Below, in pieces: positions 1 to 64,000 of a stretch of DNA of 64,000 nucleotides. Where the stretch lies: positions 806,001 to 870,000 of the forward strand of contig WHVD01000003.1 in assembly GCA_015178975.1 (NCBI GenBank). Direction: 5' to 3'. A program made the translations under genes and the position numbers. A model generated the notes under the pieces. That model worked only from the letters and a program-made list of their open reading frames with translations, made no database searches and was not told the origin of the DNA. Positions within the stretch are counted from its first letter, which is position 1. Each line of letters opens with the position of its first letter. Source of the DNA: Hysterangium stoloniferum. Its lineage: Eukaryota; Basidiomycota; Agaricomycetes; Hysterangiales; Hysterangiaceae.

Positions 1-954
1 CTGGTGATTCTTTGATGATCGGAAGGTACCGCGAAAGATGCCTATCAGCCTATATAACATTGAGAATGCGGCATACGTGAAGAGGCCGGATTTGACATTA
101 CCTCATACAGTGTCATGAGTTCTTCGGCTGTATTCGCTGTATTTTTGTTCAAAGGAATGAACTTAATATCCTTGGGTGGTTGTGCTTGGTACCGAAAGGG
201 GGGACGTAACGTATCAAGGTCATGGGTTCCAATCGCTACTAGCGTACGGCGTCGAGCCAAATTCTGATGCAATTTATCTTGTAAATCTATAAAGGATGCA
301 TATGATCTCTGAGTGAACTTTATGTTTCGCAGGATTGCTCCAGCAAAATAAGGGCGAATTTGAGCAACCTGAACACATTCACATGAAATGCGCAGGAACG
401 GAGGCTTGATGACATACCTCAGGAGAAACTGTTACAGTCAAGAGTCGCTCTTCGCCTCCTGACGGTAAGACAAGCTTGTAATCGGGAGGTGTATCTTTCT
501 TCAGGAAAATACGTAGAGCGCGTGCGATACCCTCTATGCAAAGAAGATCGTATCTATAATAGACTTATTGGCTGTCATTGGGTTATATAAGCTATTGATC
601 ACTTGCCTGTTCGCTGGTATCTCTATTTTGAGTTGCTATAAATACTAATCAGCAGCGCACAAGAACACGTTTTGCTAGAACATACTGAGCGTTCAGTAGG
701 GAGGCCCCGCTTGATTGCCTCATTCACCTCTTCTGTAGTCTATCATGGCTCATCAATACGTATAATATATCCACGCTTTGAATACTTACATCTTCATCTA
801 GCTCAAGACCGTAGTCAAAACAAAGCTGATCGAATGCCTCTGTGGCTGATGAAAAGTGATAGTGAGTAGAATATTAGTATGCAGCTTCATACTTACTGTA
901 TTGGTGACCCAATCTTTCGTACAGGTCTTCCTTGTCTACTGATACTGTGGGCAT
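1..954 (-). CDS. FRS1: Phenylalanyl-tRNA synthetase beta subunit (5' part; gene runs off the left edge)
   Basis: Cytosolic PheRS beta chain, which with the alpha chain charges tRNA-Phe. Only the N-terminal part is present. The start is the minus-strand ATG at 954-952, giving [19 protein letters not shown], the usual eukaryotic N-terminus. The next exon, near 785-850, reads [15 protein letters not shown]. Further left come [14 protein letters not shown] (near 690-740), [20 protein letters not shown] (near 525-600), and [11 protein letters not shown] plus DIKFIPLNK (near 150-270). All are typical of the N-terminal and B3/B4 regions. At least five short introns separate these pieces. The gene is divergent from the ankyrin gene at 1088, with only 133 bp between the two start codons. 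The catalytic-like and tRNA-binding C-terminal regions lie outside the window. The family call is firm; exact exon borders are my reading. Confidence 0.95.
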
Positions 955-1087
955 GATTTGGAGTCAGTAAAGAAATGAATCGCCAAACCCCCGGTTTCTC
1001 ACGCGGTAGCGGTTCGATCTGCCAATTACTAATATTGCCTATTACAGGTTTTCGTGAACAACAGCTACAGCATCGCACTGTGGTATA

Positions 1088-2975
1088 ATGGCCGAAAGAG
1101 ATACTCCAGCTCGTCTGCGGAGGGCTGTCAAAGGTATTTATATTTCTTCTATTTTGCAATTTAACCAACCTTTATGCAGATAATAACCTATTTCTTGTTA
1201 AGCGGCTTCTGGAACGAACTACAGACATGCGAAATGCTGATCCTGTAGGAGCACGTTACACCTCATTAGCCTGGGCCGCTTCTCTGGGACATGAAGAGAC
1301 CTTTGATTACCTTCTTTCAAATGGACACGATGATGAAGAATTGACCAAGGTCAGCGATTGCTACCTCCATAGTGCCAATGACCATATTTGACAGAAAACC
1401 TAGGATGCTGAAAATAACACAATTTTAATCATTTTGGCTGGCCTCAGGTCTGGGGCAAACAGCCCTTGTGTTTCGTCCCGGACACTAGACGACCTTCAAG
1501 ATGCTGCGTTGCGTATGGCTCGGTCATACCACGAACGATTCCCGTTTATCCTTGATTGGTCCAACTTCCAAGGTACAACGGCGTTGCATATGGCAGCTCT
1601 TAAAGGGAACGAGGAATTTGCCGCAGTATGATCTACTCTATCTTATTCATATAGACACTCATAATACCATAGATGTTATGCGACCTTCATGCTGATATTG
1701 ACCTGGCGGACTTACTTGGAAACACTCCGTTGCACTAGTAAGCATATCGATATCCACATTCCCCCATGTACTAATGCCTCTCAGCGCGAGTTCTTGGGGA
1801 CATCTTCCCGTAAGCCCCACTGTAGTATATACTTCACACATCTTGAACAATACTGTCTACAGGTTGTTAAACTGTTGATTGAACGGGGATGTCAGTTTGC
1901 CGAGCGAAATAACGAAGGATATACTGCGACTGATTACGCATACTCGTGAGTCAAGTACTGCGTAATGGTAGAATACTCCTGATGCACTACAAATTGAAGG
2001 CACCAAACTAAAGAGATCCTGGAGGATTCTGCTCGGGCTGTTCATGACGCGCGTAAGAACGCACGAAGGCCCCCATATGCCCAAATGCGCGGATTAAGCC
2101 TGGACGAAGAACGCCCTTTACCCGTAATGAAGGACTTGAGACGGCCCCATCCCCGTATTCGTAGCGGCTCAGGCACTACGACTACGTCGGACAGTGCAGA
2201 TGAGTTGGCTGTACAAGCTGCCCATGGTCACTCATCAACGTCATCCGTAACATCATCTCTGCCCTCTGGTAGTACTTCCTACTCACGCATAACACCTCCA
2301 CCACGGTTGCATTCTCATAATGCTATAAGCGGACATGCGGGCGGCATATTACCTCTCCCGTCACAACCAGCAACGGTGAATAATGGATCATTTGGAGTCG
2401 CTCCAAGCACCCACTCTGTTTTATCTCCAATCGCAAGTCGTGTACTTGCAAATGATGCAGGCGCCATGGCAGAATATATGAAACGTAATCGAAGCGGTTC
2501 TCAAGGAGAGTCCCCACGTCATGTCATTGTACAGGCATCCTCCCCTCATACTCCCTCTACACTCATTAATACGACGCCGCCCATTATGGAAGAGCCTATC
2601 GAGCAAAAATATCCTCCCAAACGCCTTCGACCCTCTTTGTCTGCAGCTGCTCTACGTCAAACAGCTACTGTTGCGCCGTCCGTCCAAGGCATACCTGGAA
2701 CCGGATCAGATGTTCGTTCGCGCTTTCGTGCTGGAACAAATCCTTCTCCTGGACTTCGGTCTCAGTTTCCACCTCCTGCCTCGTCGTCTACTGGATTGGC
2801 GGACGAGTCTCTGGACCGTATCCCATTACCACGCCGCACAGCTGCAAGTGGGGCTTTACCTTCTCTGCACGAACCCACTTCCGATTCTCTAGGATCTCAG
2901 TTGTCGTCCACTACACCGCCTACTTTGCCACCTAAGGATGATCAGGTGCATAGACATGGGCCGTCTGTATCATGA
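1088..2975 (+). CDS. Ankyrin-repeat protein, possibly Avo2-like
   Basis: Roughly 550 aa in several exons. The start ATG at 1088 gives MAERDTPARLRRAVK, followed by a 5' splice site. The next exons encode ankyrin-type helices: NLFLVKRLLERTTDMRNADP, TSLAWAASLGHEETFDYLL, FQGTTALHMAALKGNEEFA, a short LHADIDLADLLGNTPLH unit, and VVKLLIERGCQFAERN. After about residue 250 the protein becomes a long Ser/Pro/Thr-rich disordered tail (exon 2085-2975) with no recognisable domain. An N-terminal ankyrin block with a disordered tail resembles fungal Avo2-type proteins, accessory subunits of TOR complex 2. I infer that from architecture only, and another ankyrin adaptor is equally possible. It shares its promoter with FRS1. 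Confidence 0.8.
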
Positions 2976-3428
2976 GCCCTTCAAGTTACGAACTACGCCT
3001 ATTTATTTTTGTAGACGTGGCTGCTTTCTCGTCATAGTGCGAATTGGAAGGTTTGATCCAAATTTATGTAGCTGTAGTAACAACATATATATATATTGTT
3101 GGATATTGAGGATTTAAGCTCGTGATTTGCCAGCTGGAGATCGAGATCCCTTCGACCAGATTTATAAGCTGTGCAAGTCGTGGGCAATGAACTAACCGTT
3201 GTCCACCCTGCCAAACGTAAAGTCATTCGTCTTTGGAACAGCACCAATTATTCAACATATATATAGGGGCTGTTTACGAACAGCATCAGGGATTATAAAC
3301 TTTATAAGAAATTGTATTGATGTGCGCCTTAAAAAGATCCCGCTTCTTTCAGCTATCGCCTTACATATCAGATACCTTGGTCTGGAGAGCTAGCTGCAGC
3401 CCGCAAGACCTACAGTACCGTCACGACG
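2976..3428. other. Intergenic region, nothing recognised
   Basis: This is the 3' flank of the ankyrin gene and the promoter of the transporter. It contains short AT runs such as (TA)n near 3085-3095 and 3258-3265. I see no gene, RNA or repeat. Confidence 0.5.
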
Positions 3429-5887
3429 ATGGCGTTTCATCACACGCACGATGATGCTACTACCTCGATAGAGGATATCGATGCTCTCAATGGGAAGTAC
3501 ATCCATGCCGCAGCTCCACCAATAGCCGGGGGAACTATGACGGCCTCGACTTTGCCATATCTATCCCAATGGCAACTTTTTACCCTGAGTATCGGAATGG
3601 CTGGCGCACAGGTTGCGTGGACTGTGGAACTAGGGTGCGAACTTGTTTAAGAATTAGGATGTGTGAAGACTAAGGCGTCCGTGTCCAGCTATGGTACACC
3701 ATTCCTTCTCAGTCTAGGTCTTTCCGAACAACTTACCAGCTTAGTCTGGCTCGCTGGACCAATAAGTGGTCTCGTAGCGCAACCTCTGATCGGTATTGAA
3801 CTTGGTTTCTTAACCAGCGCCTCGCTAAGACTTTACATAGGGGCTATTTCAGATGCGTCTACTTCTCGTTATCGTCGACGCCTTTGGATCGTATGGAGCA
3901 CCGTTGTGCTTGTTGTTTCTTGCATAGCACTTGCGTATGCAGAGAGCATGGCCTTGCTGCTGGTTCACCTTTTTGGAGGAGGTGCCGGCGTTCGGGGTCC
4001 AACGGAGGATAAACAGGTGCGCTGAAAGGTGTATTTATGCGGCCAATAGAATAACCCATTTATCCACCTTAGAGTAAAAATGTTGCCATTGGACTTGCAG
4101 TCGCCGCTTTTTATTTGTTGGATTTTTCATTGAATGCATTACAAGCGAGCTTGCGAAATTTGCTGTTGGATGTAGCGCCACCGAGACAACTCAGTGCCGG
4201 GAACGCATGGCATGGTCGAATGACACATGCGGGAAATATTGTTGGCTATGGTTTTGGTGCGCTCCGACATTCAATGCAACATTTAACATTTGTTAAAATG
4301 CCTGAACTTTTAGGTTTTCTGAATTTGGCTGGATGGCCTATTTTGCGTTCCCTTGGAGGCAATCAATTTCGGAAATTCTGTCTCGTTGGCATTGTAATCA
4401 TTGTCATTACCGTCTGGATCACCTGCTGGACACAGGACGAGCCACAGAACACATCCAGTACTCAACAAGAAAGGTATCTTACCCCTAAAATTAGCCAGTC
4501 TCCGCACTGACCTCCAGACGTAGTGGTTTGCGTGATATCATTATTAATATCCGCAGAGCTATCATCAATCTACCCGTTCCTATTCGTAAAGTCTGCCTTG
4601 TTCAGTTATTTGCTTTTATGGCATGGTGTGTCGAACTGGTTTCAAACGGAGGATGTCTTATTCAATGCAGCTTTTGTGCTAATCTAGGTTCCCGTTCTTA
4701 TTTTATGCGTATGTTTTTCTTAGTTTTGAAAAAACTGTATAATACACACTTCCCGTCTTGTTCAGCACGACATACATCGGACAGATCATGGCACGCCAGG
4801 ACAACAGGGACCCGTCTGTAGACGTCGCGACACGATTGGGGAACTTGGCGATGCTTCTATATTCTATTGTGGCTGCAATAGCAGGAACCTTACTCCCACA
4901 ATTGACAAGACGTGATCTCCGTCTTTTACAGTCCCCACCTGGGGAAAATGAAGAGACCGAGTATACTCGGATTCAACAGACGGTCAGTCGTTGGAAGACA
5001 GAAGCAGTCTCCCATGGGAAGAAGTTGACGCTGCCAAGAATGCCCGTAGCCCTTCGAGATGTCTGGTCTTTCGCACTAATACTATATGGCCTTATCTGCT
5101 TGGCAACATTCTTTATCGACACATTGGTGGAGGTAAAATCGTTGTCCTTTTCTTTCTATTCTTGCCTCCGCTAAGATGTTATTCAGGCTATCATAGCAGT
5201 AGCTTTAGTTGGTATATGTTGGGCGGTTGCTTCATGGGCGCCTTATGCGATGATCATGGAGGTAAGCCGAATAATGTTTACTGGTCGAGCTAGATAAGCT
5301 GACTGAGTCTTTCCAGTTTCTGAAAGAGGTAAACGAAGCGTCACCAAATAAATCGGGTCATAGAGGTTCCTCTGATGCAGTGATCGGAGCTACATCTTCA
5401 CACACAACACCTGAACAGGTATCAGAGCGTTCGGCTCTCTTAAATGATGGCACACACAATAAGGTGGAACCGGAACCGATTGCAGGGGGAACAGTACTTG
5501 GAATACATAATTTGGCTATCGTATTCCCGCAATTTGTAGTACGTTCTTCCCACCGAAGCACAGATATTATGACACTCACTTGACATTCAGGTTGCTCTGG
5601 TTGCTAGTTTGATCTTCCGTATAGTGGATAAATCGCCCGACATCATTGGCCTTCCTGAGACTATTTACCTTGGTAAGAACGGAGTTGCCTGGGTTTTACG
5701 ATTTGGAGGGCTGTCTGCCTTTGTATGTCTTTCACACTGAATGACTCTTCCCGCGATATTTACCAATAATGCATTACAGGTTGGTGCTGTCGTTGCCCAA
5801 TGGATTCCTCCAACTGAGCAGGAGAAGAGAATGCGCCAGCAGCTTCGTCTAATGAGAGAAGCCCACGATTACCTACGTACCGCATGA
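3429..5887 (+). CDS. Sucrose/alpha-glucoside:H+ symporter-like MFS (GPH family) transporter
   Basis: A plasma- or vacuolar-membrane sugar transporter of the glycoside-pentoside-hexuronide/sucrose transporter type, roughly 650 aa in about ten exons. ATG 3429 begins a hydrophilic N-terminus. The first membrane segment region is QWQLFTLSIGMAGAQVAWTV. After splicing this joins ELGYGTPFLLSLGLSEQLTS and LVWLAGPISGLVAQPLIGAI followed by SDASTSRYRRRLW, the conserved first cytoplasmic loop of this family (GxxSDxxxxxxGRRR-like). The splice that joins ELG to YGTP uses GT near 3640 and AG just before CTATGG. Further membrane helices follow to the C-terminus, and the last exon ends in LRTA with TGA at 5885-5887. 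I see no frame damage. Family recognition is good; the substrate (sucrose, maltose or other) is inferred. Confidence 0.85.
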
Positions 5888-6693
5888 CCGTGATAACGAT
5901 AATTACAGCTCTTAATGTCTCTTTCTTGCATTGTTAGAAATATCTTGAAATACAAAGTGATGATGGGGGTCAAGCCCCTTATTAATATTAATAAAAAGGC
6001 CATAACTATCCCATAAAATCGGGTGCGCATTACTGAAACTTTGATGGACAGTTGTAATTTTTGTCTGTATGGTAGTTTCTCTGTTACTTTATGCGGAGAT
6101 GTGATTTAACCTGGGCAGCATACGTGTTGCACATCTAGTTATGCCGCCGGTTTCGAGACCAGCCCTTTCATTATGACACAATGTTATGATTGCCATCGAG
6201 TATAAAAACCATGCCACATCTCACCCGGAAATCTGAAACGCCAAAGAGTGGGAGGCCCCATCGTCCCGGGATCCCTACTTCGAAGCAGCTCCAATTACAT
6301 TTCTTTCCCGTCGTTTTACGCCAAAATGACATAGTATATTGGATATTGTGTATTTATACGAGCTGAAAAGTATTTTTAACGTTCAACCATCATTTCTCCC
6401 AACGCACGGGATTCGATGATGTATGGGTTATTACATAATATTGTCTACCAAACAGTACTGTGCGCTGCCTGTGCGGCAGTGTATTTGTAGTCCACCTTCA
6501 CCTTGCTGTATGGACATCGGTTCCGCATGTATTGACATTGATATCATACCATGTCGGAATCGGCACCGTGAAATATGAGTTTTCACATACGGATCCTGGA
6601 TCATCCACCCATTTTCCTGGATGTCGGAAACGGAAGCAGGACTCGGAAGCAAATTATGTTTTTTGTTTACACTTGTTTTGCCCATACTAAACC
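5888..6693. other. Intergenic region with a TATA-like element
   Basis: About 800 bp between the transporter and the RING gene. A TATAAAAA motif lies near 6201-6208, too far upstream to assign with confidence to the gene starting at 6694. I see no gene or repeat. Confidence 0.4.
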
Positions 6694-8369
6694 ATGGACT
6701 CTGACGGGGAGGATCTTCCACCACATTTAACTCGCTCGGATCTTTCTGTCCCGGTCTCCGAAAGTGACCCAGAGATGCCTGCTCTTATCCCTATTCGTCC
6801 AAATGTACAAAATGATTCGGGAAGCACAGGTGGCAATGTCGAGGATGATCCCATGCCTGATCTTATTAGCATGTCCGACTCCAGCGACGAAATTGATGAT
6901 ATGTCTCCGTTCTATGATGGTTATGACGAGCATGACTATGAGTGGGATGACGAAGATAACAGTGGGTGGGAGGATGAAGATAACAGTGGGTGGGATGACG
7001 AAGATCACAACGGGTGGGAGGATGACTATGATTCTAATGAAGAACTTCCACGGGTGGAACCTTTGTCTCCAGGGCAAGATTTAAGACGGGAGGCAGTGGA
7101 ACATCGAGAAATCACAACATCAGCCACTGCTCACCCGCCATTTCCAAATTTGCCTCGGTGGTTTGCGCCTCGTGGACCGATTCCGTTTGATCGCGATGGC
7201 GTCGGTAATCTCATTCCGGCGGGCATGTTGGAGACACTTCTTTCGTTACGTGTCGATCCAGGATCAAATGACGATGAGGATGCTTGGGAGGGTCAGCAGG
7301 CTGATCTAGAACGCGCCAAAGTATTAGTCGATGGCCTTGAAAGGTTGTCAACCGGGCTTCTAAAGCGCATGATTAGAGTAGGTGGTGGTCCAGGAGCTTA
7401 TGAGGGTGGGGGTAACGATGGAGTCAATGTTACTGGCTGCGCTATATGTTGGAACCCTTTGTTGAACGACAAAGGCATCAACAAGGACTCCAGCGAAGCG
7501 ATCCATCTTCCTCTCCCAATTGACAACGATGAAAAAATGGAAGTTGTGTCTCTTCCCTGTGCTCATGTCTTCCACTCGACTTGTCTATTGCCCTGGTTTT
7601 CGAGAAAGACGTCATGTCCAACGTATGTGATTTAGGTTGCGTGCCAGATTTATGCACTCACCGATCTGATCGCAGTTGCCGTTTCAATTTAGACCCTGAG
7701 TCATTAACCCAAAGACCGGTGCACTTGTCTGGACTCTCCAATGGGTGGACAACCAACACCGCTGCGCAGGACGCTAATGCCAATTCAACTGAGATTCCAA
7801 CTTTTAGGGATGCGTTTCACGAGGTTACCAATGTCCTCGCCAACCTTGAAATCAGAGAACCTGGAAGTGGCTATGTAATAGACGTTCCTGGCGAAATCTT
7901 CCATACAGAGTGGGACTTAGATGAGCCAGACGACGAAGTATCAGGGTATGGTCAACGCTTGGATCAGTCTTTACAGCCGAATCAGCCTTGGACCCTACCC
8001 ACAGCACCCGGTTTATCACTTCGTGAAAGAATTGAAGCTAGAGAGCAGGAGATGGGCATGCGATGTGCAAGTGCCATATGTATATATGCTCCGTCGGACG
8101 AGGATCCTCAATCCACCTCTACACAAGTCCGATCTCAAACATCTATTTCAACAAAAGAAGAGGATAATTGTAAACACACGTTTCATCCAGCATGTCTTGT
8201 TTTACAAACGCGCTTGGCGGGACGTGAAGCTTCTATCATCAGCGTTCCAGGGGCTGAAGATCCTGTGGTTGAAATTCACTGCCCATCGTGCCATTCGTTA
8301 GGCACGTTGAGCAGTCGGATCTGGGCGGAGGGTGTACGAGATCTACCTGCTGATGGAACAACTCACTGA
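6694..8369 (+). CDS. RING-H2 finger protein, probable E3 ubiquitin ligase
   Basis: 540 aa from two exons (6694-7622 and 7676-8369); the 53-nt intron falls inside the RING finger. The N-terminus is strongly acidic, with imperfect tandem repeats of the type DNSGWEDE at about residues 85-112. The RING-H2 motif is CAICWNPLL at about residues 248-256, then PCAHVFHSTCLLPWF, and SCPTCRFN completed by the splice. This gives C-x2-C, C-x-H-x2-H-x2-C and C-x2-C. Near the C-terminus a second cysteine/histidine group is visible: CASAICIYAP, CKHTFHPACL and HCPSCH. It resembles a degenerate second RING. There are no membrane segments. The role, transfer of ubiquitin from an E2, is inferred from the finger; substrates are unknown. 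PRI1 follows on the same strand. Confidence 0.85.
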
Positions 8370-8847
8370 TGCCACTTGGTTGTGTTCGGTGTGTCTATTA
8401 TCAACGGATTCGACTGAATCATAGAACTGATTATACCATCAGTCCTAGATATATCTGTACGGTATGTTCGTCTCTATCGGAGACCAGGGATTTTGCGGTT
8501 TAGGAATACATGTAGCAATCGATACCGTGTACCATGCCTTTCTTGCCAATTCAAAAGGAATGATCTCTCTGAAAGATACATCAATGAGGGTTCAGCGTCT
8601 TTGCAATTATCCATGTGTGCATCCGACCATGTGGCAGTTGTTTATATCTGTATTGCAGGACAGAAGGTTGAAACTGATGAGTGCAATTTTTGCTTTGAAA
8701 TAATGTTGGCTGGTGTATGTGGCGACACGCGTGACATCTGTGACACATCGCGTTTTTATTCATCTCTATCATGGCCTCTGCCAATGACAACAACGCGTAG
8801 GTTAAAAGATCACCGTCTCCACATATTTCTCATAGATATCTATTAGT
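8370..8847. promoter_or_regulatory. PRI1 upstream region with two MluI cell-cycle boxes
   Basis: The 478-bp gap holds two exact ACGCGT hexamers at 8727-8732 and 8793-8798, about 120 and 55 bp before the PRI1 start. A looser TCGCGTTTT lies near 8748-8756. In fungi ACGCGT is the binding core of MBF (Mbp1/Swi6-type), which drives G1/S expression of DNA-replication genes, so the context fits. Short open frames here (for example 8464-8703) look spurious. Confidence 0.55.
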
Positions 8848-10461
8848 ATGCAAGCAGAATATGACTCATCTTCACCAGATGTGATGCGAATGTTCTACCA
8901 GAGACTATACCCATTCAAATCCCTCTTCCAATGGCTTAATCATGAGCACGCCCCCTCAAAAATGTTCACACATAGAGAATTTGCATTCACACTTCCTGGG
9001 GACATATATTTACGGTACAACTCATTCACATCTGTCGACGAGCTCAAGAAGCAAGTCGTCAAGTTGAACCCAAGTCGGTTTGAGATAGGAGCGGTGTATA
9101 CAGCCATGGTGAGTCTCGTAGATACCTGACATACACATAAAGCCCACCCGCATACTGTACAGCCCCGAGACAGGAAGACTCTTCGCCCCGGAATACTCCA
9201 GCCCACGATGCGAGAGCTCGTATTCGATATCGATATGACTGATTATGACGCAATCCGCACATGTTGTTCCGGAAAAGGAATATGTAGGCGTTGTTGGGGC
9301 TTCATCGCCGCAGCAGTCGATGTTCTCGATGCAGCCCTCCGTGAACAGTTCGGCTTTCGACATCTTTTGTGGGTTTACTCTGGTCGACGTGGTATCCATT
9401 TGTGGATATCTGATGCACAGGCATTGGCTCTTACGGATGAGGAAAGAAAGGCTCTAATGGGATGGTTGGAAGTCGTGAAAGGCGGGAAGGACCAAACGAA
9501 GAAGGTTAACGTGCGCTTTGGGAAGGGTGGCTATGAGGTTTTACATCCTGCGTTGAGGTAAGTGTAAAATTCACAATGGGCGCACTCTGCTGATCTTTCC
9601 ACGAAGATCGGCATTGGACCACTTGAAGAACTCATTCAACAACTTGATTTTAGCTGACCAGGACTGTTTCGCAGAGGAGGACGGTTATAAGGTTCTTCTG
9701 GAGCTTATTCCAGACAAAAGCGAGTTTGGTTAAATGCCGCCTTCTTCCAATTCACAACTAACCTAATTTATCAAGACATTCGAACATATTTACAGGAAGA
9801 CTGGGCAGCAGACTTGAATCGTACGTCTAGTGAAAAATGGAATGACATTAAACGAGGGATCAAACGAGAAACGAAAGATAACGACAACAAAAAGGTAATT
9901 CATATGTCTTTTTTCGTTACTCCTGTTCATCTGGCATAAAGACCCAACTTCTCGCAGCATTGGAGGACATTATCTTGCAGTACACCTATCCTCGATTAGA
10001 CGCAGAGGTATCAAAACACCGGAACCATTTACTGAAAGCTCCATTTTGCGTGCACCCTAGTACAGGTATGTTACACCCTTTTTTTTTGTGCTACCATTGT
10101 CCGAACGTTACATCAGGACGCGTGTGCGTGCCAGTCGATCCAGTACGAGTACACGAGTTCGAGCCCGAAAATGTACCTACTGTAGGAAAGTTACTTCAAG
10201 AGTTAAGTGATATTCCAGCGAACGGGCAAGAACACCATTCTGGTTTGTGATTGCTTTCATTCGTAACATCCTATTTACAAATTGTCACAGATTGGGAAAA
10301 AACCTCTTTGAAACCCTACGTAGATATGTTGGACCGTCATGTTATTGCACTAATGAGTGAGAGGCGGCAAACAAAGAAAGAACAAAGTACGTCGCAATCA
10401 TCACATAACTCTGCTCTACCGCTTAGCTTTTGCTACAGTTAATGGGAATTTGACATGGTAA
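8848..10461 (+). CDS. PRI1: DNA primase small (catalytic) subunit
   Basis: Catalytic subunit of the DNA polymerase alpha-primase complex, which makes the RNA primers of replication. About 400 aa in roughly nine exons. ATG 8848 gives MQAEYDSSSPDVMRMFYQRL, then FPFKSLFQWL-like and HREFAFTLPGDIYLRYNSF, the standard start of the family. The catalytic metal-binding segment is ELVFDIDMTDYD (near 9208-9245). It is followed by the zinc cysteines CCSGKGICRRCW and then WVYSGRRGIHLWISD, the SGxRGxHxW motif. The end is uncertain. One frame stops at 10440-10442. A good intron starting GTACGTCG after KKEQ and ending at CTACAG would instead give a stop at 10459-10461, which I prefer. Confidence 0.93.
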
Positions 10462-11168
10462 ATCTGTTGTAATTATGGTATCTAATACCCGCTTTCTGTA
10501 GTGTATATTGTCCATCAATCAAACGTCTATCTTGTAATTCCGATATGTTATATGAAGAAAAGGTACAGAAATGAGCGTAATGAGTGCCCAGAGCCGTCGA
10601 GCCGGACTATCCCATATTCATTGACCATCCCACCATTCCACAGCGAAGCGCAATGACACCCACGATGGTATAAAATATCTCTCATCAGAAACACTCCATA
10701 AATCTCGGACGATTCCACTCCTCAATTACGTTGTTTCAAATTGTTCTAAGGTTATGGATCACTGTATCATGGAATCCATCCGTCTCGGTTAAAATATGAA
10801 TATTCCACAACACGGCCAACATGACACTTCCGTCCTCCCTAGTCATGTATTGGGGAGTGGAGATGAACGGTGAAGTTGTTGGTTCGTAGCCAACGAGATG
10901 ATTCCCTGGGTGTGTTGAACCTCCATGCGTTCGTGCATAAAATGACCCGAGACGGAAGACCCGGGAGATGGGCGCCAGGGAGGGCCCGTGGTTTGCAACA
11001 GTGAGTCATCATGGTGATTGTATCTGTCATCTAGGAATCTTAACGAACTGGGAAAAACCTCGAAGTACAATATAATACAATACTTATCGGCGATGGACAC
11101 CTTCCAGGTCGAGTCTCGCAGTCCAAGTTCAATCTCCGCACACTCCACCAACAAATAAGGACCCAGTG
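10462..11168. other. Intergenic region, nothing recognised
   Basis: About 700 bp between PRI1 and EMC10. Minus-strand open frames at 10839-11154 show no recognisable protein. I see no repeat or RNA gene. Confidence 0.4.
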
Positions 11169-12007
11169 ATGAAAGCTTCTCAGCTCATCCTCTCAGCATT
11201 ATGTACACCGTTGTTCTCTACTGTCTCTGCTCTTAACCTGTATCATCGTATATGGTCCCCTAGTCACCCAGCACAGCCGTTTACCCTTCGTGGAACCATC
11301 CATTACTCTTTGGAACTTGGAACACCCAGCTTTAGCTCACCACATGAGCTTGCTCTAGAGTCCGACCAGTCGCCACACTCAGTTTATCAAATTGCTCTTG
11401 AACGAGAAGGTGATTTGTCTGAAAAAGATTGGGATGTATCGTCTGTGAAAGCCGTACGCAATCAATTTCATGAATATGCTCATCGATGTTCTTGCACACT
11501 TACATCTGTCATAAATATCTTAGTGCCATCTTCAGATTTTCAAGTCCGATCATATCACCTTGCACGTCTCGAGTACGGGACAACTATTCGCACTCGACTA
11601 TTTCTTGCGTCCTATACCTCATGATGGAAGCTGCCCCAAGGACAGTTTTACTTCACAGAAGACAATCACGTTCGACAACACGACTCTCACTTTACGCACG
11701 GCTGATATACCTCCATCGTGAGTCATATGGTTGTCCCGGTCCATTCATATTATATCCCTCCTTAGTCCAGAGTTCCGCGCGCCGCCTCCGCTGTCGGCCA
11801 CGGGCGAACCAATACAAGTGCAGCCTGAGAAGTCATTCTTGCAAAAGTATTGGATGTATATTGCCATAGCATTGCTAGGATTAAGCAAGCCCTCTCTCAT
11901 TACAATTCCCGTGACGTGCACTAATTCTAGCTTCAGTGTTAAGTGGCGGCGCGCCAGAAGAGGAGCAGAAAGCAGGGCAACCTCAATCTCGGGCTTCGGG
12001 GAGATAG
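11169..12007 (+). CDS. EMC10: ER membrane protein complex subunit 10
   Basis: Luminal/anchored subunit of the EMC insertase, which inserts tail-anchored and multipass proteins into the ER membrane. About 220 aa. ATG 11169 starts a signal peptide, MKASQLILSALCTPLF, ending near TVSA, then NLYHRIWSPSHPAQPFTLRG, the typical EMC10 beginning. Splicing from GTGAAAGCC (near 11453) to TGCCATCTTCAG gives CHLQIFKSDHITLHV and FALDYFLRPIPHDGSCP, both strongly EMC10-like. Near the end, EKSFLQKYWMYIAIALLGL is the single membrane anchor with the KYWMYI hallmark. After the last splice it ends SGGAPEEEQKAG and RASGR, with TAG at 12005-12007. I chose ATG 11169 because no other ATG precedes the signal peptide in frame. 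Confidence 0.92.
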
Positions 12008-12285
12008 AAGCCTGCGCATAATTAGGATTAGATACATCATCATTGGATTATGGACGGTTAGGCTGGGGGCTTTGAATAAACAAGACTTTGAATTGGATTG
12101 AAAAGGCATTCCAAGTATTTGTTATGGAAATCACGTGGGATTAATTCTAGGATAGTTTACAGAGTGTATAGCTAACTGAGGTAAAGATTAATATCTTTGT
12201 TCAATTATGGCGAGTTGTCTCGGGATCATCAGGAAATTGTTGTGGGCTTGTAATCCGGACGGCTGCCAGAAGAAGTCTCCCCATT

Positions 12286-14347
12286 CTAAAAAGCTTCTGG
12301 ACATTGTGGAGCGTCTGGAGCAGCCGGAAGCTTGCCAGAATAGGGGGTCTTCTTCCCTAAAACCCTTGTCCTGATGGGCGAGTCGTCCCAATTGTGTTCG
12401 TTCAATATCGATGCGTAATATGAGTTGGATGTTGCCGAATCACCAGTGAATGGCGTAGCGATTAAGCATAGAACATGGTGAGTGCGAAAAAACAACCATT
12501 CGTAGGGCCCGCCACCGAAGAATTTTCCATTCATTGAGTGCAGATATGTCCGATTTGTGTCATAATAATTAAGTGTGTGAGCGAGGATGTCGACGGAAAT
12601 GAGCCCCCGGACTGTTGTACACGAAGATTCTGGGTCAAAAGATCTAGCTATAAGGCCCAGTATCACCCCCGTTATCTTACTTCCAAACCACAGCAGCTCT
12701 CGGTTTGGCCAAGCCTGCATTGTAATCTTCCTAGTAGGACATATTCATAGGGAGAAATGTAAGACATTGCAGAGCGACCAAGATCGCGAACGCACCGTAT
12801 GATGGTCTCCATGAGTGATGAAATTACATTTAGCGGGTCAATGTAATCCGTGGTCAATTTCTTGTCAGATAACAAACATTTGAAGCCGGCCACATTCTCG
12901 TAGAGTGAAAATGTGTCAAAATCACTATGAAGCCTTAGGGATGCCGTGTTTTCCCTTATCTCGTCTTTCACGATATTCAATATCCGTGCATGATTGTCTC
13001 TAAACCAGGTATCTTGGTAGACGCAATACATAAAAATTTTCATTCGATTACTTCCCAATTCGTCTGGCTTGAGTCTCTCTGGGTGATACCTATTATATCT
13101 ATTATGGTTTTCGTCAACATGATACAAAGGTATGATGGCACGAGCATACCTGGGCCTATGTCGGTTCTCTCTGGTACGGTTTTCATTAGCAGATTGTCGA
13201 GGTATGATTGTGCGACGCACGGTTGTGACCAAAATTCAAAGTATTTTCTGAGCGCAGTGAGCTCTTCTCTAGACAGATGACCCACTTGGCATACTATTGC
13301 CACGATATCGGCAAGGCTACATATTAACAATTCACTTTGATTATCAAAGCACGATAAATATCGGGCGATGTGTACGATAAACGTTGATATAACTTCATCC
13401 AAGTTGGAGTGTAGTGGTGATTTGGTTACTGACTTGTATAGGGATGACGTAATGGCGGTGGACGTATTTCCATCTGACCAATGGGCGCCAGGACACCGGA
13501 TGAAGGCAAAACCCAAAGTTTTCATAAATTGACCTTCTATATCCTGCTCTATATGACCTATATACCATTGGAACGTTTGTAAAATCATCGAGGCTTGTTT
13601 CCGAATTTGAGGCGGGTATTTGTGCCTACGAAAACGTGAGTATTTCGAGTGCATTCAATCGTTGAGGCTGAGTCTTCTTTACCTCAACAAATCAATGCTG
13701 TCCTGAACCAATGTTCCCACTCTTGGCCGAGTTAGAAACTTGCGCAGGAACTTGTCGAGCTTTTGAGATGAGTATTGTAAGTCCACAATTTGCCAATACA
13801 TAGTCAACTTGGCCATCAATGTAGCTTTCTTTGCGTAGTAGAGGACTTTCGTCCCCAACCTGTCCAAACCGACTCCACAGTAATAACCAGGTCCAACATC
13901 AATACTGGACGTGGTGCCAGACTGTCGTAAGTTCGCTCCCCAGCGCCCGCCATGACTGCCATATGGGTTGGTGGCCCCCCTAGCAGTCTTAACGATAGTC
14001 GGTGGATCATGGCAGCTCCTTTCTCCTTGGCACTGAAACCCGTCGAGTATCATACAGAGTACATGAACATAGCATTATAGTCTACTCACCAACTCGCCAA
14101 CCCACACCTCTACATCGTCTACAGACAGTGGAATATGCTCATTGTCTTCGTGTCCTCGGTAACATAAATCGTGCCCGGGTTCGTTACATCTCCATCGTTC
14201 TCGGAGTTTCGCCCGGAATCTTTCCCTCATTTTCGTCTCAAAGTCCTGCTCCTCCTCCAATCGTTCTGCCCTCAGTACGCCCTGGGAAACCAAGGGTGGT
14301 AGCTCATCGAACCTGTCGAGGACGGTCTCAGTTGGTGCCTTGTGCAT
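12286..14347 (-). CDS. Unrecognised protein, multi-exon (hypothetical)
   Basis: A chain of long minus-strand open stretches. The first starts at ATG 14347 (MHKAPTETVLDRFDELPPLV), with a charged stretch rich in E and R at about residues 25-55 (EEEQDFETKMRERFRAKLRE, likely a coiled coil). Others lie at 13679-14053, 13040-13654, about 12740-13040 and 12286-12720. They have ordinary codon use and even spacing, with splice-like junctions between them. I recognise no domain. Parts such as ISTFIVHIARYLSCF and LICSLADIVAIVCQV look like an alpha-helical all-protein fold. Exon borders are not settled, and the last frame could instead continue to 12188. It is the last gene before the repeat island, so it may be lineage-specific or decaying. 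Confidence 0.5.
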
Positions 14348-14993
14348 CTAGTGATTGTGCGGAGTCGTCATGTTCGAAAGTAGACAACTGTGGGCAGGAC
14401 TTATAGTCACAGGATGAGGCTGTGCTGCGTGTCTACAGGGCAGTCAAACAGAGAGTTAATTTCTTTGCATAGAATTCAGGCAGTGCTTGCACAGTATTCA
14501 CAGCGCCTCACCCTTCACACTCTAAACAAGGTCCATTTATCTTTTTTAATATTGACTTCAGGATACTCTCAGTTACTTTCCTCACTTCATGAGATTTTCT
14601 ACAGCCGAAAGCATGCAGGGCGGCTAATAATAGTTTGTTGAGTTGTCACTATATAATATGGCAACTCTAAGAGCTCTTAAGTGCCAAAGTTGAGACTGAA
14701 GACAATGTAAATACTACATGCATATAGTTAGTTTTACTTCGAAACAGAATTTAACTTAAAGACATACTCTCAGTGGTTAAATGATGCTGAGAGGGCATTG
14801 ATGCTCAAAACAGGCTCCTGGAGAGGGGCATGAGGTGTTAAGACCTAAGTAAGAGGGAAAAGGGGTTCTATGTCAGAGGGCTGATGATAAAGATCATACT
14901 AGTTGGGAGGTCTGATTTTATAAAACAGGTGGCAAATATCATGTACATACACATAGAATGGGTGATGGGAGAGCATCAGGATGGAGATGGGAT
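14348..14993. other. Non-coding transition into repeat island
   Basis: Composition shifts to AT-rich, and I see no conserved coding frame. A CTGAGAGGGCATTGATGC-type stretch near 14790 may belong to the repeat that follows, but I cannot assign it. Confidence 0.35.
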
Positions 14994-15370
14994 TGTTAGG
15001 ATCCTCACCCTTTCAGGCTCCCACAACTTGGTCTTACCTTGATGACCATTCTGGTGTTGGATTTTGGGAATCTGATATGCGAGTAGCAAGAAGCACAGAC
15101 CATACGCCTATATTAGTAAGCAGTTACTAGATGTATACATATAAGGACAATACATGTATTGTAGTCCTTATCCGTTTGTAACAAGACTCACTTCGTATTC
15201 CAACATCTGGGACTCCAACATCAGTGCCTTGGGATCCAGAGCCACCACCTTGGGACCATGATACTTGGTTTATGTTTGTTATCCCTGTCTTTCAGCCCCT
15301 GCAACTTGTTTGCACCCCTGTAACCCTCTGGCACCCTGACATTGGAGCCCCCAGAACATGGTACCACCTG
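14994..15370 (+). mobile_element. Fragment related to copia-type LTR family G
   Basis: Begins TGTTAGGATCCTCACC. The same start, in inverted form, ends the LTR at 30125-30506. Similarity is clear for the first 50 or so bases and then becomes weak. It is cut by the foldback-like repeat that starts at 15371. Old and broken. Confidence 0.45.
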
Positions 15371-15842
15371 TAATGTATTAGCCTTACTTTAATACTTATT
15401 TTCCGAAAAAGGAGTCCAATGCTCAATCAAAATGTGCAAATACTCAATTCACTACAAGGTAAAATAATTTAAGTATTTGATATTAATCAGTGGCAGCCTT
15501 AATAGACTTAGAACCCCTGAAGTCAAGAGTTTACTTGAATATATGCACCCTACTTCGCAAAGAAGGTTTTGAGAGCTGCTTGTGCAAGTGTTATGTATTT
15601 TTAGGTTTTTCCGATTTTTAACCAATCTCCCCCTAAACAAATTGATAAAAACAAGTTCAAATGTACTTATATTGCGACGAAATTATTGTACAATATTCTC
15701 CTGAATTTAACCTGATTTTTACAATTTATTTCATATTTTTATGATTTAATTTGGGAGAACTATCGAAATTCTACTGTTTATTCTTTTTTAACTAAAAATC
15801 TTCGAAGTCGGCCTTCTGGCGCTTATTGCACAACGCGCGGGA

Positions 15843-16504
15843 ATATTCGTCACAACGGTGACATTCGTCACAACGGTGACATTCGTCACAACGGTGACAT
15901 TCGTCACAACGGTGACATTCGTCACAACGGTGACATTCGTCACAACGGTGACATTCGTCACAATGGTGACATTCGTCACAATGGTGACCTTCGTCACAAC
16001 GGTGACTGTCGTCACAACAAGTGACTGTCGTCACAACGGTGACTGTCGTCACAACGGTGACTGTCGTCACAACGGTGACTGTCGTCACAACGGTGACTGT
16101 CGTCACAACGGTGACTGTCGTCACAACGGTGACTGTCGTCACAACGGTGACTGTCGTCACAACGGTGACTGTCGTCACAACGGTGACTGTCGTCACAACG
16201 GTGACTGTCGTCACAACGGTGACTGTCGTCACAACGGTGACTGTCGTCACAACGGTGACTGTCGTCACAACGGTGACTGTCGTCACAACGGTGACTGTCG
16301 TCACAACGGTGACTGTCGTCACAACGGTGACTGTCGTCACAACGGTGACTGTCGTCACAACGGTGACTGTCGTCACAACGGTGACTGTCGTCACAACGGT
16401 GACTGTCGTCACAACGGTGACTGTCGTCACAACGGTGACTGTCGTCACAACGGTGACTGTCGTCACAACGGTGACTGTCGTCACAACAAGTGACCGTCGT
16501 CACA
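15843..16504 (+). repeat. 18-bp tandem satellite (about 36 copies) of a GTCAC/GTGAC dyad
   Basis: The consensus unit is GTGACTGTCGTCACAACG. Each unit contains GTCAC-AACG-GTGAC, a 5-bp stem with a 4-bp loop. The left quarter (15843 to about 16010) uses a GTGACATTCGTCACAACG variant; the rest uses the TGTC variant. One slightly longer unit with an AAG insertion lies at the switch (about 16012) and another at the end. Because 18 is a multiple of three, every frame stays open on both strands, which creates spurious ORFs of over 200 codons. It lies only in the left arm of the foldback-like element; the right arm has just a remnant (near 19015-19075). Confidence 0.95.
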
Positions 16505-16825
16505 AAATGCGACGACTTGTCACAAACGCGACACGCGCGGGAAAATTATGTAATCAGCGCGCGCACGAAATCAGCAACTTCGCGACGCGCGAGAACATTA
16601 CATCAGCATATATGCTACAATGGAAAGTAGCAGAAACTCCTGGAATATTCCAGCAGATTCCAGGTAAAATAGCTAAAAATAGGTAAAACAAGTAGCTAGA
16701 ACATTCTCCCATGTCTCAGATTTTACTGTATATAAGGAGCTCTGCTCCACCACTGAAATATAACTTATTTTAACCCATTTACTACACCACATCAGTGTGC
16801 CACTGCATCAGCAGTAATATTCCAC

Positions 16826-17060
16826 CCCTAGTTGGGCTGTTGGATAAATATATATAAACACTTAGTCACCTCTAGTTGAGCTGCTGACCTAAGCTATCTC
16901 AGGATCCCTTTGCCACCTCTAGTTGAGCTTCTGGTAATAATCCTACCCCCTTGTCACCTCTAGTTGAGCTTCTGACAAACAACTTGTTCCCCTTTTGCCA
17001 CCTCTTAGTTGAGTAGCTGGCTATCCTTTATTACTAATCCACCTCTAGTTGAGTTGTTGG
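16826..17060 (+). repeat. Degenerate tandem motif CCACCTCTAGTTGAG
   Basis: Six spaced copies of a motif close to CCACCTCTAGTTGAGCTTCTG, about 40 bp apart, at roughly 16826, 16867, 16914, 16957, 17000 and 17039. The complement recurs in the right arm at 18440-18710, and more copies lie at 20155-20310. It is part of the foldback-like arm. Confidence 0.75.
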
Positions 17061-17860
17061 TTATCAGTTAAAGTAATAAATATTTTAGGTTATATTGAGA
17101 TTAGAAATACATATATTCTAATTTCTACCCGGTTTTTGGCATAAATAAATACTGAGAATATTCTTGCAGAATCCTTAAGACTACATTAAGATCCTGATAA
17201 GTTAGTATCACAGTAGACCCTGTAGGTTAGTGTAAATAAAGCATATATTAGCCAAATAGCGTTTTATTCTATATCTAATCTTTTGACCTGTTTATAAATA
17301 TTTTTACTGTTTGATAAATAGTATAAAATATATATAAACTAGCTAGAATCGAAGTCGAATCTAGTTTCGGAATCAGTGAATTGTTATTCATATTTTAGTA
17401 GTGTTTTTACAGAAAAAGAACAAGCTTGCACAAGCAGCTCTCAAAACCTTCTTTGTGAAGTAGGGTGCATATATTCAAGTAAACTCTTGACTTCAGGGGT
17501 TCTAAGTCTATTTAGGCTGCCACTGATTAATATCAAATACTTAAATTATTTTACCTTGCAGTGAATTGAGTATTTGCACATTTTGATAGAGCATTGGACT
17601 CCTTTTTCGGAAAATAGTATTAAAATAAGGCTAATACATCACAGCAAGCTTGTTCTTTTTCTGTGATAACAACTACTAAAATAAGAATAACAATTTACTG
17701 ATTCCAAAGCTAGATTTAACTTCAATGCTAGCTAGTTTATATATATTTTATACTATTTATCAAACAGTAAAAATATTTATAAACAGGTCAAAAGGTTAGA
17801 TATAGAATAAAACACTATTTGGCTAATATATGCTTTATTTATACTAACCTACAGGGTCTA

Positions 17861-18289
17861 TGTCACAAATCGATTATTCTTCTATAAAGTCGAATAATAT
17901 TCTACTAATTGAACTCGAAAGCCTCGTTCGACGAAGTATATATTCGCCCTGTCGATGAAGTAAGAGGCTATTACCAGTCGCGAGAACTCACGGAAGTATT
18001 TGTCGAAGAAGTTACGACAAAGTAGATTACTAATATTACTAATATACAGATATTTCAACTGACTTCCCTCGCTCCTTTCGTAGCCCTTTTATGCTTTTCG
18101 TCGTATCGTTATGACTATGTTATGAACTAATTATGAAATCATATATGACGTCGAAATGAGACATGTCGAAAGAGATTCGATGGTGTCGAATAATGTTCAG
18201 TTTGTCGAGTCGAATTCGATAGGTCAAAGAGTTGTCGAAAGTTACCTTTGAATGTTTGTGACAATATGTGACATGTGACGGTTGTGACA
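17861..18289 (-). mobile_element. Solo LTR, family B (429 bp), inside the foldback right arm
   Basis: Ends TG...CA (TGTCACAAATCG to GGTTGTGACA) and is flanked by GTCTA on both sides (17856-17860, 18290-18294). The target is the foldback arm, so this insertion is younger than the arm. Same length as the copies at 22398 and 26779. Orientation is set by the copy at 22913, whose polypurine tract lies on its left. Confidence 0.88.
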
Positions 18290-19429
18290 GTCTACTGTGA
18301 TACTAACTTATCAGTATCTTAATGTAGTCTTAGGATCTTGCAAGGATATTCTCAGTATTTATTTATGTGAATATGCTTTACTGATTCACAATAAATGAGC
18401 AAGGGAACTGGGATTATTTGTAATGTAATAATCAGTCAAATTACTCAACAAGAGGTGACTGAAGTTTTAGATTACAAATAACAAGAAATGTAACAAGGAT
18501 TATTTGCAATGTAATAATCAGTCAAATTACTCAACAAGAGGTGACTGAAGTCTTAAACTACAAATAACAAGATATGTAACAAGCAGTCAAATTACTCAAC
18601 GAGAGGTGGCAGGGAATCCTGATTGGTAGAATTACTGTCAAATTACTCAACAAGAGGTGACAGGGAATCCTAGGTGCCAGATGCTCAACTAAGAGGTGGC
18701 AATAAACTGCTAGCTGCAGTGACACACAGATGTGGTGTAAATGGGTTGATAAGATTGGTTATATTTCATAGCTGGAGCAGAGCTCCTTATATACACTGAG
18801 ATCTGAGACATTTAGAGACATATTGAACTTTATTTCTATCCTATTTTAGCTATTTTACTTGGAATGTTTTAGACATTTCTGCCATTCTCTACTGTACTAT
18901 ATATGATGACATAGTATATGACATAATATTCCCAGATGACATAATATATGACTTAATATTCCCAAATGACATAATGTATGACATAATATTCCCACGCTAG
19001 TGCGCGTGTGACACACACGCACCCTTGTGACTGTCACACGCCGTTGTGATGACCGGTCACTTGTTGTGACAAATATTCCCGCACATTGTGTAATAAGCGC
19101 CAGGTGGCCGGTTTGAAGATATATAGTTAAAAAAGAATAAAAGTAGAAATTTCGTAGTGTACTCAGTTTTTTAGATAAAAATACAAAATAATTTGCATAA
19201 TTTCGAGATAATTCAAAGGAATACTGTACAATTTTACCATAGTGATATAAGTACATTTTTAGAGCTTTTATTAAGAATCTCGTTTTTGGGGAAATTGCGA
19301 AAAATGGAAAAACCTTTAAAAATACACAACACCACCACCTTGGCACCCCGAAACCTGTTCCATTGTAGAACACCCCTTTAGGCATTCCATTCCATCTCCA
19401 TTCCATGTTAAGAACTGAAAACTGACTAA

Positions 19430-20119
19430 TGTCGGTGGCCGACAGGGACCGATCGGAAGGACTTGGCTTCAGCTTATGTGCTGCACCCTCGCAAATATCC
19501 GTAGGGTGTCCTTAGATTTCGGACAGGTGAAGACTAATCCTAAAGAGTTCCTTTCGGCGAGATACTGATTGGGACCGAAGGACAAGTCGAGTGTCAGGCC
19601 AAGGGGTCGGGGCCGGGAGTGGGCGAGCGCACATGAAGGTGGATGGGGGGATTCTTATTATGAGACTGTTATGGACATATGAGGGTATTCTAAGTCAATA
19701 TTCTGATTGCCTAGTAACTACAACTACAGCGGGTTCATATAGAAGTAACAGACATCTAGAAAATACTAATGGGGAGAAGGGTGGAAAACGGTATTAACAA
19801 TAAGCTTGACTAGGAACGGGAAGTTTATGATTAGTTCAGAGGCTGATGATAACCGAGAGTGGAATTACGATAAAAGGAAATAGTTCAAGGACTACAAATA
19901 TAGATAGACATATGTGAAACATAGGATTGAACGGATCAACATAATAAAAGGGACGTATCAAAAGTTTAACCAGACAATACGAGTTATTTTGATGTGGGTG
20001 TAAACAGAGTTTGATCATCACGAAAACATACATCAGCTTCGGGGGCCGATGGTTTCCAAAGTGGTGACTTGAAAACATTGATAAGTGGCGATAACCTCGG
20101 GACCGATAGGGTTGCGACA
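19430..20119. mobile_element. Probable diverged LTR related to family A
   Basis: Begins TGTCGGTGGCC and ends GTTGCGACA. It contains GGACTTGGCTTCAGCTTAT followed by GTGCTGCACCCTCG, a block shared with every family-A LTR in the window. No matching target duplication is found. Old, broken or of uncertain ends. Confidence 0.45.
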
Positions 20120-20124
20120 CGGTC

Positions 20125-20883
20125 GTAATAGTTTCTGATAATAGTCCTACCCCCTGGTCACTCTTCTGACCAATCAGGATTCCCTGCCACCTCTTGTTGA
20201 GCTTCTGGTATTAATCTATAGTCACCTCTTAATTGAGTATTGATTATTAGTTTTCTTTACATTGTTATTTGTAGTCTAAAACTTCAGTCACCTCTAGTTG
20301 AGTAATTTGACTGTTTATTACATTGCAAATAATCCCTTTTCCATTGCTCATTTATTGTGAATCAGTAAAGCATATTTACATAAATAAATACTGAGAATAA
20401 CCTTGCAAGATCCTAAGACTACATTAAGATCTTGATAAGTTAGTATCACAGTAGACCCTGTAGGTTAGTGTAAATAAAGCATATATTAGCCAAATAAGTG
20501 TTTTATTCTATATCTAATCTTTTGACCTGTTTATAAATATTTTTACTGTTTGATAAATAGTATAAAATATATATAAACTAGCTAGCATTGAAGTTAAATC
20601 TAGCTTTGGAATCAGTAAATTGTTATTCTTATTTTAGTAGTTGTTATCACAGAAAAAGAACAAGCTTGCACAAGCAGCTCTCAAAACCTTCTTTGCGAAG
20701 TAGGGTGCATATATTCAAGTAAACTCTTGACTTCAGGGGTTCTAAGTCTATTGAGGCTGCCACTGATTAATATCAAATACTTAAATTATTTTACCTTGTA
20801 GTGAATTGAGTATTTGCACATTTTGATTGAGCATTGGACTCCTTTTTCAGAAAATAGTATTAAAGTAAGGCTAATACATCACA
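20125..20883. repeat. Partial foldback-type arm plus core
   Basis: Contains the CACCTCTAGTTGAG motifs, then the same arm sequence as 17140-17426, then the 218-bp core ending AATACATCACA. It is flanked by CGGTC at 20120-20124 and 20884-20888, which could be a 5-bp target duplication. It represents one arm with the core and no inverted partner. Confidence 0.6.
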
Positions 20884-21280
20884 CGGTCCAATAACAGGCC
20901 CGATGCAATTGATTACACCGATTGCAATTCGATGACGTGTTACTCTTCTTGCACACGAAATTCATGTTAAAACACATGGTGCAACTGGAAAAAACAAATT
21001 AACAAAATTCGACAAAAATTCGACAAACTGAAAAATTACGAATTTTCCAATTTTGCCTCAAATTCCCATTGCATTCCAATTCCTTTACGAGTCACCTTAT
21101 TGAATGGTTCTTTGTAATCCACCAACTGTTTTTTGGGAATTTCTTCTAAAAAAATAACTAATTAACTAATTTAAAGAAATCCCAGAAATTGACTTACCAA
21201 CTGCATCAACAACTATATCTCTATCCTCAAAACCCAAAAACTCGGGTTCTGATTCGAGTTGATCAACTTCTATATCAGAC

Positions 21281-22397
21281 TGTCACAATTGTCACATGTC
21301 ACAATATTGTCACAAACATTCAAAGGTAACCTTCGACAACTCTTCGACTTATCAAATTCAACTTGACAAAACTGAACATTATTCGACTCATCGAATCTCT
21401 TTCAACATGTGTTAGGATACACACACAGGCTGGGTCTCCAGAGAAACCCGTGGGACATCCAGTAGGACTTGGCTTCAGCTTATAGGCTGCGCCCTCGCTA
21501 GATCATGTTGTCCAATTTCAAACAGATGGATGGGAATCCCGGGGAGTCCAGGCGGGGTTTGTGGGTCGTAGGTCGTAAGTTGGGGGTCGTGGGTTGTAAG
21601 TCAGAGGTCGTGGGTCGTGAGTCAAGATAGTTGAGAGAGATAGATGTGCTGGAGCCCGTGGGCTCCGACTAGTGAAAGCGATGTGAATCAAGCAAGGGTT
21701 TAGAGCGGAAAATGTTATTAGATTACTGGGGGGAATCTAAGCTAATTTTCTGACTGGATTGTATGTACAACATCTGCCAGTTTATATAGACCATGGAGTG
21801 AATGACATAAATCCAGTAATGATGAAACGAAAACTAACAAAACATAAAACGGGAATAGTAAACACCAAATTGGTGTTAGGAACAGGATGGAACGGAGCGG
21901 AGTCCGAATCGTGACAAAGCATAACCCATAACGGGAAGTGGAGTGGGAGTGGAGTCCTAAATCTTGACAGGTCATTTGACTAAAACAGGAACGGGGCTCG
22001 ATTAGAGCAGTGACGGGATTCTGAGCGGGGTCCGGTGACTGATGCGTGGGACGAAGACGGACATAGACAGAGATGGAGTCCGGGGGAAGTCTGGTGACTG
22101 ATATGTGTCGTAATGAGGTCGAACGTAACAAGTCTTGACGTAACGGAGTCCAGGTGGGAAATTCTATAAACAGACAATTGGTGCTTGTAGCGCGTGGGGG
22201 CATATGGGTTAGTGCCCAGAGTCTGGTGGGATTGTCCGGTTGTAACAACATGTCTCATGTCAACATCATGTATGATTTCATAATTAGTTCATAACATAGT
22301 CATAACGATACGACGAAAAGCATAAAAGGGCTACAAAAGGAGCGAGGGAAGTCAGTCAAAATATCTGTATATTAGTGATATTAGTAATCTATCTTGT
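21281..22397 (+). mobile_element. Truncated family-B LTR interrupted by a family-A solo LTR
   Basis: Begins TGTCACAATTGTCACATG and ends abruptly at 22397, where a complete family-B LTR starts. The pair as a whole (21281-22826) is flanked by CAGAC (21276-21280, 22827-22831). A fossil. Confidence 0.7.
21410..22247 (-). mobile_element. Solo LTR, family A (838 bp)
   Basis: On the plus strand it runs TGTTAGGATACACAC to GTCCGGTTGTAACA. It is flanked by ACATG at 21405-21409 and 22248-22252. Nested in a family-B LTR, so younger than that copy. Strand is relative to the copy at 55481. An apparent minus-strand open frame here is not treated as coding. Confidence 0.88.
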
Positions 22398-22826
22398 TGT
22401 CACAACCATCACATGTCACATATTGTCACAAACATTCAAAGGTAACTTTCGACAACTCTTCGACCTATCGAATTCAACTCGACAAACCGAACATTAATCG
22501 ACACCATCGAATCTCTTTCAACATGTCTCATTTCGACGTCATATATGATTTCATAATTAGTTCATAACATAGTCATAACGATACGACGAAAAGCATAAAA
22601 GGGCAACGAAAGGAGTGAGGGAAGTCAGTCGAAATATCTGTATATTAGTGATATTAGTAATCTACTTTGTCGTAACTTCTTTGACAAATACTTCCGTGAG
22701 TTCTCGCAACTGGTAATAGCCTCTTACTTCATCGACAGGGCAAATATATACTTCGTCGAATGAGGCTTTCAAATTCGATTAGTAAAATATTATTCGACTT
22801 TATTGAAGAATAATTGATTCGTGACA
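22398..22826 (+). mobile_element. LTR, family B (429 bp)
   Basis: TGTCACAACCATCAC to TTGATTCGTGACA; same length as two other copies. Its right flank CAGAC matches the left flank of the truncated LTR before it. Confidence 0.8.
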
Positions 22827-22912
22827 CAGACATTGATTGATGAAGATGAAAATAGATGACGAAAAACTTTTTAAACTCCCACCTCGTGGGCTCGGTCACA
22901 AAGGGAGGATAC
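22827..22912 (+). mobile_element. Internal remnant with polypurine tract, family B
   Basis: Short stretch ending AAAGGGAGGATAC immediately before the next family-B LTR. This is the position expected of a polypurine tract and gives the plus orientation for this family. Probably the 3' end of a Ty3-like or other LTR element; no clear protein domain. Confidence 0.5.
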
Positions 22913-23359
22913 TGTCACAACCATCATAAGTCACAATACTGTCACAAATATTTAATGGTAACTTTCGACAACTCTTTGACTTATCAAATTCGACTCGACA
23001 AACCCGAACATTATTCGACAACATTGAATCTCTTTCGACATGTCTCATTTTGACATGTCTCATTTTGACATCATGTATGATTTCATTATTAGTTCATAAC
23101 ATAGTCATAACGATATGAAGAAAAGCATAAAAGGGCTATGAAAGGAGCAAAGGAAGTCAGTCGAAATATCTGTAAATTAGTGATACTAGTAATTCTAACT
23201 TGTCATAACTTCTTTGACAAATACTTCTGTGAGTTCTCGCAACTGGTAATAGCCTCTTATTTCATCGACAGGGCAAATATATATTTCGTTGAATGAGACT
23301 TTCGAGTTCGATTAGTAGAATATAATTCGACTTTATAGAAGAATAATCGATTCATGACA
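22913..23359 (+). mobile_element. 3' LTR, family B (about 447 bp)
   Basis: TGTCACAACCATCATAAG to GATTCATGACA, preceded by a polypurine-like tract. More diverged than the 429-bp copies, so probably older. Confidence 0.75.
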
Positions 23360-23623
23360 CTGTGCCCTCGTGAGATCATCTTGTCCAATTTCAAATGGGC
23401 AGACAGGAATCTCAGGGAGTCCAGGTGGAGTTTGTGGGTTGAGAGGTCATAAAGTCAAGATAGATAAGTCGGAGGTTGAGTGATAGATGCATCAGAGCCC
23501 ATGGGTTCTGACTAGTAAGAGCAGTGTGATTCAAAGTGGAGTTTAGAGTGGAAAATATACTAAGATTACTGGGGAGAATCTAAGCTGATTTTCTGACTGG
23601 ATTGTATGTACAATATCTGCCAG

Positions 23624-24261
23624 TATGAAGAGTGGTGGAAGTTCTAACCGTTCTATATATGAAGAATATCGACCGTTTAGGTACAACACAATGATGTATT
23701 GACTATCTAAGTCTAATACAGACCAAATGTGTATTGACTATCTAGTTCAATATGGTTGAGAGAATTAGCTATCTTAAGTAGAATAGAAAGCTAAGATGAA
23801 TAAAAGAGAATCAACTATGAAGTACGATTCTAAGTGACTGCTCGAGTATTTGAGGAAATAACAAGAGAGTCAAATAAACAGAGTAGTGTGGATATAGTCC
23901 ACATGGATTGAGATAACAGTTTGAGTTTTGACTAGTATAGTTCAAAACTCTGATTGTGCTGATAGTTAAAGCCCGTCTGTGACGGTCGAGACGATACCCC
24001 AATCACAACTTACAGGACACTAAGTGGATGTCTGGGTAAGTCATGGTTACGGGGTAAAAAGTATCTGAGTTCTAACTATTGGCACTAGAATACATAGGTC
24101 TGGCGCATATGCGCCCACAAGAGTCAATGTACCGAATGCATAGGTCATCAAACTAAATACATACATATAATAAAATAGAGAGAAAATAGAAATAATAATG
24201 GAAATATAGTATGGGCTCGTCCAGACTATATTTCAGAATATATTTCACCCTACCTCTCACA
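23624..24261. mobile_element. Probable solo LTR, family E (638 bp)
   Basis: Inserted into the family-A fragment and flanked by GCCAG (23619-23623, 24262-24266). Its termini are similar inverted sequences, starting TATGAAGAG and ending CCTCTCACA. No other copy in the window. Confidence 0.65.
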
Positions 24262-24278
24262 GCCAGACTATATAGACT

Positions 24279-25117
24279 TGTTAGGGTACACACACAGGCC
24301 AGGTTTCCGGAGAAACCCGCGGGATATCCGGTAGGACTTGGCTTCAGCTTATAGGCTGCACCCTCGCTAGATCGTGTTGTCCAATTTTGAACGGACAGAC
24401 GGGGATCCTGGGGAGTCTGGGCAGGGTTCGTGGGTCGTAGGTCATAAGTCGGGGGTCGTGGGTCGTAAGTTGGAGGTCGTGGGTTGTGAGTCGAGATAGT
24501 TGAGAGAGATAGATGCGCCAGAGCCCGCAGGCTCCAACTAGTGTGAGCGATGTGAATTAAGTAAGGTTTTAGAGTGGAAAATGTTATTAGATTACTGGGG
24601 GGAATCTAAGCTAATTTTCTGACTAGATTGTATGTACAACATCTGCCAGTTTATATAGACCGTGGAATGCATGACATACCAAATCCAGTAATGACGAAAC
24701 GAAACTAACAAAACATGAAACGGGAATAGTAAACACCAAATTGGTGTTAGGAACGGGATGGAACGGAGCGGAGTCTGAATCGTGACAAAGCATAACCCAT
24801 AACGGGAAACAGAGCGGGAGCGGAGTCTTAAATCGTGACAGGTCATTTGACTAAAATGGGAATGGGGCTCGATTAGAGCGGTGACGGGATTCTAAGCGGG
24901 GACCAGTGACTGGTGCGTGGGACGAAGATGGACATAGACAGAGATGGAGTCCAGGGAAGTCCGGTGACTGATATGTGTCATAATGAGGTCGAACATAACG
25001 AGTCTTGACGTAATGGAGTCTGGGCAGGAAATCCTATAAACAGACAATTGGTGCTTGTAGCGCGTGAGGGCATACGGGTTAGTGCCCGGAGTCCGGCGGG
25101 ATTGTCCAGTCGTAACA
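24279..25117 (-). mobile_element. Solo LTR, family A (839 bp)
   Basis: TGTTAGGGTACACAC to CCAGTCGTAACA, flanked by AGACT (24274-24278, 25118-25122). Inserted into an older member of its own family. Close in sequence to the copy at 21410. Confidence 0.88.
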
Positions 25118-25225
25118 AGACTGGAATGAATAACATACCAAATCCAGTAATAATGAAAATGAAACTAACAAACATAAAATGAGATAAGTAAACACCAAAC
25201 TTGGTGTTAGGAATGGGATGGAACA

Positions 25226-25904
25226 TGTGAGGTATCAGCCTCATCTCATAATATTCTCTTAATTTTCTATGAATTATTTAATATTTTCTCGAATTTATTG
25301 TATTTTTATTATAGAAATATAAGGCCTAATTCCTTTTAACTTCGCATAATAATAGCATATATGAGCTCATATGTATAATGCTATTATATCTTATTTATTT
25401 TATTATAATTTTTAACTAATTATTTATATTTTATTTACTTAGTTATTGCTTTTTGGCACATTGTTTTGCTTCAATGTGCATATTTTTGGAGTCACGTGAC
25501 TTATTAGATAAGCCTCTGGTGTCGGGATATCACATAAGTCACGAATGTGACTGTAACGACTTACTCGAGTCATAATTTGATTCCGCCAACTCATCAAATG
25601 CTTCCATCCCAGGACTGCGGCCTTAAACCTTCATGTTCAAGCCAAAGGTTGGAACCCTTGTCTCAGAGAGGGGAATCACATGGTAAATAAAGGGTAAAAA
25701 ATAAGTAGAATATGAGGTCATTATGACCTAAATAATGACCTCATAAAGTAAATAATTAATTAAATATTTAGTTATCAAAATGTATATAAGAAAGGCTAAG
25801 TTCCCAATAAAATCAATCTATCTCACATATTTTACTGCACAGCTCAGAAGCTTATCTAATCATCCTAAGGACAATAATAGCCTTAGTCTGATACACTAAC
25901 TGCA
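25226..25904 (+). mobile_element. LTR-like repeat, family F
   Basis: Begins TGTGAGGTATCAGCC and ends near CTAACTGCA. An inverted relative lies at 27779-28357. Both carry GTCACGTGAC (here 25491-25500). The right end is inferred by comparing the two copies. Confidence 0.6.
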
Positions 25905-25934
25905 AGCACCTACACTTGCAGAATTTTGAATCTT

Positions 25935-26424
25935 TGTCACGAATGTACAAACTCAAATTTTGATAATATTCAATTTAATATTTCTTCAACATTTCTTCGA
26001 CATTCTTTTGACTTTCCAACTCAATTTCCAACTCGACTTCCGACTCGACTATTCTTCGACAATATCTTCAACAATCTCGAATATCTTTAACTTGTCTCAG
26101 GTTGATGTCATTGATGATTTCACTTTGATATCATATTATCATCATAGGTAAATGATATATAGTATATAAGGGCAATGATAGGAACAAAGAAAGTCAGTCA
26201 GAAAACCTGTACTATATTATATTATTACTGTAGTACATAATCATCTAACTTTTCCAAGTCCTTCTTTGAGTTATTTATTCATGAGCCTCTGTGTCCTATC
26301 TTTGCCTCATGCTTTATCAACAGGACGAATTAATACTTCATCAAATGAGGCATTTTTATTCGATATTGTTGAATATTCTTCAATTGTTTATTCGACTTTA
26401 TTGAGTAAAATTCAATTCATGACA
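25935..26424 (+). mobile_element. Solo LTR, family D (490 bp)
   Basis: TGTCACGAATGTACAAAC to TTCAATTCATGACA, flanked by ATCTT (25930-25934, 26425-26429). Its ends and parts of its interior resemble family B, so the two are probably related. Confidence 0.82.
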
Positions 26425-27424
26425 ATCTTTGTCAGCAACTCTTGAACTTAGCTAATCATCTAAGTTCCCCCAACCTCACAGCTACCCTTTAGGCTTATTA
26501 ATTACATAATAAACCTAATAAGTATCTAAGTATTCTTACTGAAATTCCCTGCCAATACTAGATTATTCAAGGCCCAGTCCTAAGTTTATTGAATTAATCA
26601 AGTACAAGCACTCAATAATTCAACACAAATTACTTTCTCTATTAATAAATTATTTAACACCTTGTTAAATAACTATTAATAGTTACAAATAAGCATACAA
26701 GAATCCAAAGCTTTATATCAAGTCTCTGCTAAGTTATTGCACATATACTCAGCCTCTAGCCCCTATTCTCAAGGAATATGTCACGAATCGATTATTCTTC
26801 TATAAAGTCGAATAATAGTCTACTAATCGAACTCGAAAGCCTCGTTCAACGAAGTATATATTCGCCCTGTCGATGAAGTAAGAGGCTATTACCAGTCGCG
26901 AGAACTCACGGAAGTATTTGTCGAAGAAGTTACGACAAAGTAGATTACTAATATCACTAATATACAGATATTTCGACTGACTTCCCTCGCTCCTTTCGTA
27001 GCCCTTTTATGCTTTTCGTTGTATCGTTATGACTATGTTATGAACTAATTATGAAATCATATATAACGTCGAAATGAGACATGTCGAAAGAGATTCGATG
27101 GTGTCGAATAATGTTCAGTTTGTCGAGTCGAATTTGATAGGTCGAAGAGTTGTCGAAAGTTACCTTTGAATGTTTGTGACAATATGTGACATGTGACGGT
27201 TGTGACAGAATAGTTCTTTTATTTGCTAAAAGAGTCATATATTGTTCTATTGAACCTTTCAATAATCAAAATAAGCATTGATTTGAGTTGTTTAAGCTTA
27301 ATAGTGCAGCTCATTAATCTATCAGTATTTAAATTACTGGACCTTTGCTTGTTTTATTGTTGAAGCTCTGTGACACTATAGCATACATATATTGAGCTAT
27401 CTAAGAGAAACCCCTGAATACATT
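26425..27424. other. AT-rich repeat remnant without recognised coding content
   Basis: Flanks the family-B LTR at 26779. No protein or RNA gene seen. Probably the decayed interior of one of the surrounding LTR elements. Confidence 0.4.
26779..27207 (-). mobile_element. Solo LTR, family B (429 bp)
   Basis: TGTCACGAATCG to GGTTGTGACA, flanked by GAATA (26774-26778, 27208-27212). Nearly the same sequence and exactly the same length as the copy at 17861, so probably among the younger insertions. Confidence 0.9.
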
Positions 27425-27776
27425 ACAGAATGGAGCAGAGTCCAAATTGTGACAGGTCGTAAAACCATAATGGGAATGGAGCAGGAGTGGAGTCCTAATT
27501 GTGACAGGTCATTTGACTATAACGGGGCTCAGTTAGAGGGATGACGGGTTTTCCAAGCGGGGTCCAGTGACTGATGTGTGGGACAAGGTCAGACATAGAC
27601 AGGGATGGAGTCTGGCAGGTATTCTGGTGACTGATACACAAAGTAACAAATGTCGAATGTGGACAAGTCTGATGTACGGAGTCTGGCAGGAATTCCGGTA
27701 AACTGACAATTGGTGCGTATAGGGTGGGTGCATGTAAGTTAGTGCCCGGAGTCCAGCAGGAATTCCGGTCATAACA
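27425..27776 (-). mobile_element. Family-A LTR fragment
   Basis: Shares GGAGCGGAGTCC-like and GTGCCCGGAGTCC blocks with family A and ends GGTCATAACA. The other end is missing. Fossil. Confidence 0.65.
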
Positions 27777-27778
27777 CT

Positions 27779-28357
27779 TGCAGTTAGTATATCAGACTAA
27801 GGCTATTATTGTCCTTAGGATGATGAGATAAGCTTCTGTAAAATATGTGTGTGATAAGTTATTTTATTGTGGATTTCTGGTCCTCCTTATATACATTTTG
27901 ATAACTAATTATTTAACTATTTAATTATTTTACGATATCATGTTTAACTATTTATTACCCTTTTTTTATTCTATGACTCCCATGTCTGAGACAAGGGTTC
28001 CAATCTAAGCCTGAACTCGAAGGTTCAGAGGCCAAGATCCAGGATGGAAGCAAATGCCAGTGACTCGAGCTTCTGGCTTAAGTAATAGGTCACGTGACAC
28101 CAAAAATGTGCAAGGCAAAGTGCCAGAAAGCAATAACTAAGTAAATAAAAGATAAATAATTAGTTAAAAATTATATAATAATTAAATAAGATATAATAGC
28201 ATGATATGAGCTATATGCTATTATTATGTGAAGTTAAAAGGAACTAGGCCTTATATTTCACAATAAAAATATAATAAAAATACAATAAATTCCAAAAAAT
28301 ACTAATTAATTCAAAGAAACTTAAGAGAATTTTATGAGATAATACTGATACCTCACA
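27779..28357 (-). mobile_element. LTR-like repeat, family F (inverted copy)
   Basis: Plus-strand TGCAGTTAGTATATCAG to GATACCTCACA, the reverse of 25226-25904. Contains GTCACGTGAC at 28089-28098. About 100 bp shorter than the other copy. Confidence 0.6.
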
Positions 28358-28720
28358 ATACTGTTTTGGTCATTGACCCTCTTTGCTGCCACCCTTGCTC
28401 CAGCAGTCTTCCTACCAATGGTCCTCTTTACCACAATTGTCGTATCTTCCTTCTCTCTGTGGGTTGGTTCTATTGTCAGTGCTGTTATTTCCATAGTTGT
28501 TGGCCATCCTGGCTGCTAGTGCAGTGTCATCTTTCTTCACCTGTATCTGGGCAAAGTCATGTTGGGTGGCTTCAGTGATATGTGATATGAGATCATTTGG
28601 GCTTAATGACTGTTTGTTAACACAAGTAGTGGCAATAAGTGTGTGTAGCAGTGGTCAATATTTGTCTGGCATAGCACTGAGAATCATTGTGGTATATTGG
28701 GAGGGTTCCAGGTGTTTACC

Positions 28721-29641
28721 TGTCATGAACATACAAATTCAAATTTCGATAATATTCAATTTAATATTTCTTTGACATTTCTTTGACTTTCCAATTCAAT
28801 TTCCAACTCAATTTCTGACTCAACTTCTGACTCAACTATTCTTTGACAACAATCTCAAATATCTTTGACTTGTCTCAGTCTGATGTCATTGATGATTTCA
28901 CTTTGATATCATATTATCATCATAGGTAAATGATATATACATGTAGTATATAAGGGCAATGATAGGAATTGTCAGGAATTGATTATTCTTCAATAAAGTT
29001 GAATTATACATATTCTACTGATCAAACTCAAAAGCCTCGTTCGATGAAGTATATATTCGCCCTGTTGATGAAGTAAGAGGCTATTACCAGTTGCAAGAAC
29101 TCACGGAAGTATTTGTCAAAGAAGTTACATATGACAAGTTAGAATTACTAGTATCACTAATTTACAGATATTTCGACTGACTTCCCTTGCTCCTTTCATA
29201 GCCCTTTTATGCTTTTCTTCATATCGTTATGACTATGTATGTTATGAACTAATAGTGAAATCATACATGACATTGAAATGAGACATGTCGAAAGAGATTT
29301 GATATTGTCGAATAATGTTCGGATTTGTCGAGTCGAATTCAATAAGTCGAAGAGTTGTCGAAAGTTACCTTTGAATATTTGTGACAGTATTGTGACTTGT
29401 GATGGTTGTGACAGGAATGAAGGAAGTCAGTCAGAAAACCTGTACTATATTATATTATTTACTTCTCCGAGATTTTCTTCGACTTAATTATTTGTGAGCC
29501 TCTGTGTCCTATGTATCTTTGCCTCACACTTTATCAACAGGACAAATTAATACTTCATTGAACAAGGCATCTGCATTTGATATTGTTGAATATTCTTTGA
29601 TTGTTTATTCAACTTTATTGAGTGAAATTTGATTCATGTCA
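28721..29641 (+). mobile_element. Family-D LTR split by a family-B LTR
   Basis: Begins TGTCATGAACATAC and resumes after the family-B insertion to end near GATTCATGTCA. Diverged from the copy at 25935; no clear target duplication remains. Confidence 0.65.
28970..29413 (-). mobile_element. Solo LTR, family B (444 bp)
   Basis: TGTCAGGAATTG to GGTTGTGACA, flanked by GGAAT (28965-28969, 29414-29418). Nested in a family-D LTR, which lies in the copia gag remnant: three layers. Confidence 0.85.
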
Positions 29642-30124
29642 CTGCCCGCTGATGGTATTTTGCTTACAGGCTTTGTAGTGTCTGGATGGTTTCACAGAGA
29701 TTGGCATCCTCAGAACATCAAGTTTGATTGATTTGCTGAAGTACATATGTCTACCTGGACCATTTCAGATTGATTGTCAAACTTTGAGCTGATCATCTTC
29801 CAGGTTTCTGCTGCTGTTTCTAGGCCAATCACATTGATCTGGTATGTTTCGGGTAATGTGCTCAACAATATTGAGTGAGTGTGTTCATTCCCAATCTCGG
29901 TCATCTTCAAACTTCTCTTTGATGTTGGTTGTTGCATTGGGGCTAGGTGAGTTAGGCTTCTGCACTTGGCCATCGATGTAATGGATAAGCTTCTGGTAAG
30001 TCAATGCTGATATTATTTGCACTTTATATAGGACCCAGTTCAACCCATCGGCATCTAGCTTTGGTAGGGGCAGAGTTTGACTTGCAGGAAGTGATGTAGC
30101 ATCAGTTTGACCGGGCCCATAACC

Positions 30125-30506
30125 TGTAGAAATAAATGGGGTAAAAGTCTATAATATATGAGCCTTAGTTGAGACCATTAGGTGAGCAATTAAGTTAACT
30201 ACCTATAATATATAACTATGTGTAGATTAGTATAGGTATATTGTGATAATTATAGTATCACTACTTACACCTTAGTTGGGACCATTAGGTGAGCAACTAA
30301 GGTGATGAAAACTTCTCATTAAGTATATATACTACTTGGCAACACATTGCTGAGTTGGCATTCTCCCCCTGTCCTCTAACTAGTCAACACTATTATTCCA
30401 ACATGATATTCCTACTAGGTACCAATGTTGGGATGTCAGGGAGTTGCTGGAGGGTCACCAAGGTAGAAATAGGTTACAGGGGCTTAAAATGGTGAGGATC
30501 CTAACA
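30125..30506 (-). mobile_element. Copia-type 5' LTR, family G (382 bp)
   Basis: On the minus strand TGTTAGGATCCTC to ATTTCTACA, followed at once by the primer-binding site GGTTATGGGCCCGG. Two AGTTGRGACCATTAGGTGAG repeats lie inside (near 30165 and 30275). A start-like fragment of the same family lies at 14994. Confidence 0.7.
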
Positions 30507-30894
30507 GATATGACAAACAATGAGTGCTGGTGGATCTCGACCTAAATTAATAATAAAATTGATTTTGGAGCTGTAAGACATGGCAGACCTAGCAATTCCC
30601 AACAATTGCCACACTTCGGGTTCTTGAGCGCTTAAGCGTGCCAACTCCGACAACATGAAGTAACGTGCTCACCGTCTTTTCGCTTCTCACCGTTCACAAG
30701 CCTCGTCGAACACTTTACGAAGCTCTTAGAGACCGTGTCAAGTGTGATAGCGGAGCAACTTCCTTTGTATGCTCACCAGCGTCATTGTCGCACTATTCGA
30801 ATCAAAACTCTACATTTTGCAAACGCGATTATTTACTCAGTTGTCCCACAAACATTTTTCACAGACGGTTGTTTTCTACAAGAAAGCTATCAAA
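30507..30894. other. Intergenic region upstream of SLX4
   Basis: Boundary between the repeat island and unique DNA, and the presumed SLX4 promoter. Composition returns to that of the gene-rich DNA at about 30600. No other gene recognised. Confidence 0.4.
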
Positions 30895-33124
30895 ATGCCT
30901 CGACTCACTGGTAGAGCATTAGCGTTGGACATGGCAAACACGATCATTGAAGACTCAGAGCCGGAGCGTGAGGCTGAAGCCGCCAAACTGAAGGGAAATA
31001 AGAAAAGGAGAAAGAAAGAACCAAAAGCACAATCGGACGAGGAAGACGATGGGTCCATTCCTCGTCACGATACTGTTGTGTTGACTGAACGAGAAAACAA
31101 TTTTTCAACGGCTACTTCCCTCCCTTCGATATGCGTTGTTCCCGAGGTGATAGAGATAAGCGGTAGGCCTTTTGTATCAGTATTTATTATTTGGGAAGTC
31201 CTATGATAGTTGTCAGATAATACAATCAGCATCACAGAGGATATGAACTTGCGACCCATCCAAGTTTTGGCTTCCGCACCATGCTCTTCCCCATCATCCG
31301 AGGACGAAATCCAAGAGATACGGATGAAATCGCCAAAGCCAGTAGTAAATGATATGGACTTAATTGTTCCACCTATTGATCTTGAAGCCTGCACGTCAGT
31401 TTCCCTTGAACAGGAAATTGTCGTTTCTAAATTAGACCTAGCCCGGTTTGTATTTGAAGCGAAAGCCAGGCCGAATGTTCCTGCTCCGGCAACGTCACCC
31501 TTCTTTCGTCCAGTAGTAAGACAGGAGAATCCACCTCCCCCCAAAGCTCTCAAGCCGTCCAAAGGCGTTGTCCATCTACCTTCATTTGCGGTTTCCTACA
31601 GTCATGACCAACTTGGGGGCCTTTTGAAATGCTTTGTTTGTGATCTGGCTTGGACGGCTCGCAAGACTGTCCCAACGAAAATGGCGCATATCAAGGCCTG
31701 CGCACGCAAACATGGCTGGGGAGACTCTACGGTCGCTTTCAAGCTGGAGACTGCAATTGGTCATCTCCCAGCCATTAACCCCGCGACCGCTCAAGGACTA
31801 AACAACAAGGCTAAGGTACCAGCAACCAGCAATACTGTGCGGACGACCTTGTTGGACGACGTTCTCCATGAGGCAGATCCTAAAAAGAAGCGGAAGAAGG
31901 GGCGAAGCGATATAGTTGCCATCTTAGATCCTCAAGAAGCCCATGCTGCAATTGTGGAAAGAGCAAGGGCCTTATTTGCCCAACCAGATAAATCGTTGTC
32001 CCGACCTTCTCAGCGATCTCCATCCACTCAATGTTTTGGTTTAAGCAAACTTGGCGGTCCTAGTCGTGACCCAGGTGACCCCGCGTTGGGCGTTTTGGTA
32101 TCAGCTCCAGTCAATGGATCCTCTGTCAATATTTTGGAGGATGTTGATAGGAATGTTCTCCCGTTCTCAACGCAAACGTTCGGAGCCAGTGGAGTTGCAC
32201 AGAGATTTGTGCGGCATTCAAGGCCGTTAATGTCTGGGATGGATATAACCACTTCGAACCCTTCTGAGACGATTTCTACTTCGGTGAGCAACTCGGTTAA
32301 TTTTAAGCATGGCGCTGCTCCACCGTTATCGAATGAGCAGAGCACTGATCGGTTGTAGGCGCGCCTGCCGGAACCTCTCACACCTCCGCATAACATTTTG
32401 AACATATCGCCTTCTCGACCCTATGCTGATGCTGATTCGATGTCTTCGAACAGCGAAAGCGATGCACTTCACTTTTGCCACACTATGTCACGGAAGAAAT
32501 TGTTCAATATTAACCGTCTAAGCCCGATTCCGAAAGAGCAGCCTAGGGGGAGGCTACAACATTATGTCCAACACTCTAGCTGCGATAACAACATTGCATT
32601 GGAGAATTTAGCGAATCAGACACGAAAATGTAATTCTACCGGTATCTCTAAAGGTAGACAAAAATCTCATGGTGTGAAATCGAAATCGGCGTCGAGATCA
32701 AAATCGAAGTCTCCCAAGAGCCACAAGAGCTCCCGAAGTCGATCCCTACGAAGAACTTTTTCCGACACCGAAACTCACACAGATAAATACTACAATCCCG
32801 CCATGCATAATGACTTGCGTTGCATAATTAAATCCGACGAGTCGCTGTATGAGAGGATATTACGTTATGAGGTTTGCGTGTGTAGTTTTTCATGATCTCA
32901 CAATTGTTGACCCTTCAACTCATAGCCTATTCATTTCGACACTTTCTTGAATATTCCCGCTATCAAAGAAATGGATATTCAACATATCAGGCCGAAGCTG
33001 AAATATTTCCTTGATAGTCATGTATGTGAGGATACCAAACATAACCATTCGCTATTCTCATCTCTTTCAGGCCATCCACTTTTATGGTTATTTGGACTTG
33101 GCTGGTAATCGGCGAAGATATTAA
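30895..33124 (+). CDS. SLX4: Structure-specific endonuclease subunit SLX4
   Basis: Scaffold and activator of the SLX1 nuclease in DNA repair and recombination. About 660 aa. ATG 30895 gives MPRLTGRALALDMANTIIED, then a basic KKRRKKE stretch. A zinc finger C-x2-C-x16-H-x3-C is visible near 31630-31710 (KCFVCDLAW, then KMAHIKAC). The conserved C-terminal SLX1-binding region reads MHNDLRCIIKSDESLYERIL (near 32802-32861), then after an intron PIHFDTFLNIPAIKEMDIQH. It ends DLAGNRRRY with TAA at 33122-33124. Introns I place: 31163-31216; 32284-32358, which is 75 nt and removes an in-frame TAG, joining TISTS to ARLPEPLTPPH; one near 32871-32930; and one near 33022-33070. With these the reading frame is whole. 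Confidence 0.88.
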
Positions 33125-33267
33125 ATTATCCGTTGACAATAGTGTATCGAGCATTTGTAAACTTCTGTTGATATAAACTATAACTCCAAGACCGGTGTTG
33201 AACCGATAAAGATTTAAGACACTAAATGCAATGCAATCCAACCCTCTCCTCCCCAAAAAAAAAGAAA

Positions 33268-35257
33268 CTAGGACTGTAAGGCAATATCCGACAAGCCTGC
33301 TACCTCTATCACTCCTCCGACTAAGTGGAGGCTACCGCAGACAAGTATGTTTATGGACTTTTCAAGGGTTTCGAGTGATCTCACAACCTCTACAGCGTGT
33401 TGGATCGAAGGCAATACTTTTACATTAGAATTGGGATAATCAGGTATGAGTTTGATCCAAGATAAGGCCAATTCGTTTTGAGTTGTAAGTGATGCTGGGT
33501 CATTCGTGGCAATGGCATGTGAAGTGAAATCTACGTATGGATGAGCTGTCTGTTTCATTGAATCAAAATATACTGAACGCTACCCGGCTTAAAACCACCA
33601 TCGGTGTAGGTCACGTTGGTGCAAAATAGAGCATGGTCAAACAGATCTTTGAGGGGATATTGGTTTCCACGAGATTTTAGCTGCGCAGCGAGTGTATCCA
33701 ACATGACGCCCAAGAATTTGTCCCCAGATCGGCCATATGTACAATTAAAAATAAGGATACGAATTGTTCCATCCCTAGAGGGATAGTGAATGATTAGACT
33801 TGATAACCCAACCATGAAGGACGAACGGATTCGAATCGGGCTTGAAACCGACATCGGGACGTGAAAACCATTCCATGCCACACACAAGACTTTCAACAGT
33901 GTGTGCACCATCCAAGAACCACGTAGTTCTGGTTCTTCCAGGATCTTGGACCTCTTGACATCGTCCAGGCCAACGAGCTCGCTCTAAGCCCGTGATGAAA
34001 GCACCACTAAGGGGAAGCAAAGAGACACTCTGGCTTGACCCGTGGAGTTGCTGCAGAAATGACTGCGCCAGATGTAAAGCAAGTGATGCATTTTGTCGTT
34101 GATGGTCACCGGCCAAACCTATATTGATGGTATTGATGGTTAGGCAGGGACAAGGGAGTCTTATGACAGTCCTTACCAAGGTCGAGACCGGAAAGTTCAG
34201 GCAAGACAGGCACTACTTTGAATTCTACACTCTTCAGAGAAACTTAAATACGTCCGGTAAAGTAAATTATGGGGTTTTATGTACCTCGCGTTCTAAAGCT
34301 CGTTGCCGTAACATATCCATGGCTTCTTCTGTTTGTTCAACAGAAAATGCAGGAACGCCTTTCTGAAGTGAAATATTAGTCTCAGATCGTCAAAGCGTCG
34401 CTTGTCATCATCCACCTTGAATATTCCTCCTTTATTAAACGCTATTTCTCTTAACGTGTTGCCCAATGTGTTGACATGGTCAAAACCTATAGCAGAAACA
34501 CCTGTAACGATTGGGCGAGGAACGATATTGGTACTATCGTAGAGCCCCCCTATGCCAACTTCGAGAATTGTGGCATCAACCTTGACGAACGTGACATAAA
34601 TTCTCCTGCAATAGAAGAACAACGCAGACCTTCAAGGAAAGAAAAGTATGATATGCGACGAGCGTGACTAATCTGAAATAATTCGGTTTTGAAGGTGTAT
34701 TAGGCAGGGCTCTCTGAAACGTTTCTTAGTGCACAAGAATTGACAACCAGGACCAGAGACATGCTTTGTCGTTCTTTTCAAGTAAATCCCATACTTCGAA
34801 GAAATATTTCGCAAATTCCTCCTCCGATAACGGTATTCCATTTATACGAATCCTTTCCCGGACGGCCACAATATGTGGAGAGGTGTACAAACCTGGGCAA
34901 ATTTTATTTATTTATATGTGGATTGTGAAATGTCCGTTTTTACCAATTTTCTTCCCGGGCAAAGCCTCTCGCAATATAGAATCGCAGAAAGCGCATGTCG
35001 ACCCTTTGCCTTTGGTGCCAGTAACATGAATGACATTCAAGGTATTTAGGCTTTCAGCCTACGCTGTGTGAAAACGAGATGAAGCAAGTCTACATATTCC
35101 ATACCTTATGCCCTATGCGTTCTAAATATTCAATCATCTCGGATATTGCAACATCATTGAGTTTGCCCCGTGAAAGACGTATACTCTCTAATGTCGCTGC
35201 GTTAGATTGTTGAGAGTTAAGATGTTCTACAGCATCCTTGAAACGAACGTTTTGCAT
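33268..35257 (-). CDS. Folylpolyglutamate synthase
   Basis: Adds gamma-linked glutamates to folates (Met7/FOL3-type family), so folates are retained for one-carbon metabolism. About 500 aa. The start ATG at 35257 gives MQNVRFKDAVEHLNSQQSN, then RGKLNDVAISEMIEYLERIG. The nucleotide-binding loop is HVTGTKGKGSTCAFCDSIL (near 34960-35040). VDATILEVGIGG with YDSTNIV is the conserved Mur-ligase-like catalytic segment (near 34530-34580). TWFLDGAHTVESL and LKDLFDHALFCTNV are C-domain motifs. The end is VCGSLHLVGGVIEV, with the stop at 33270-33268. An upstream ATG at 35312 is in another frame, so I do not use it; a mitochondrial form would need an unseen exon. Divergent from the BRCT gene. Confidence 0.92.
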
Positions 35258-35448
35258 TGGCAAATGTCCTCGAGAACATGAAACAGTCGTACTTTGTAAG
35301 TCCTAGAGGCCATTGTCCGCACAAAAGATCGGTTAGCACAGTTGGTTGCCTTAGATAAGAAAGAAAATGGCAACCGCCAAAAAGGCATACATATCAAGTG
35401 AAATAAAAAAACCAAGGCGCCTGTGACAAAGGTTGGTTGTCACCGATA

Positions 35449-35458
35449 GTCACGTGAC
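35449..35458. promoter_or_regulatory. GTCACGTGAC E-box (Cbf1-type site)
   Basis: Perfect 10-bp palindrome in the 294-bp divergent promoter between the FPGS gene and the BRCT gene. Cbf1-type bHLH factors bind RTCACRTGAY and in yeasts control methionine and sulfur genes, which fits a folate-methionine enzyme. Binding is inferred. Confidence 0.5.
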
Positions 35459-35551
35459 TATGCCGCGTTATTTCTGGATGTTTTGGTGTGCGTGGGAGGT
35501 TCAACTTCACAGAGCGTACGCCCCTTGTAAATCCTATATGTATACATTCCT

Positions 35552-36451
35552 ATGGATAAGTTTGTAACTGTAACGAAGACCACTGCACTTTCGGTCGAAG
35601 ACAAAGGAAAAGGTCGCGGCGATAGACAATTCAAGTACAATCCTTACCCCATACCGAAGGCGAAAGAAAGACAAGTGGAAGCACGGAGGGACAAGAAGAG
35701 AACCGAAAAGTAACTTTCAGGCCATCTTGTTCAATTAATGATATTTCTTATGAATGCGCTCAAGAATACTTGCTCCACTGCGTGAAGCGAAGCTGATCAC
35801 GTCTACTGCCACTCTCAACAAACAATTGCTTAACACCCTCAAAGATGAATCTAACCCAATTACACACTCAAATATAGGACAGAATTCAGGTCGGTTAATC
35901 TTCATATATATGTTTTGCCCCATGGTGGTAAAATCCTGTTAGGACATGTGGATTCCTGTGCGACTGGCCATCAGCGGTCAGATGGCCGCCGCCCTACAAC
36001 CTACTCAAGATCTCGAAGCTCGAAGCTTGATGAACAGCGAGTTGAAAGGGGAAAAGACGTTAATGGTGTCCTTTCTGGGACCAAGATATATGTAGGCGGA
36101 TACCTCGCCGGTACAACTGACATAGAAATGAAGAGGATTGTAACACTCGCTGGAGGAAAAATAGTGTAAGCTGTTAAGCTAAATATATATTCAGCGAACG
36201 ACTTGAAGCACTAAATCTGACTACTCTTCAGGAATACAGCGGCTGGCGCTACTCATATTGTTACTTCACAGGGCATGAGCGGTTCTAAAACTCATAAACA
36301 TCTTCACAGTAACTCCAGAAACAAGTGCCATATTGTTACCCCGGAGTGGGTATCGGACTCGATCTCACTTGGTAAAAGGAAACAAGAATGGGACTATAGG
36401 GTTATTAAGGACAACACCACGTATCTTTTAGATAGCATTATGCGATGCTAA
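35552..36451 (+). CDS. Small BRCT-domain protein (BRCT like that of Rev1)
   Basis: About 235 aa in four exons. ATG 35552 begins MDKFVTVTKTTALSVEDKGK. A basic stretch follows (KAKERQVEARRDKKRTE), then ILAPLREAKLITST. After splicing to GACATGTGGATTCC comes a linker and a single BRCT domain: LSGTKIYVGGYLAGTTDIEM, KRIVTLAGGKIV, then ATHIVTSQGMSGSKTHKHL and CHIVTPEWVSDSI with the invariant tryptophan. It ends at TAA 36449-36451 after LDSIMRC. The TTDIEMKRIVTLAGG and SGSKTHK blocks resemble the BRCT of the translesion polymerase Rev1, but there is no polymerase domain. BRCT domains bind phosphopeptides or DNA ends, so a repair role is inferred. It sits between FPGS and EFR3. Confidence 0.8.
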
Positions 36452-36905
36452 TAGATCTGTGGTGTAAGAGTACTAATATATTTCTGCGCAGACGCAGACA
36501 GAACCCGTGGTGCACTAAATATAGTTGTTCTATACTGCCAAAAAAAATTTTTTCTTAACGGGTAGGTTGTATTTTGATCTTGAGCTAATTGTAAGAATTT
36601 GAAAAAAACAGAGCTCAAGCACTGTAAAATCAAAGAATGTTGCTTGATTATTTTCATCAACACTGTTTTTGTTTATTTATCTTGGAGTGAATCTCTGAAG
36701 AATTCACGTGTCTTATAATAATAATAGGCGCCCAGCGGTTTTTTTTTCGCAGTCGTTCGCATACCCCAGTGGGATTAGATTTAGCGCCTGATGTGGCTGA
36801 GTTTATGACCCCCACCTCTGGCACACTACCCTCTCCGAAGGGTATACCTGTGGAATCTTCGCAGTAACAGCAGTTGTTTCTAGTCATTCTCACTCTCATT
36901 AATAT
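36452..36905. other. Intergenic region upstream of EFR3
   Basis: Contains a CACGTG E-box at 36705-36710, about 195 bp before the EFR3 start. No gene or repeat seen. Confidence 0.4.
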
Positions 36906-39900
36906 ATGCGTCTTCCATTTACCCCAAACCATGTCAGGCTTATTCAAGCCTGCTACCCAGCTTCGTCGGCACTTCTTACCGCAGCCCCTGGCTATAATCC
37001 GAACTCACAGGAGCTCTCACGATTAACTTATTATGGATCCAACCACCCTGGAAAGCTGGCAAAAGTCGGCCATGAACTTGAAAGACGAGGGAGGCTAGAG
37101 GCGAACCGTGCGCGCCTAGGCAGCGCTAAATCAAGGTCATCCCTTCTAATAACACTCGCCATATTCAAAGCTCTTGTGGCAGGATGCCGCAGTGATATTT
37201 CACTTATTACTTCCGCTGTTATATCAACCTTAGTCTCGGCTTTGTCGAGCTTTCCAGTCGACCTTGAAGTCGCGGCCAAATGTGCAAGTTTGGTGAGTCG
37301 TTGTGGTGTACAGAAATTTGCGCGCACCATTAAACATTATCAATAATTACCCAGTTTACTGCCTGGACCACCTATACCGATGGACAGCTTATAGGGATAG
37401 ATACGGAGATAACTGCGAACTACAAGATTCTATTAAAACTATTCGCTTCGCTTAGCAGAGATGTCGCTGAGAAAGGGGATGGAGAAACCAGGAATAGGTT
37501 TGTTCGTTACTGTCAACTTTTCTGTTCTTTTCCAATTAATCATTGTTTTAAGGCGAAGACTCGTTGGTATCGCAGCTCTGACAGGCGTGGTAAACTCCGA
37601 TGCGTTATACCATGCTACAGCAGAATTTTCAAACCAAGTATCAATTATTGTACCTGGCCTTCTTTTTACACTTAAGGAGACCGAAGCTGATGTTCTAAAA
37701 GACGAGTGAGTTATTGGGATGTTCTTGTTTTCTCCAATTATTTCTCCTTAACTTTATTGTAAGGGCCGCCATCGTTAAGCATCAGCCCTCAGCATCGTCA
37801 GCCTATCTCTCTGAGTTCCGTCCCCGCCCATTGGCGGAACGTAGAGCGGCATCAATACACATTCATGTGGACGGTGATAGAGGTCCCTCCTTCTCTGATG
37901 TGGTCAATGCGTCATTGCGTGCGTTCCACTCGTTGCTTGAACGTGGAAACGCACATCAGGTTTCGGATATTCTGCAGGCCGTCTTTCAAGATGCTGATCA
38001 AGAGAAATGGTGGAGCAATGAATCCTTTTGCTGTTGGCTTGCCCAGACGCTAATTAATTGGACACAATACCAATATCGTTACGCGGTACCAAAGAAATTG
38101 GTCGATAAACTAGCCCTTGTTCAAGATGCTGCAACACCTTCAGATATGCACTTTGCTATCACCTCGATGATTAACACAGTCTTCACCTCCTCGACACCAT
38201 TAATAAATCTCTCCACATCCGATATGATGTCCTATTTATTAGTTCTTCTTATTCGCAGAACGTCAATTGACCCGATGGACGAATTGTTAGCTCCGCTAAT
38301 CAATTGCATTGCGTCGTTAGGAACACACGTATACTACCAGGACCAAATTCATGATCTGGTAGAGGAGTTAGTCGGCAGGCTGGTATCCATCCAGGTCAAC
38401 GGAATTCTTGGACGCGGTCGCGGTGGCAGCGAGCAAAGTAGAGAGCGGGGAATGCGTTGCTTACTCGCTGCGCTGAGAGGGCTTTTTCGGACGGCTGGTA
38501 AAGAGGGTGATCGACCAACGTCATCGGCCACGTCATCGGCCATGGGCCTAGCCGGACGCATTGATCGAGCAGGCCAGCCTGGCTCTCCAGGTCGTGTGAA
38601 TCTCGTTGGCACAGACGGTCCATTACCATCACGGCGTACTCGTGTATCGCCAGAGATATGGCAGGATTCCCTTGCCCTACTTTGCGAAGTTGATTATGGA
38701 GTGAGATCAGATTATGCGCGAGCCTTGGTACAATTCATCCGCGTGGAGATGTTGGAAGAGGCATTCGCACTAGATAATTCTGACGAGAATGTTAGTGATT
38801 CGATCAATGGTCGGGGGCGGGCTTCTCGACGAGCGATTCCTGTTTTCATTACTGTCGATCCAACGTTACGATTTTTAAACGCATTGCATGCCTCTGCCTT
38901 CAATTTGGCTACATCGCCGACCTTGGGACTCGGTTCAAGTCCAACCGGCTCCCTGCATTCTTCTACACACAATCTTCCTACCCCACCTGCAGTGAACATC
39001 ATTGAGGCCACCCCATCGGGAACACCTGACCAAAAAATGGAACTTGCAGCTTTAGACTCGCGCAAGGAATCACCCACTCTTTCACAAGTTGATAATTTGC
39101 AATCACAGCAAGCCGCGAGGTCTCGCCCTTCTGTATCGTTTCAGGGTCCGCGAGCCCGCAAAGCATCCGTACCTCTAAGTTTATTAGATCGTGGCACCAA
39201 TCTGGATGCGCTACCTGCAGCAACACCTTCAGATTATATTCACATCTTTCGTATCCTTACTAGCGCCCATGAACGCTTACCTGGTCGTGCATTATTGACA
39301 GGTGTCCCCATGTTACTTGCGTTGCAGGCTGCTGTCCTTCAGTCCAGCAGTGAAAACGTAGACTTTATTGAAGAAAAGAAAACTGCCATTCAAGAGTTAC
39401 TCATTAAGGTGTGGGCTGTCATAGCGAAGGTGTGGGGGTGTGAAGAAGTTGCAGCTATGTCGCAGAAGGTACAGGATAGAACAAATCAGCATCGTGACCA
39501 TTTAACCTATACATTTTCAGGCGTTGAAAAGCCTTGGCTCTAGGCACATTCTCTGCACATTACCACCAACGCCGCCTGATCTACTTCACTCTCCTGAAGA
39601 ACCTTTGGACTGGGCGTCAATACCGAAATGCTCTGACGTTGACATACAAGCTTCTATTTCAATAATGAGTCCAGAGCTCATTGTTCAAGCTCTCGCTTCG
39701 AACTCTAATGTGCACACGGTGACCGGTTTAGATCGCCAAACATTACTCAGGCGACTTGCTGTTGAATGGACCATCGAATTTGCTCTAAAGGATTGTCAGT
39801 ATTTCTCTCCGTGTGTAATGAGTTGAGAATAATAACACCCATCCATCTAGCGGTTGAGCGTCAATCCACACATGAGGTTCTCCGAGGCGACGGCTCGTCT

Positions 39901-40523
39901 CCTTTCTTAAAGCTTTCACCTGCTTTAATGCACATAGAAAACCTCTCACTGCAAAGCCTAGCCCGATCACAGTATGGAATTGGTGTTCATGATTTGAGGG
40001 AGGCTTTGGAGGGCCGTGCTAGTACGACAAACCTTTCATATAACATGACGCGCCCACCATCCATCCGTACTTTGGAACAACCCACAGTCTCTTCCATTTA
40101 CGCGAAGGAACGTCTAGCTTTGACACGTTCAAATACACAAACTCGTGCTATCAAGCGTTCGACTGGTGATGTGAAGGACGTACTTAGTAAACTAGGAGTT
40201 GGGAAAGAGAAAGGAACTAGTCGTCTGAAAGCCTCTTTTCCCGCCCTCCACCATACTGAGACTAGGTATGTTCGCGAGATCTCTTTCCCTGAATTGCACT
40301 TATGCAAAACAATATATCAGGACCACATTGACTCCCCCTTACCCTACTTGATCTAGTTTCACCGTAAACTGCTAATTTATTACCTTGTTTGAAATTGTGA
40401 ATTAGTGTATATATAAGGGATGACGGAAAATACAGTAAGATTCGTAGGTCTCATCGTCTGGTAGATGCAATACGTCGCCGTGCCTCTTCCTCTCGTTCGC
40501 GCCAATACGCGATTTCAGATTGA
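36906..40523 (+). CDS. EFR3: EFR3 plasma-membrane scaffold for PI4-kinase
   Basis: Plasma-membrane anchor of the Stt4 phosphatidylinositol 4-kinase complex (with Ypp1/TTC7). About 1,050 aa. ATG 36906 gives MRLPFTPNHVRLIQACYP, then NSQELSRLTYYGSNHPGKL, the standard fungal EFR3 start. FPVDLEVAAKCASL and TTYTDGQLIGID follow across introns. The 609-codon exon 37714-39543 carries the helical repeat region and a disordered segment rich in Ser and Pro. Later exons contain a long basic, disordered C-terminus. The last intron starts GTATGTTCG at 40266 and ends at an AAG acceptor, giving KYSKIRRSHRLVDAIRRR and TGA at 40521-40523. Its last 73 bp of coding sequence overlap VPS52 on the other strand. Confidence 0.92.
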
Positions 40524-42786
40524 GTCTTTGGATGAGTAAGTGGTCCAGGGCCAGCCTATCGAAGCTACAGCGTTATTGCTGATGGCATACTTACAAACTC
40601 GTAAACTCACGCTCAGCGATTGAACCAATGATTCGTACATAGTAGATTGAAATAGAGCCGATCGAGCCGTGTCCTTCGCTTTCGAGGACTGAGAGATAAT
40701 TAAACGACTAAGCTCTGTTCGTAGCCGTGATAAACTGATGGTGACGGTTGTTCAATGAGATGATAGCGCTAAATCAAAAAAACTCACTTAGAGAATATCA
40801 TTGTTTCCTCTTCGTTTTCTGTTAGTGTTACAAATGACGTAAACAGAACGGCGTATCGATGGGCAACCTGTGCATTATGTTGAGACAATAGTTCCACACT
40901 TGGCGTAAAGTGGTACGTACACTTTGGACCAGTGTATCTCTAACAGTAGGTTTACTGCTGAGAAATCCAGCGCTACCAGCGCCGTCTACCAGCTTCTTCA
41001 CACTCTCCACATGTGCATTCATATCCTTCTGGAAAACTGGCCATAAAGTAAGACGGAGTCCTAATATGAAAGTCTCGAGAGGGGGGCAGTGGCGCTTCTG
41101 GACCTCTCCGAGCGTGTTCTCCAACAAGCGAATCATTGTAAGAGATGGAATGATCGGTGGCGGGGGATCAAGGATTCCACGGGTAAATGTCTGAAAGAGT
41201 TGTAATAGGGTATATATAAGGAAGCTTTCATGTGAGATACCTGACAGTATTCTAAAGCCGGTTCCATGATTTGCTTCCAAATTCCGTCACTAAGAGCTGC
41301 GTACTCTTTGCTGGATTGAGTTGCCATGGAAGTGGGCAAGGCACTCGTATCATTACCAGTCCGTGTCTTCTCGGAAAAGTTGGAAGCTCGAAATTCAGAG
41401 GGGATATCTCCGTTGAAGATCGATGCCCGAGGCGAAAGAAGAATGGATGATTCGGTATCTGCCACGCCGGGATCAAAGAACTTATTAATAAAAGTGTACT
41501 CTGCTGTGCCATTGTCCATCAGGACAAGTAATGCTGATCGGAATAAAGCTTCAATTGGTTCTTTCTGCTATCACGGTTATAACACAAACTGCGAGGCATT
41601 ACAGCTTTCTTACATGAGATTTATTATCCGCCATATATGCCAGAGTAACGCTGGGACCGTCAATATTGGCATTACTGAGTCGTACCGGCTCTATTGGCTG
41701 CTCTTCGGTCTTTTCAGCAGCACCCAACATTTCTGACCTCTCAACAGTCCTTGCCTAATTAGTCATGGGTCAAAGGAACTTCATATGAGTCATTGAGAAC
41801 AAACCTTGATCCAATTCAATGCTCTGATATATCGTCGAAAACCTGTCTCGTAATATAGCCTGGCCGTTGCAATATAGGCATGCTGGATCTCTGTGGCGAC
41901 GGGGGAAGCATGATGGAGAAGAAACAGAAACAGAGGACGAAATTTCAAGAAAACAGATGTCTGAATAATGTGTATATTGGTGCTTAAGCTATTCCGGATG
42001 GGCTGAAACATGCCGAGGAAAAAGACTCTGAGTTTATTTGCTGCCTAACGAGAACAATGCAGAGATGATGAGAAAGACGATAGATTACGACGGTTATAGA
42101 AAACACATGCCATGATTCTCAAGCCCTCTGCGACCTCACCGATAGAGCGAGTGGCTTTCACCCTTGACCGAACCTCCAAAGCATCTAGCCGATGCGCTAG
42201 CTCAGGAATGGCTGTCAGCCACGGCTCCCCAACTTCACTATCAAGAATAATCTCAGTGAGAGTTGGAGAAATAGATATCTCTGATATAAGATTCGATAGA
42301 GGGCGTTCAATTTTCTAATCACTATCAGCCGGAAATGATACAAAACAGAATGCATGCTACGAACCCTACGGCCTTTCAATCGATTTTCTATTTCTTTGCT
42401 TCTGTCTTGTAGACTGGATATCTGGCCTGACACAGCGGACAAATCACGCTGGAAGGTAGACAAAAAGGATTCGAGCGAATCCAAAAGCTCAACACTCGTC
42501 TACCCAGATGAGAATAGTACACGGACATACATGGATAAAAACATACCTGCACTTGTTCATGTAACATCACGAAATCATTTGCGCGATGCCGGTCTATGTG
42601 ATTAACACAGTGTCAACGAATAGCTGGCAGAGCTGATGGTTGAATGGGTCACTGACAAAACGCAGTTGGATCATCTTGTTTGATGTTAAGCGATGACACT
42701 GCTATAAGAGACGGCAGATCAGTAGTTTGGTTATCATTTTTAAGGGATAGAGCAGACTGAGAACCAGTATGGTCGTTGTTAGACAT
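40451..42786 (-). CDS. VPS52: GARP/EARP complex subunit VPS52
   Basis: Tethers endosome-derived vesicles at the trans-Golgi (with Vps51, 53, 54). About 570-600 aa in a dozen short exons. I choose ATG 42786 (MSNNDHTGSQSALSL), which leaves 103 bp before RPN11. An upstream frame to 42888 would leave almost no promoter. Motifs: LPSLIAVSSLNIKQDD, then SFLSTFQRDLSAVSGQISSL with QDRSKEIENRLKGR (Vps52 core coiled coil), PLSNLISEISISPTL, and EVGEPWLTAIPELAHRLDAL. Near the end are AHRYAVLFTSFV and LSRLRTELSRLIISQSSKA. The last intron (40556-40610) joins VQSLS to AGPGPLTHPKTQSEIAYWRE, a charged tail with the stop at 40453-40451. The family is certain; the last exon is my best splice. Confidence 0.9.
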
Positions 42787-42889
42787 GGTAGACAGACTGG
42801 GCGCAAGGTAATGTCCCAATATGGTAGCGCGTATACGCGTCAGCACCTTATTTCTACCCAAACCAAGCTCCTCCTCAAACCTCTCCACG

Positions 42890-43977
42890 ATGGACTTTAA
42901 TGCTATGTTACAACAAGCTCAACAAGCTAGAGAGCTTCCTGGTGGCGGTGGAGACCATCAAATACCTGATAAGTGAGTCTTCTCTACCTCACCTCCACAC
43001 CCGACTCAGTGTCATATTAGCGGCGAAGTTATCCACATATCGTCGCTTGCTTTGTTAAAGATGCTTAAACACGGTCGTGCAGGCGTGCCTATGGAGGTTA
43101 TGGGGCTTATGCTTGGCGAATTCGTGGATGAATACACTGTGCAAGTCATTGACGTGTTTGCCATGCCGCAGAGTGGAACAACAGTCACAGTCGAAAGTGT
43201 AGACCACGTATTCCAACAGAGGATGGCCGAGATGTTGAAGCAGACCGGCCGAACCGAGATGGTGGTAGGATGGTATCATTCGCATCCTGGATTTGGTTGT
43301 TGGCTCTCGAGTGTTGATATAAACACACAGCAGGTATGTTACAGCACCTCAAAGGACCTGATCACCGGGCTAAATGTGGTGTCAAAGTCCTTTGAATCTC
43401 TAAATTCTCGCTCTGTAGCCGTAGTAGTGGACCCCATTCAATCCGTTAAAGGAAAAGTCGTTATCGATGCTTTCCGACTTATAAACCCTCACAGCGTGGT
43501 CTTGGGCCAAGAACCACGTCAAACAACATCCAATATTGGACACATTAATAAGCCCTCCATCCAGGCTCTCATCCATGGCCTCAATAGGCACTATTATTCA
43601 ATTGCTGTCAATTATAGGAAGACAGAGCTAGAGCAAGCCATGCTCATGAATCTGCATAAAAGGAACTGGACAGAAGGCCTGAAGCTGAAAGACTTTAAAG
43701 TCCATCAAGAATCTAATGAAAAAGCGATCAAGGTTAGATTCTTTTCGGGCACTATTCACCTCGTTAATTGAAACTCGTCATCTATTAGTCCATGCTAACA
43801 CTGTCGGAAGCATACAACAAATCCGTACAGGAAGAATCGACGCTGACACCTGATCAGTTGAAGACACGACATGTAGGAAAGCAGGATCCTAAGCGTCACC
43901 TCGAGGAGGCGGTAGAGGAAGCTATGGGCAATCAAATAGTACAGAACTTAGGAACTATGCTCCTTTCTGAGCTATGA
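42890..43977 (+). CDS. RPN11: 26S proteasome regulatory subunit RPN11 (JAMM deubiquitinase)
   Basis: Zinc metalloprotease of the proteasome lid that removes ubiquitin chains during degradation. About 310 aa, the usual length. ATG 42890 gives [20 protein letters not shown], then [18 protein letters not shown] and [15 protein letters not shown]. The catalytic JAMM motif is [19 protein letters not shown] (H-x-H-x7-S-x2-D) with the upstream glutamate in PMEVMG. The last coding block is [16 protein letters not shown] to LGTMLLSEL. Three introns. Divergent from VPS52. An ACGCGT at 42835-42840 lies in the shared promoter. Confidence 0.97.
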
Positions 43978-44290
43978 TCTAGCCCAATGTACCTATTAGG
44001 TTCCTTTGGTGTATCATATGCCAATGATTCATCTGTGGTAACTGCAGATGTGATTGTAAGCGGATACTTTATCCCTCGCAAAAACTCCCATATATACATG
44101 CGTTGTGTAGCCGGATATTAATGTTATTTATTTTTTCGATTCTGAACGACCATAAGTAGCATAAATCGAAATGTAAAGGAAAGAATATCGCTCAATCCAG
44201 ATTTAATCAGGCCTGCTACCTGGGTTACTTGGGCTTAAACTGACCGGCTTCCTGGATCTGACCGAGTTTTCACCACTTTTCTTCTTTAGT
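43978..44290. other. Intergenic region, nothing recognised
   Basis: 3' flank of RPN11 and promoter of ELP4. No gene, RNA or repeat seen. Confidence 0.4.
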
Positions 44291-45766
44291 ATGTCTTTCC
44301 AACGTAAGAATCTACCGCAGAGTGCGATACTCTCAGGAACGCAAACATCGAGCTCAGTCTCTTCAGTATTGAATGTTTCGACCGGCATACCTTCATTGGA
44401 CGATATTCTTGGAGGCGGACTACCCTTAGGTTCTATTCTGTCTGTGTTGGCAACAGACCCCCACACAACATATGCGAACCTTATACAACGGTATTTCATA
44501 GCCCAGGGGATCGCTTCTGGGCACTATATGTGTATACTGGATGATTCTGCCATGGAGATTACGGCACATTGCATGTGGACATCCAACCCAGACCTTGTGC
44601 AAGATTCTGAGCAAAAGGAAGAAGGAAAAGAACTTGGAGTGAAGATAGCATGGAGGTATGAGCATATGAAGCCATTTAAGACAAGCGTGAGCCAAAACGA
44701 GTTCGTGGTCTCTTTCTCTCAGTGGTTGTGGAAAGACCCTTACACAGATACAACAAGGTCGAGTCAGGATACGTATTGCCATATGTTTGACCTGACCCAA
44801 CTTATACCTGAACATGTATTGGAGTTAGCACAATCGTCTGGCTATCTCCATACACTGCCGATTTCCTCTCCTACAGGACAAAATGCTATTGACTCAGTGC
44901 TAAATCAGTTGGATAACAAACTCTCCAATTTATTATCAAAGTCAACCAGGTATGATGAGACATACCGTTCACCATCATTCTATTTTTTTAAGTTCTGTTG
45001 TGGTAGGACACCTATTCGTTTGTCAATACCTGCTCTGGGATCCCCACAGTGGGGAGATATGTCTAAGCCGGTACGTGTTAAGATGAGAGTGTCCATTGTT
45101 TCCAAATTCCACTCAGTCATGGTTGCAAGGATGTAATGCGTTTTCTACACGTCTTGCGTTTGTGTGTATCTCGTTATTCGTCCACGCCTCGGATATGCGT
45201 TCTTGTGACCTTGCCGGCCTATGTTTTGCATGAAAGTTGGATACAAGATCTAGGATGGCTCTCAGACGGATGCATAACACTGCGATCATTCTCATGTATG
45301 TGGTTCATCCTCGGCAGTTCTGAATACTAACTCCTTTTAAGCTGATCCGGCGCTCTTATCTCTGTTTCCATCTCATAATGGGTTGCTTGATATACATAGT
45401 CTTCCGGCTCCCCATTCTCTGGTATCACCGAGTGACAAGCATTCTCAATTGCGTGGGCTTTCGACCTTTTCATCCTCTGCAGCGGGTGGTGGAGAAAATA
45501 ACCTCGCTTTCAAATGTACACGAAAAAGGTTTATAATTGAAACATTGCACCTTGACGTAGAAGGGGGCGTTAACGAACGGCGGACAACTGCGGCCACTAC
45601 TTCAGAAATCATACCCCCGAGACCCGTAGAGCCGTCTACACCGTCGGTTCGTCATGTCGCCGTAAACGATTGTATTGAGGTTGTAACGCCGGAGATTGTA
45701 AAAAAAAAGAAGCCCAAAAAGAGTGTGGCTTTCCAACACGATAGACCGGATCTATATGACTTTTAG
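44291..45766 (+). CDS. ELP4: Elongator complex subunit 4
   Basis: Part of the Elp456 RecA-like ring of Elongator, needed for wobble-uridine modification of tRNA. About 440 aa. ATG 44291 gives MSFQRKNLPQSAILSGTQTS, then VSTGIPSLDDILGGGLPLGS, the family's first motif, and HTTYANLIQRYFIAQG. KIAWRYEHMKPF is the typical middle segment. Later exons contain SLLSLFPSHNGLLDIHSLPA-like sequence and FKCTRKRFIIETLHLDVEGG, a conserved C-terminal block. It ends KKKPKKSVAFQHDRPDLYDF. The degenerate P-loop region lacks a GKT, as is normal for Elp4. Confidence 0.92.
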
Positions 45767-46080
45767 AGTGTTAATTATTATTGATTGTTACCATCTTTTG
45801 CTTAAAGATTTGTGTGTGTACTGCCACGAACCCATTCAAAGTGGATTCATCGGCACTCTGAGTGCCTCCGATGGCATGTGACTGCAGGAAAGTACGCAGC
45901 CACAGCGGTCGCACGGACAATCACTTTGAAATCAACTTGTCTTGCCTAACGCCACGGTGATTTACTACCAGGTCGGTGCCCGGACCCTGTAATTGGACGA
46001 TGTAATTTACTACTGTTCTCGTACGATCACTTCAGGTTCAAGCAGAGACGGATATAAAAACCAAGTATCCCGAGACGCCC
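45767..46080. promoter_or_regulatory. Thiolase promoter region with TATA-like box
   Basis: 314-bp gap. TATAAAAA at 46053-46060 lies only 21-28 bp before the ATG at 46081. If it is a true TATA box it would place the start of transcription at or after the first ATG. See the finding on dual starts. Confidence 0.4.
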
Positions 46081-47598
46081 ATGCTTCGACTAAGTCGTTA
46101 CATTCTCTCTTCTAGGAGTACTCGTTCTGTATTTTGCTTGACACGTTCTATCATGGTGTGTTAGGCTTCAATATTTGGTCTTTATCTGACTCTTTTGTCA
46201 GTCTTTTTCCTCTCCAAATGAAGTCGTTATTGTCGCAGCATCCCGCACACCAACAGGATCGTTCAACGGTGCGTTGAAGAGCTTCTCTGCTCCTCAGCTG
46301 GGTGTTACTGCCCTCAAGCACGCTTTGAAGACATCTAACGTCCCAGTGGAGGCCATTGAGGAGGTCTTTTTTGGAAATGTAATTCAGGCTGGCGTCGGCC
46401 AATCCCCTGCTCGACAAGTCGCGCTTGGGGCTGGTTTGAAAGAATCGACGGATGCTACTACCATCAACAAAGTTTGTGCTAGTGGCATGAAAGCGATCAT
46501 GCTGGCTTCTCAGAGCATACAACTTGGCCACAAAAGCGTGATTGTTGCTGGTGGCATGGAGAGCATGAGTAACGCTCCGTGTGTACTGTCCTCTTATTCT
46601 GAGGGAAGAGCACTCAACCATTGCCTAGTTTCCTTACCCCTCGTGCCCCGCCAGCTTACGGTCACTTCCAAACTAAGGATTCGTTGATTAACGATGCCCT
46701 TTGGGATGTTTATAATGATGTCCATATGGGTAACTGTGCTGAAAGCGCAGCCAAAAAACATTCTATCACCCGTGAACATCAAGACGCGCATGCCATCGAG
46801 TCTTACAAGCGTGCTGAACGCGCATGGAAGTCTGGTGCTTTTGATGCCGAGATAGCTGAGGTTACGGTATCATCGAGGAAGGGCGACATTGTGGTACGAG
46901 AGGACGAAGAATATAAAAACATCAAATACGACAAAGTCCCAACTTTGAAGCCCAGTTTTCAGAAGGAAAATGGAACAGTTACTCCAGCCAATGCGTCGCC
47001 ATTGAATGACGGTGCATCTGCAGTCATCCTGATGTCAGCATCCAAGGCTAAGGAACTTGGTATAAAACCACTTGCAAAGATTATATGTAGGTCATTCACA
47101 ACATTCGTAATATGGCAATCAAGGATCGCTTATTTTCTCTGAATATAAATAGCTTACGCCGATGCCGCCATGGCTCCGATCGACTTCCCGATAGCACCAA
47201 CAATTGCTCTTCCCCTTGCTCTTGAAAAGGCTGGACTCAAGCCTTCCGATATCTCTCTTTTCGAAGTTAACGAAGCTTTCGCTTTGATTGTTCCCCTTGT
47301 CCAAAAGTTATGTCAAGTTGATTATAACAAAATCAACGTAAATGGGTATGTCGTCCTTTTAAGTTTGGAATTGGTTAGCTTATGTTCATATTTAGCGGTG
47401 CTGTTGCCCTGGGTCATGCTGTCGGATCTTCCGGTTCACGAATCATAGTTTCTTTGGTGCATGCTCTCCAAACGGGACAGTATGGCGCTGCTGGTATTTG
47501 CAATGGTGTAAGTTTAGTTGATAGCCTTATTCTGCCTCGGCTGATCTTATAATGACTAGGGTGGGGCGGCTTCAGCCATGGTTATACAGCGATTATAG
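46081..47598 (+). CDS. ERG10: Acetyl-CoA C-acetyltransferase (acetoacetyl-CoA thiolase)
   Basis: Condenses two acetyl-CoA to acetoacetyl-CoA, the first step of the mevalonate/ergosterol pathway. In mitochondria it takes part in ketone and isoleucine breakdown. About 415 aa. The first exon (46081-46155) encodes MLRLSRYILSSRSTRSVFCL, an Arg/Ser-rich presequence. It is spliced to SFSSPNEVVIVAASRTPTGS. The active-site cysteine is in NKVCASGMKAI. The intron 46579-46628 joins SNAP to FLTPRAPPAYGHFQTKD. VNEAFAL, then GAVALGHAVGSSGSRI with the catalytic histidine and GICNGGGAAS with the second cysteine, close the protein. Stop TAG at 47596-47598. The family is certain; the compartment is inferred. 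Confidence 0.95.
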
Positions 47599-47932
47599 TC
47601 TTGCCAGCTACGGCTCCCAAATTTCCTGTATACATTAAGAATAAATAGACCATTCCGTTAAATACTAAAAAGACTATTATCAAGCAAATATCTAAGTTTG
47701 ACTGTTTCAAAAATTTGTGGTGGAGCACAAGCGCGGCATGAGAAGCGGGACTATTTCAGTGACTAGTCGTGTGTTATATCTGCTTAACCCAGACAGACTG
47801 TGGGATACACTCCCTCTCGTCGTGTTCCTTGTGCCTAGCTATAGTGTGATAAGATAGTCTTAGGAACTATAAATTAAGGTATGGGACTTGGGAACTTTGG
47901 CAAAGTCGTTAATTGCCTCCTGGAATTTCTGG
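47599..47932. other. Intergenic region, nothing recognised
   Basis: Promoter of the permease gene. An ATG at 47881 opens only a 22-codon frame and is not in the permease frame, so it could act as a short upstream ORF. Confidence 0.35.
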
Positions 47933-50359
47933 ATGCCTGGCTCAATTAGTGACAAGAAAGAGAAGGACGGACAGTCGATTCTCGATGAAAAGAGGCCCCC
48001 TTCAGAAGACAGTTATGACTTGAATGACGGGGATGAAGCTCTTCATCTTGTCGGGGCTCAACGGACGACGTTTTACACAGAGGAGTATAATCGAAAGCTA
48101 AGACGCAAGCTGGTGAGTGGTGGCAACTACTATGAGTTACTTACTGCTTAGCCTTTCGCTTTCCGCCAGGATCTACTTATTCCCCCTATATGCGCCGCGG
48201 TCTATTTTACCCAGTTTTTGGATAAGACTTCCCTGAACTATGCAAGGTAAACATTCGAGGCACAAAAGAAGGCGGCACTTGATGGTTGATTTTTCTCAGT
48301 ATAATGGGTCTCCCCATTACAGGTCAACACTTCAATCTTGTGTCTCTGGCCTTCTACGTTGGTAAGGTTTTTTTTTTTCAGAACTTGAGAAGTTGTTTTC
48401 GACCGTCTTCTAGGGTTTTTGGTCTGGGAATTCCCGACGATGTATATCTCTCAAAGAACACGGATTGCAAAGTACCTGGGTAAGTTGGTTAGTTCCACCC
48501 GACTAGACCAGATCTTCCCCTCATTATTATCCCGACTAGGGTGCAATATTGTGGTCTGGGGGGGTATCCTCATGCTACACGCGGCTGCTCCGACATTTGG
48601 CGGTTTCTTTGCTTTGAGATTCTTGCTCGGTAATTCTAATACTAGAGTGTCTTCATGGTCTAGAACTAAAACACGAACATACAGGGATGTGTGAAAGCTG
48701 TGTCGCGCCTATCCTTATTTTGCTTATTTCAATGTTTTATAAAAAGTCAGAGCAGGTGAATATTAAGAGAGCATCTCCTGTTTACAATAAAATGACAAGT
48801 GCAATATAGGCCACCAGGATCTCGTGGTTCTACGTCATGGTTAGGGATTCCATTCTGATTGGAACGATTATTAACAACGGCCCCAGAATGGTTTAACGCA
48901 GGTCTTTGGCGGTTTTGTCGCCTACGGTGTTGTAAGCACACACAATGTTGCTGCCTAGACGATAATTGTTGACGATTCCAACCAGTCATTTTCCACAGAC
49001 AAAGCCATCCCCCCTTACAAGATTATATACGTTCTACTCGGGGGTTTGGCGATTTTCGTCGGAATATGTGTGCTGATTTGGCTTCCTGACTCCCCGGTCC
49101 ACGCTCGTTTCCTCACTAAGGAAGAGAGAATAGCTGCGCTTGAGAGAGTACGAGATGACCAAGGAGGGACAGAAAACAAGCATTTTAAGAAAGAACAGGT
49201 AAATCAATGTCACTAGCGCGGTAGCCTTATCCTTACTATTATCGTCAATTTTCCAAGGTCTGGGAGGCTCTGACCGATGTACGCACCTGGCTAATCGTTC
49301 TCTCCACTTTGACAAGTGGGTGCAATCTACTCCAGTATTTAATCACTCTCTAATATCTTTTTCTTTAGCAAGCATTCCAAATGGTGCATTGAGCAACTTC
49401 AGCAACATCATTATCAAGGTAAATTTGAATCTGGAAGCAACCTCTCATTCCTAGTTAACGCCAATCTTTGTATTTAATTTTAGAGCTTTGGTTACACATC
49501 AAAGCAAACGCTGATAATATCCACTCCTGGGGGAGCGGTCGCTTCTGCCACGACGCTCCTTTGCGGATATTATTCGGACAAGAAGGTTCTTTGAAAGTAG
49601 CATTTTTGATAGATGTTTTTACTGATGCGCATTGTAACTTGGCAGGGCGAGAGAATGCTTCCCATTGTTTTTGCATTGGTGAATATCACAACCCTTCTAA
49701 AATAATCGCTTTAACAATTTGCAGGTACCTACTATCGTGGGTTCAGCCGTTCTGATAGGACTGAATGGATCCCATATGAAAGGTTCATAATCGTCCTCCT
49801 ATTACAGTTCTCACTAACAAGGTTTATGTTTTCTAAGGTGCTTTGCTCTTTGCTGTGTACTTAGTCGGGACCTTCGGTTCAGCCTTGTCCATTATTTATG
49901 CATGGAATGCAAGTAATACCAGCGGACACACAAAGAAAGGTGTGCATTTACTTTTCAACTTGTTTACCCAGACTGGATGATCTGGATCTGACAAAAGTCT
50001 CATCTCAGTAACAATCAACGCGATGACATTGGTAGCTTTCGCTCTTGGTAACATCGCTGGTGGGTCAAATTTGTAGCTTATACGCCATCTGTTGATTGGT
50101 TTTACACATTTTGATTGAAGGTACGGAAATCTTTCAACCGAAAGATGCGCCAGGCTATGTTCCAGGGAAAATTGCTATTCTGGTGCTTTTATCGGTTCAA
50201 ATATTTATCAGCTTCCTTCTGCGATGGGTTAATGTGAGACTTAACCGCAAGAAGAAAGAGGTCTTAGAAGCAGCCAAAGCTAGAAACGGATGGACGGATG
50301 AGGACGTGGAACGAGAGAGGCAGAAGCACGCATTTTTGGATTTGACGGATAGGCAGTGA
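47933..50359 (+). CDS. MFS anion:cation symporter family permease (Dal5/allantoate-like)
   Basis: Plasma-membrane transporter of the fungal Dal5/Tna1-type family (allantoate, nicotinate, related acids). About 530 aa in over ten exons. The start ATG 47933 gives MPGSISDKKEKDGQS, the first ATG in this frame. The family signature begins FYTEEYNRKLRRKLD, then PPICAAVYFTQFLDKTSLNY AS (helix 1). LVWEFPTMYISQR is the conserved helix 2-3 segment, and GGFFALRFLLGMCE spans an intron. The splice near 48883 must use the CCCCAG acceptor to give FYVMNGLTQVFGGFVAYG. HARFLTKEERIAALERV is the typical central loop. The C-terminus is hydrophilic and ends LTDRQ. No damage seen. The substrate cannot be read from sequence. 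Confidence 0.88.
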
Positions 50360-50714
50360 GTATGGCTTACCTGCCGTTAGTTCGGAGCTAACATAATTAT
50401 AGGAACATGTTTTTTGTTTACACTGCTTGATTTCCTAACGATGGACTAACGACGTTTTTGTACTCATCTTCGATTCCCAAAGAGAGCCTTAAGCAAATGA
50501 ATTTCCCAATCACGAAATTATATAGTACATTATAAGCTACTATGGTAGTTTACCACAAACTTTAAGATCAAGAATACCGCTTGGTAAATAAGAGATGGAA
50601 TAGGTTACGATGAGATATAACTTGTGAAAGAGTACATGACCGATCGCGTTGTCACGTCGTGACGGGAGCTTTAGAATCACTGCTTGTATACTTAGAATTG
50701 TTCATGACTGGCAT
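50360..50714. other. Intergenic region, nothing recognised
   Basis: 3' flank of the permease and promoter of the next gene. No gene, repeat or RNA seen. Confidence 0.35.
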
Positions 50715-53038
50715 ATGTGGGTATTGCAGCCACTTACAACTGCTCATGTCAACCTCGTACCTTTTGAAACACCAGTCATTGGTCGCGTCGAATCATTTGT
50801 GACTGCTCAGCGTGGATATCTCGAGTTATATGCCGCAGAAGGCCAGTTAATGCTTCCGAAGGCACAGGGCGAAGACCAATCTAGTTCCAGGGTAGAAGGT
50901 AAAAGTGTCATATCACTGGATGCTTTGCCAGGCATGGGATTCTCCAGTCCTGTTTTGAAGGCACGGGTGAACAAAGTGGCGAGCAATGGTACGAAACAAT
51001 GCGCAACGCAACCCACAGACAAGATTCACAGGAGTGCGAAGAGACCTAGGCGCAACCCTATTGTAAAGGCCCCATTAAAGAGGCCTCCATGTGTAGACCC
51101 CGAAAATGCATCGCGTATGTTCCATTCTACGCGTTGTAGCGTTACTCACACGCAAGTTCAGGCTTGGCAGAACGTCTAGACCGTAAACGAGCTAATGAAG
51201 CGATACGCAATTTCTCATTGGCAGATGTAAATGAGGAAGCCCAAGTCAGCACTGAAAGTCAGAAAAACGAGCAACGCAAACGAAAGCTGGGGCCGAAATC
51301 TAGGCTTCCAGCTGAGCTTACCCTGATGCAGTGTTTTTCGGCCTCGAATATTGGCAGGCAGCGTCTCACAGTAATGATATTATTTTCAGTGTCACTATAG
51401 CTCCTGATTCCCAATAGCTAAAGCCTGGACCTTGCATTGGTGTCTTCAATAAAGGCAAGGCCTCTGAACCCGTCCAAATCAGTAGCAAGAAGAGTAAAGG
51501 TCAGAAGGACATGCTTTCCCCCTCTTTAGTGCACTGCTTAGGCTCACATCTCCAAGACTATACTTTCTCTGAAGCCAAGTTTCTCAAGCAATTAAAAGCC
51601 AATTGTCCGCCTACGAGCGACGGAGGCTCGGTGTCTCTCCGGTCGTCAGAGGAGTCACACTCACGATATTCCCAACAAAATATTCAGCAAGTTCATGATA
51701 CGTCTCGGTTTTTCTCTGCAGACACCAACTCGTTAAATAAAGGTGAACTGCCGGTGAAGGAGATAGACAAGTCCCAGATAATTCCCAGTATAAAAGAAGT
51801 GGGGTGTCAATCCGATGTTTCACAACACACTAGGGAATCCGAAACTTGGGATATAGAGTTGGGGAAGTTGCTACCCTCTGGCGATGAGTGTGATATAGAT
51901 CTCAAAGATCCAGGAGAGACGTTGGAAAAGCCTTCTGCGTTGAATAAGCTACCTTCTATTGCTTCAAATGATGAACGACTCGAACCGCCCATCGGCGAGC
52001 TGTACGGTCTAATCTTCTCAGCTTCAAGTTAGCAGTCCTGTAACTCATTGTGATCCTCATAGGAGCCATCCAACTGTAAATTCCCGTTTTCTAACAATTT
52101 ATCCGACCAGTTCAAGTACAATGGAGCCTCCCTTATATGATCTCGCGAACGGTTTAACAGTCCCCAATCAAGATTTTCCGAGCCCTGACTTACCTTTTAC
52201 ATCGCCTCCAGAGAATCTACCTTTTCGATTCCGGCCTTGTGCATTACTAAAACCGAGGTTCGAAGCTCCCTCCCCTCCCTCCGGCTCTTTCTCTGACGGG
52301 CCAGGTGGGACTAATGACCACGAGATAGGACAGTTCGACGTCTCGTATATGGATTCTAAACATGCGACCTGGCTCATTGACAATGAAGACGTCGACATAG
52401 CCACCAAAGTAGTGATGAAGGATCATCTCGGCTTGACAGATGTTAACAGATCTACCTATCTGCCTCGGCGCGAAAAAGACTTCTTGAACGTCTATGCAAA
52501 TGTGCAAGAAGTATATCACAGTTCTGACAAAGATACGGACATGAATGTGTATAACCCTCAGCAGAGCTACTCGGAAACCGGTGTGAAATCGTTCCATGGA
52601 CATCCTAGAGAAATTATCGATTCTAGTACAAGCATGCAAGGGGAGCTCGAGATCCCTGACAACCATTCAGACGATTGGGTTATGGAAGATCCTTCGGTCC
52701 CTGATATACCGAGTGTGTATAATTCTTGCGACGATAGTCCGAACCTGGCTTGTCACCATGTGTCAGAGGAAATTGCGGACGAGTTGCTAGATGAGGACCA
52801 AAGTAGCATGATGGAATATGACATCGACGGGCAGCTGTTTCCACCTTCGGAGTCCTTGTCTTCTGAACCAAACGTGTTGCCTTTTCTTCAAGGACATTCT
52901 ATTCTTCGCGGGATCGAAGAACTACATACGCACCTGTTGCCACAAGACACTCTGTATGAAAGCGAAAACGTAGGTATAGACGGTGAGGTGATACGGTTAC
53001 TCAAAGAAAAACACCATTGGCTTCCGCAAAGATTGTAG
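50715..53038 (+). CDS. Unrecognised, mostly disordered protein
   Basis: About 690-720 aa in four or more exons. The first in-frame ATG is 50715 (MWVLQPLTTAHVNLVPFE), though an upstream exon is possible. Exon 1 runs to about 51113 and joins LAERLDRKRANEAIRNFSLA. A short conserved-looking block, LKPGPCIGVFNKGKASEPVQ, follows another intron. FSEAKFLKQLK then leads into long acidic, Ser-rich sequence. The tail (exon 52121-53038) ends VIRLLKEKHHWLPQRL. Basic stretches (RSAKRPRRNP, RKRKLGPKSR) suggest nuclear localisation. No domain recognised. The FNKGKAS and FSEAKFL blocks look like short linear motifs kept by selection. It lies just upstream of the eS1 gene on the same strand. Confidence 0.6.
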
Positions 53039-53227
53039 ATGCATTTGGATAGTATGTATTTGTTTGAATAAAAGAAATACTAGTTTTGGATTATGAGATA
53101 CGGGCGCCTATATAACTGTACAGTTATATTGTCCCAAGGTTTACTTGCGAATTCGAAACTCAGCCAGGCGCGCTAACCACGCTCACCTTTCTTCTCAAGA
53201 CACCCTCTACATATTTTCTGCGACCTA

Positions 53228-54225
53228 ATGGCTGTTGGCAAGGTATGTTACTCATGATTATATATCGTCTCATCTCACTGGCTCAATATTGTTTATTTTT
53301 GTGGTAGAACAAGCGTTTATCTAAGGGTAAGAAAGGCTTGAAGAAGAAGGTTGTCGACCCCTTCTCCCGTAAAGGTGCGTCTCTTCCTACACCGATAAGC
53401 TCATAGACACTGATTGCACATGTACTGTAGATTGGTATGATATCAAGGTACCCAAAATTTTTGAAGTCAAGAACATCGGAAAGACATTGGCCAACCGGTC
53501 GCAAGGATTGAGTAAGTCGTCTCATTTCTGGGTTGTACCACAGATTTTAACCAGAGCGCAGAAAATGCCAATGATTCGCTAAAAGGTCGAATTGTGGAAG
53601 TCTCCCTTGCTGATTTGACCAAGGATGAGGAACAAGCGTTCCGAAAAATCAAGCTCAGGATCGACGAGGTCCAGGGGAAAAATTGTCTCACCAACTTCCA
53701 CGGAATGGACTTCACTTCTGATAAATTGCGTTCACTCGTGCGGAAATGGCAAACTCTTATTGAAGCACACGTCGACGTTAAGACCCAAGATGGTTACCTT
53801 GTTCGCCTTTTCACCATCGCATTCACCAAGCGGCGGCCAAACCAGGTCAAAAAGACCACGTACGCGCAGAGTGCTCAGATTAGGGAGATTCGCAAGAAGA
53901 TGTTTGAGATCATGATCCGAGAGGCATCCAGTGTCGACCTTCTAACTCTCGTCCAAAAGTTCATCCCTGAGGCAATTGGTCGTGAGATTGAGAAAGCCAC
54001 CCGCAATATCTACCCTTTGCAGAATGTTTATGTCCGCAAGGTGAAGATTTTGAAGTCGCCCAAGTTTGATGTATCGAAGTTACTTGATATCCACGGTGAA
54101 ACCACTGATGTGAGTATTCATCTTCTCGATGTCTTATAAATAACTCACATTAGCCCTGTATGTAGGAGACCGGTACCAAGGTTGTAAAGGACTTCAAAGA
54201 GCCTGAAATCTTGGCCTCGGTATAA
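53228..54225 (+). CDS. RPS1: 40S ribosomal protein eS1 (S3a)
   Basis: Component of the small ribosomal subunit near the mRNA exit. About 256 aa, full length. ATG 53228 gives MAVGK, then a first intron that interrupts the code after five codons, as in many fungal ribosomal-protein genes. [31 protein letters not shown] and [12 protein letters not shown] follow. The large exon holds [40 protein letters not shown] and [20 protein letters not shown]. The last exon reads [19 protein letters not shown], with TAA at 54223-54225. Five introns. Confidence 0.97.
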
Positions 54226-54592
54226 AATAGGGATTCTGTCTGACCTTTTCCCTGCATTTACATGTTTTTATGCTATGATTATCCCATTCTCATGAGCATA
54301 TATGATATGTTGTTCATCATTGCGTTAAGAGTACCCATGAGCAGTTGATTTCGTTCTGTAGTAATTACAGTGCTTTCAAAGTAAAATAAAATGAGAAATT
54401 GAGTTTTTTTGATGATGTGACGGATGTCACCAACGGTATCCACAGCATCTTTGATTTCCCAGCCTTGATCCCAGAGTTTGAGAGCGCATTCTTTTATACG
54501 AGGACTTAGGGATCTGCTCCCGCGGTGCCGGGCGGCGCCGGCATCGAGCCGTACGTAAGCGCATTATAACCGAGGTCCCCAAATATTGATAT
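54226..54592. other. Gap between eS1 and the DNA transposon
   Basis: The first 150 bp is the eS1 3' flank. The remainder includes CGGTATCCACAGCATCTTTGA-like unique sequence up to the TA at 54591-54592. No gene seen. Confidence 0.4.
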
Positions 54593-54733
54593 ACAGTAGA
54601 CTCTCTTATAACCCATACCCCAAATAACCCATACTCTTGATAACCCATGGGATCCCTCATTTCCCAAGTCAGTTTGCTGGGATTTCAGGCTGATAACCCT
54701 GTTAGTTTGAGTAATGCTAGCAGTGCTTCCCAG

Positions 54734-54805
54734 GGTCAGGTGGTGTAATGGTTAACACCCCTGCTATATATGCAGAAGCCCTGGGTTCAATCCCCAGTCT
54801 GGCCA
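54734..54805 (+). ncRNA. tRNA-like sequence in the left TRIM LTR
   Basis: 72 nt fold as a cloverleaf: acceptor GGTCAGG with TCTGGCC, D-stem GTGT/ACAC, anticodon stem CTGC/GCAG, T-stem CTGGG/CCCAG with loop TTCAATC. The A box TGGTGTAATGG and B box GGTTCAATCC fit the Pol III consensus. TTTT follows within 6 bp. The anticodon loop TATATAT lacks the universal U33, and the outermost anticodon-stem pair is C-A. The module is therefore probably a promoter or tRNA-derived RNA rather than a decoding tRNA. Confidence 0.75.
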
Positions 54806-55017
54806 TTCATTTTCTACACTTTTAACAGGTTATGGGCCCCGCTGTGTGCTATAGGGCATGGTTCCTGTGTGTAGAGTGAACAGCTATATTTGTGTGTGGT
54901 ATAGTGGACAAGTCTGGACAAAAAGAGCCAGAGAGGACCTATATCTGCTTATAGTATAGTTGAGTGCTAGCATTAAGGGAGTGTGTTAGTTTGAGTAATG
55001 CTAGCAGTGCTTCCCAG

Positions 55018-55089
55018 GGTCAGGTGGTGTAATGGTTAACACCCCTGCTATATATGCAGAAGCCCTGGGTTCAATCCCCAGTCTGGCCA
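55018..55089 (+). ncRNA. tRNA-like sequence in the right TRIM LTR
   Basis: Same sequence as the copy in the left LTR, at the same offset (34 bp from the LTR start). It has the same A and B boxes and the same T-run terminator. Confidence 0.75.
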
Positions 55090-55265
55090 TTCATTTTCTA
55101 CACTTTTAACAAACCCATAACTCTCCCATACCCCATAACCCATACTGATTTCTGGCCCTCATAACCCATACATGTAATTAAATAACCCCGAGGTGATACT
55201 CCATTATTATATAATCATTAATTTCCCAAAACAGCAATGACCACCTAGCCCATCAACATCTCTCA

Positions 55266-55480
55266 TTATGAAACCCATCGAAGTTCTGAAAAAAGGCTTG
55301 AACAAGCTTCATGATCAGATATGAGATCGGAAAGCCAAGCTTGATATTGAGTTGAGAGCTGGTTGACCCATACCAGAGGCTGACCAGGATTGGCTTGATG
55401 GAGATGGGAATTTGATAGATGAAGAAAGGGTGGTGGAGATGTTGGACAATGCATCTGATTATGAACAGGGGCTTGCCAGG
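55266..55480 (+). pseudogene. Remnant of an accessory or N-terminal ORF of the pogo-like element
   Basis: Frame fragments read MKPIEVLKKGLNKLHDQI and WLDGDGNLIDEERVVEMLDN. In-frame TGA codons interrupt it, and a solo LTR splits it at 55481. Reading resumes after the LTR near 56258 (LDSWSKTIVQKLQKLAG). It may be the first exon of the transposase. Confidence 0.5.
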
Positions 55481-56252
55481 TGTTACGACTGGAATTCCTG
55501 CCAGACTCTGGGTACTAACTTATATGCACCCACACTCTATATGCACCAATTGTCAGTTTACCGAAATTCCCGCTGGACTCCATACGTCAGACTTCTCTAC
55601 GTTCGACTTCATTACATTGTATTTCAGTTACCAGAATACCCACCAGACTCCATCCCTGTCTATGTCCAACCCTGTCCCATGCATCAGTCACCAGACCCTG
55701 CTTGGAAAACCTGTCTTCCCTCTAACAGAGCCCCATTCCCATTTTAGTCAAATGACCTGTCACGATTCAGACTCCGCTCCATTCTGTCCCATTCCTAACA
55801 CCAAATTTGGTGTTTACTATTCTTGTTTTATGTTTTGCTAGTTTTGTTTCATTATTACTGGATTTGGTATGTCATTCATTCCACAGTCTATATAGTCTGG
55901 CAGATGTTGTACATACAATCCAGTAAGAAAATCGGCTTAGATTCCTCCCAGTAATCTAATATATTTTCCACTCTAAACTCCTACTTGAATCACACCACTC
56001 ACGCTAGTCGGAGCCCATGGGCTCTGGCGCATCTATCTCTCTTATCTATCTCGACTCATGACCTCTCGACCCACAATCTCCGACCTACAACCCCTCAACC
56101 CACGAACCCCGCCTGGACTCCCCGGGATTCCTGTCTGCCTGTCTGAAATTGGACAACACGATCTCACGAGGGCGCAGCCTATAAGCTGAAGCCAAGTCCT
56201 ACCGGATATTCTGCAGGTTTCTCTGGAAACCCACCGTGTACGTACCCTAACA
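55481..56252 (+). mobile_element. Solo LTR, family A (772 bp), inside the pogo-like element
   Basis: TGTTACGACTGG to GTACCCTAACA, flanked by CCAGG (55476-55480, 56253-56257). Opposite orientation to the copies at 21410 and 24279. It carries the same TATAAGCTGAAGCCAAGTCC block near its right end. Confidence 0.9.
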
Positions 56253-56499
56253 CCAGGTTGGATTCATGGAGCAAAACAATTGTACAGAAGCTGCAGAAGC
56301 TTGCAGGGAGTGGTGGGATAAATGATGGCCCTTCAAAGAAGTGGAAATGTAAGGCTTTGAAATTTTCATAGTTTAGATACATACCATGCTGAATGTATTG
56401 TTTGCAGGCCCAACTGCCAGTGGCATATGTCCTATACCTACTGGTGAAAAATCCTTGAAGCTGCTAACAAAATCTCGGAAAAAACAAAAATGCCACCCT

Positions 56500-57963
56500 T
56501 CAACAAAGGATTGAAATCTTGGATTGGCATAATGCCAATGGTAGGAATCAGACAAAAACAGCAAACCATTTTCATGCAATCTATCCCAGCCTCAAAATCA
56601 AGCAGCCACTGGTCTCAGCATGGGTCAAAGATGAAGTGAGGTGGCAAGCAGAAAGGAACAAAGATTCTGCACATTCAGCCAAAAGGGTTCGTCAAACACA
56701 ACATCCAGAGGTTACAGAAATGTTGGACCTTTGAGTTTCAAAGGCAATGGCAGACAAGCTACTTCTTACTGGCTATGTTCTTCACCAAAAATGGAAAACA
56801 TTTGCTGAACTTGCAGGTGTGCCAGATGATGAACGCCTTAGCTTGAGTGAAGGGTGGTTAAGCTGTTTTAAAGCACGAAATGGCTTGAAGGATATGAAAT
56901 GATATGGTGAAGCTGCCTCTGCATCTCCTGATACCATTGAAAGGGAGCAGCTGCATATTCAAGAACTCATCAAAAAAGAGGGTTACATGCCACATGATAT
57001 TTTTAATACAGATGAGGCTGCTCTTTTCTATGCATGAGTTCTCTCTGATTTTTAGATGTTGATTGGGCCTCAGCAAAGTCTTGCAGTATGCCTCCAGATC
57101 GTGGACTTGCCAACAAGCAGAACTCTGCTATCAAAGGAAAGAAGAATCGACTCACATATCTATTCATGGCAAATGCAGATGGCTCAAAAAAATTACCACT
57201 ACTTATCATTGGAAAATCATAGAAGCCATGGCCCTTCAAGGGCAAGACTGGTGCACAACTTGGTTTCAATTATCGAAGCAATGCAAAAGCATGGATGACA
57301 GCCACTCTCTATCAGGAGTGGCTATTGGATTGGGATAGGGACCTTAGAAGTGAGGGGCAAAAGATTTTACTTTTGCAGGACAACTTTGCAGGACACATTG
57401 TCCCAGAGACCCTCACCAACATATGTGTTAAGAATTTCGAGCCTAACCTCACTGCACACATTCCCAATGACCAGGGTATCATTCGCTGCTTCAAGGCAAA
57501 ATATCGTGCCCAATACATCCAACATTCTATTGACCACTATGAAGCTGGCATTACTCCATCAGGGATCTACGAAATTGATCAACTTGAAGCTATGTGACCT
57601 GCTAATAATGTATGGAATGACGTGGACACAACAACAATCCAAAATTGCTGGCATAAAGCCAACATCCTTCCTAACTTATCAGCATCAACATCTCTCAGGC
57701 CTATTCAACCCTCTCTTCCCATCTCATCCCTAATCCACACCATTAACTTGGAGCCATGCAATGATCCCATCATGCAAGCTGAGGATGCCACTCATGAGGC
57801 ATTGGATGATCTTGAGGCTACTGGGGCCCTCCAACACTCAAACCGAATGAATGTGATGGAGCTTCTCAACCCAGCTGATGAGACTGTCAGGAACCGGAAA
57901 ACCCGCTGGCCTCCAGGCCCCCAGACCCCATCCTACATGCTCCCGACCCTCTATAATGTATAG
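56500..57963 (+). pseudogene. Pogo/CENP-B-type transposase remnant
   Basis: In order: an N-terminal HTH (RIEILDWHNANGRNQTKTAN), a CENP-B-type second HTH (KLLLTGYVLHQKWKTFAELA), then the DDE nuclease with IFNTDEAALFY (first Asp), MPPDRGLANKQNSA, ILLLQDNFAGHI (second Asp) and FEPNLTAHIPNDQGIIRCFK (third acidic region). Stops follow EMLDL (near 56732), follow LKDMK (near 56900) and occur near 57050, 57220 and 57596, and the frame shifts between blocks. Not functional. The C-terminal part continues at 59630 beyond an insertion. Confidence 0.85.
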
Positions 57964-59606
57964 TTACAACTGGAGTTCCTGCCGGAGCCCACATGTCAAC
58001 TTGTTTATACCTGACTCTCTATACACACCCTGTCAGGGTAATATATATAATATATATTTTTGCCATTTATTTTTGATTTTAGTTTATTTTAACTAAAACT
58101 ACAGGTAGCAGTACAAGCATGCTACGAGATCAATTACATAATCGCGTTGCCGCCCGCACGAAAAGCAGCGCGGTGTTGTAACACCGCAACATGACGAAAC
58201 GGTGGCACGACACAGACGACAGCGCCGACATAAAGCCGACGCCGCCATCCACGTCCCGATCGTCATATAGTGGCGGCCGCGCAGCTCACAGTGACGCCGC
58301 GCAATTGCACCGCGACGTGACGTAGTAGCGGCACGGCGCAAACGATGGCGCCGACGTAAGGCCGACGGCGCCGCCTACGTCCCGACGGACACACAGTGCG
58401 AAGCACTGTGTGCCCATAGAGGCCTCTTGTGCGCCGGCACTGCAGCTGTAATCGGAGTTTACGCAAATGCCGATGCGCTGCGCGGACCTACACAGCGCCG
58501 GGCGGGATTACGTAAGCGCCGAAGCGCAGCTATGCAATGTAGTGCATACATGCCGTTTTTCTTAGGTTTATTCATAAATAAAAAATACTAAATAAATATT
58601 AAATAAATAGTATAAATAGGGGGCATGTACATAGTTGGTCTTTAGTTTCAATCTCTTAGGAATCCCACTAAAACAAGTGTGATCTCCCCTGTCATTGAGC
58701 TATCTCCTTTTCATTTTATTTCTGTGTTCTATCTTGTGTTTGGTAGCCTTGTTAGTGTTGCCCTAACGCACCCCACCTGTCTGCACCTAACCCTCTGTGT
58801 CTCATACACCAGTCCTCTGACTCCACCAGACTTCGGACTCCACTCTATATACACCCGTCACTCTGTGTCTTATGTACCAGTCACCGGACTCCGACTGGAC
58901 TCCTGGAACCCCTCTAACAGAGCATAGAACCCCACTCCTGTTATGATCTGTCTCTGCGTCTCACACACCAGTCATTGGAAAACCCACTGGACTCCGCCGG
59001 ACCTCCTGCACATCAAACCTGTCTATACCTGACACTATCTTGTGCACCAAGTCACCGGACTCTGACCAGACTTCCGGAACCCCTCTAACTGAGCCCCACT
59101 CCAGTTATGGTTAAATGACCTGTCACTCCCATTCCATTCCATCCCTAATTCCCAGTTTAGTATTTACTTGTTTCATTTTATGTTTAATAGTTCTGCCTCT
59201 CATTAATACCGGATTTGGTATTATTACATTTCACAGTCTATATAAGTCTGCTATATTCATGTACTTAGAATCCAGTTTCAATCTCAAACAAGTTTTCCCC
59301 CAAACAAGTTTGACCCTTGAACAGTCTCTAGTCTTCTTGTCTGTCTGCATGCTCGATTCCCAGAACTCCCATGGGAACTCTGGAATCTATATCTTCCTGT
59401 ATGCATTCTGTCAGCTCGAAATATGGACACCCGAATGAGTGTACAAGGGCGCAGCCTATAAGCTGAAGCCAAGTCCATCTCAGTCGTTTACCTTATCTTT
59501 CTGGTAATTATTCTAATACCACCGTTCCTTGTACTAATATCCCCAGAACTTTCCCCGGACTTATTGCCTGGGGACCCTGTGGGACAATTCCCAGAAGCAA
59601 GTGTGT
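57962..59606 (+). mobile_element. LTR-like block related to family A, split by another solo LTR
   Basis: Starts near TTACAACTGGAGTTCCTGCC, like the family-A start, and resumes after 58768. Near 59448 it carries GCAGCCTATAAGCTGAAGCC, shared with family A. It interrupts the transposase between 57963 and 59630. End points are approximate and no target duplication was found. Confidence 0.55.
58031..58768 (+). mobile_element. Solo LTR, family H, with a CpG-rich core (738 bp)
   Basis: Begins TGTCAGGGTAATA and ends GCCCTAACG, with CACCC on both sides (58026-58030, 58769-58773). The interior 58130-58545 is strikingly GC- and CpG-rich, unlike every other repeat here. AT-rich flanks and TATAAATAG near 58610 could be promoter sequence. 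Confidence 0.65.
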
Positions 59607-59625
59607 GTTCGGAATAATTACCAGA
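59500..59625. repeat. 126-bp segment bounded by a 14-bp inverted repeat
   Basis: TCTGGTAATTATTC at 59500-59513 and its exact complement at 59612-59625. It could be a tiny inverted-repeat element or a chance feature at the edge of the LTR-like block. No target duplication found. Confidence 0.35.
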
Positions 59626-59629
59626 AACC

Positions 59630-59981
59630 TCCATGGGACTATTTGTGGAGCTTTGTTCAGAACTTAACAGAGACGCACAATATCTTCGATGCAACAGATA
59701 AAGATATCTATCAGGTTGTGATGGATGCAAAAGCAGCCATGGTGCAGGGAGTGAACAGCAAGGGGAATAGTGGTGATGTCAAAGCTGTCAAACCACATCC
59801 TACACACAATGAAGCACTCCAAGCAGCATTAGTCTTGGGAAAATACATGAACCAATTAGATGATGATCTATTCATACATTCATTAGAGTCAATGCTGGGC
59901 TCATTTGGGAAGAGGACACACATTCTCAAGATACAAGCCATGCAGGACACAAAGATTACTAGTTATTTTTTGCATGCATAG
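59630..59981 (+). pseudogene. C-terminal part of the pogo-like transposase
   Basis: Open for about 115 codons: WDYLWSFVQNLTETHNIF, then HNEALQAALVLGKYMNQLDD and ESMLGSFGKRTHILKIQAMQ, ending TKITSYFLHA. This tail, with the aliphatic ALQAALVLGKY helix, is common in basidiomycete pogo/Tigger-type transposases. Separated from the DDE part by an LTR insertion. Confidence 0.7.
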
Positions 59982-60132
59982 CTTTGTATTCTACAAGAAT
60001 GCTAGGTATTTCCATATAGACAATTGACAACCTTCATCTTGACAGTAGTTGACCTCACTCAAAACCCATACTCTGCTATAACCCATACCCTGTACCTATC
60101 CCAAGAGGTATGGGTTATAAGAGAGTCTACTG

Positions 60133-61103
60133 TACTTGGGGACCTGTTAATTCACTTTTAAGACCAGTTTTAATGTTTACAAGTGAATTAGCCCCTTTCT
60201 AATAGCATATACCATTTCCAATGGTATTACCATTCAAAATATAACCATTCTGTAGTTTCAAGTCAACATTTGTGTCCACAACAATTGTTGACTTTTTGCA
60301 GCACCCTTGCAGCAATGCACAATACCAAATTAGCGGTGCCAACGCAACAAGTTAGCCCAGGACTCGGGCTAACTCAATGGTGATGGTTTTTCAAACTCAG
60401 CTAGATTCGGTTTTTGCCTATCTTAAGCCCGTGTAGCCATTTCAGTCTAAATGCCGAAATGGCTTCTCCTGAAAGAATTTTGAAGAAATGACCGGGATAT
60501 ATAGTGCCCCTGCAAGGATATTTCATTTTTTATGTAAGTGAATCCTGGGATTAAGATGTTTCATTTACAATGAGGTGGAAAGGATTGAACCTATAACATT
60601 TAACAAAAGACTTACTGTAAGCGCAACACCATAATGCCTTAAGCTACAGTCATCACCTCAACCATATGACATGTCCATTGACCTCGCGGTTTGTTCTTCA
60701 GAGCAACAAGCAGGTGCTATCTCATCAAAAGTTATTTTTCAAGTGAATTTCCATTCAGGAAAATACATTTGTTGCTATATTATTAGGTCCTTCTGCTGAT
60801 GTAATCGTCTGTGGGAACTGAATGTGTCGTCATCATATACTCTGCTCCATGCATCCTTGGGCAATAAGAGCAGCGACGGTAACACTTGGAAGAAGAAAAT
60901 GCGGCGAGACACTGCGTGGAGGATAGGATTGCACGTAAAGTAAGGGGAGTGGGGAATGGCGCCAGGGATATGAATTACCAGGGACAAGATAGTGAGTGGT
61001 TATGTAACGGCGCATGATAAAAGGCGCAAACCTGCAACAACAGATCTATAAAGACCATCACACATCTATTATAATTAATTTCGCATCGTCCCCCCTCCCA
61101 TTC
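60133..61103. other. Intergenic region, no gene recognised
   Basis: AT-rich DNA after the transposon. A minus-strand tRNA-like stretch (60571-60660) fails the fold test. Otherwise nothing but the promoter of the APRT gene. Confidence 0.4.
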
Positions 61104-61819
61104 ATGGCAGACGTGGAATACCTAAAGAGTCTGCTAGGTGTGCATCCCAACTGGCCGAAAAAGGTCATAATCTCAAGTTTCAACACTCATTCTGTGGTGT
61201 ATACTGACGTATAGGCTCAAGGGCGTTACTTTCCTTGATATATTTCCCCTCCTACGCGATCCTATTGCATTCGAGACATTGGTCACTCACCTAGTCCATC
61301 ACATCACATCGCATACTATCCCCCAAACAGGCAAAAAAATTGATGTGATTGTAGGCTTAGATGCCCGTGGCTTTTTATTGGGTCCAATCATCGCCTTACG
61401 CCTAGGAGCTGCCTTCGTACCAGTTCGTAAAAAGGGTAAATTACCAGGTCAATGCAGTTCGGCAGAGTATGTCAAAGAGTATGGAACAGTGAGACAAGGC
61501 ACTCTCTGTTACTGTCAGGTCTTATAACCTTCCTACCCCTGTAGGATTCCTTCGAGATGCAAGCTGGATCAATCAAGCCCGGCAGTAATGTTATCGTCGT
61601 TGATGATCTTATTGCGACTGGTAAGTCCTACCGAACGTTTGATACCATTGGTCATATAGCGATTTTCTTTAAGGTGGCTCTGCTAAAGCCGCAGGCGAAC
61701 TAGTGAAAGCGCAGGGAGGCCAAACACTCGAATACGTATTCATAGTTGGTTTGCCATTTTTGAATGGCCAGGACAAATTAGATGCCCCAATTTATACAGT
61801 AGTTAATGCAGAGGATTAA
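61104..61819 (+). CDS. APT1: Adenine phosphoribosyltransferase
   Basis: Purine salvage: adenine plus PRPP to AMP, in the cytosol. About 183 aa, the usual length. ATG 61104 gives MADVEYLKSLLGVHPNWPKK. The first intron must use an AAG acceptor (CTCAAG) to give KKGVTFLDIFPLLRD, as the family requires. DVIVGLDARGFLLGPIIALR and VPVRKKGKLPG are the flexible-loop region, followed after a second intron by DSFEMQAGSIKPG. The PRPP-binding motif NVIVVDDLIATGGSAKAAGE spans a third intron that also ends in AAG. Stop TAA at 61817-61819. Tail to tail with the EDEM gene, 58 bp apart. Confidence 0.95.
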
Positions 61820-61877
61820 TCTACTATACCCGATGTTGATTCGCCGTTCCATAATAGACGGCCCAAATGTTTCATAA

Positions 61878-64000
61878 TTAGACCAACAATTCCATGTTTA
61901 TTAATGGTCGACCGTTGACATACAAGTACCGTATACCTATACCACTTTTACTGTGCGGTTTGGGTAACGATGAAGCCTGACTATCAACTGACATCAGTAA
62001 TCCAATATCATGTCTGGATGCGGTATCCAACAGCCCAGCCAAGGTTTCAACGTCAGACTGTCTAAGGACAACCAATGCAGCATCTTGAAGGTTTCGTTGT
62101 GCGTATTCGAGTTCAACAGCTTCTGCGGACGGATTGATAGGCTCGTCGGTGTCAGACGCGACAATCACGCCCACTGCGCCAGCTGTTTTAGCCATGGACA
62201 GCTTTTGCAGGAACGTGCATTCACCGCGGTCAACGACCAAAACCACACCGGCGGGCAGATCCTTGTCGTAACTCTGACACCCCATGCGATTAGCTTCGGC
62301 GGCACGTATCACGTACACTGGTTCAGGCCCGCTAAATCGCAGGACTTCTTGCGTGTGTCCAGAGCCAACTGTTGGATCTCCTCCAAATAACGCTGTAAAA
62401 GCTGTCATAGTACCCTCCTGTGCCACAGCTTCAATATCATAATTGAGTAGAAGTGGCGAGTCCGAAACATCGAGATAGAAGTGTAAACGAACGTCAGGCC
62501 GGCGCCGGAGTTGTTTGTCTAATGGGTCCGGTGGCAAATGAAACGATGTATCGTTCAGATATACTTTTTGTCCGGTACGTACAGCAAATTGCCCAACTGC
62601 ACAGAACCATTAGTCGATCAGTTCAAACACTGGAACGAGAACATGACAATAAGTACATACTTCTGGTAATATCGTATCCTTTGCCATCCAATCGGGTGGT
62701 AATATGTGCTCTAAGCCCAGTCATATTGGTAATGACAAACCCATTATATACTTCATGTAACTTTGTCCGGTCAGGGGATAAATCCTCGTGGGCCCAGCCG
62801 CCATCGGAGGATAAAACAAAGTCCATTGACTAACGAAAGTCAGCATAGCGCCTCTTTTTTTTGGCAGAAAGATACATACGAATAAATCTGTCTGTGGTGA
62901 TTTACACCAGCCTTCCGACATCCAAAATGCTGCATCGTCTGCTGCAGCTCGGGTATTTTCATCGCTTCCTACGCTAATTCGCGCAAATTCTGCATCATCA
63001 CGAGAGCGTACGGAACTCGCAAGTCCATAGTGGCCATCCATTGGATCTGATGGGTGACGTGTTGGATAATATGCTGGACACTGTAGATTTTCTCCTCGGC
63101 GCAATTGCCTGCGAACTGCGGAAGGGGTATTGATGTGCTCACGGGAAAGAGTGAGTAGATGCCCCTCCGTCGTGAAGATGGTATTCGAATCATCAGTATG
63201 TAATGGATTGTTCTCGTCGAACAGGAGATATAAATACTATACAATATACATGTGTCAAACAAATCAATGCATAGACCATAATTTGAGTACGTACTTTGAG
63301 CGTTTCGCTCAGGACAAACGACTCCATTCTGTCGTCCCGTTTATTGGTCAAAAGACTACCGATCGAAGCCAATCCACAGTCGACTTTGGATCGGGATATG
63401 ATGTCCGATAAAATCCGTTCACCTACATCCAGATACATGAAGTCACCAGTAGCCTGAAAAATCAGCGCTTGAATCAATTATCAAACATAAGTGGAGCGGT
63501 TAAAGTTTTTCGCCCACTTACACGGTATAGAAAATAAGTTGATTCGATAAATTCTTCGGTAGGTTAACACATCGCAAGCACGTAAGAAAACAAGGTATTA
63601 CCGGGGCGGAGGGGGTACTGCCAGGCAGAAGGTAGACGAGTATTTAAATCAAAGACTTCGGGGATACCAGAAAAACGCCGCCATAAATTCCAATCTGAAA
63701 TCATTAGTGGTCAGACGGAGAAGCACGCAGCAGACCATGTACTACATATAAAGTGCGATTTTATGGCATTTTGCACATCACCAGCTAATACCTGTATGAA
63801 CACTTAGTTGGCGTATGGTCTGTAGAATGAAGTTGATCCACCTGAAGGCCACTCCAAAATGAACCGAGAGAATCCGCAGACGCGTAGACCAGGTCTCCAC
63901 TTTTCATACTCACTTGATAGAACTAAATCCAATTCTAAATTAGAAACACAAGTACTCGAAAGAGCTCGCTTACCCAGTACCCCTCCGGCCCGCGATTGTA
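61878..64000 (-). CDS. EDEM-type GH47 alpha-mannosidase with C-terminal PA domain (5' end off the window)
   Basis: ER-lumen mannosidase-like protein that marks misfolded glycoproteins for degradation. Only the middle and C-terminal parts are present. From right to left: SGLQVLAGDVQNAIKSH (spliced near 63790), QYPLRPG, then QALIFQATGDFMYLDVGERI and LASIGSLLTNKRDDRMESFV, then YFYLLFDEDNPLH-like and EGHLLTLSREHIN. The C-terminal region 61878-62537 contains a protease-associated domain: GVVLVVDRGECTFLQKLSMA and AGAVGVIVASDTDEP. It ends VNGRPLINMELLV, with the stop at 61880-61878. A C-terminal PA domain is typical of EDEM3/Mnl-type proteins. Many short introns. Confidence 0.9.

Follow-up and report, generated by a model that had tools for sequence, protein, structure and literature searches.

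A complete TRIM-sized LTR element with a tRNA-like unit in each LTR, most likely of the Helenus kind, in Hysterangium stoloniferum

The window, that is, the whole 64,000-nucleotide stretch of Hysterangium stoloniferum contig WHVD01000003.1 that was analysed, contains ordinary eukaryotic genes at 42977-54139, encoding a JAB/MPN protein, a PAXNEB protein (which we take to be Elp4), a thiolase and the ribosomal protein eS1. The eS1 frame gave its best matches to 7r81 (298.5 bits) and 5oql (297.1 bits), from Neurospora and Chaetomium, with the plant entry 9h3g next (285.9 bits). This order points to a eukaryotic and probably fungal host without fixing the phylum, and a thiolase piece added nothing to it. 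The eS1 gene is located just upstream of a decayed DDE_1 DNA transposon on the + strand (54594-60132). The inverted ends of this transposon are identical over 26 bp and flanked by TA, a DDE_1 piece (57223-57594, E 8.8e-20) lies between the ends, and the transposon is presumably pogo/Fot-like. The left-end pattern TATACAGTAGACTCTCTTATAACCCATA (54590-54617) recurs inverted at 60136-60109 with two mismatches, and two matches of this pattern were obtained in none of 100 shuffles. A solo-LTR-like repeat and other repeats are also held within the transposon.

The transposon hosts a complete TRIM-sized LTR element of 412 bp on the + strand (54700-55111). The 5′ LTR (54700-54827) and the 3′ LTR (54984-55111) have TGTTA...TAACA termini, are separated by 156 bp and constitute the longest direct repeat within 54000-55800. 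Direct comparison bore out the two identical 128-bp LTRs of the original prediction, with 128/128 bases in common. A primer-binding site (PBS) directly follows the 5′ LTR and is succeeded by an internal region without a T4 run (54840-54974) and by the polypurine-like tract AAGGGAGTG (54975-54983), which was read directly. Such a purine tract next to the right LTR had also been predicted; the run does adjoin the 3′ LTR, but it is short and interrupted by a T. No stop-to-stop frame of at least 130 aa was found inside 54700-55111.

The 5-bp AACCC target site duplication (TSD) claimed for the element is present on both sides, at 54695-54699 and 55112-55116. A 5-bp match is less improbable at this site than elsewhere because the site is rich in AACCC; exact copies of ATAACCCAT number 11 on both strands of the window, seven of them between 54594 and 60132. 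When the flanks were joined minus one AACCC, another ATAACCCAT was regenerated, and the restored copy therefore provides internal evidence for an insertion. No other match to the LTR was detected in the 64-kb window at E up to 1, and no further copy of the internal region was found there, the best other matches being 13 and 33 bp (E 0.32). A distant-mode search of a plasmid collection with the element gave no match, and an exact 30-mer from the LTR had 0 matches in viral contigs.

Recent movement, which had been proposed on the strength of the identical LTRs, is likely but loosely bounded. The observed divergence of 0/128 is consistent with it, and the rule-of-three limit is approximately 2.3%. 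With the fungal substitution rate of 1.05e-9 quoted in PMC5689174, this limit corresponds to an age of up to approximately 11 million years; the bound is loose because 128 identical bp allow such an age.

A tRNA-like unit of 72 nt is located on the + strand of each LTR, at 54734-54805 in the 5′ LTR and at 55018-55089 in the 3′ LTR. ARAGORN called tRNA-Ile(TAT) in each LTR, and the Rfam family RF00005 scored the unit at 46.8 bits (gathering score 29; E 7.4e-07 over the window). The two units were the sole tRNA calls of ARAGORN and Rfam in the 64-kb window. The agreement of the two programs upholds the predicted cloverleaf of each LTR, and the tRNA-detection check proposed for the 72-nt segment gave a score above the gathering threshold. 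The predicted boxes were located by pattern matching, the A box as TGGTGTAATGG (54741-54751, + strand) and the B box as GGTTCAATCCC (54784-54794, + strand). The A-box pattern is frequent in the window (24 matches, 13 on the + strand and 11 on the − strand), and one of its matches, at 54897, falls between the two LTRs and hence outside either tRNA-like unit. Matches to the strict B-box pattern are fewer (3 on the + strand and 1 on the − strand). Because A-box strings are common in the window, the tRNA-like call rests on the whole cloverleaf and not on the A box. Chance occurrence of the tRNA-like part, the objection considered in the original prediction, was countered by shuffling: ARAGORN made a call in 0 of 2000 dinucleotide-shuffled LTRs, and the real LTR, which served as the positive control, was called at identical settings. 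The isolated fold of the unit was moderately better than those of shuffles (z −2.18, with 7 of 200 equally good).

The unit is defective as a tRNA. In tRNAs the anticodon is almost invariably preceded by a U (U33); in the anticodon loop TATATAT of the unit, an A takes this place, and the anticodon stem begins with a C-A mismatch. The unit was compared with seven tRNAs, and the alignments, 73 to 79 columns long, had 42 to 50 identical positions. The most identical positions were found with the yeast Ile tRNA (50/79), and the best score with the human Gln and Glu tRNAs. The A box of the unit resembles that of a Gln tRNA.

The PBS predicted at the left LTR is present as the 12-nt sequence GGTTATGGGCCC (54828-54839, + strand), which is of the anticodon-arm type. 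It pairs over 12 nt, with one G-U pair, with the anticodon arm of the initiator methionine tRNA (iMet). The pairing energy was −22.2 kcal/mol, a value that none of 2000 shuffled arms attained (best shuffle, −21.7 kcal/mol). The tRNA-like unit of the element was considered separately as a possible primer and rejected, as 200 of 500 shuffles paired equally well with the PBS.

These features also bear on a reading in which the locus holds no LTR retrotransposon and is a tandemly duplicated tRNA-derived SINE or tRNA pseudogene. Two tRNA-like units in the same orientation, 284 bp apart, agree with that reading, but the repeat is exactly 128 bp long, has TGTTA...TAACA ends and is accompanied by a TSD. 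The iMet-type PBS right after the first copy and the purine run ahead of the second likewise argue against such a tandem duplication, which we consider extremely improbable.

Exact matches to the PBS 12-mer number two in the window, where 0.01 would be expected by chance. The second site (30113-30124, − strand), 24.7 kb from the element, is the informative one because the pattern was taken from the element itself. This site was first reached via looser PBS patterns, whose counts in the window were near chance (14 against 10.59 expected, and 9 against 6.15 expected). The second copy directly follows an LTR-like end, TTTATTTCTACA, and beyond it lie gag remnants on the − strand (30106-29713) that matched Retrotran_gag_3 (E 0.013) and Retrotran_gag_2 (E 0.006). 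Both matches are below the Pfam cut-offs and in different frames, yet they are ordered and located where gag would be expected. The Copia-associated LTR probably starts near 30506, judging from TGTTAGG at that place, and the Copia remnant would extend over approximately 30506-28400 (− strand); its other LTR was not found. The 12-mer shared with a site beside weak Copia gag remnants therefore points to Copia machinery, and the identical PBS gives the proposed relation between such an element and a Copia helper a concrete case.

TRIMs with tRNA-derived sequences in their LTRs were named Helenus by Kojima in 2024 and were grouped with Cassandra and Ajax as TRIMp3 (PMC10886601). Helenus includes 113 families from Pucciniales, and other families are from Agaricomycetes, animals and Selaginella, the fungal ones outside Pucciniales being from Agaricus, Coprinopsis and Amylostereum (PMC10886601). 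Published lengths range from 311 to 1263 bp. Fungal Helenus elements have 5-bp TSDs, Copia-like PBS regions and a PBS that is mostly complementary to a tRNA anticodon loop, that of iMet being the commonest, and most Helenus families have TRGCY and YGG in box A and GGTTC in box B (PMC10886601). Pairing between the PBS and the tRNA-like unit is absent in Helenus, most of the units are non-functional tRNAs, and the LTRs are poorly conserved (PMC10886601).

The present element resembles Helenus in its TRIM size of 412 bp, its identical LTRs and its lack of coding capacity, as well as in a tRNA-like unit that occurs in both LTRs, pairs with the PBS no better than chance and is unlikely to be a functional tRNA. 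The likeness to fungal Helenus extends to the 5-bp TSD, the iMet anticodon-type PBS and the link of this PBS to Copia, and the motifs YGG and GGTTC are both present. Box A begins with TGGTG, in contrast to the TRGCY of most published families, and the tRNA call of Ile-TAT differs from the isotypes in the published high-copy table. A polypurine tract precedes the 3′ LTR in Helenus, and the element has the purine run AAGGGAGTG at this place. Five of the seven Helenus features tested were found, whereas two are ambiguous, namely the first half of box A (TGGTG) and the polypurine tract, which is short and T-interrupted; the likeness is one of description. The published table for rust fungi indicates that LTRs of this kind inflate tRNA gene counts (PMC10886601); both tRNA calls of the present window likewise come from such LTRs.

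The original prediction had drawn its comparison with Cassandra, and a whole TRIM with a tRNA-derived A/B-box unit in each LTR is supported in that Cassandra-like sense. Cassandra also carries the promoter of a small-RNA gene inside TRIM LTRs and is presumed to be transcribed by Pol III, but its promoter is that of 5S rRNA and not of a tRNA, it is found in plants, and it is the one validated case (PMC10886601). Rfam matched the tRNA family alone, both in the window at the gathering score and in 54000-60500 at E up to 1, and gave no match to 5S rRNA. Ajax, a nemertean TRIM, shares a Pol III-type promoter in the LTR and a 5-bp TSD with the present element but differs in carrying partial 5S rRNA (PMC10886601). 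SMARTs and canonical TRIMs are similarly very short, non-autonomous and thought to be mobilised in trans, whereas their LTRs are without a Pol III-type unit (PMC10886601). In the titles and abstract openings among the matches listed by a literature search, no fungal element of this kind was found beyond those of PMC10886601, and a search aimed at Ascomycota found no such element. TRIMs have been reported in three of five Boletales genomes, and the available part of that report makes no mention of tRNA in them (PMC5689174).

Based on the above, the stretch 54700-55111 is very probably a complete non-autonomous Helenus (TRIMp3) LTR retrotransposon, with a Pol III/Copia mechanism as the proposed mode of mobility. 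The element is real and is most likely a new member of the kind described in 2024, not a new type.

The claim that this fungal element had independently captured a tRNA gene is unsupported; such a capture is not needed because the features of the element fit those of Helenus as published (PMC10886601). A TRIM of the host lineage may nevertheless have captured a different tRNA in parallel to the published fungal Helenus, and this history would be compatible with the mechanism of the Helenus reading. The departure of box A from the published majority motif and the lack of Ile-TAT among the isotypes of the published high-copy table speak for it, but the comparison with the seven tRNAs (42 to 50 identities over 73 to 79 columns) singled out no isotype. 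The poor conservation of Helenus LTRs also weighs against it (PMC10886601), and a parallel capture is possible but rather doubtful.

Under the Helenus reading, TFIIIC would bind the A and B boxes of the 5′ LTR, and Pol III would start near LTR position 35, at the start of the tRNA-like unit. Transcription would proceed past the two T4 runs in the 5′ LTR, through the PBS, the internal region and the polypurine tract and into the 3′ LTR, which would leave an identical R stretch at either end of the RNA. A Copia reverse transcriptase acting in trans would synthesise the minus strand from a cleaved iMet half-tRNA bound at the PBS, and insertion of the DNA by Copia integrase would generate the 5-bp duplication. 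In this model the tRNA-like unit would serve as the promoter, and neither as the primer nor as a working tRNA. In the model for Cassandra, the Pol III transcript ends in the 3′ LTR and thereby has a common R sequence (PMC10886601).

The placement of the T runs raises the question of how Pol III clears the 5′ LTR and still makes a reverse-transcribable RNA. Two T4 runs (54810-54813 and 54820-54823, + strand) lie between the tRNA-like unit and the end of the 5′ LTR, and the same runs recur in the 3′ LTR; because the LTRs are copies, T4 runs stand upstream of the PBS too. The TTTT noted after the cloverleaf in the original prediction is therefore present in both LTRs, but it cannot be read as a plain Pol III terminator, since its copy in the 5′ LTR would halt transcription short of the PBS. 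Counted from the assumed start at 54734, a T4-obeying polymerase would yield an RNA of approximately 80-90 nt without the PBS. The Pol III of S. pombe terminates at approximately 90% at T5 but to a negligible extent at T4 (PMC4982682). With such behaviour the 5′ LTR would be passed, but there would be no stop in the 3′ LTR, in which no T5 or longer run was found; one has to go 1889 bases beyond the element to reach a T5. Leaky termination at T4, or RNA ends made in another way, is thus required. That the internal region itself has no T4 run is statistically unremarkable, as 45.8% of 5000 shuffles were likewise without T4.

The same observations bear on the possibility that the element is a Helenus-like TRIM whose RNA is made by Pol II, the tRNA-like unit being what remains of a SINE once inserted into an ancestral LTR. 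This alternative contests the promoter step and not the classification. The string TATATAT in the anticodon loop (54765-54771, + strand), which recurs in the 3′ LTR, might be a TATA element, and the T4 runs sit where a Pol III product could be hindered; Kojima also states that Pol III promoter function in Helenus is not validated by experiment (PMC10886601). However, a TATA-like string is weak evidence in DNA of 43% GC, and both boxes, along with most of the cloverleaf, have been kept although tRNA function looks lost. This retention of the boxes suggests selection on them, and Pol II transcription of this kind appears unlikely. Similarly improbable, in our estimation, is a combination in which a tRNA with a presumably Gln-like A box was independently captured as the LTR promoter in a host lineage from which no Helenus has been published, leaky T4 runs set the transcript ends, and the anticodon loop possibly supplies a second, TATA-type promoter element for Pol II. 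The Helenus reading with Pol III transcription is the one retained here.

The window also contains other LTR-like repeats. Three solo-LTR-like repeats of one family (TGTTAC...TAACA when read in the LTR orientation) are located at 55481-56252 (+), 21410-22247 (−) and 24279-25117 (−), and are flanked by perfect 5-bp TSDs (CCAGG, ACATG and AGACT, respectively, on the + strand); no TSD was found at a partial relative (27484-27780). A second LTR-like repeat (TGTCA...TGACA) is present in five copies that are approximately 86-98% alike. Perfect 5-bp TSDs were found at the copies 17861-18289, 26779-27207 and 28970-29413, and the same test found none at 22398-22826 and 22912-23359. A further LTR-like repeat (25935-26424, TSD ATCTT) is approximately 65% related to the TGTCA family. 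Its second copy (28721-29641) is split by the repeat at 28970-29413 and itself lies inside the Copia remnant, and the insertions are therefore nested three deep. A tandem array with units of approximately 54 bp, as estimated from self-comparison offsets, occupies 15847-16505, and each of its strands has a stop-to-stop open frame of 226-235 codons.
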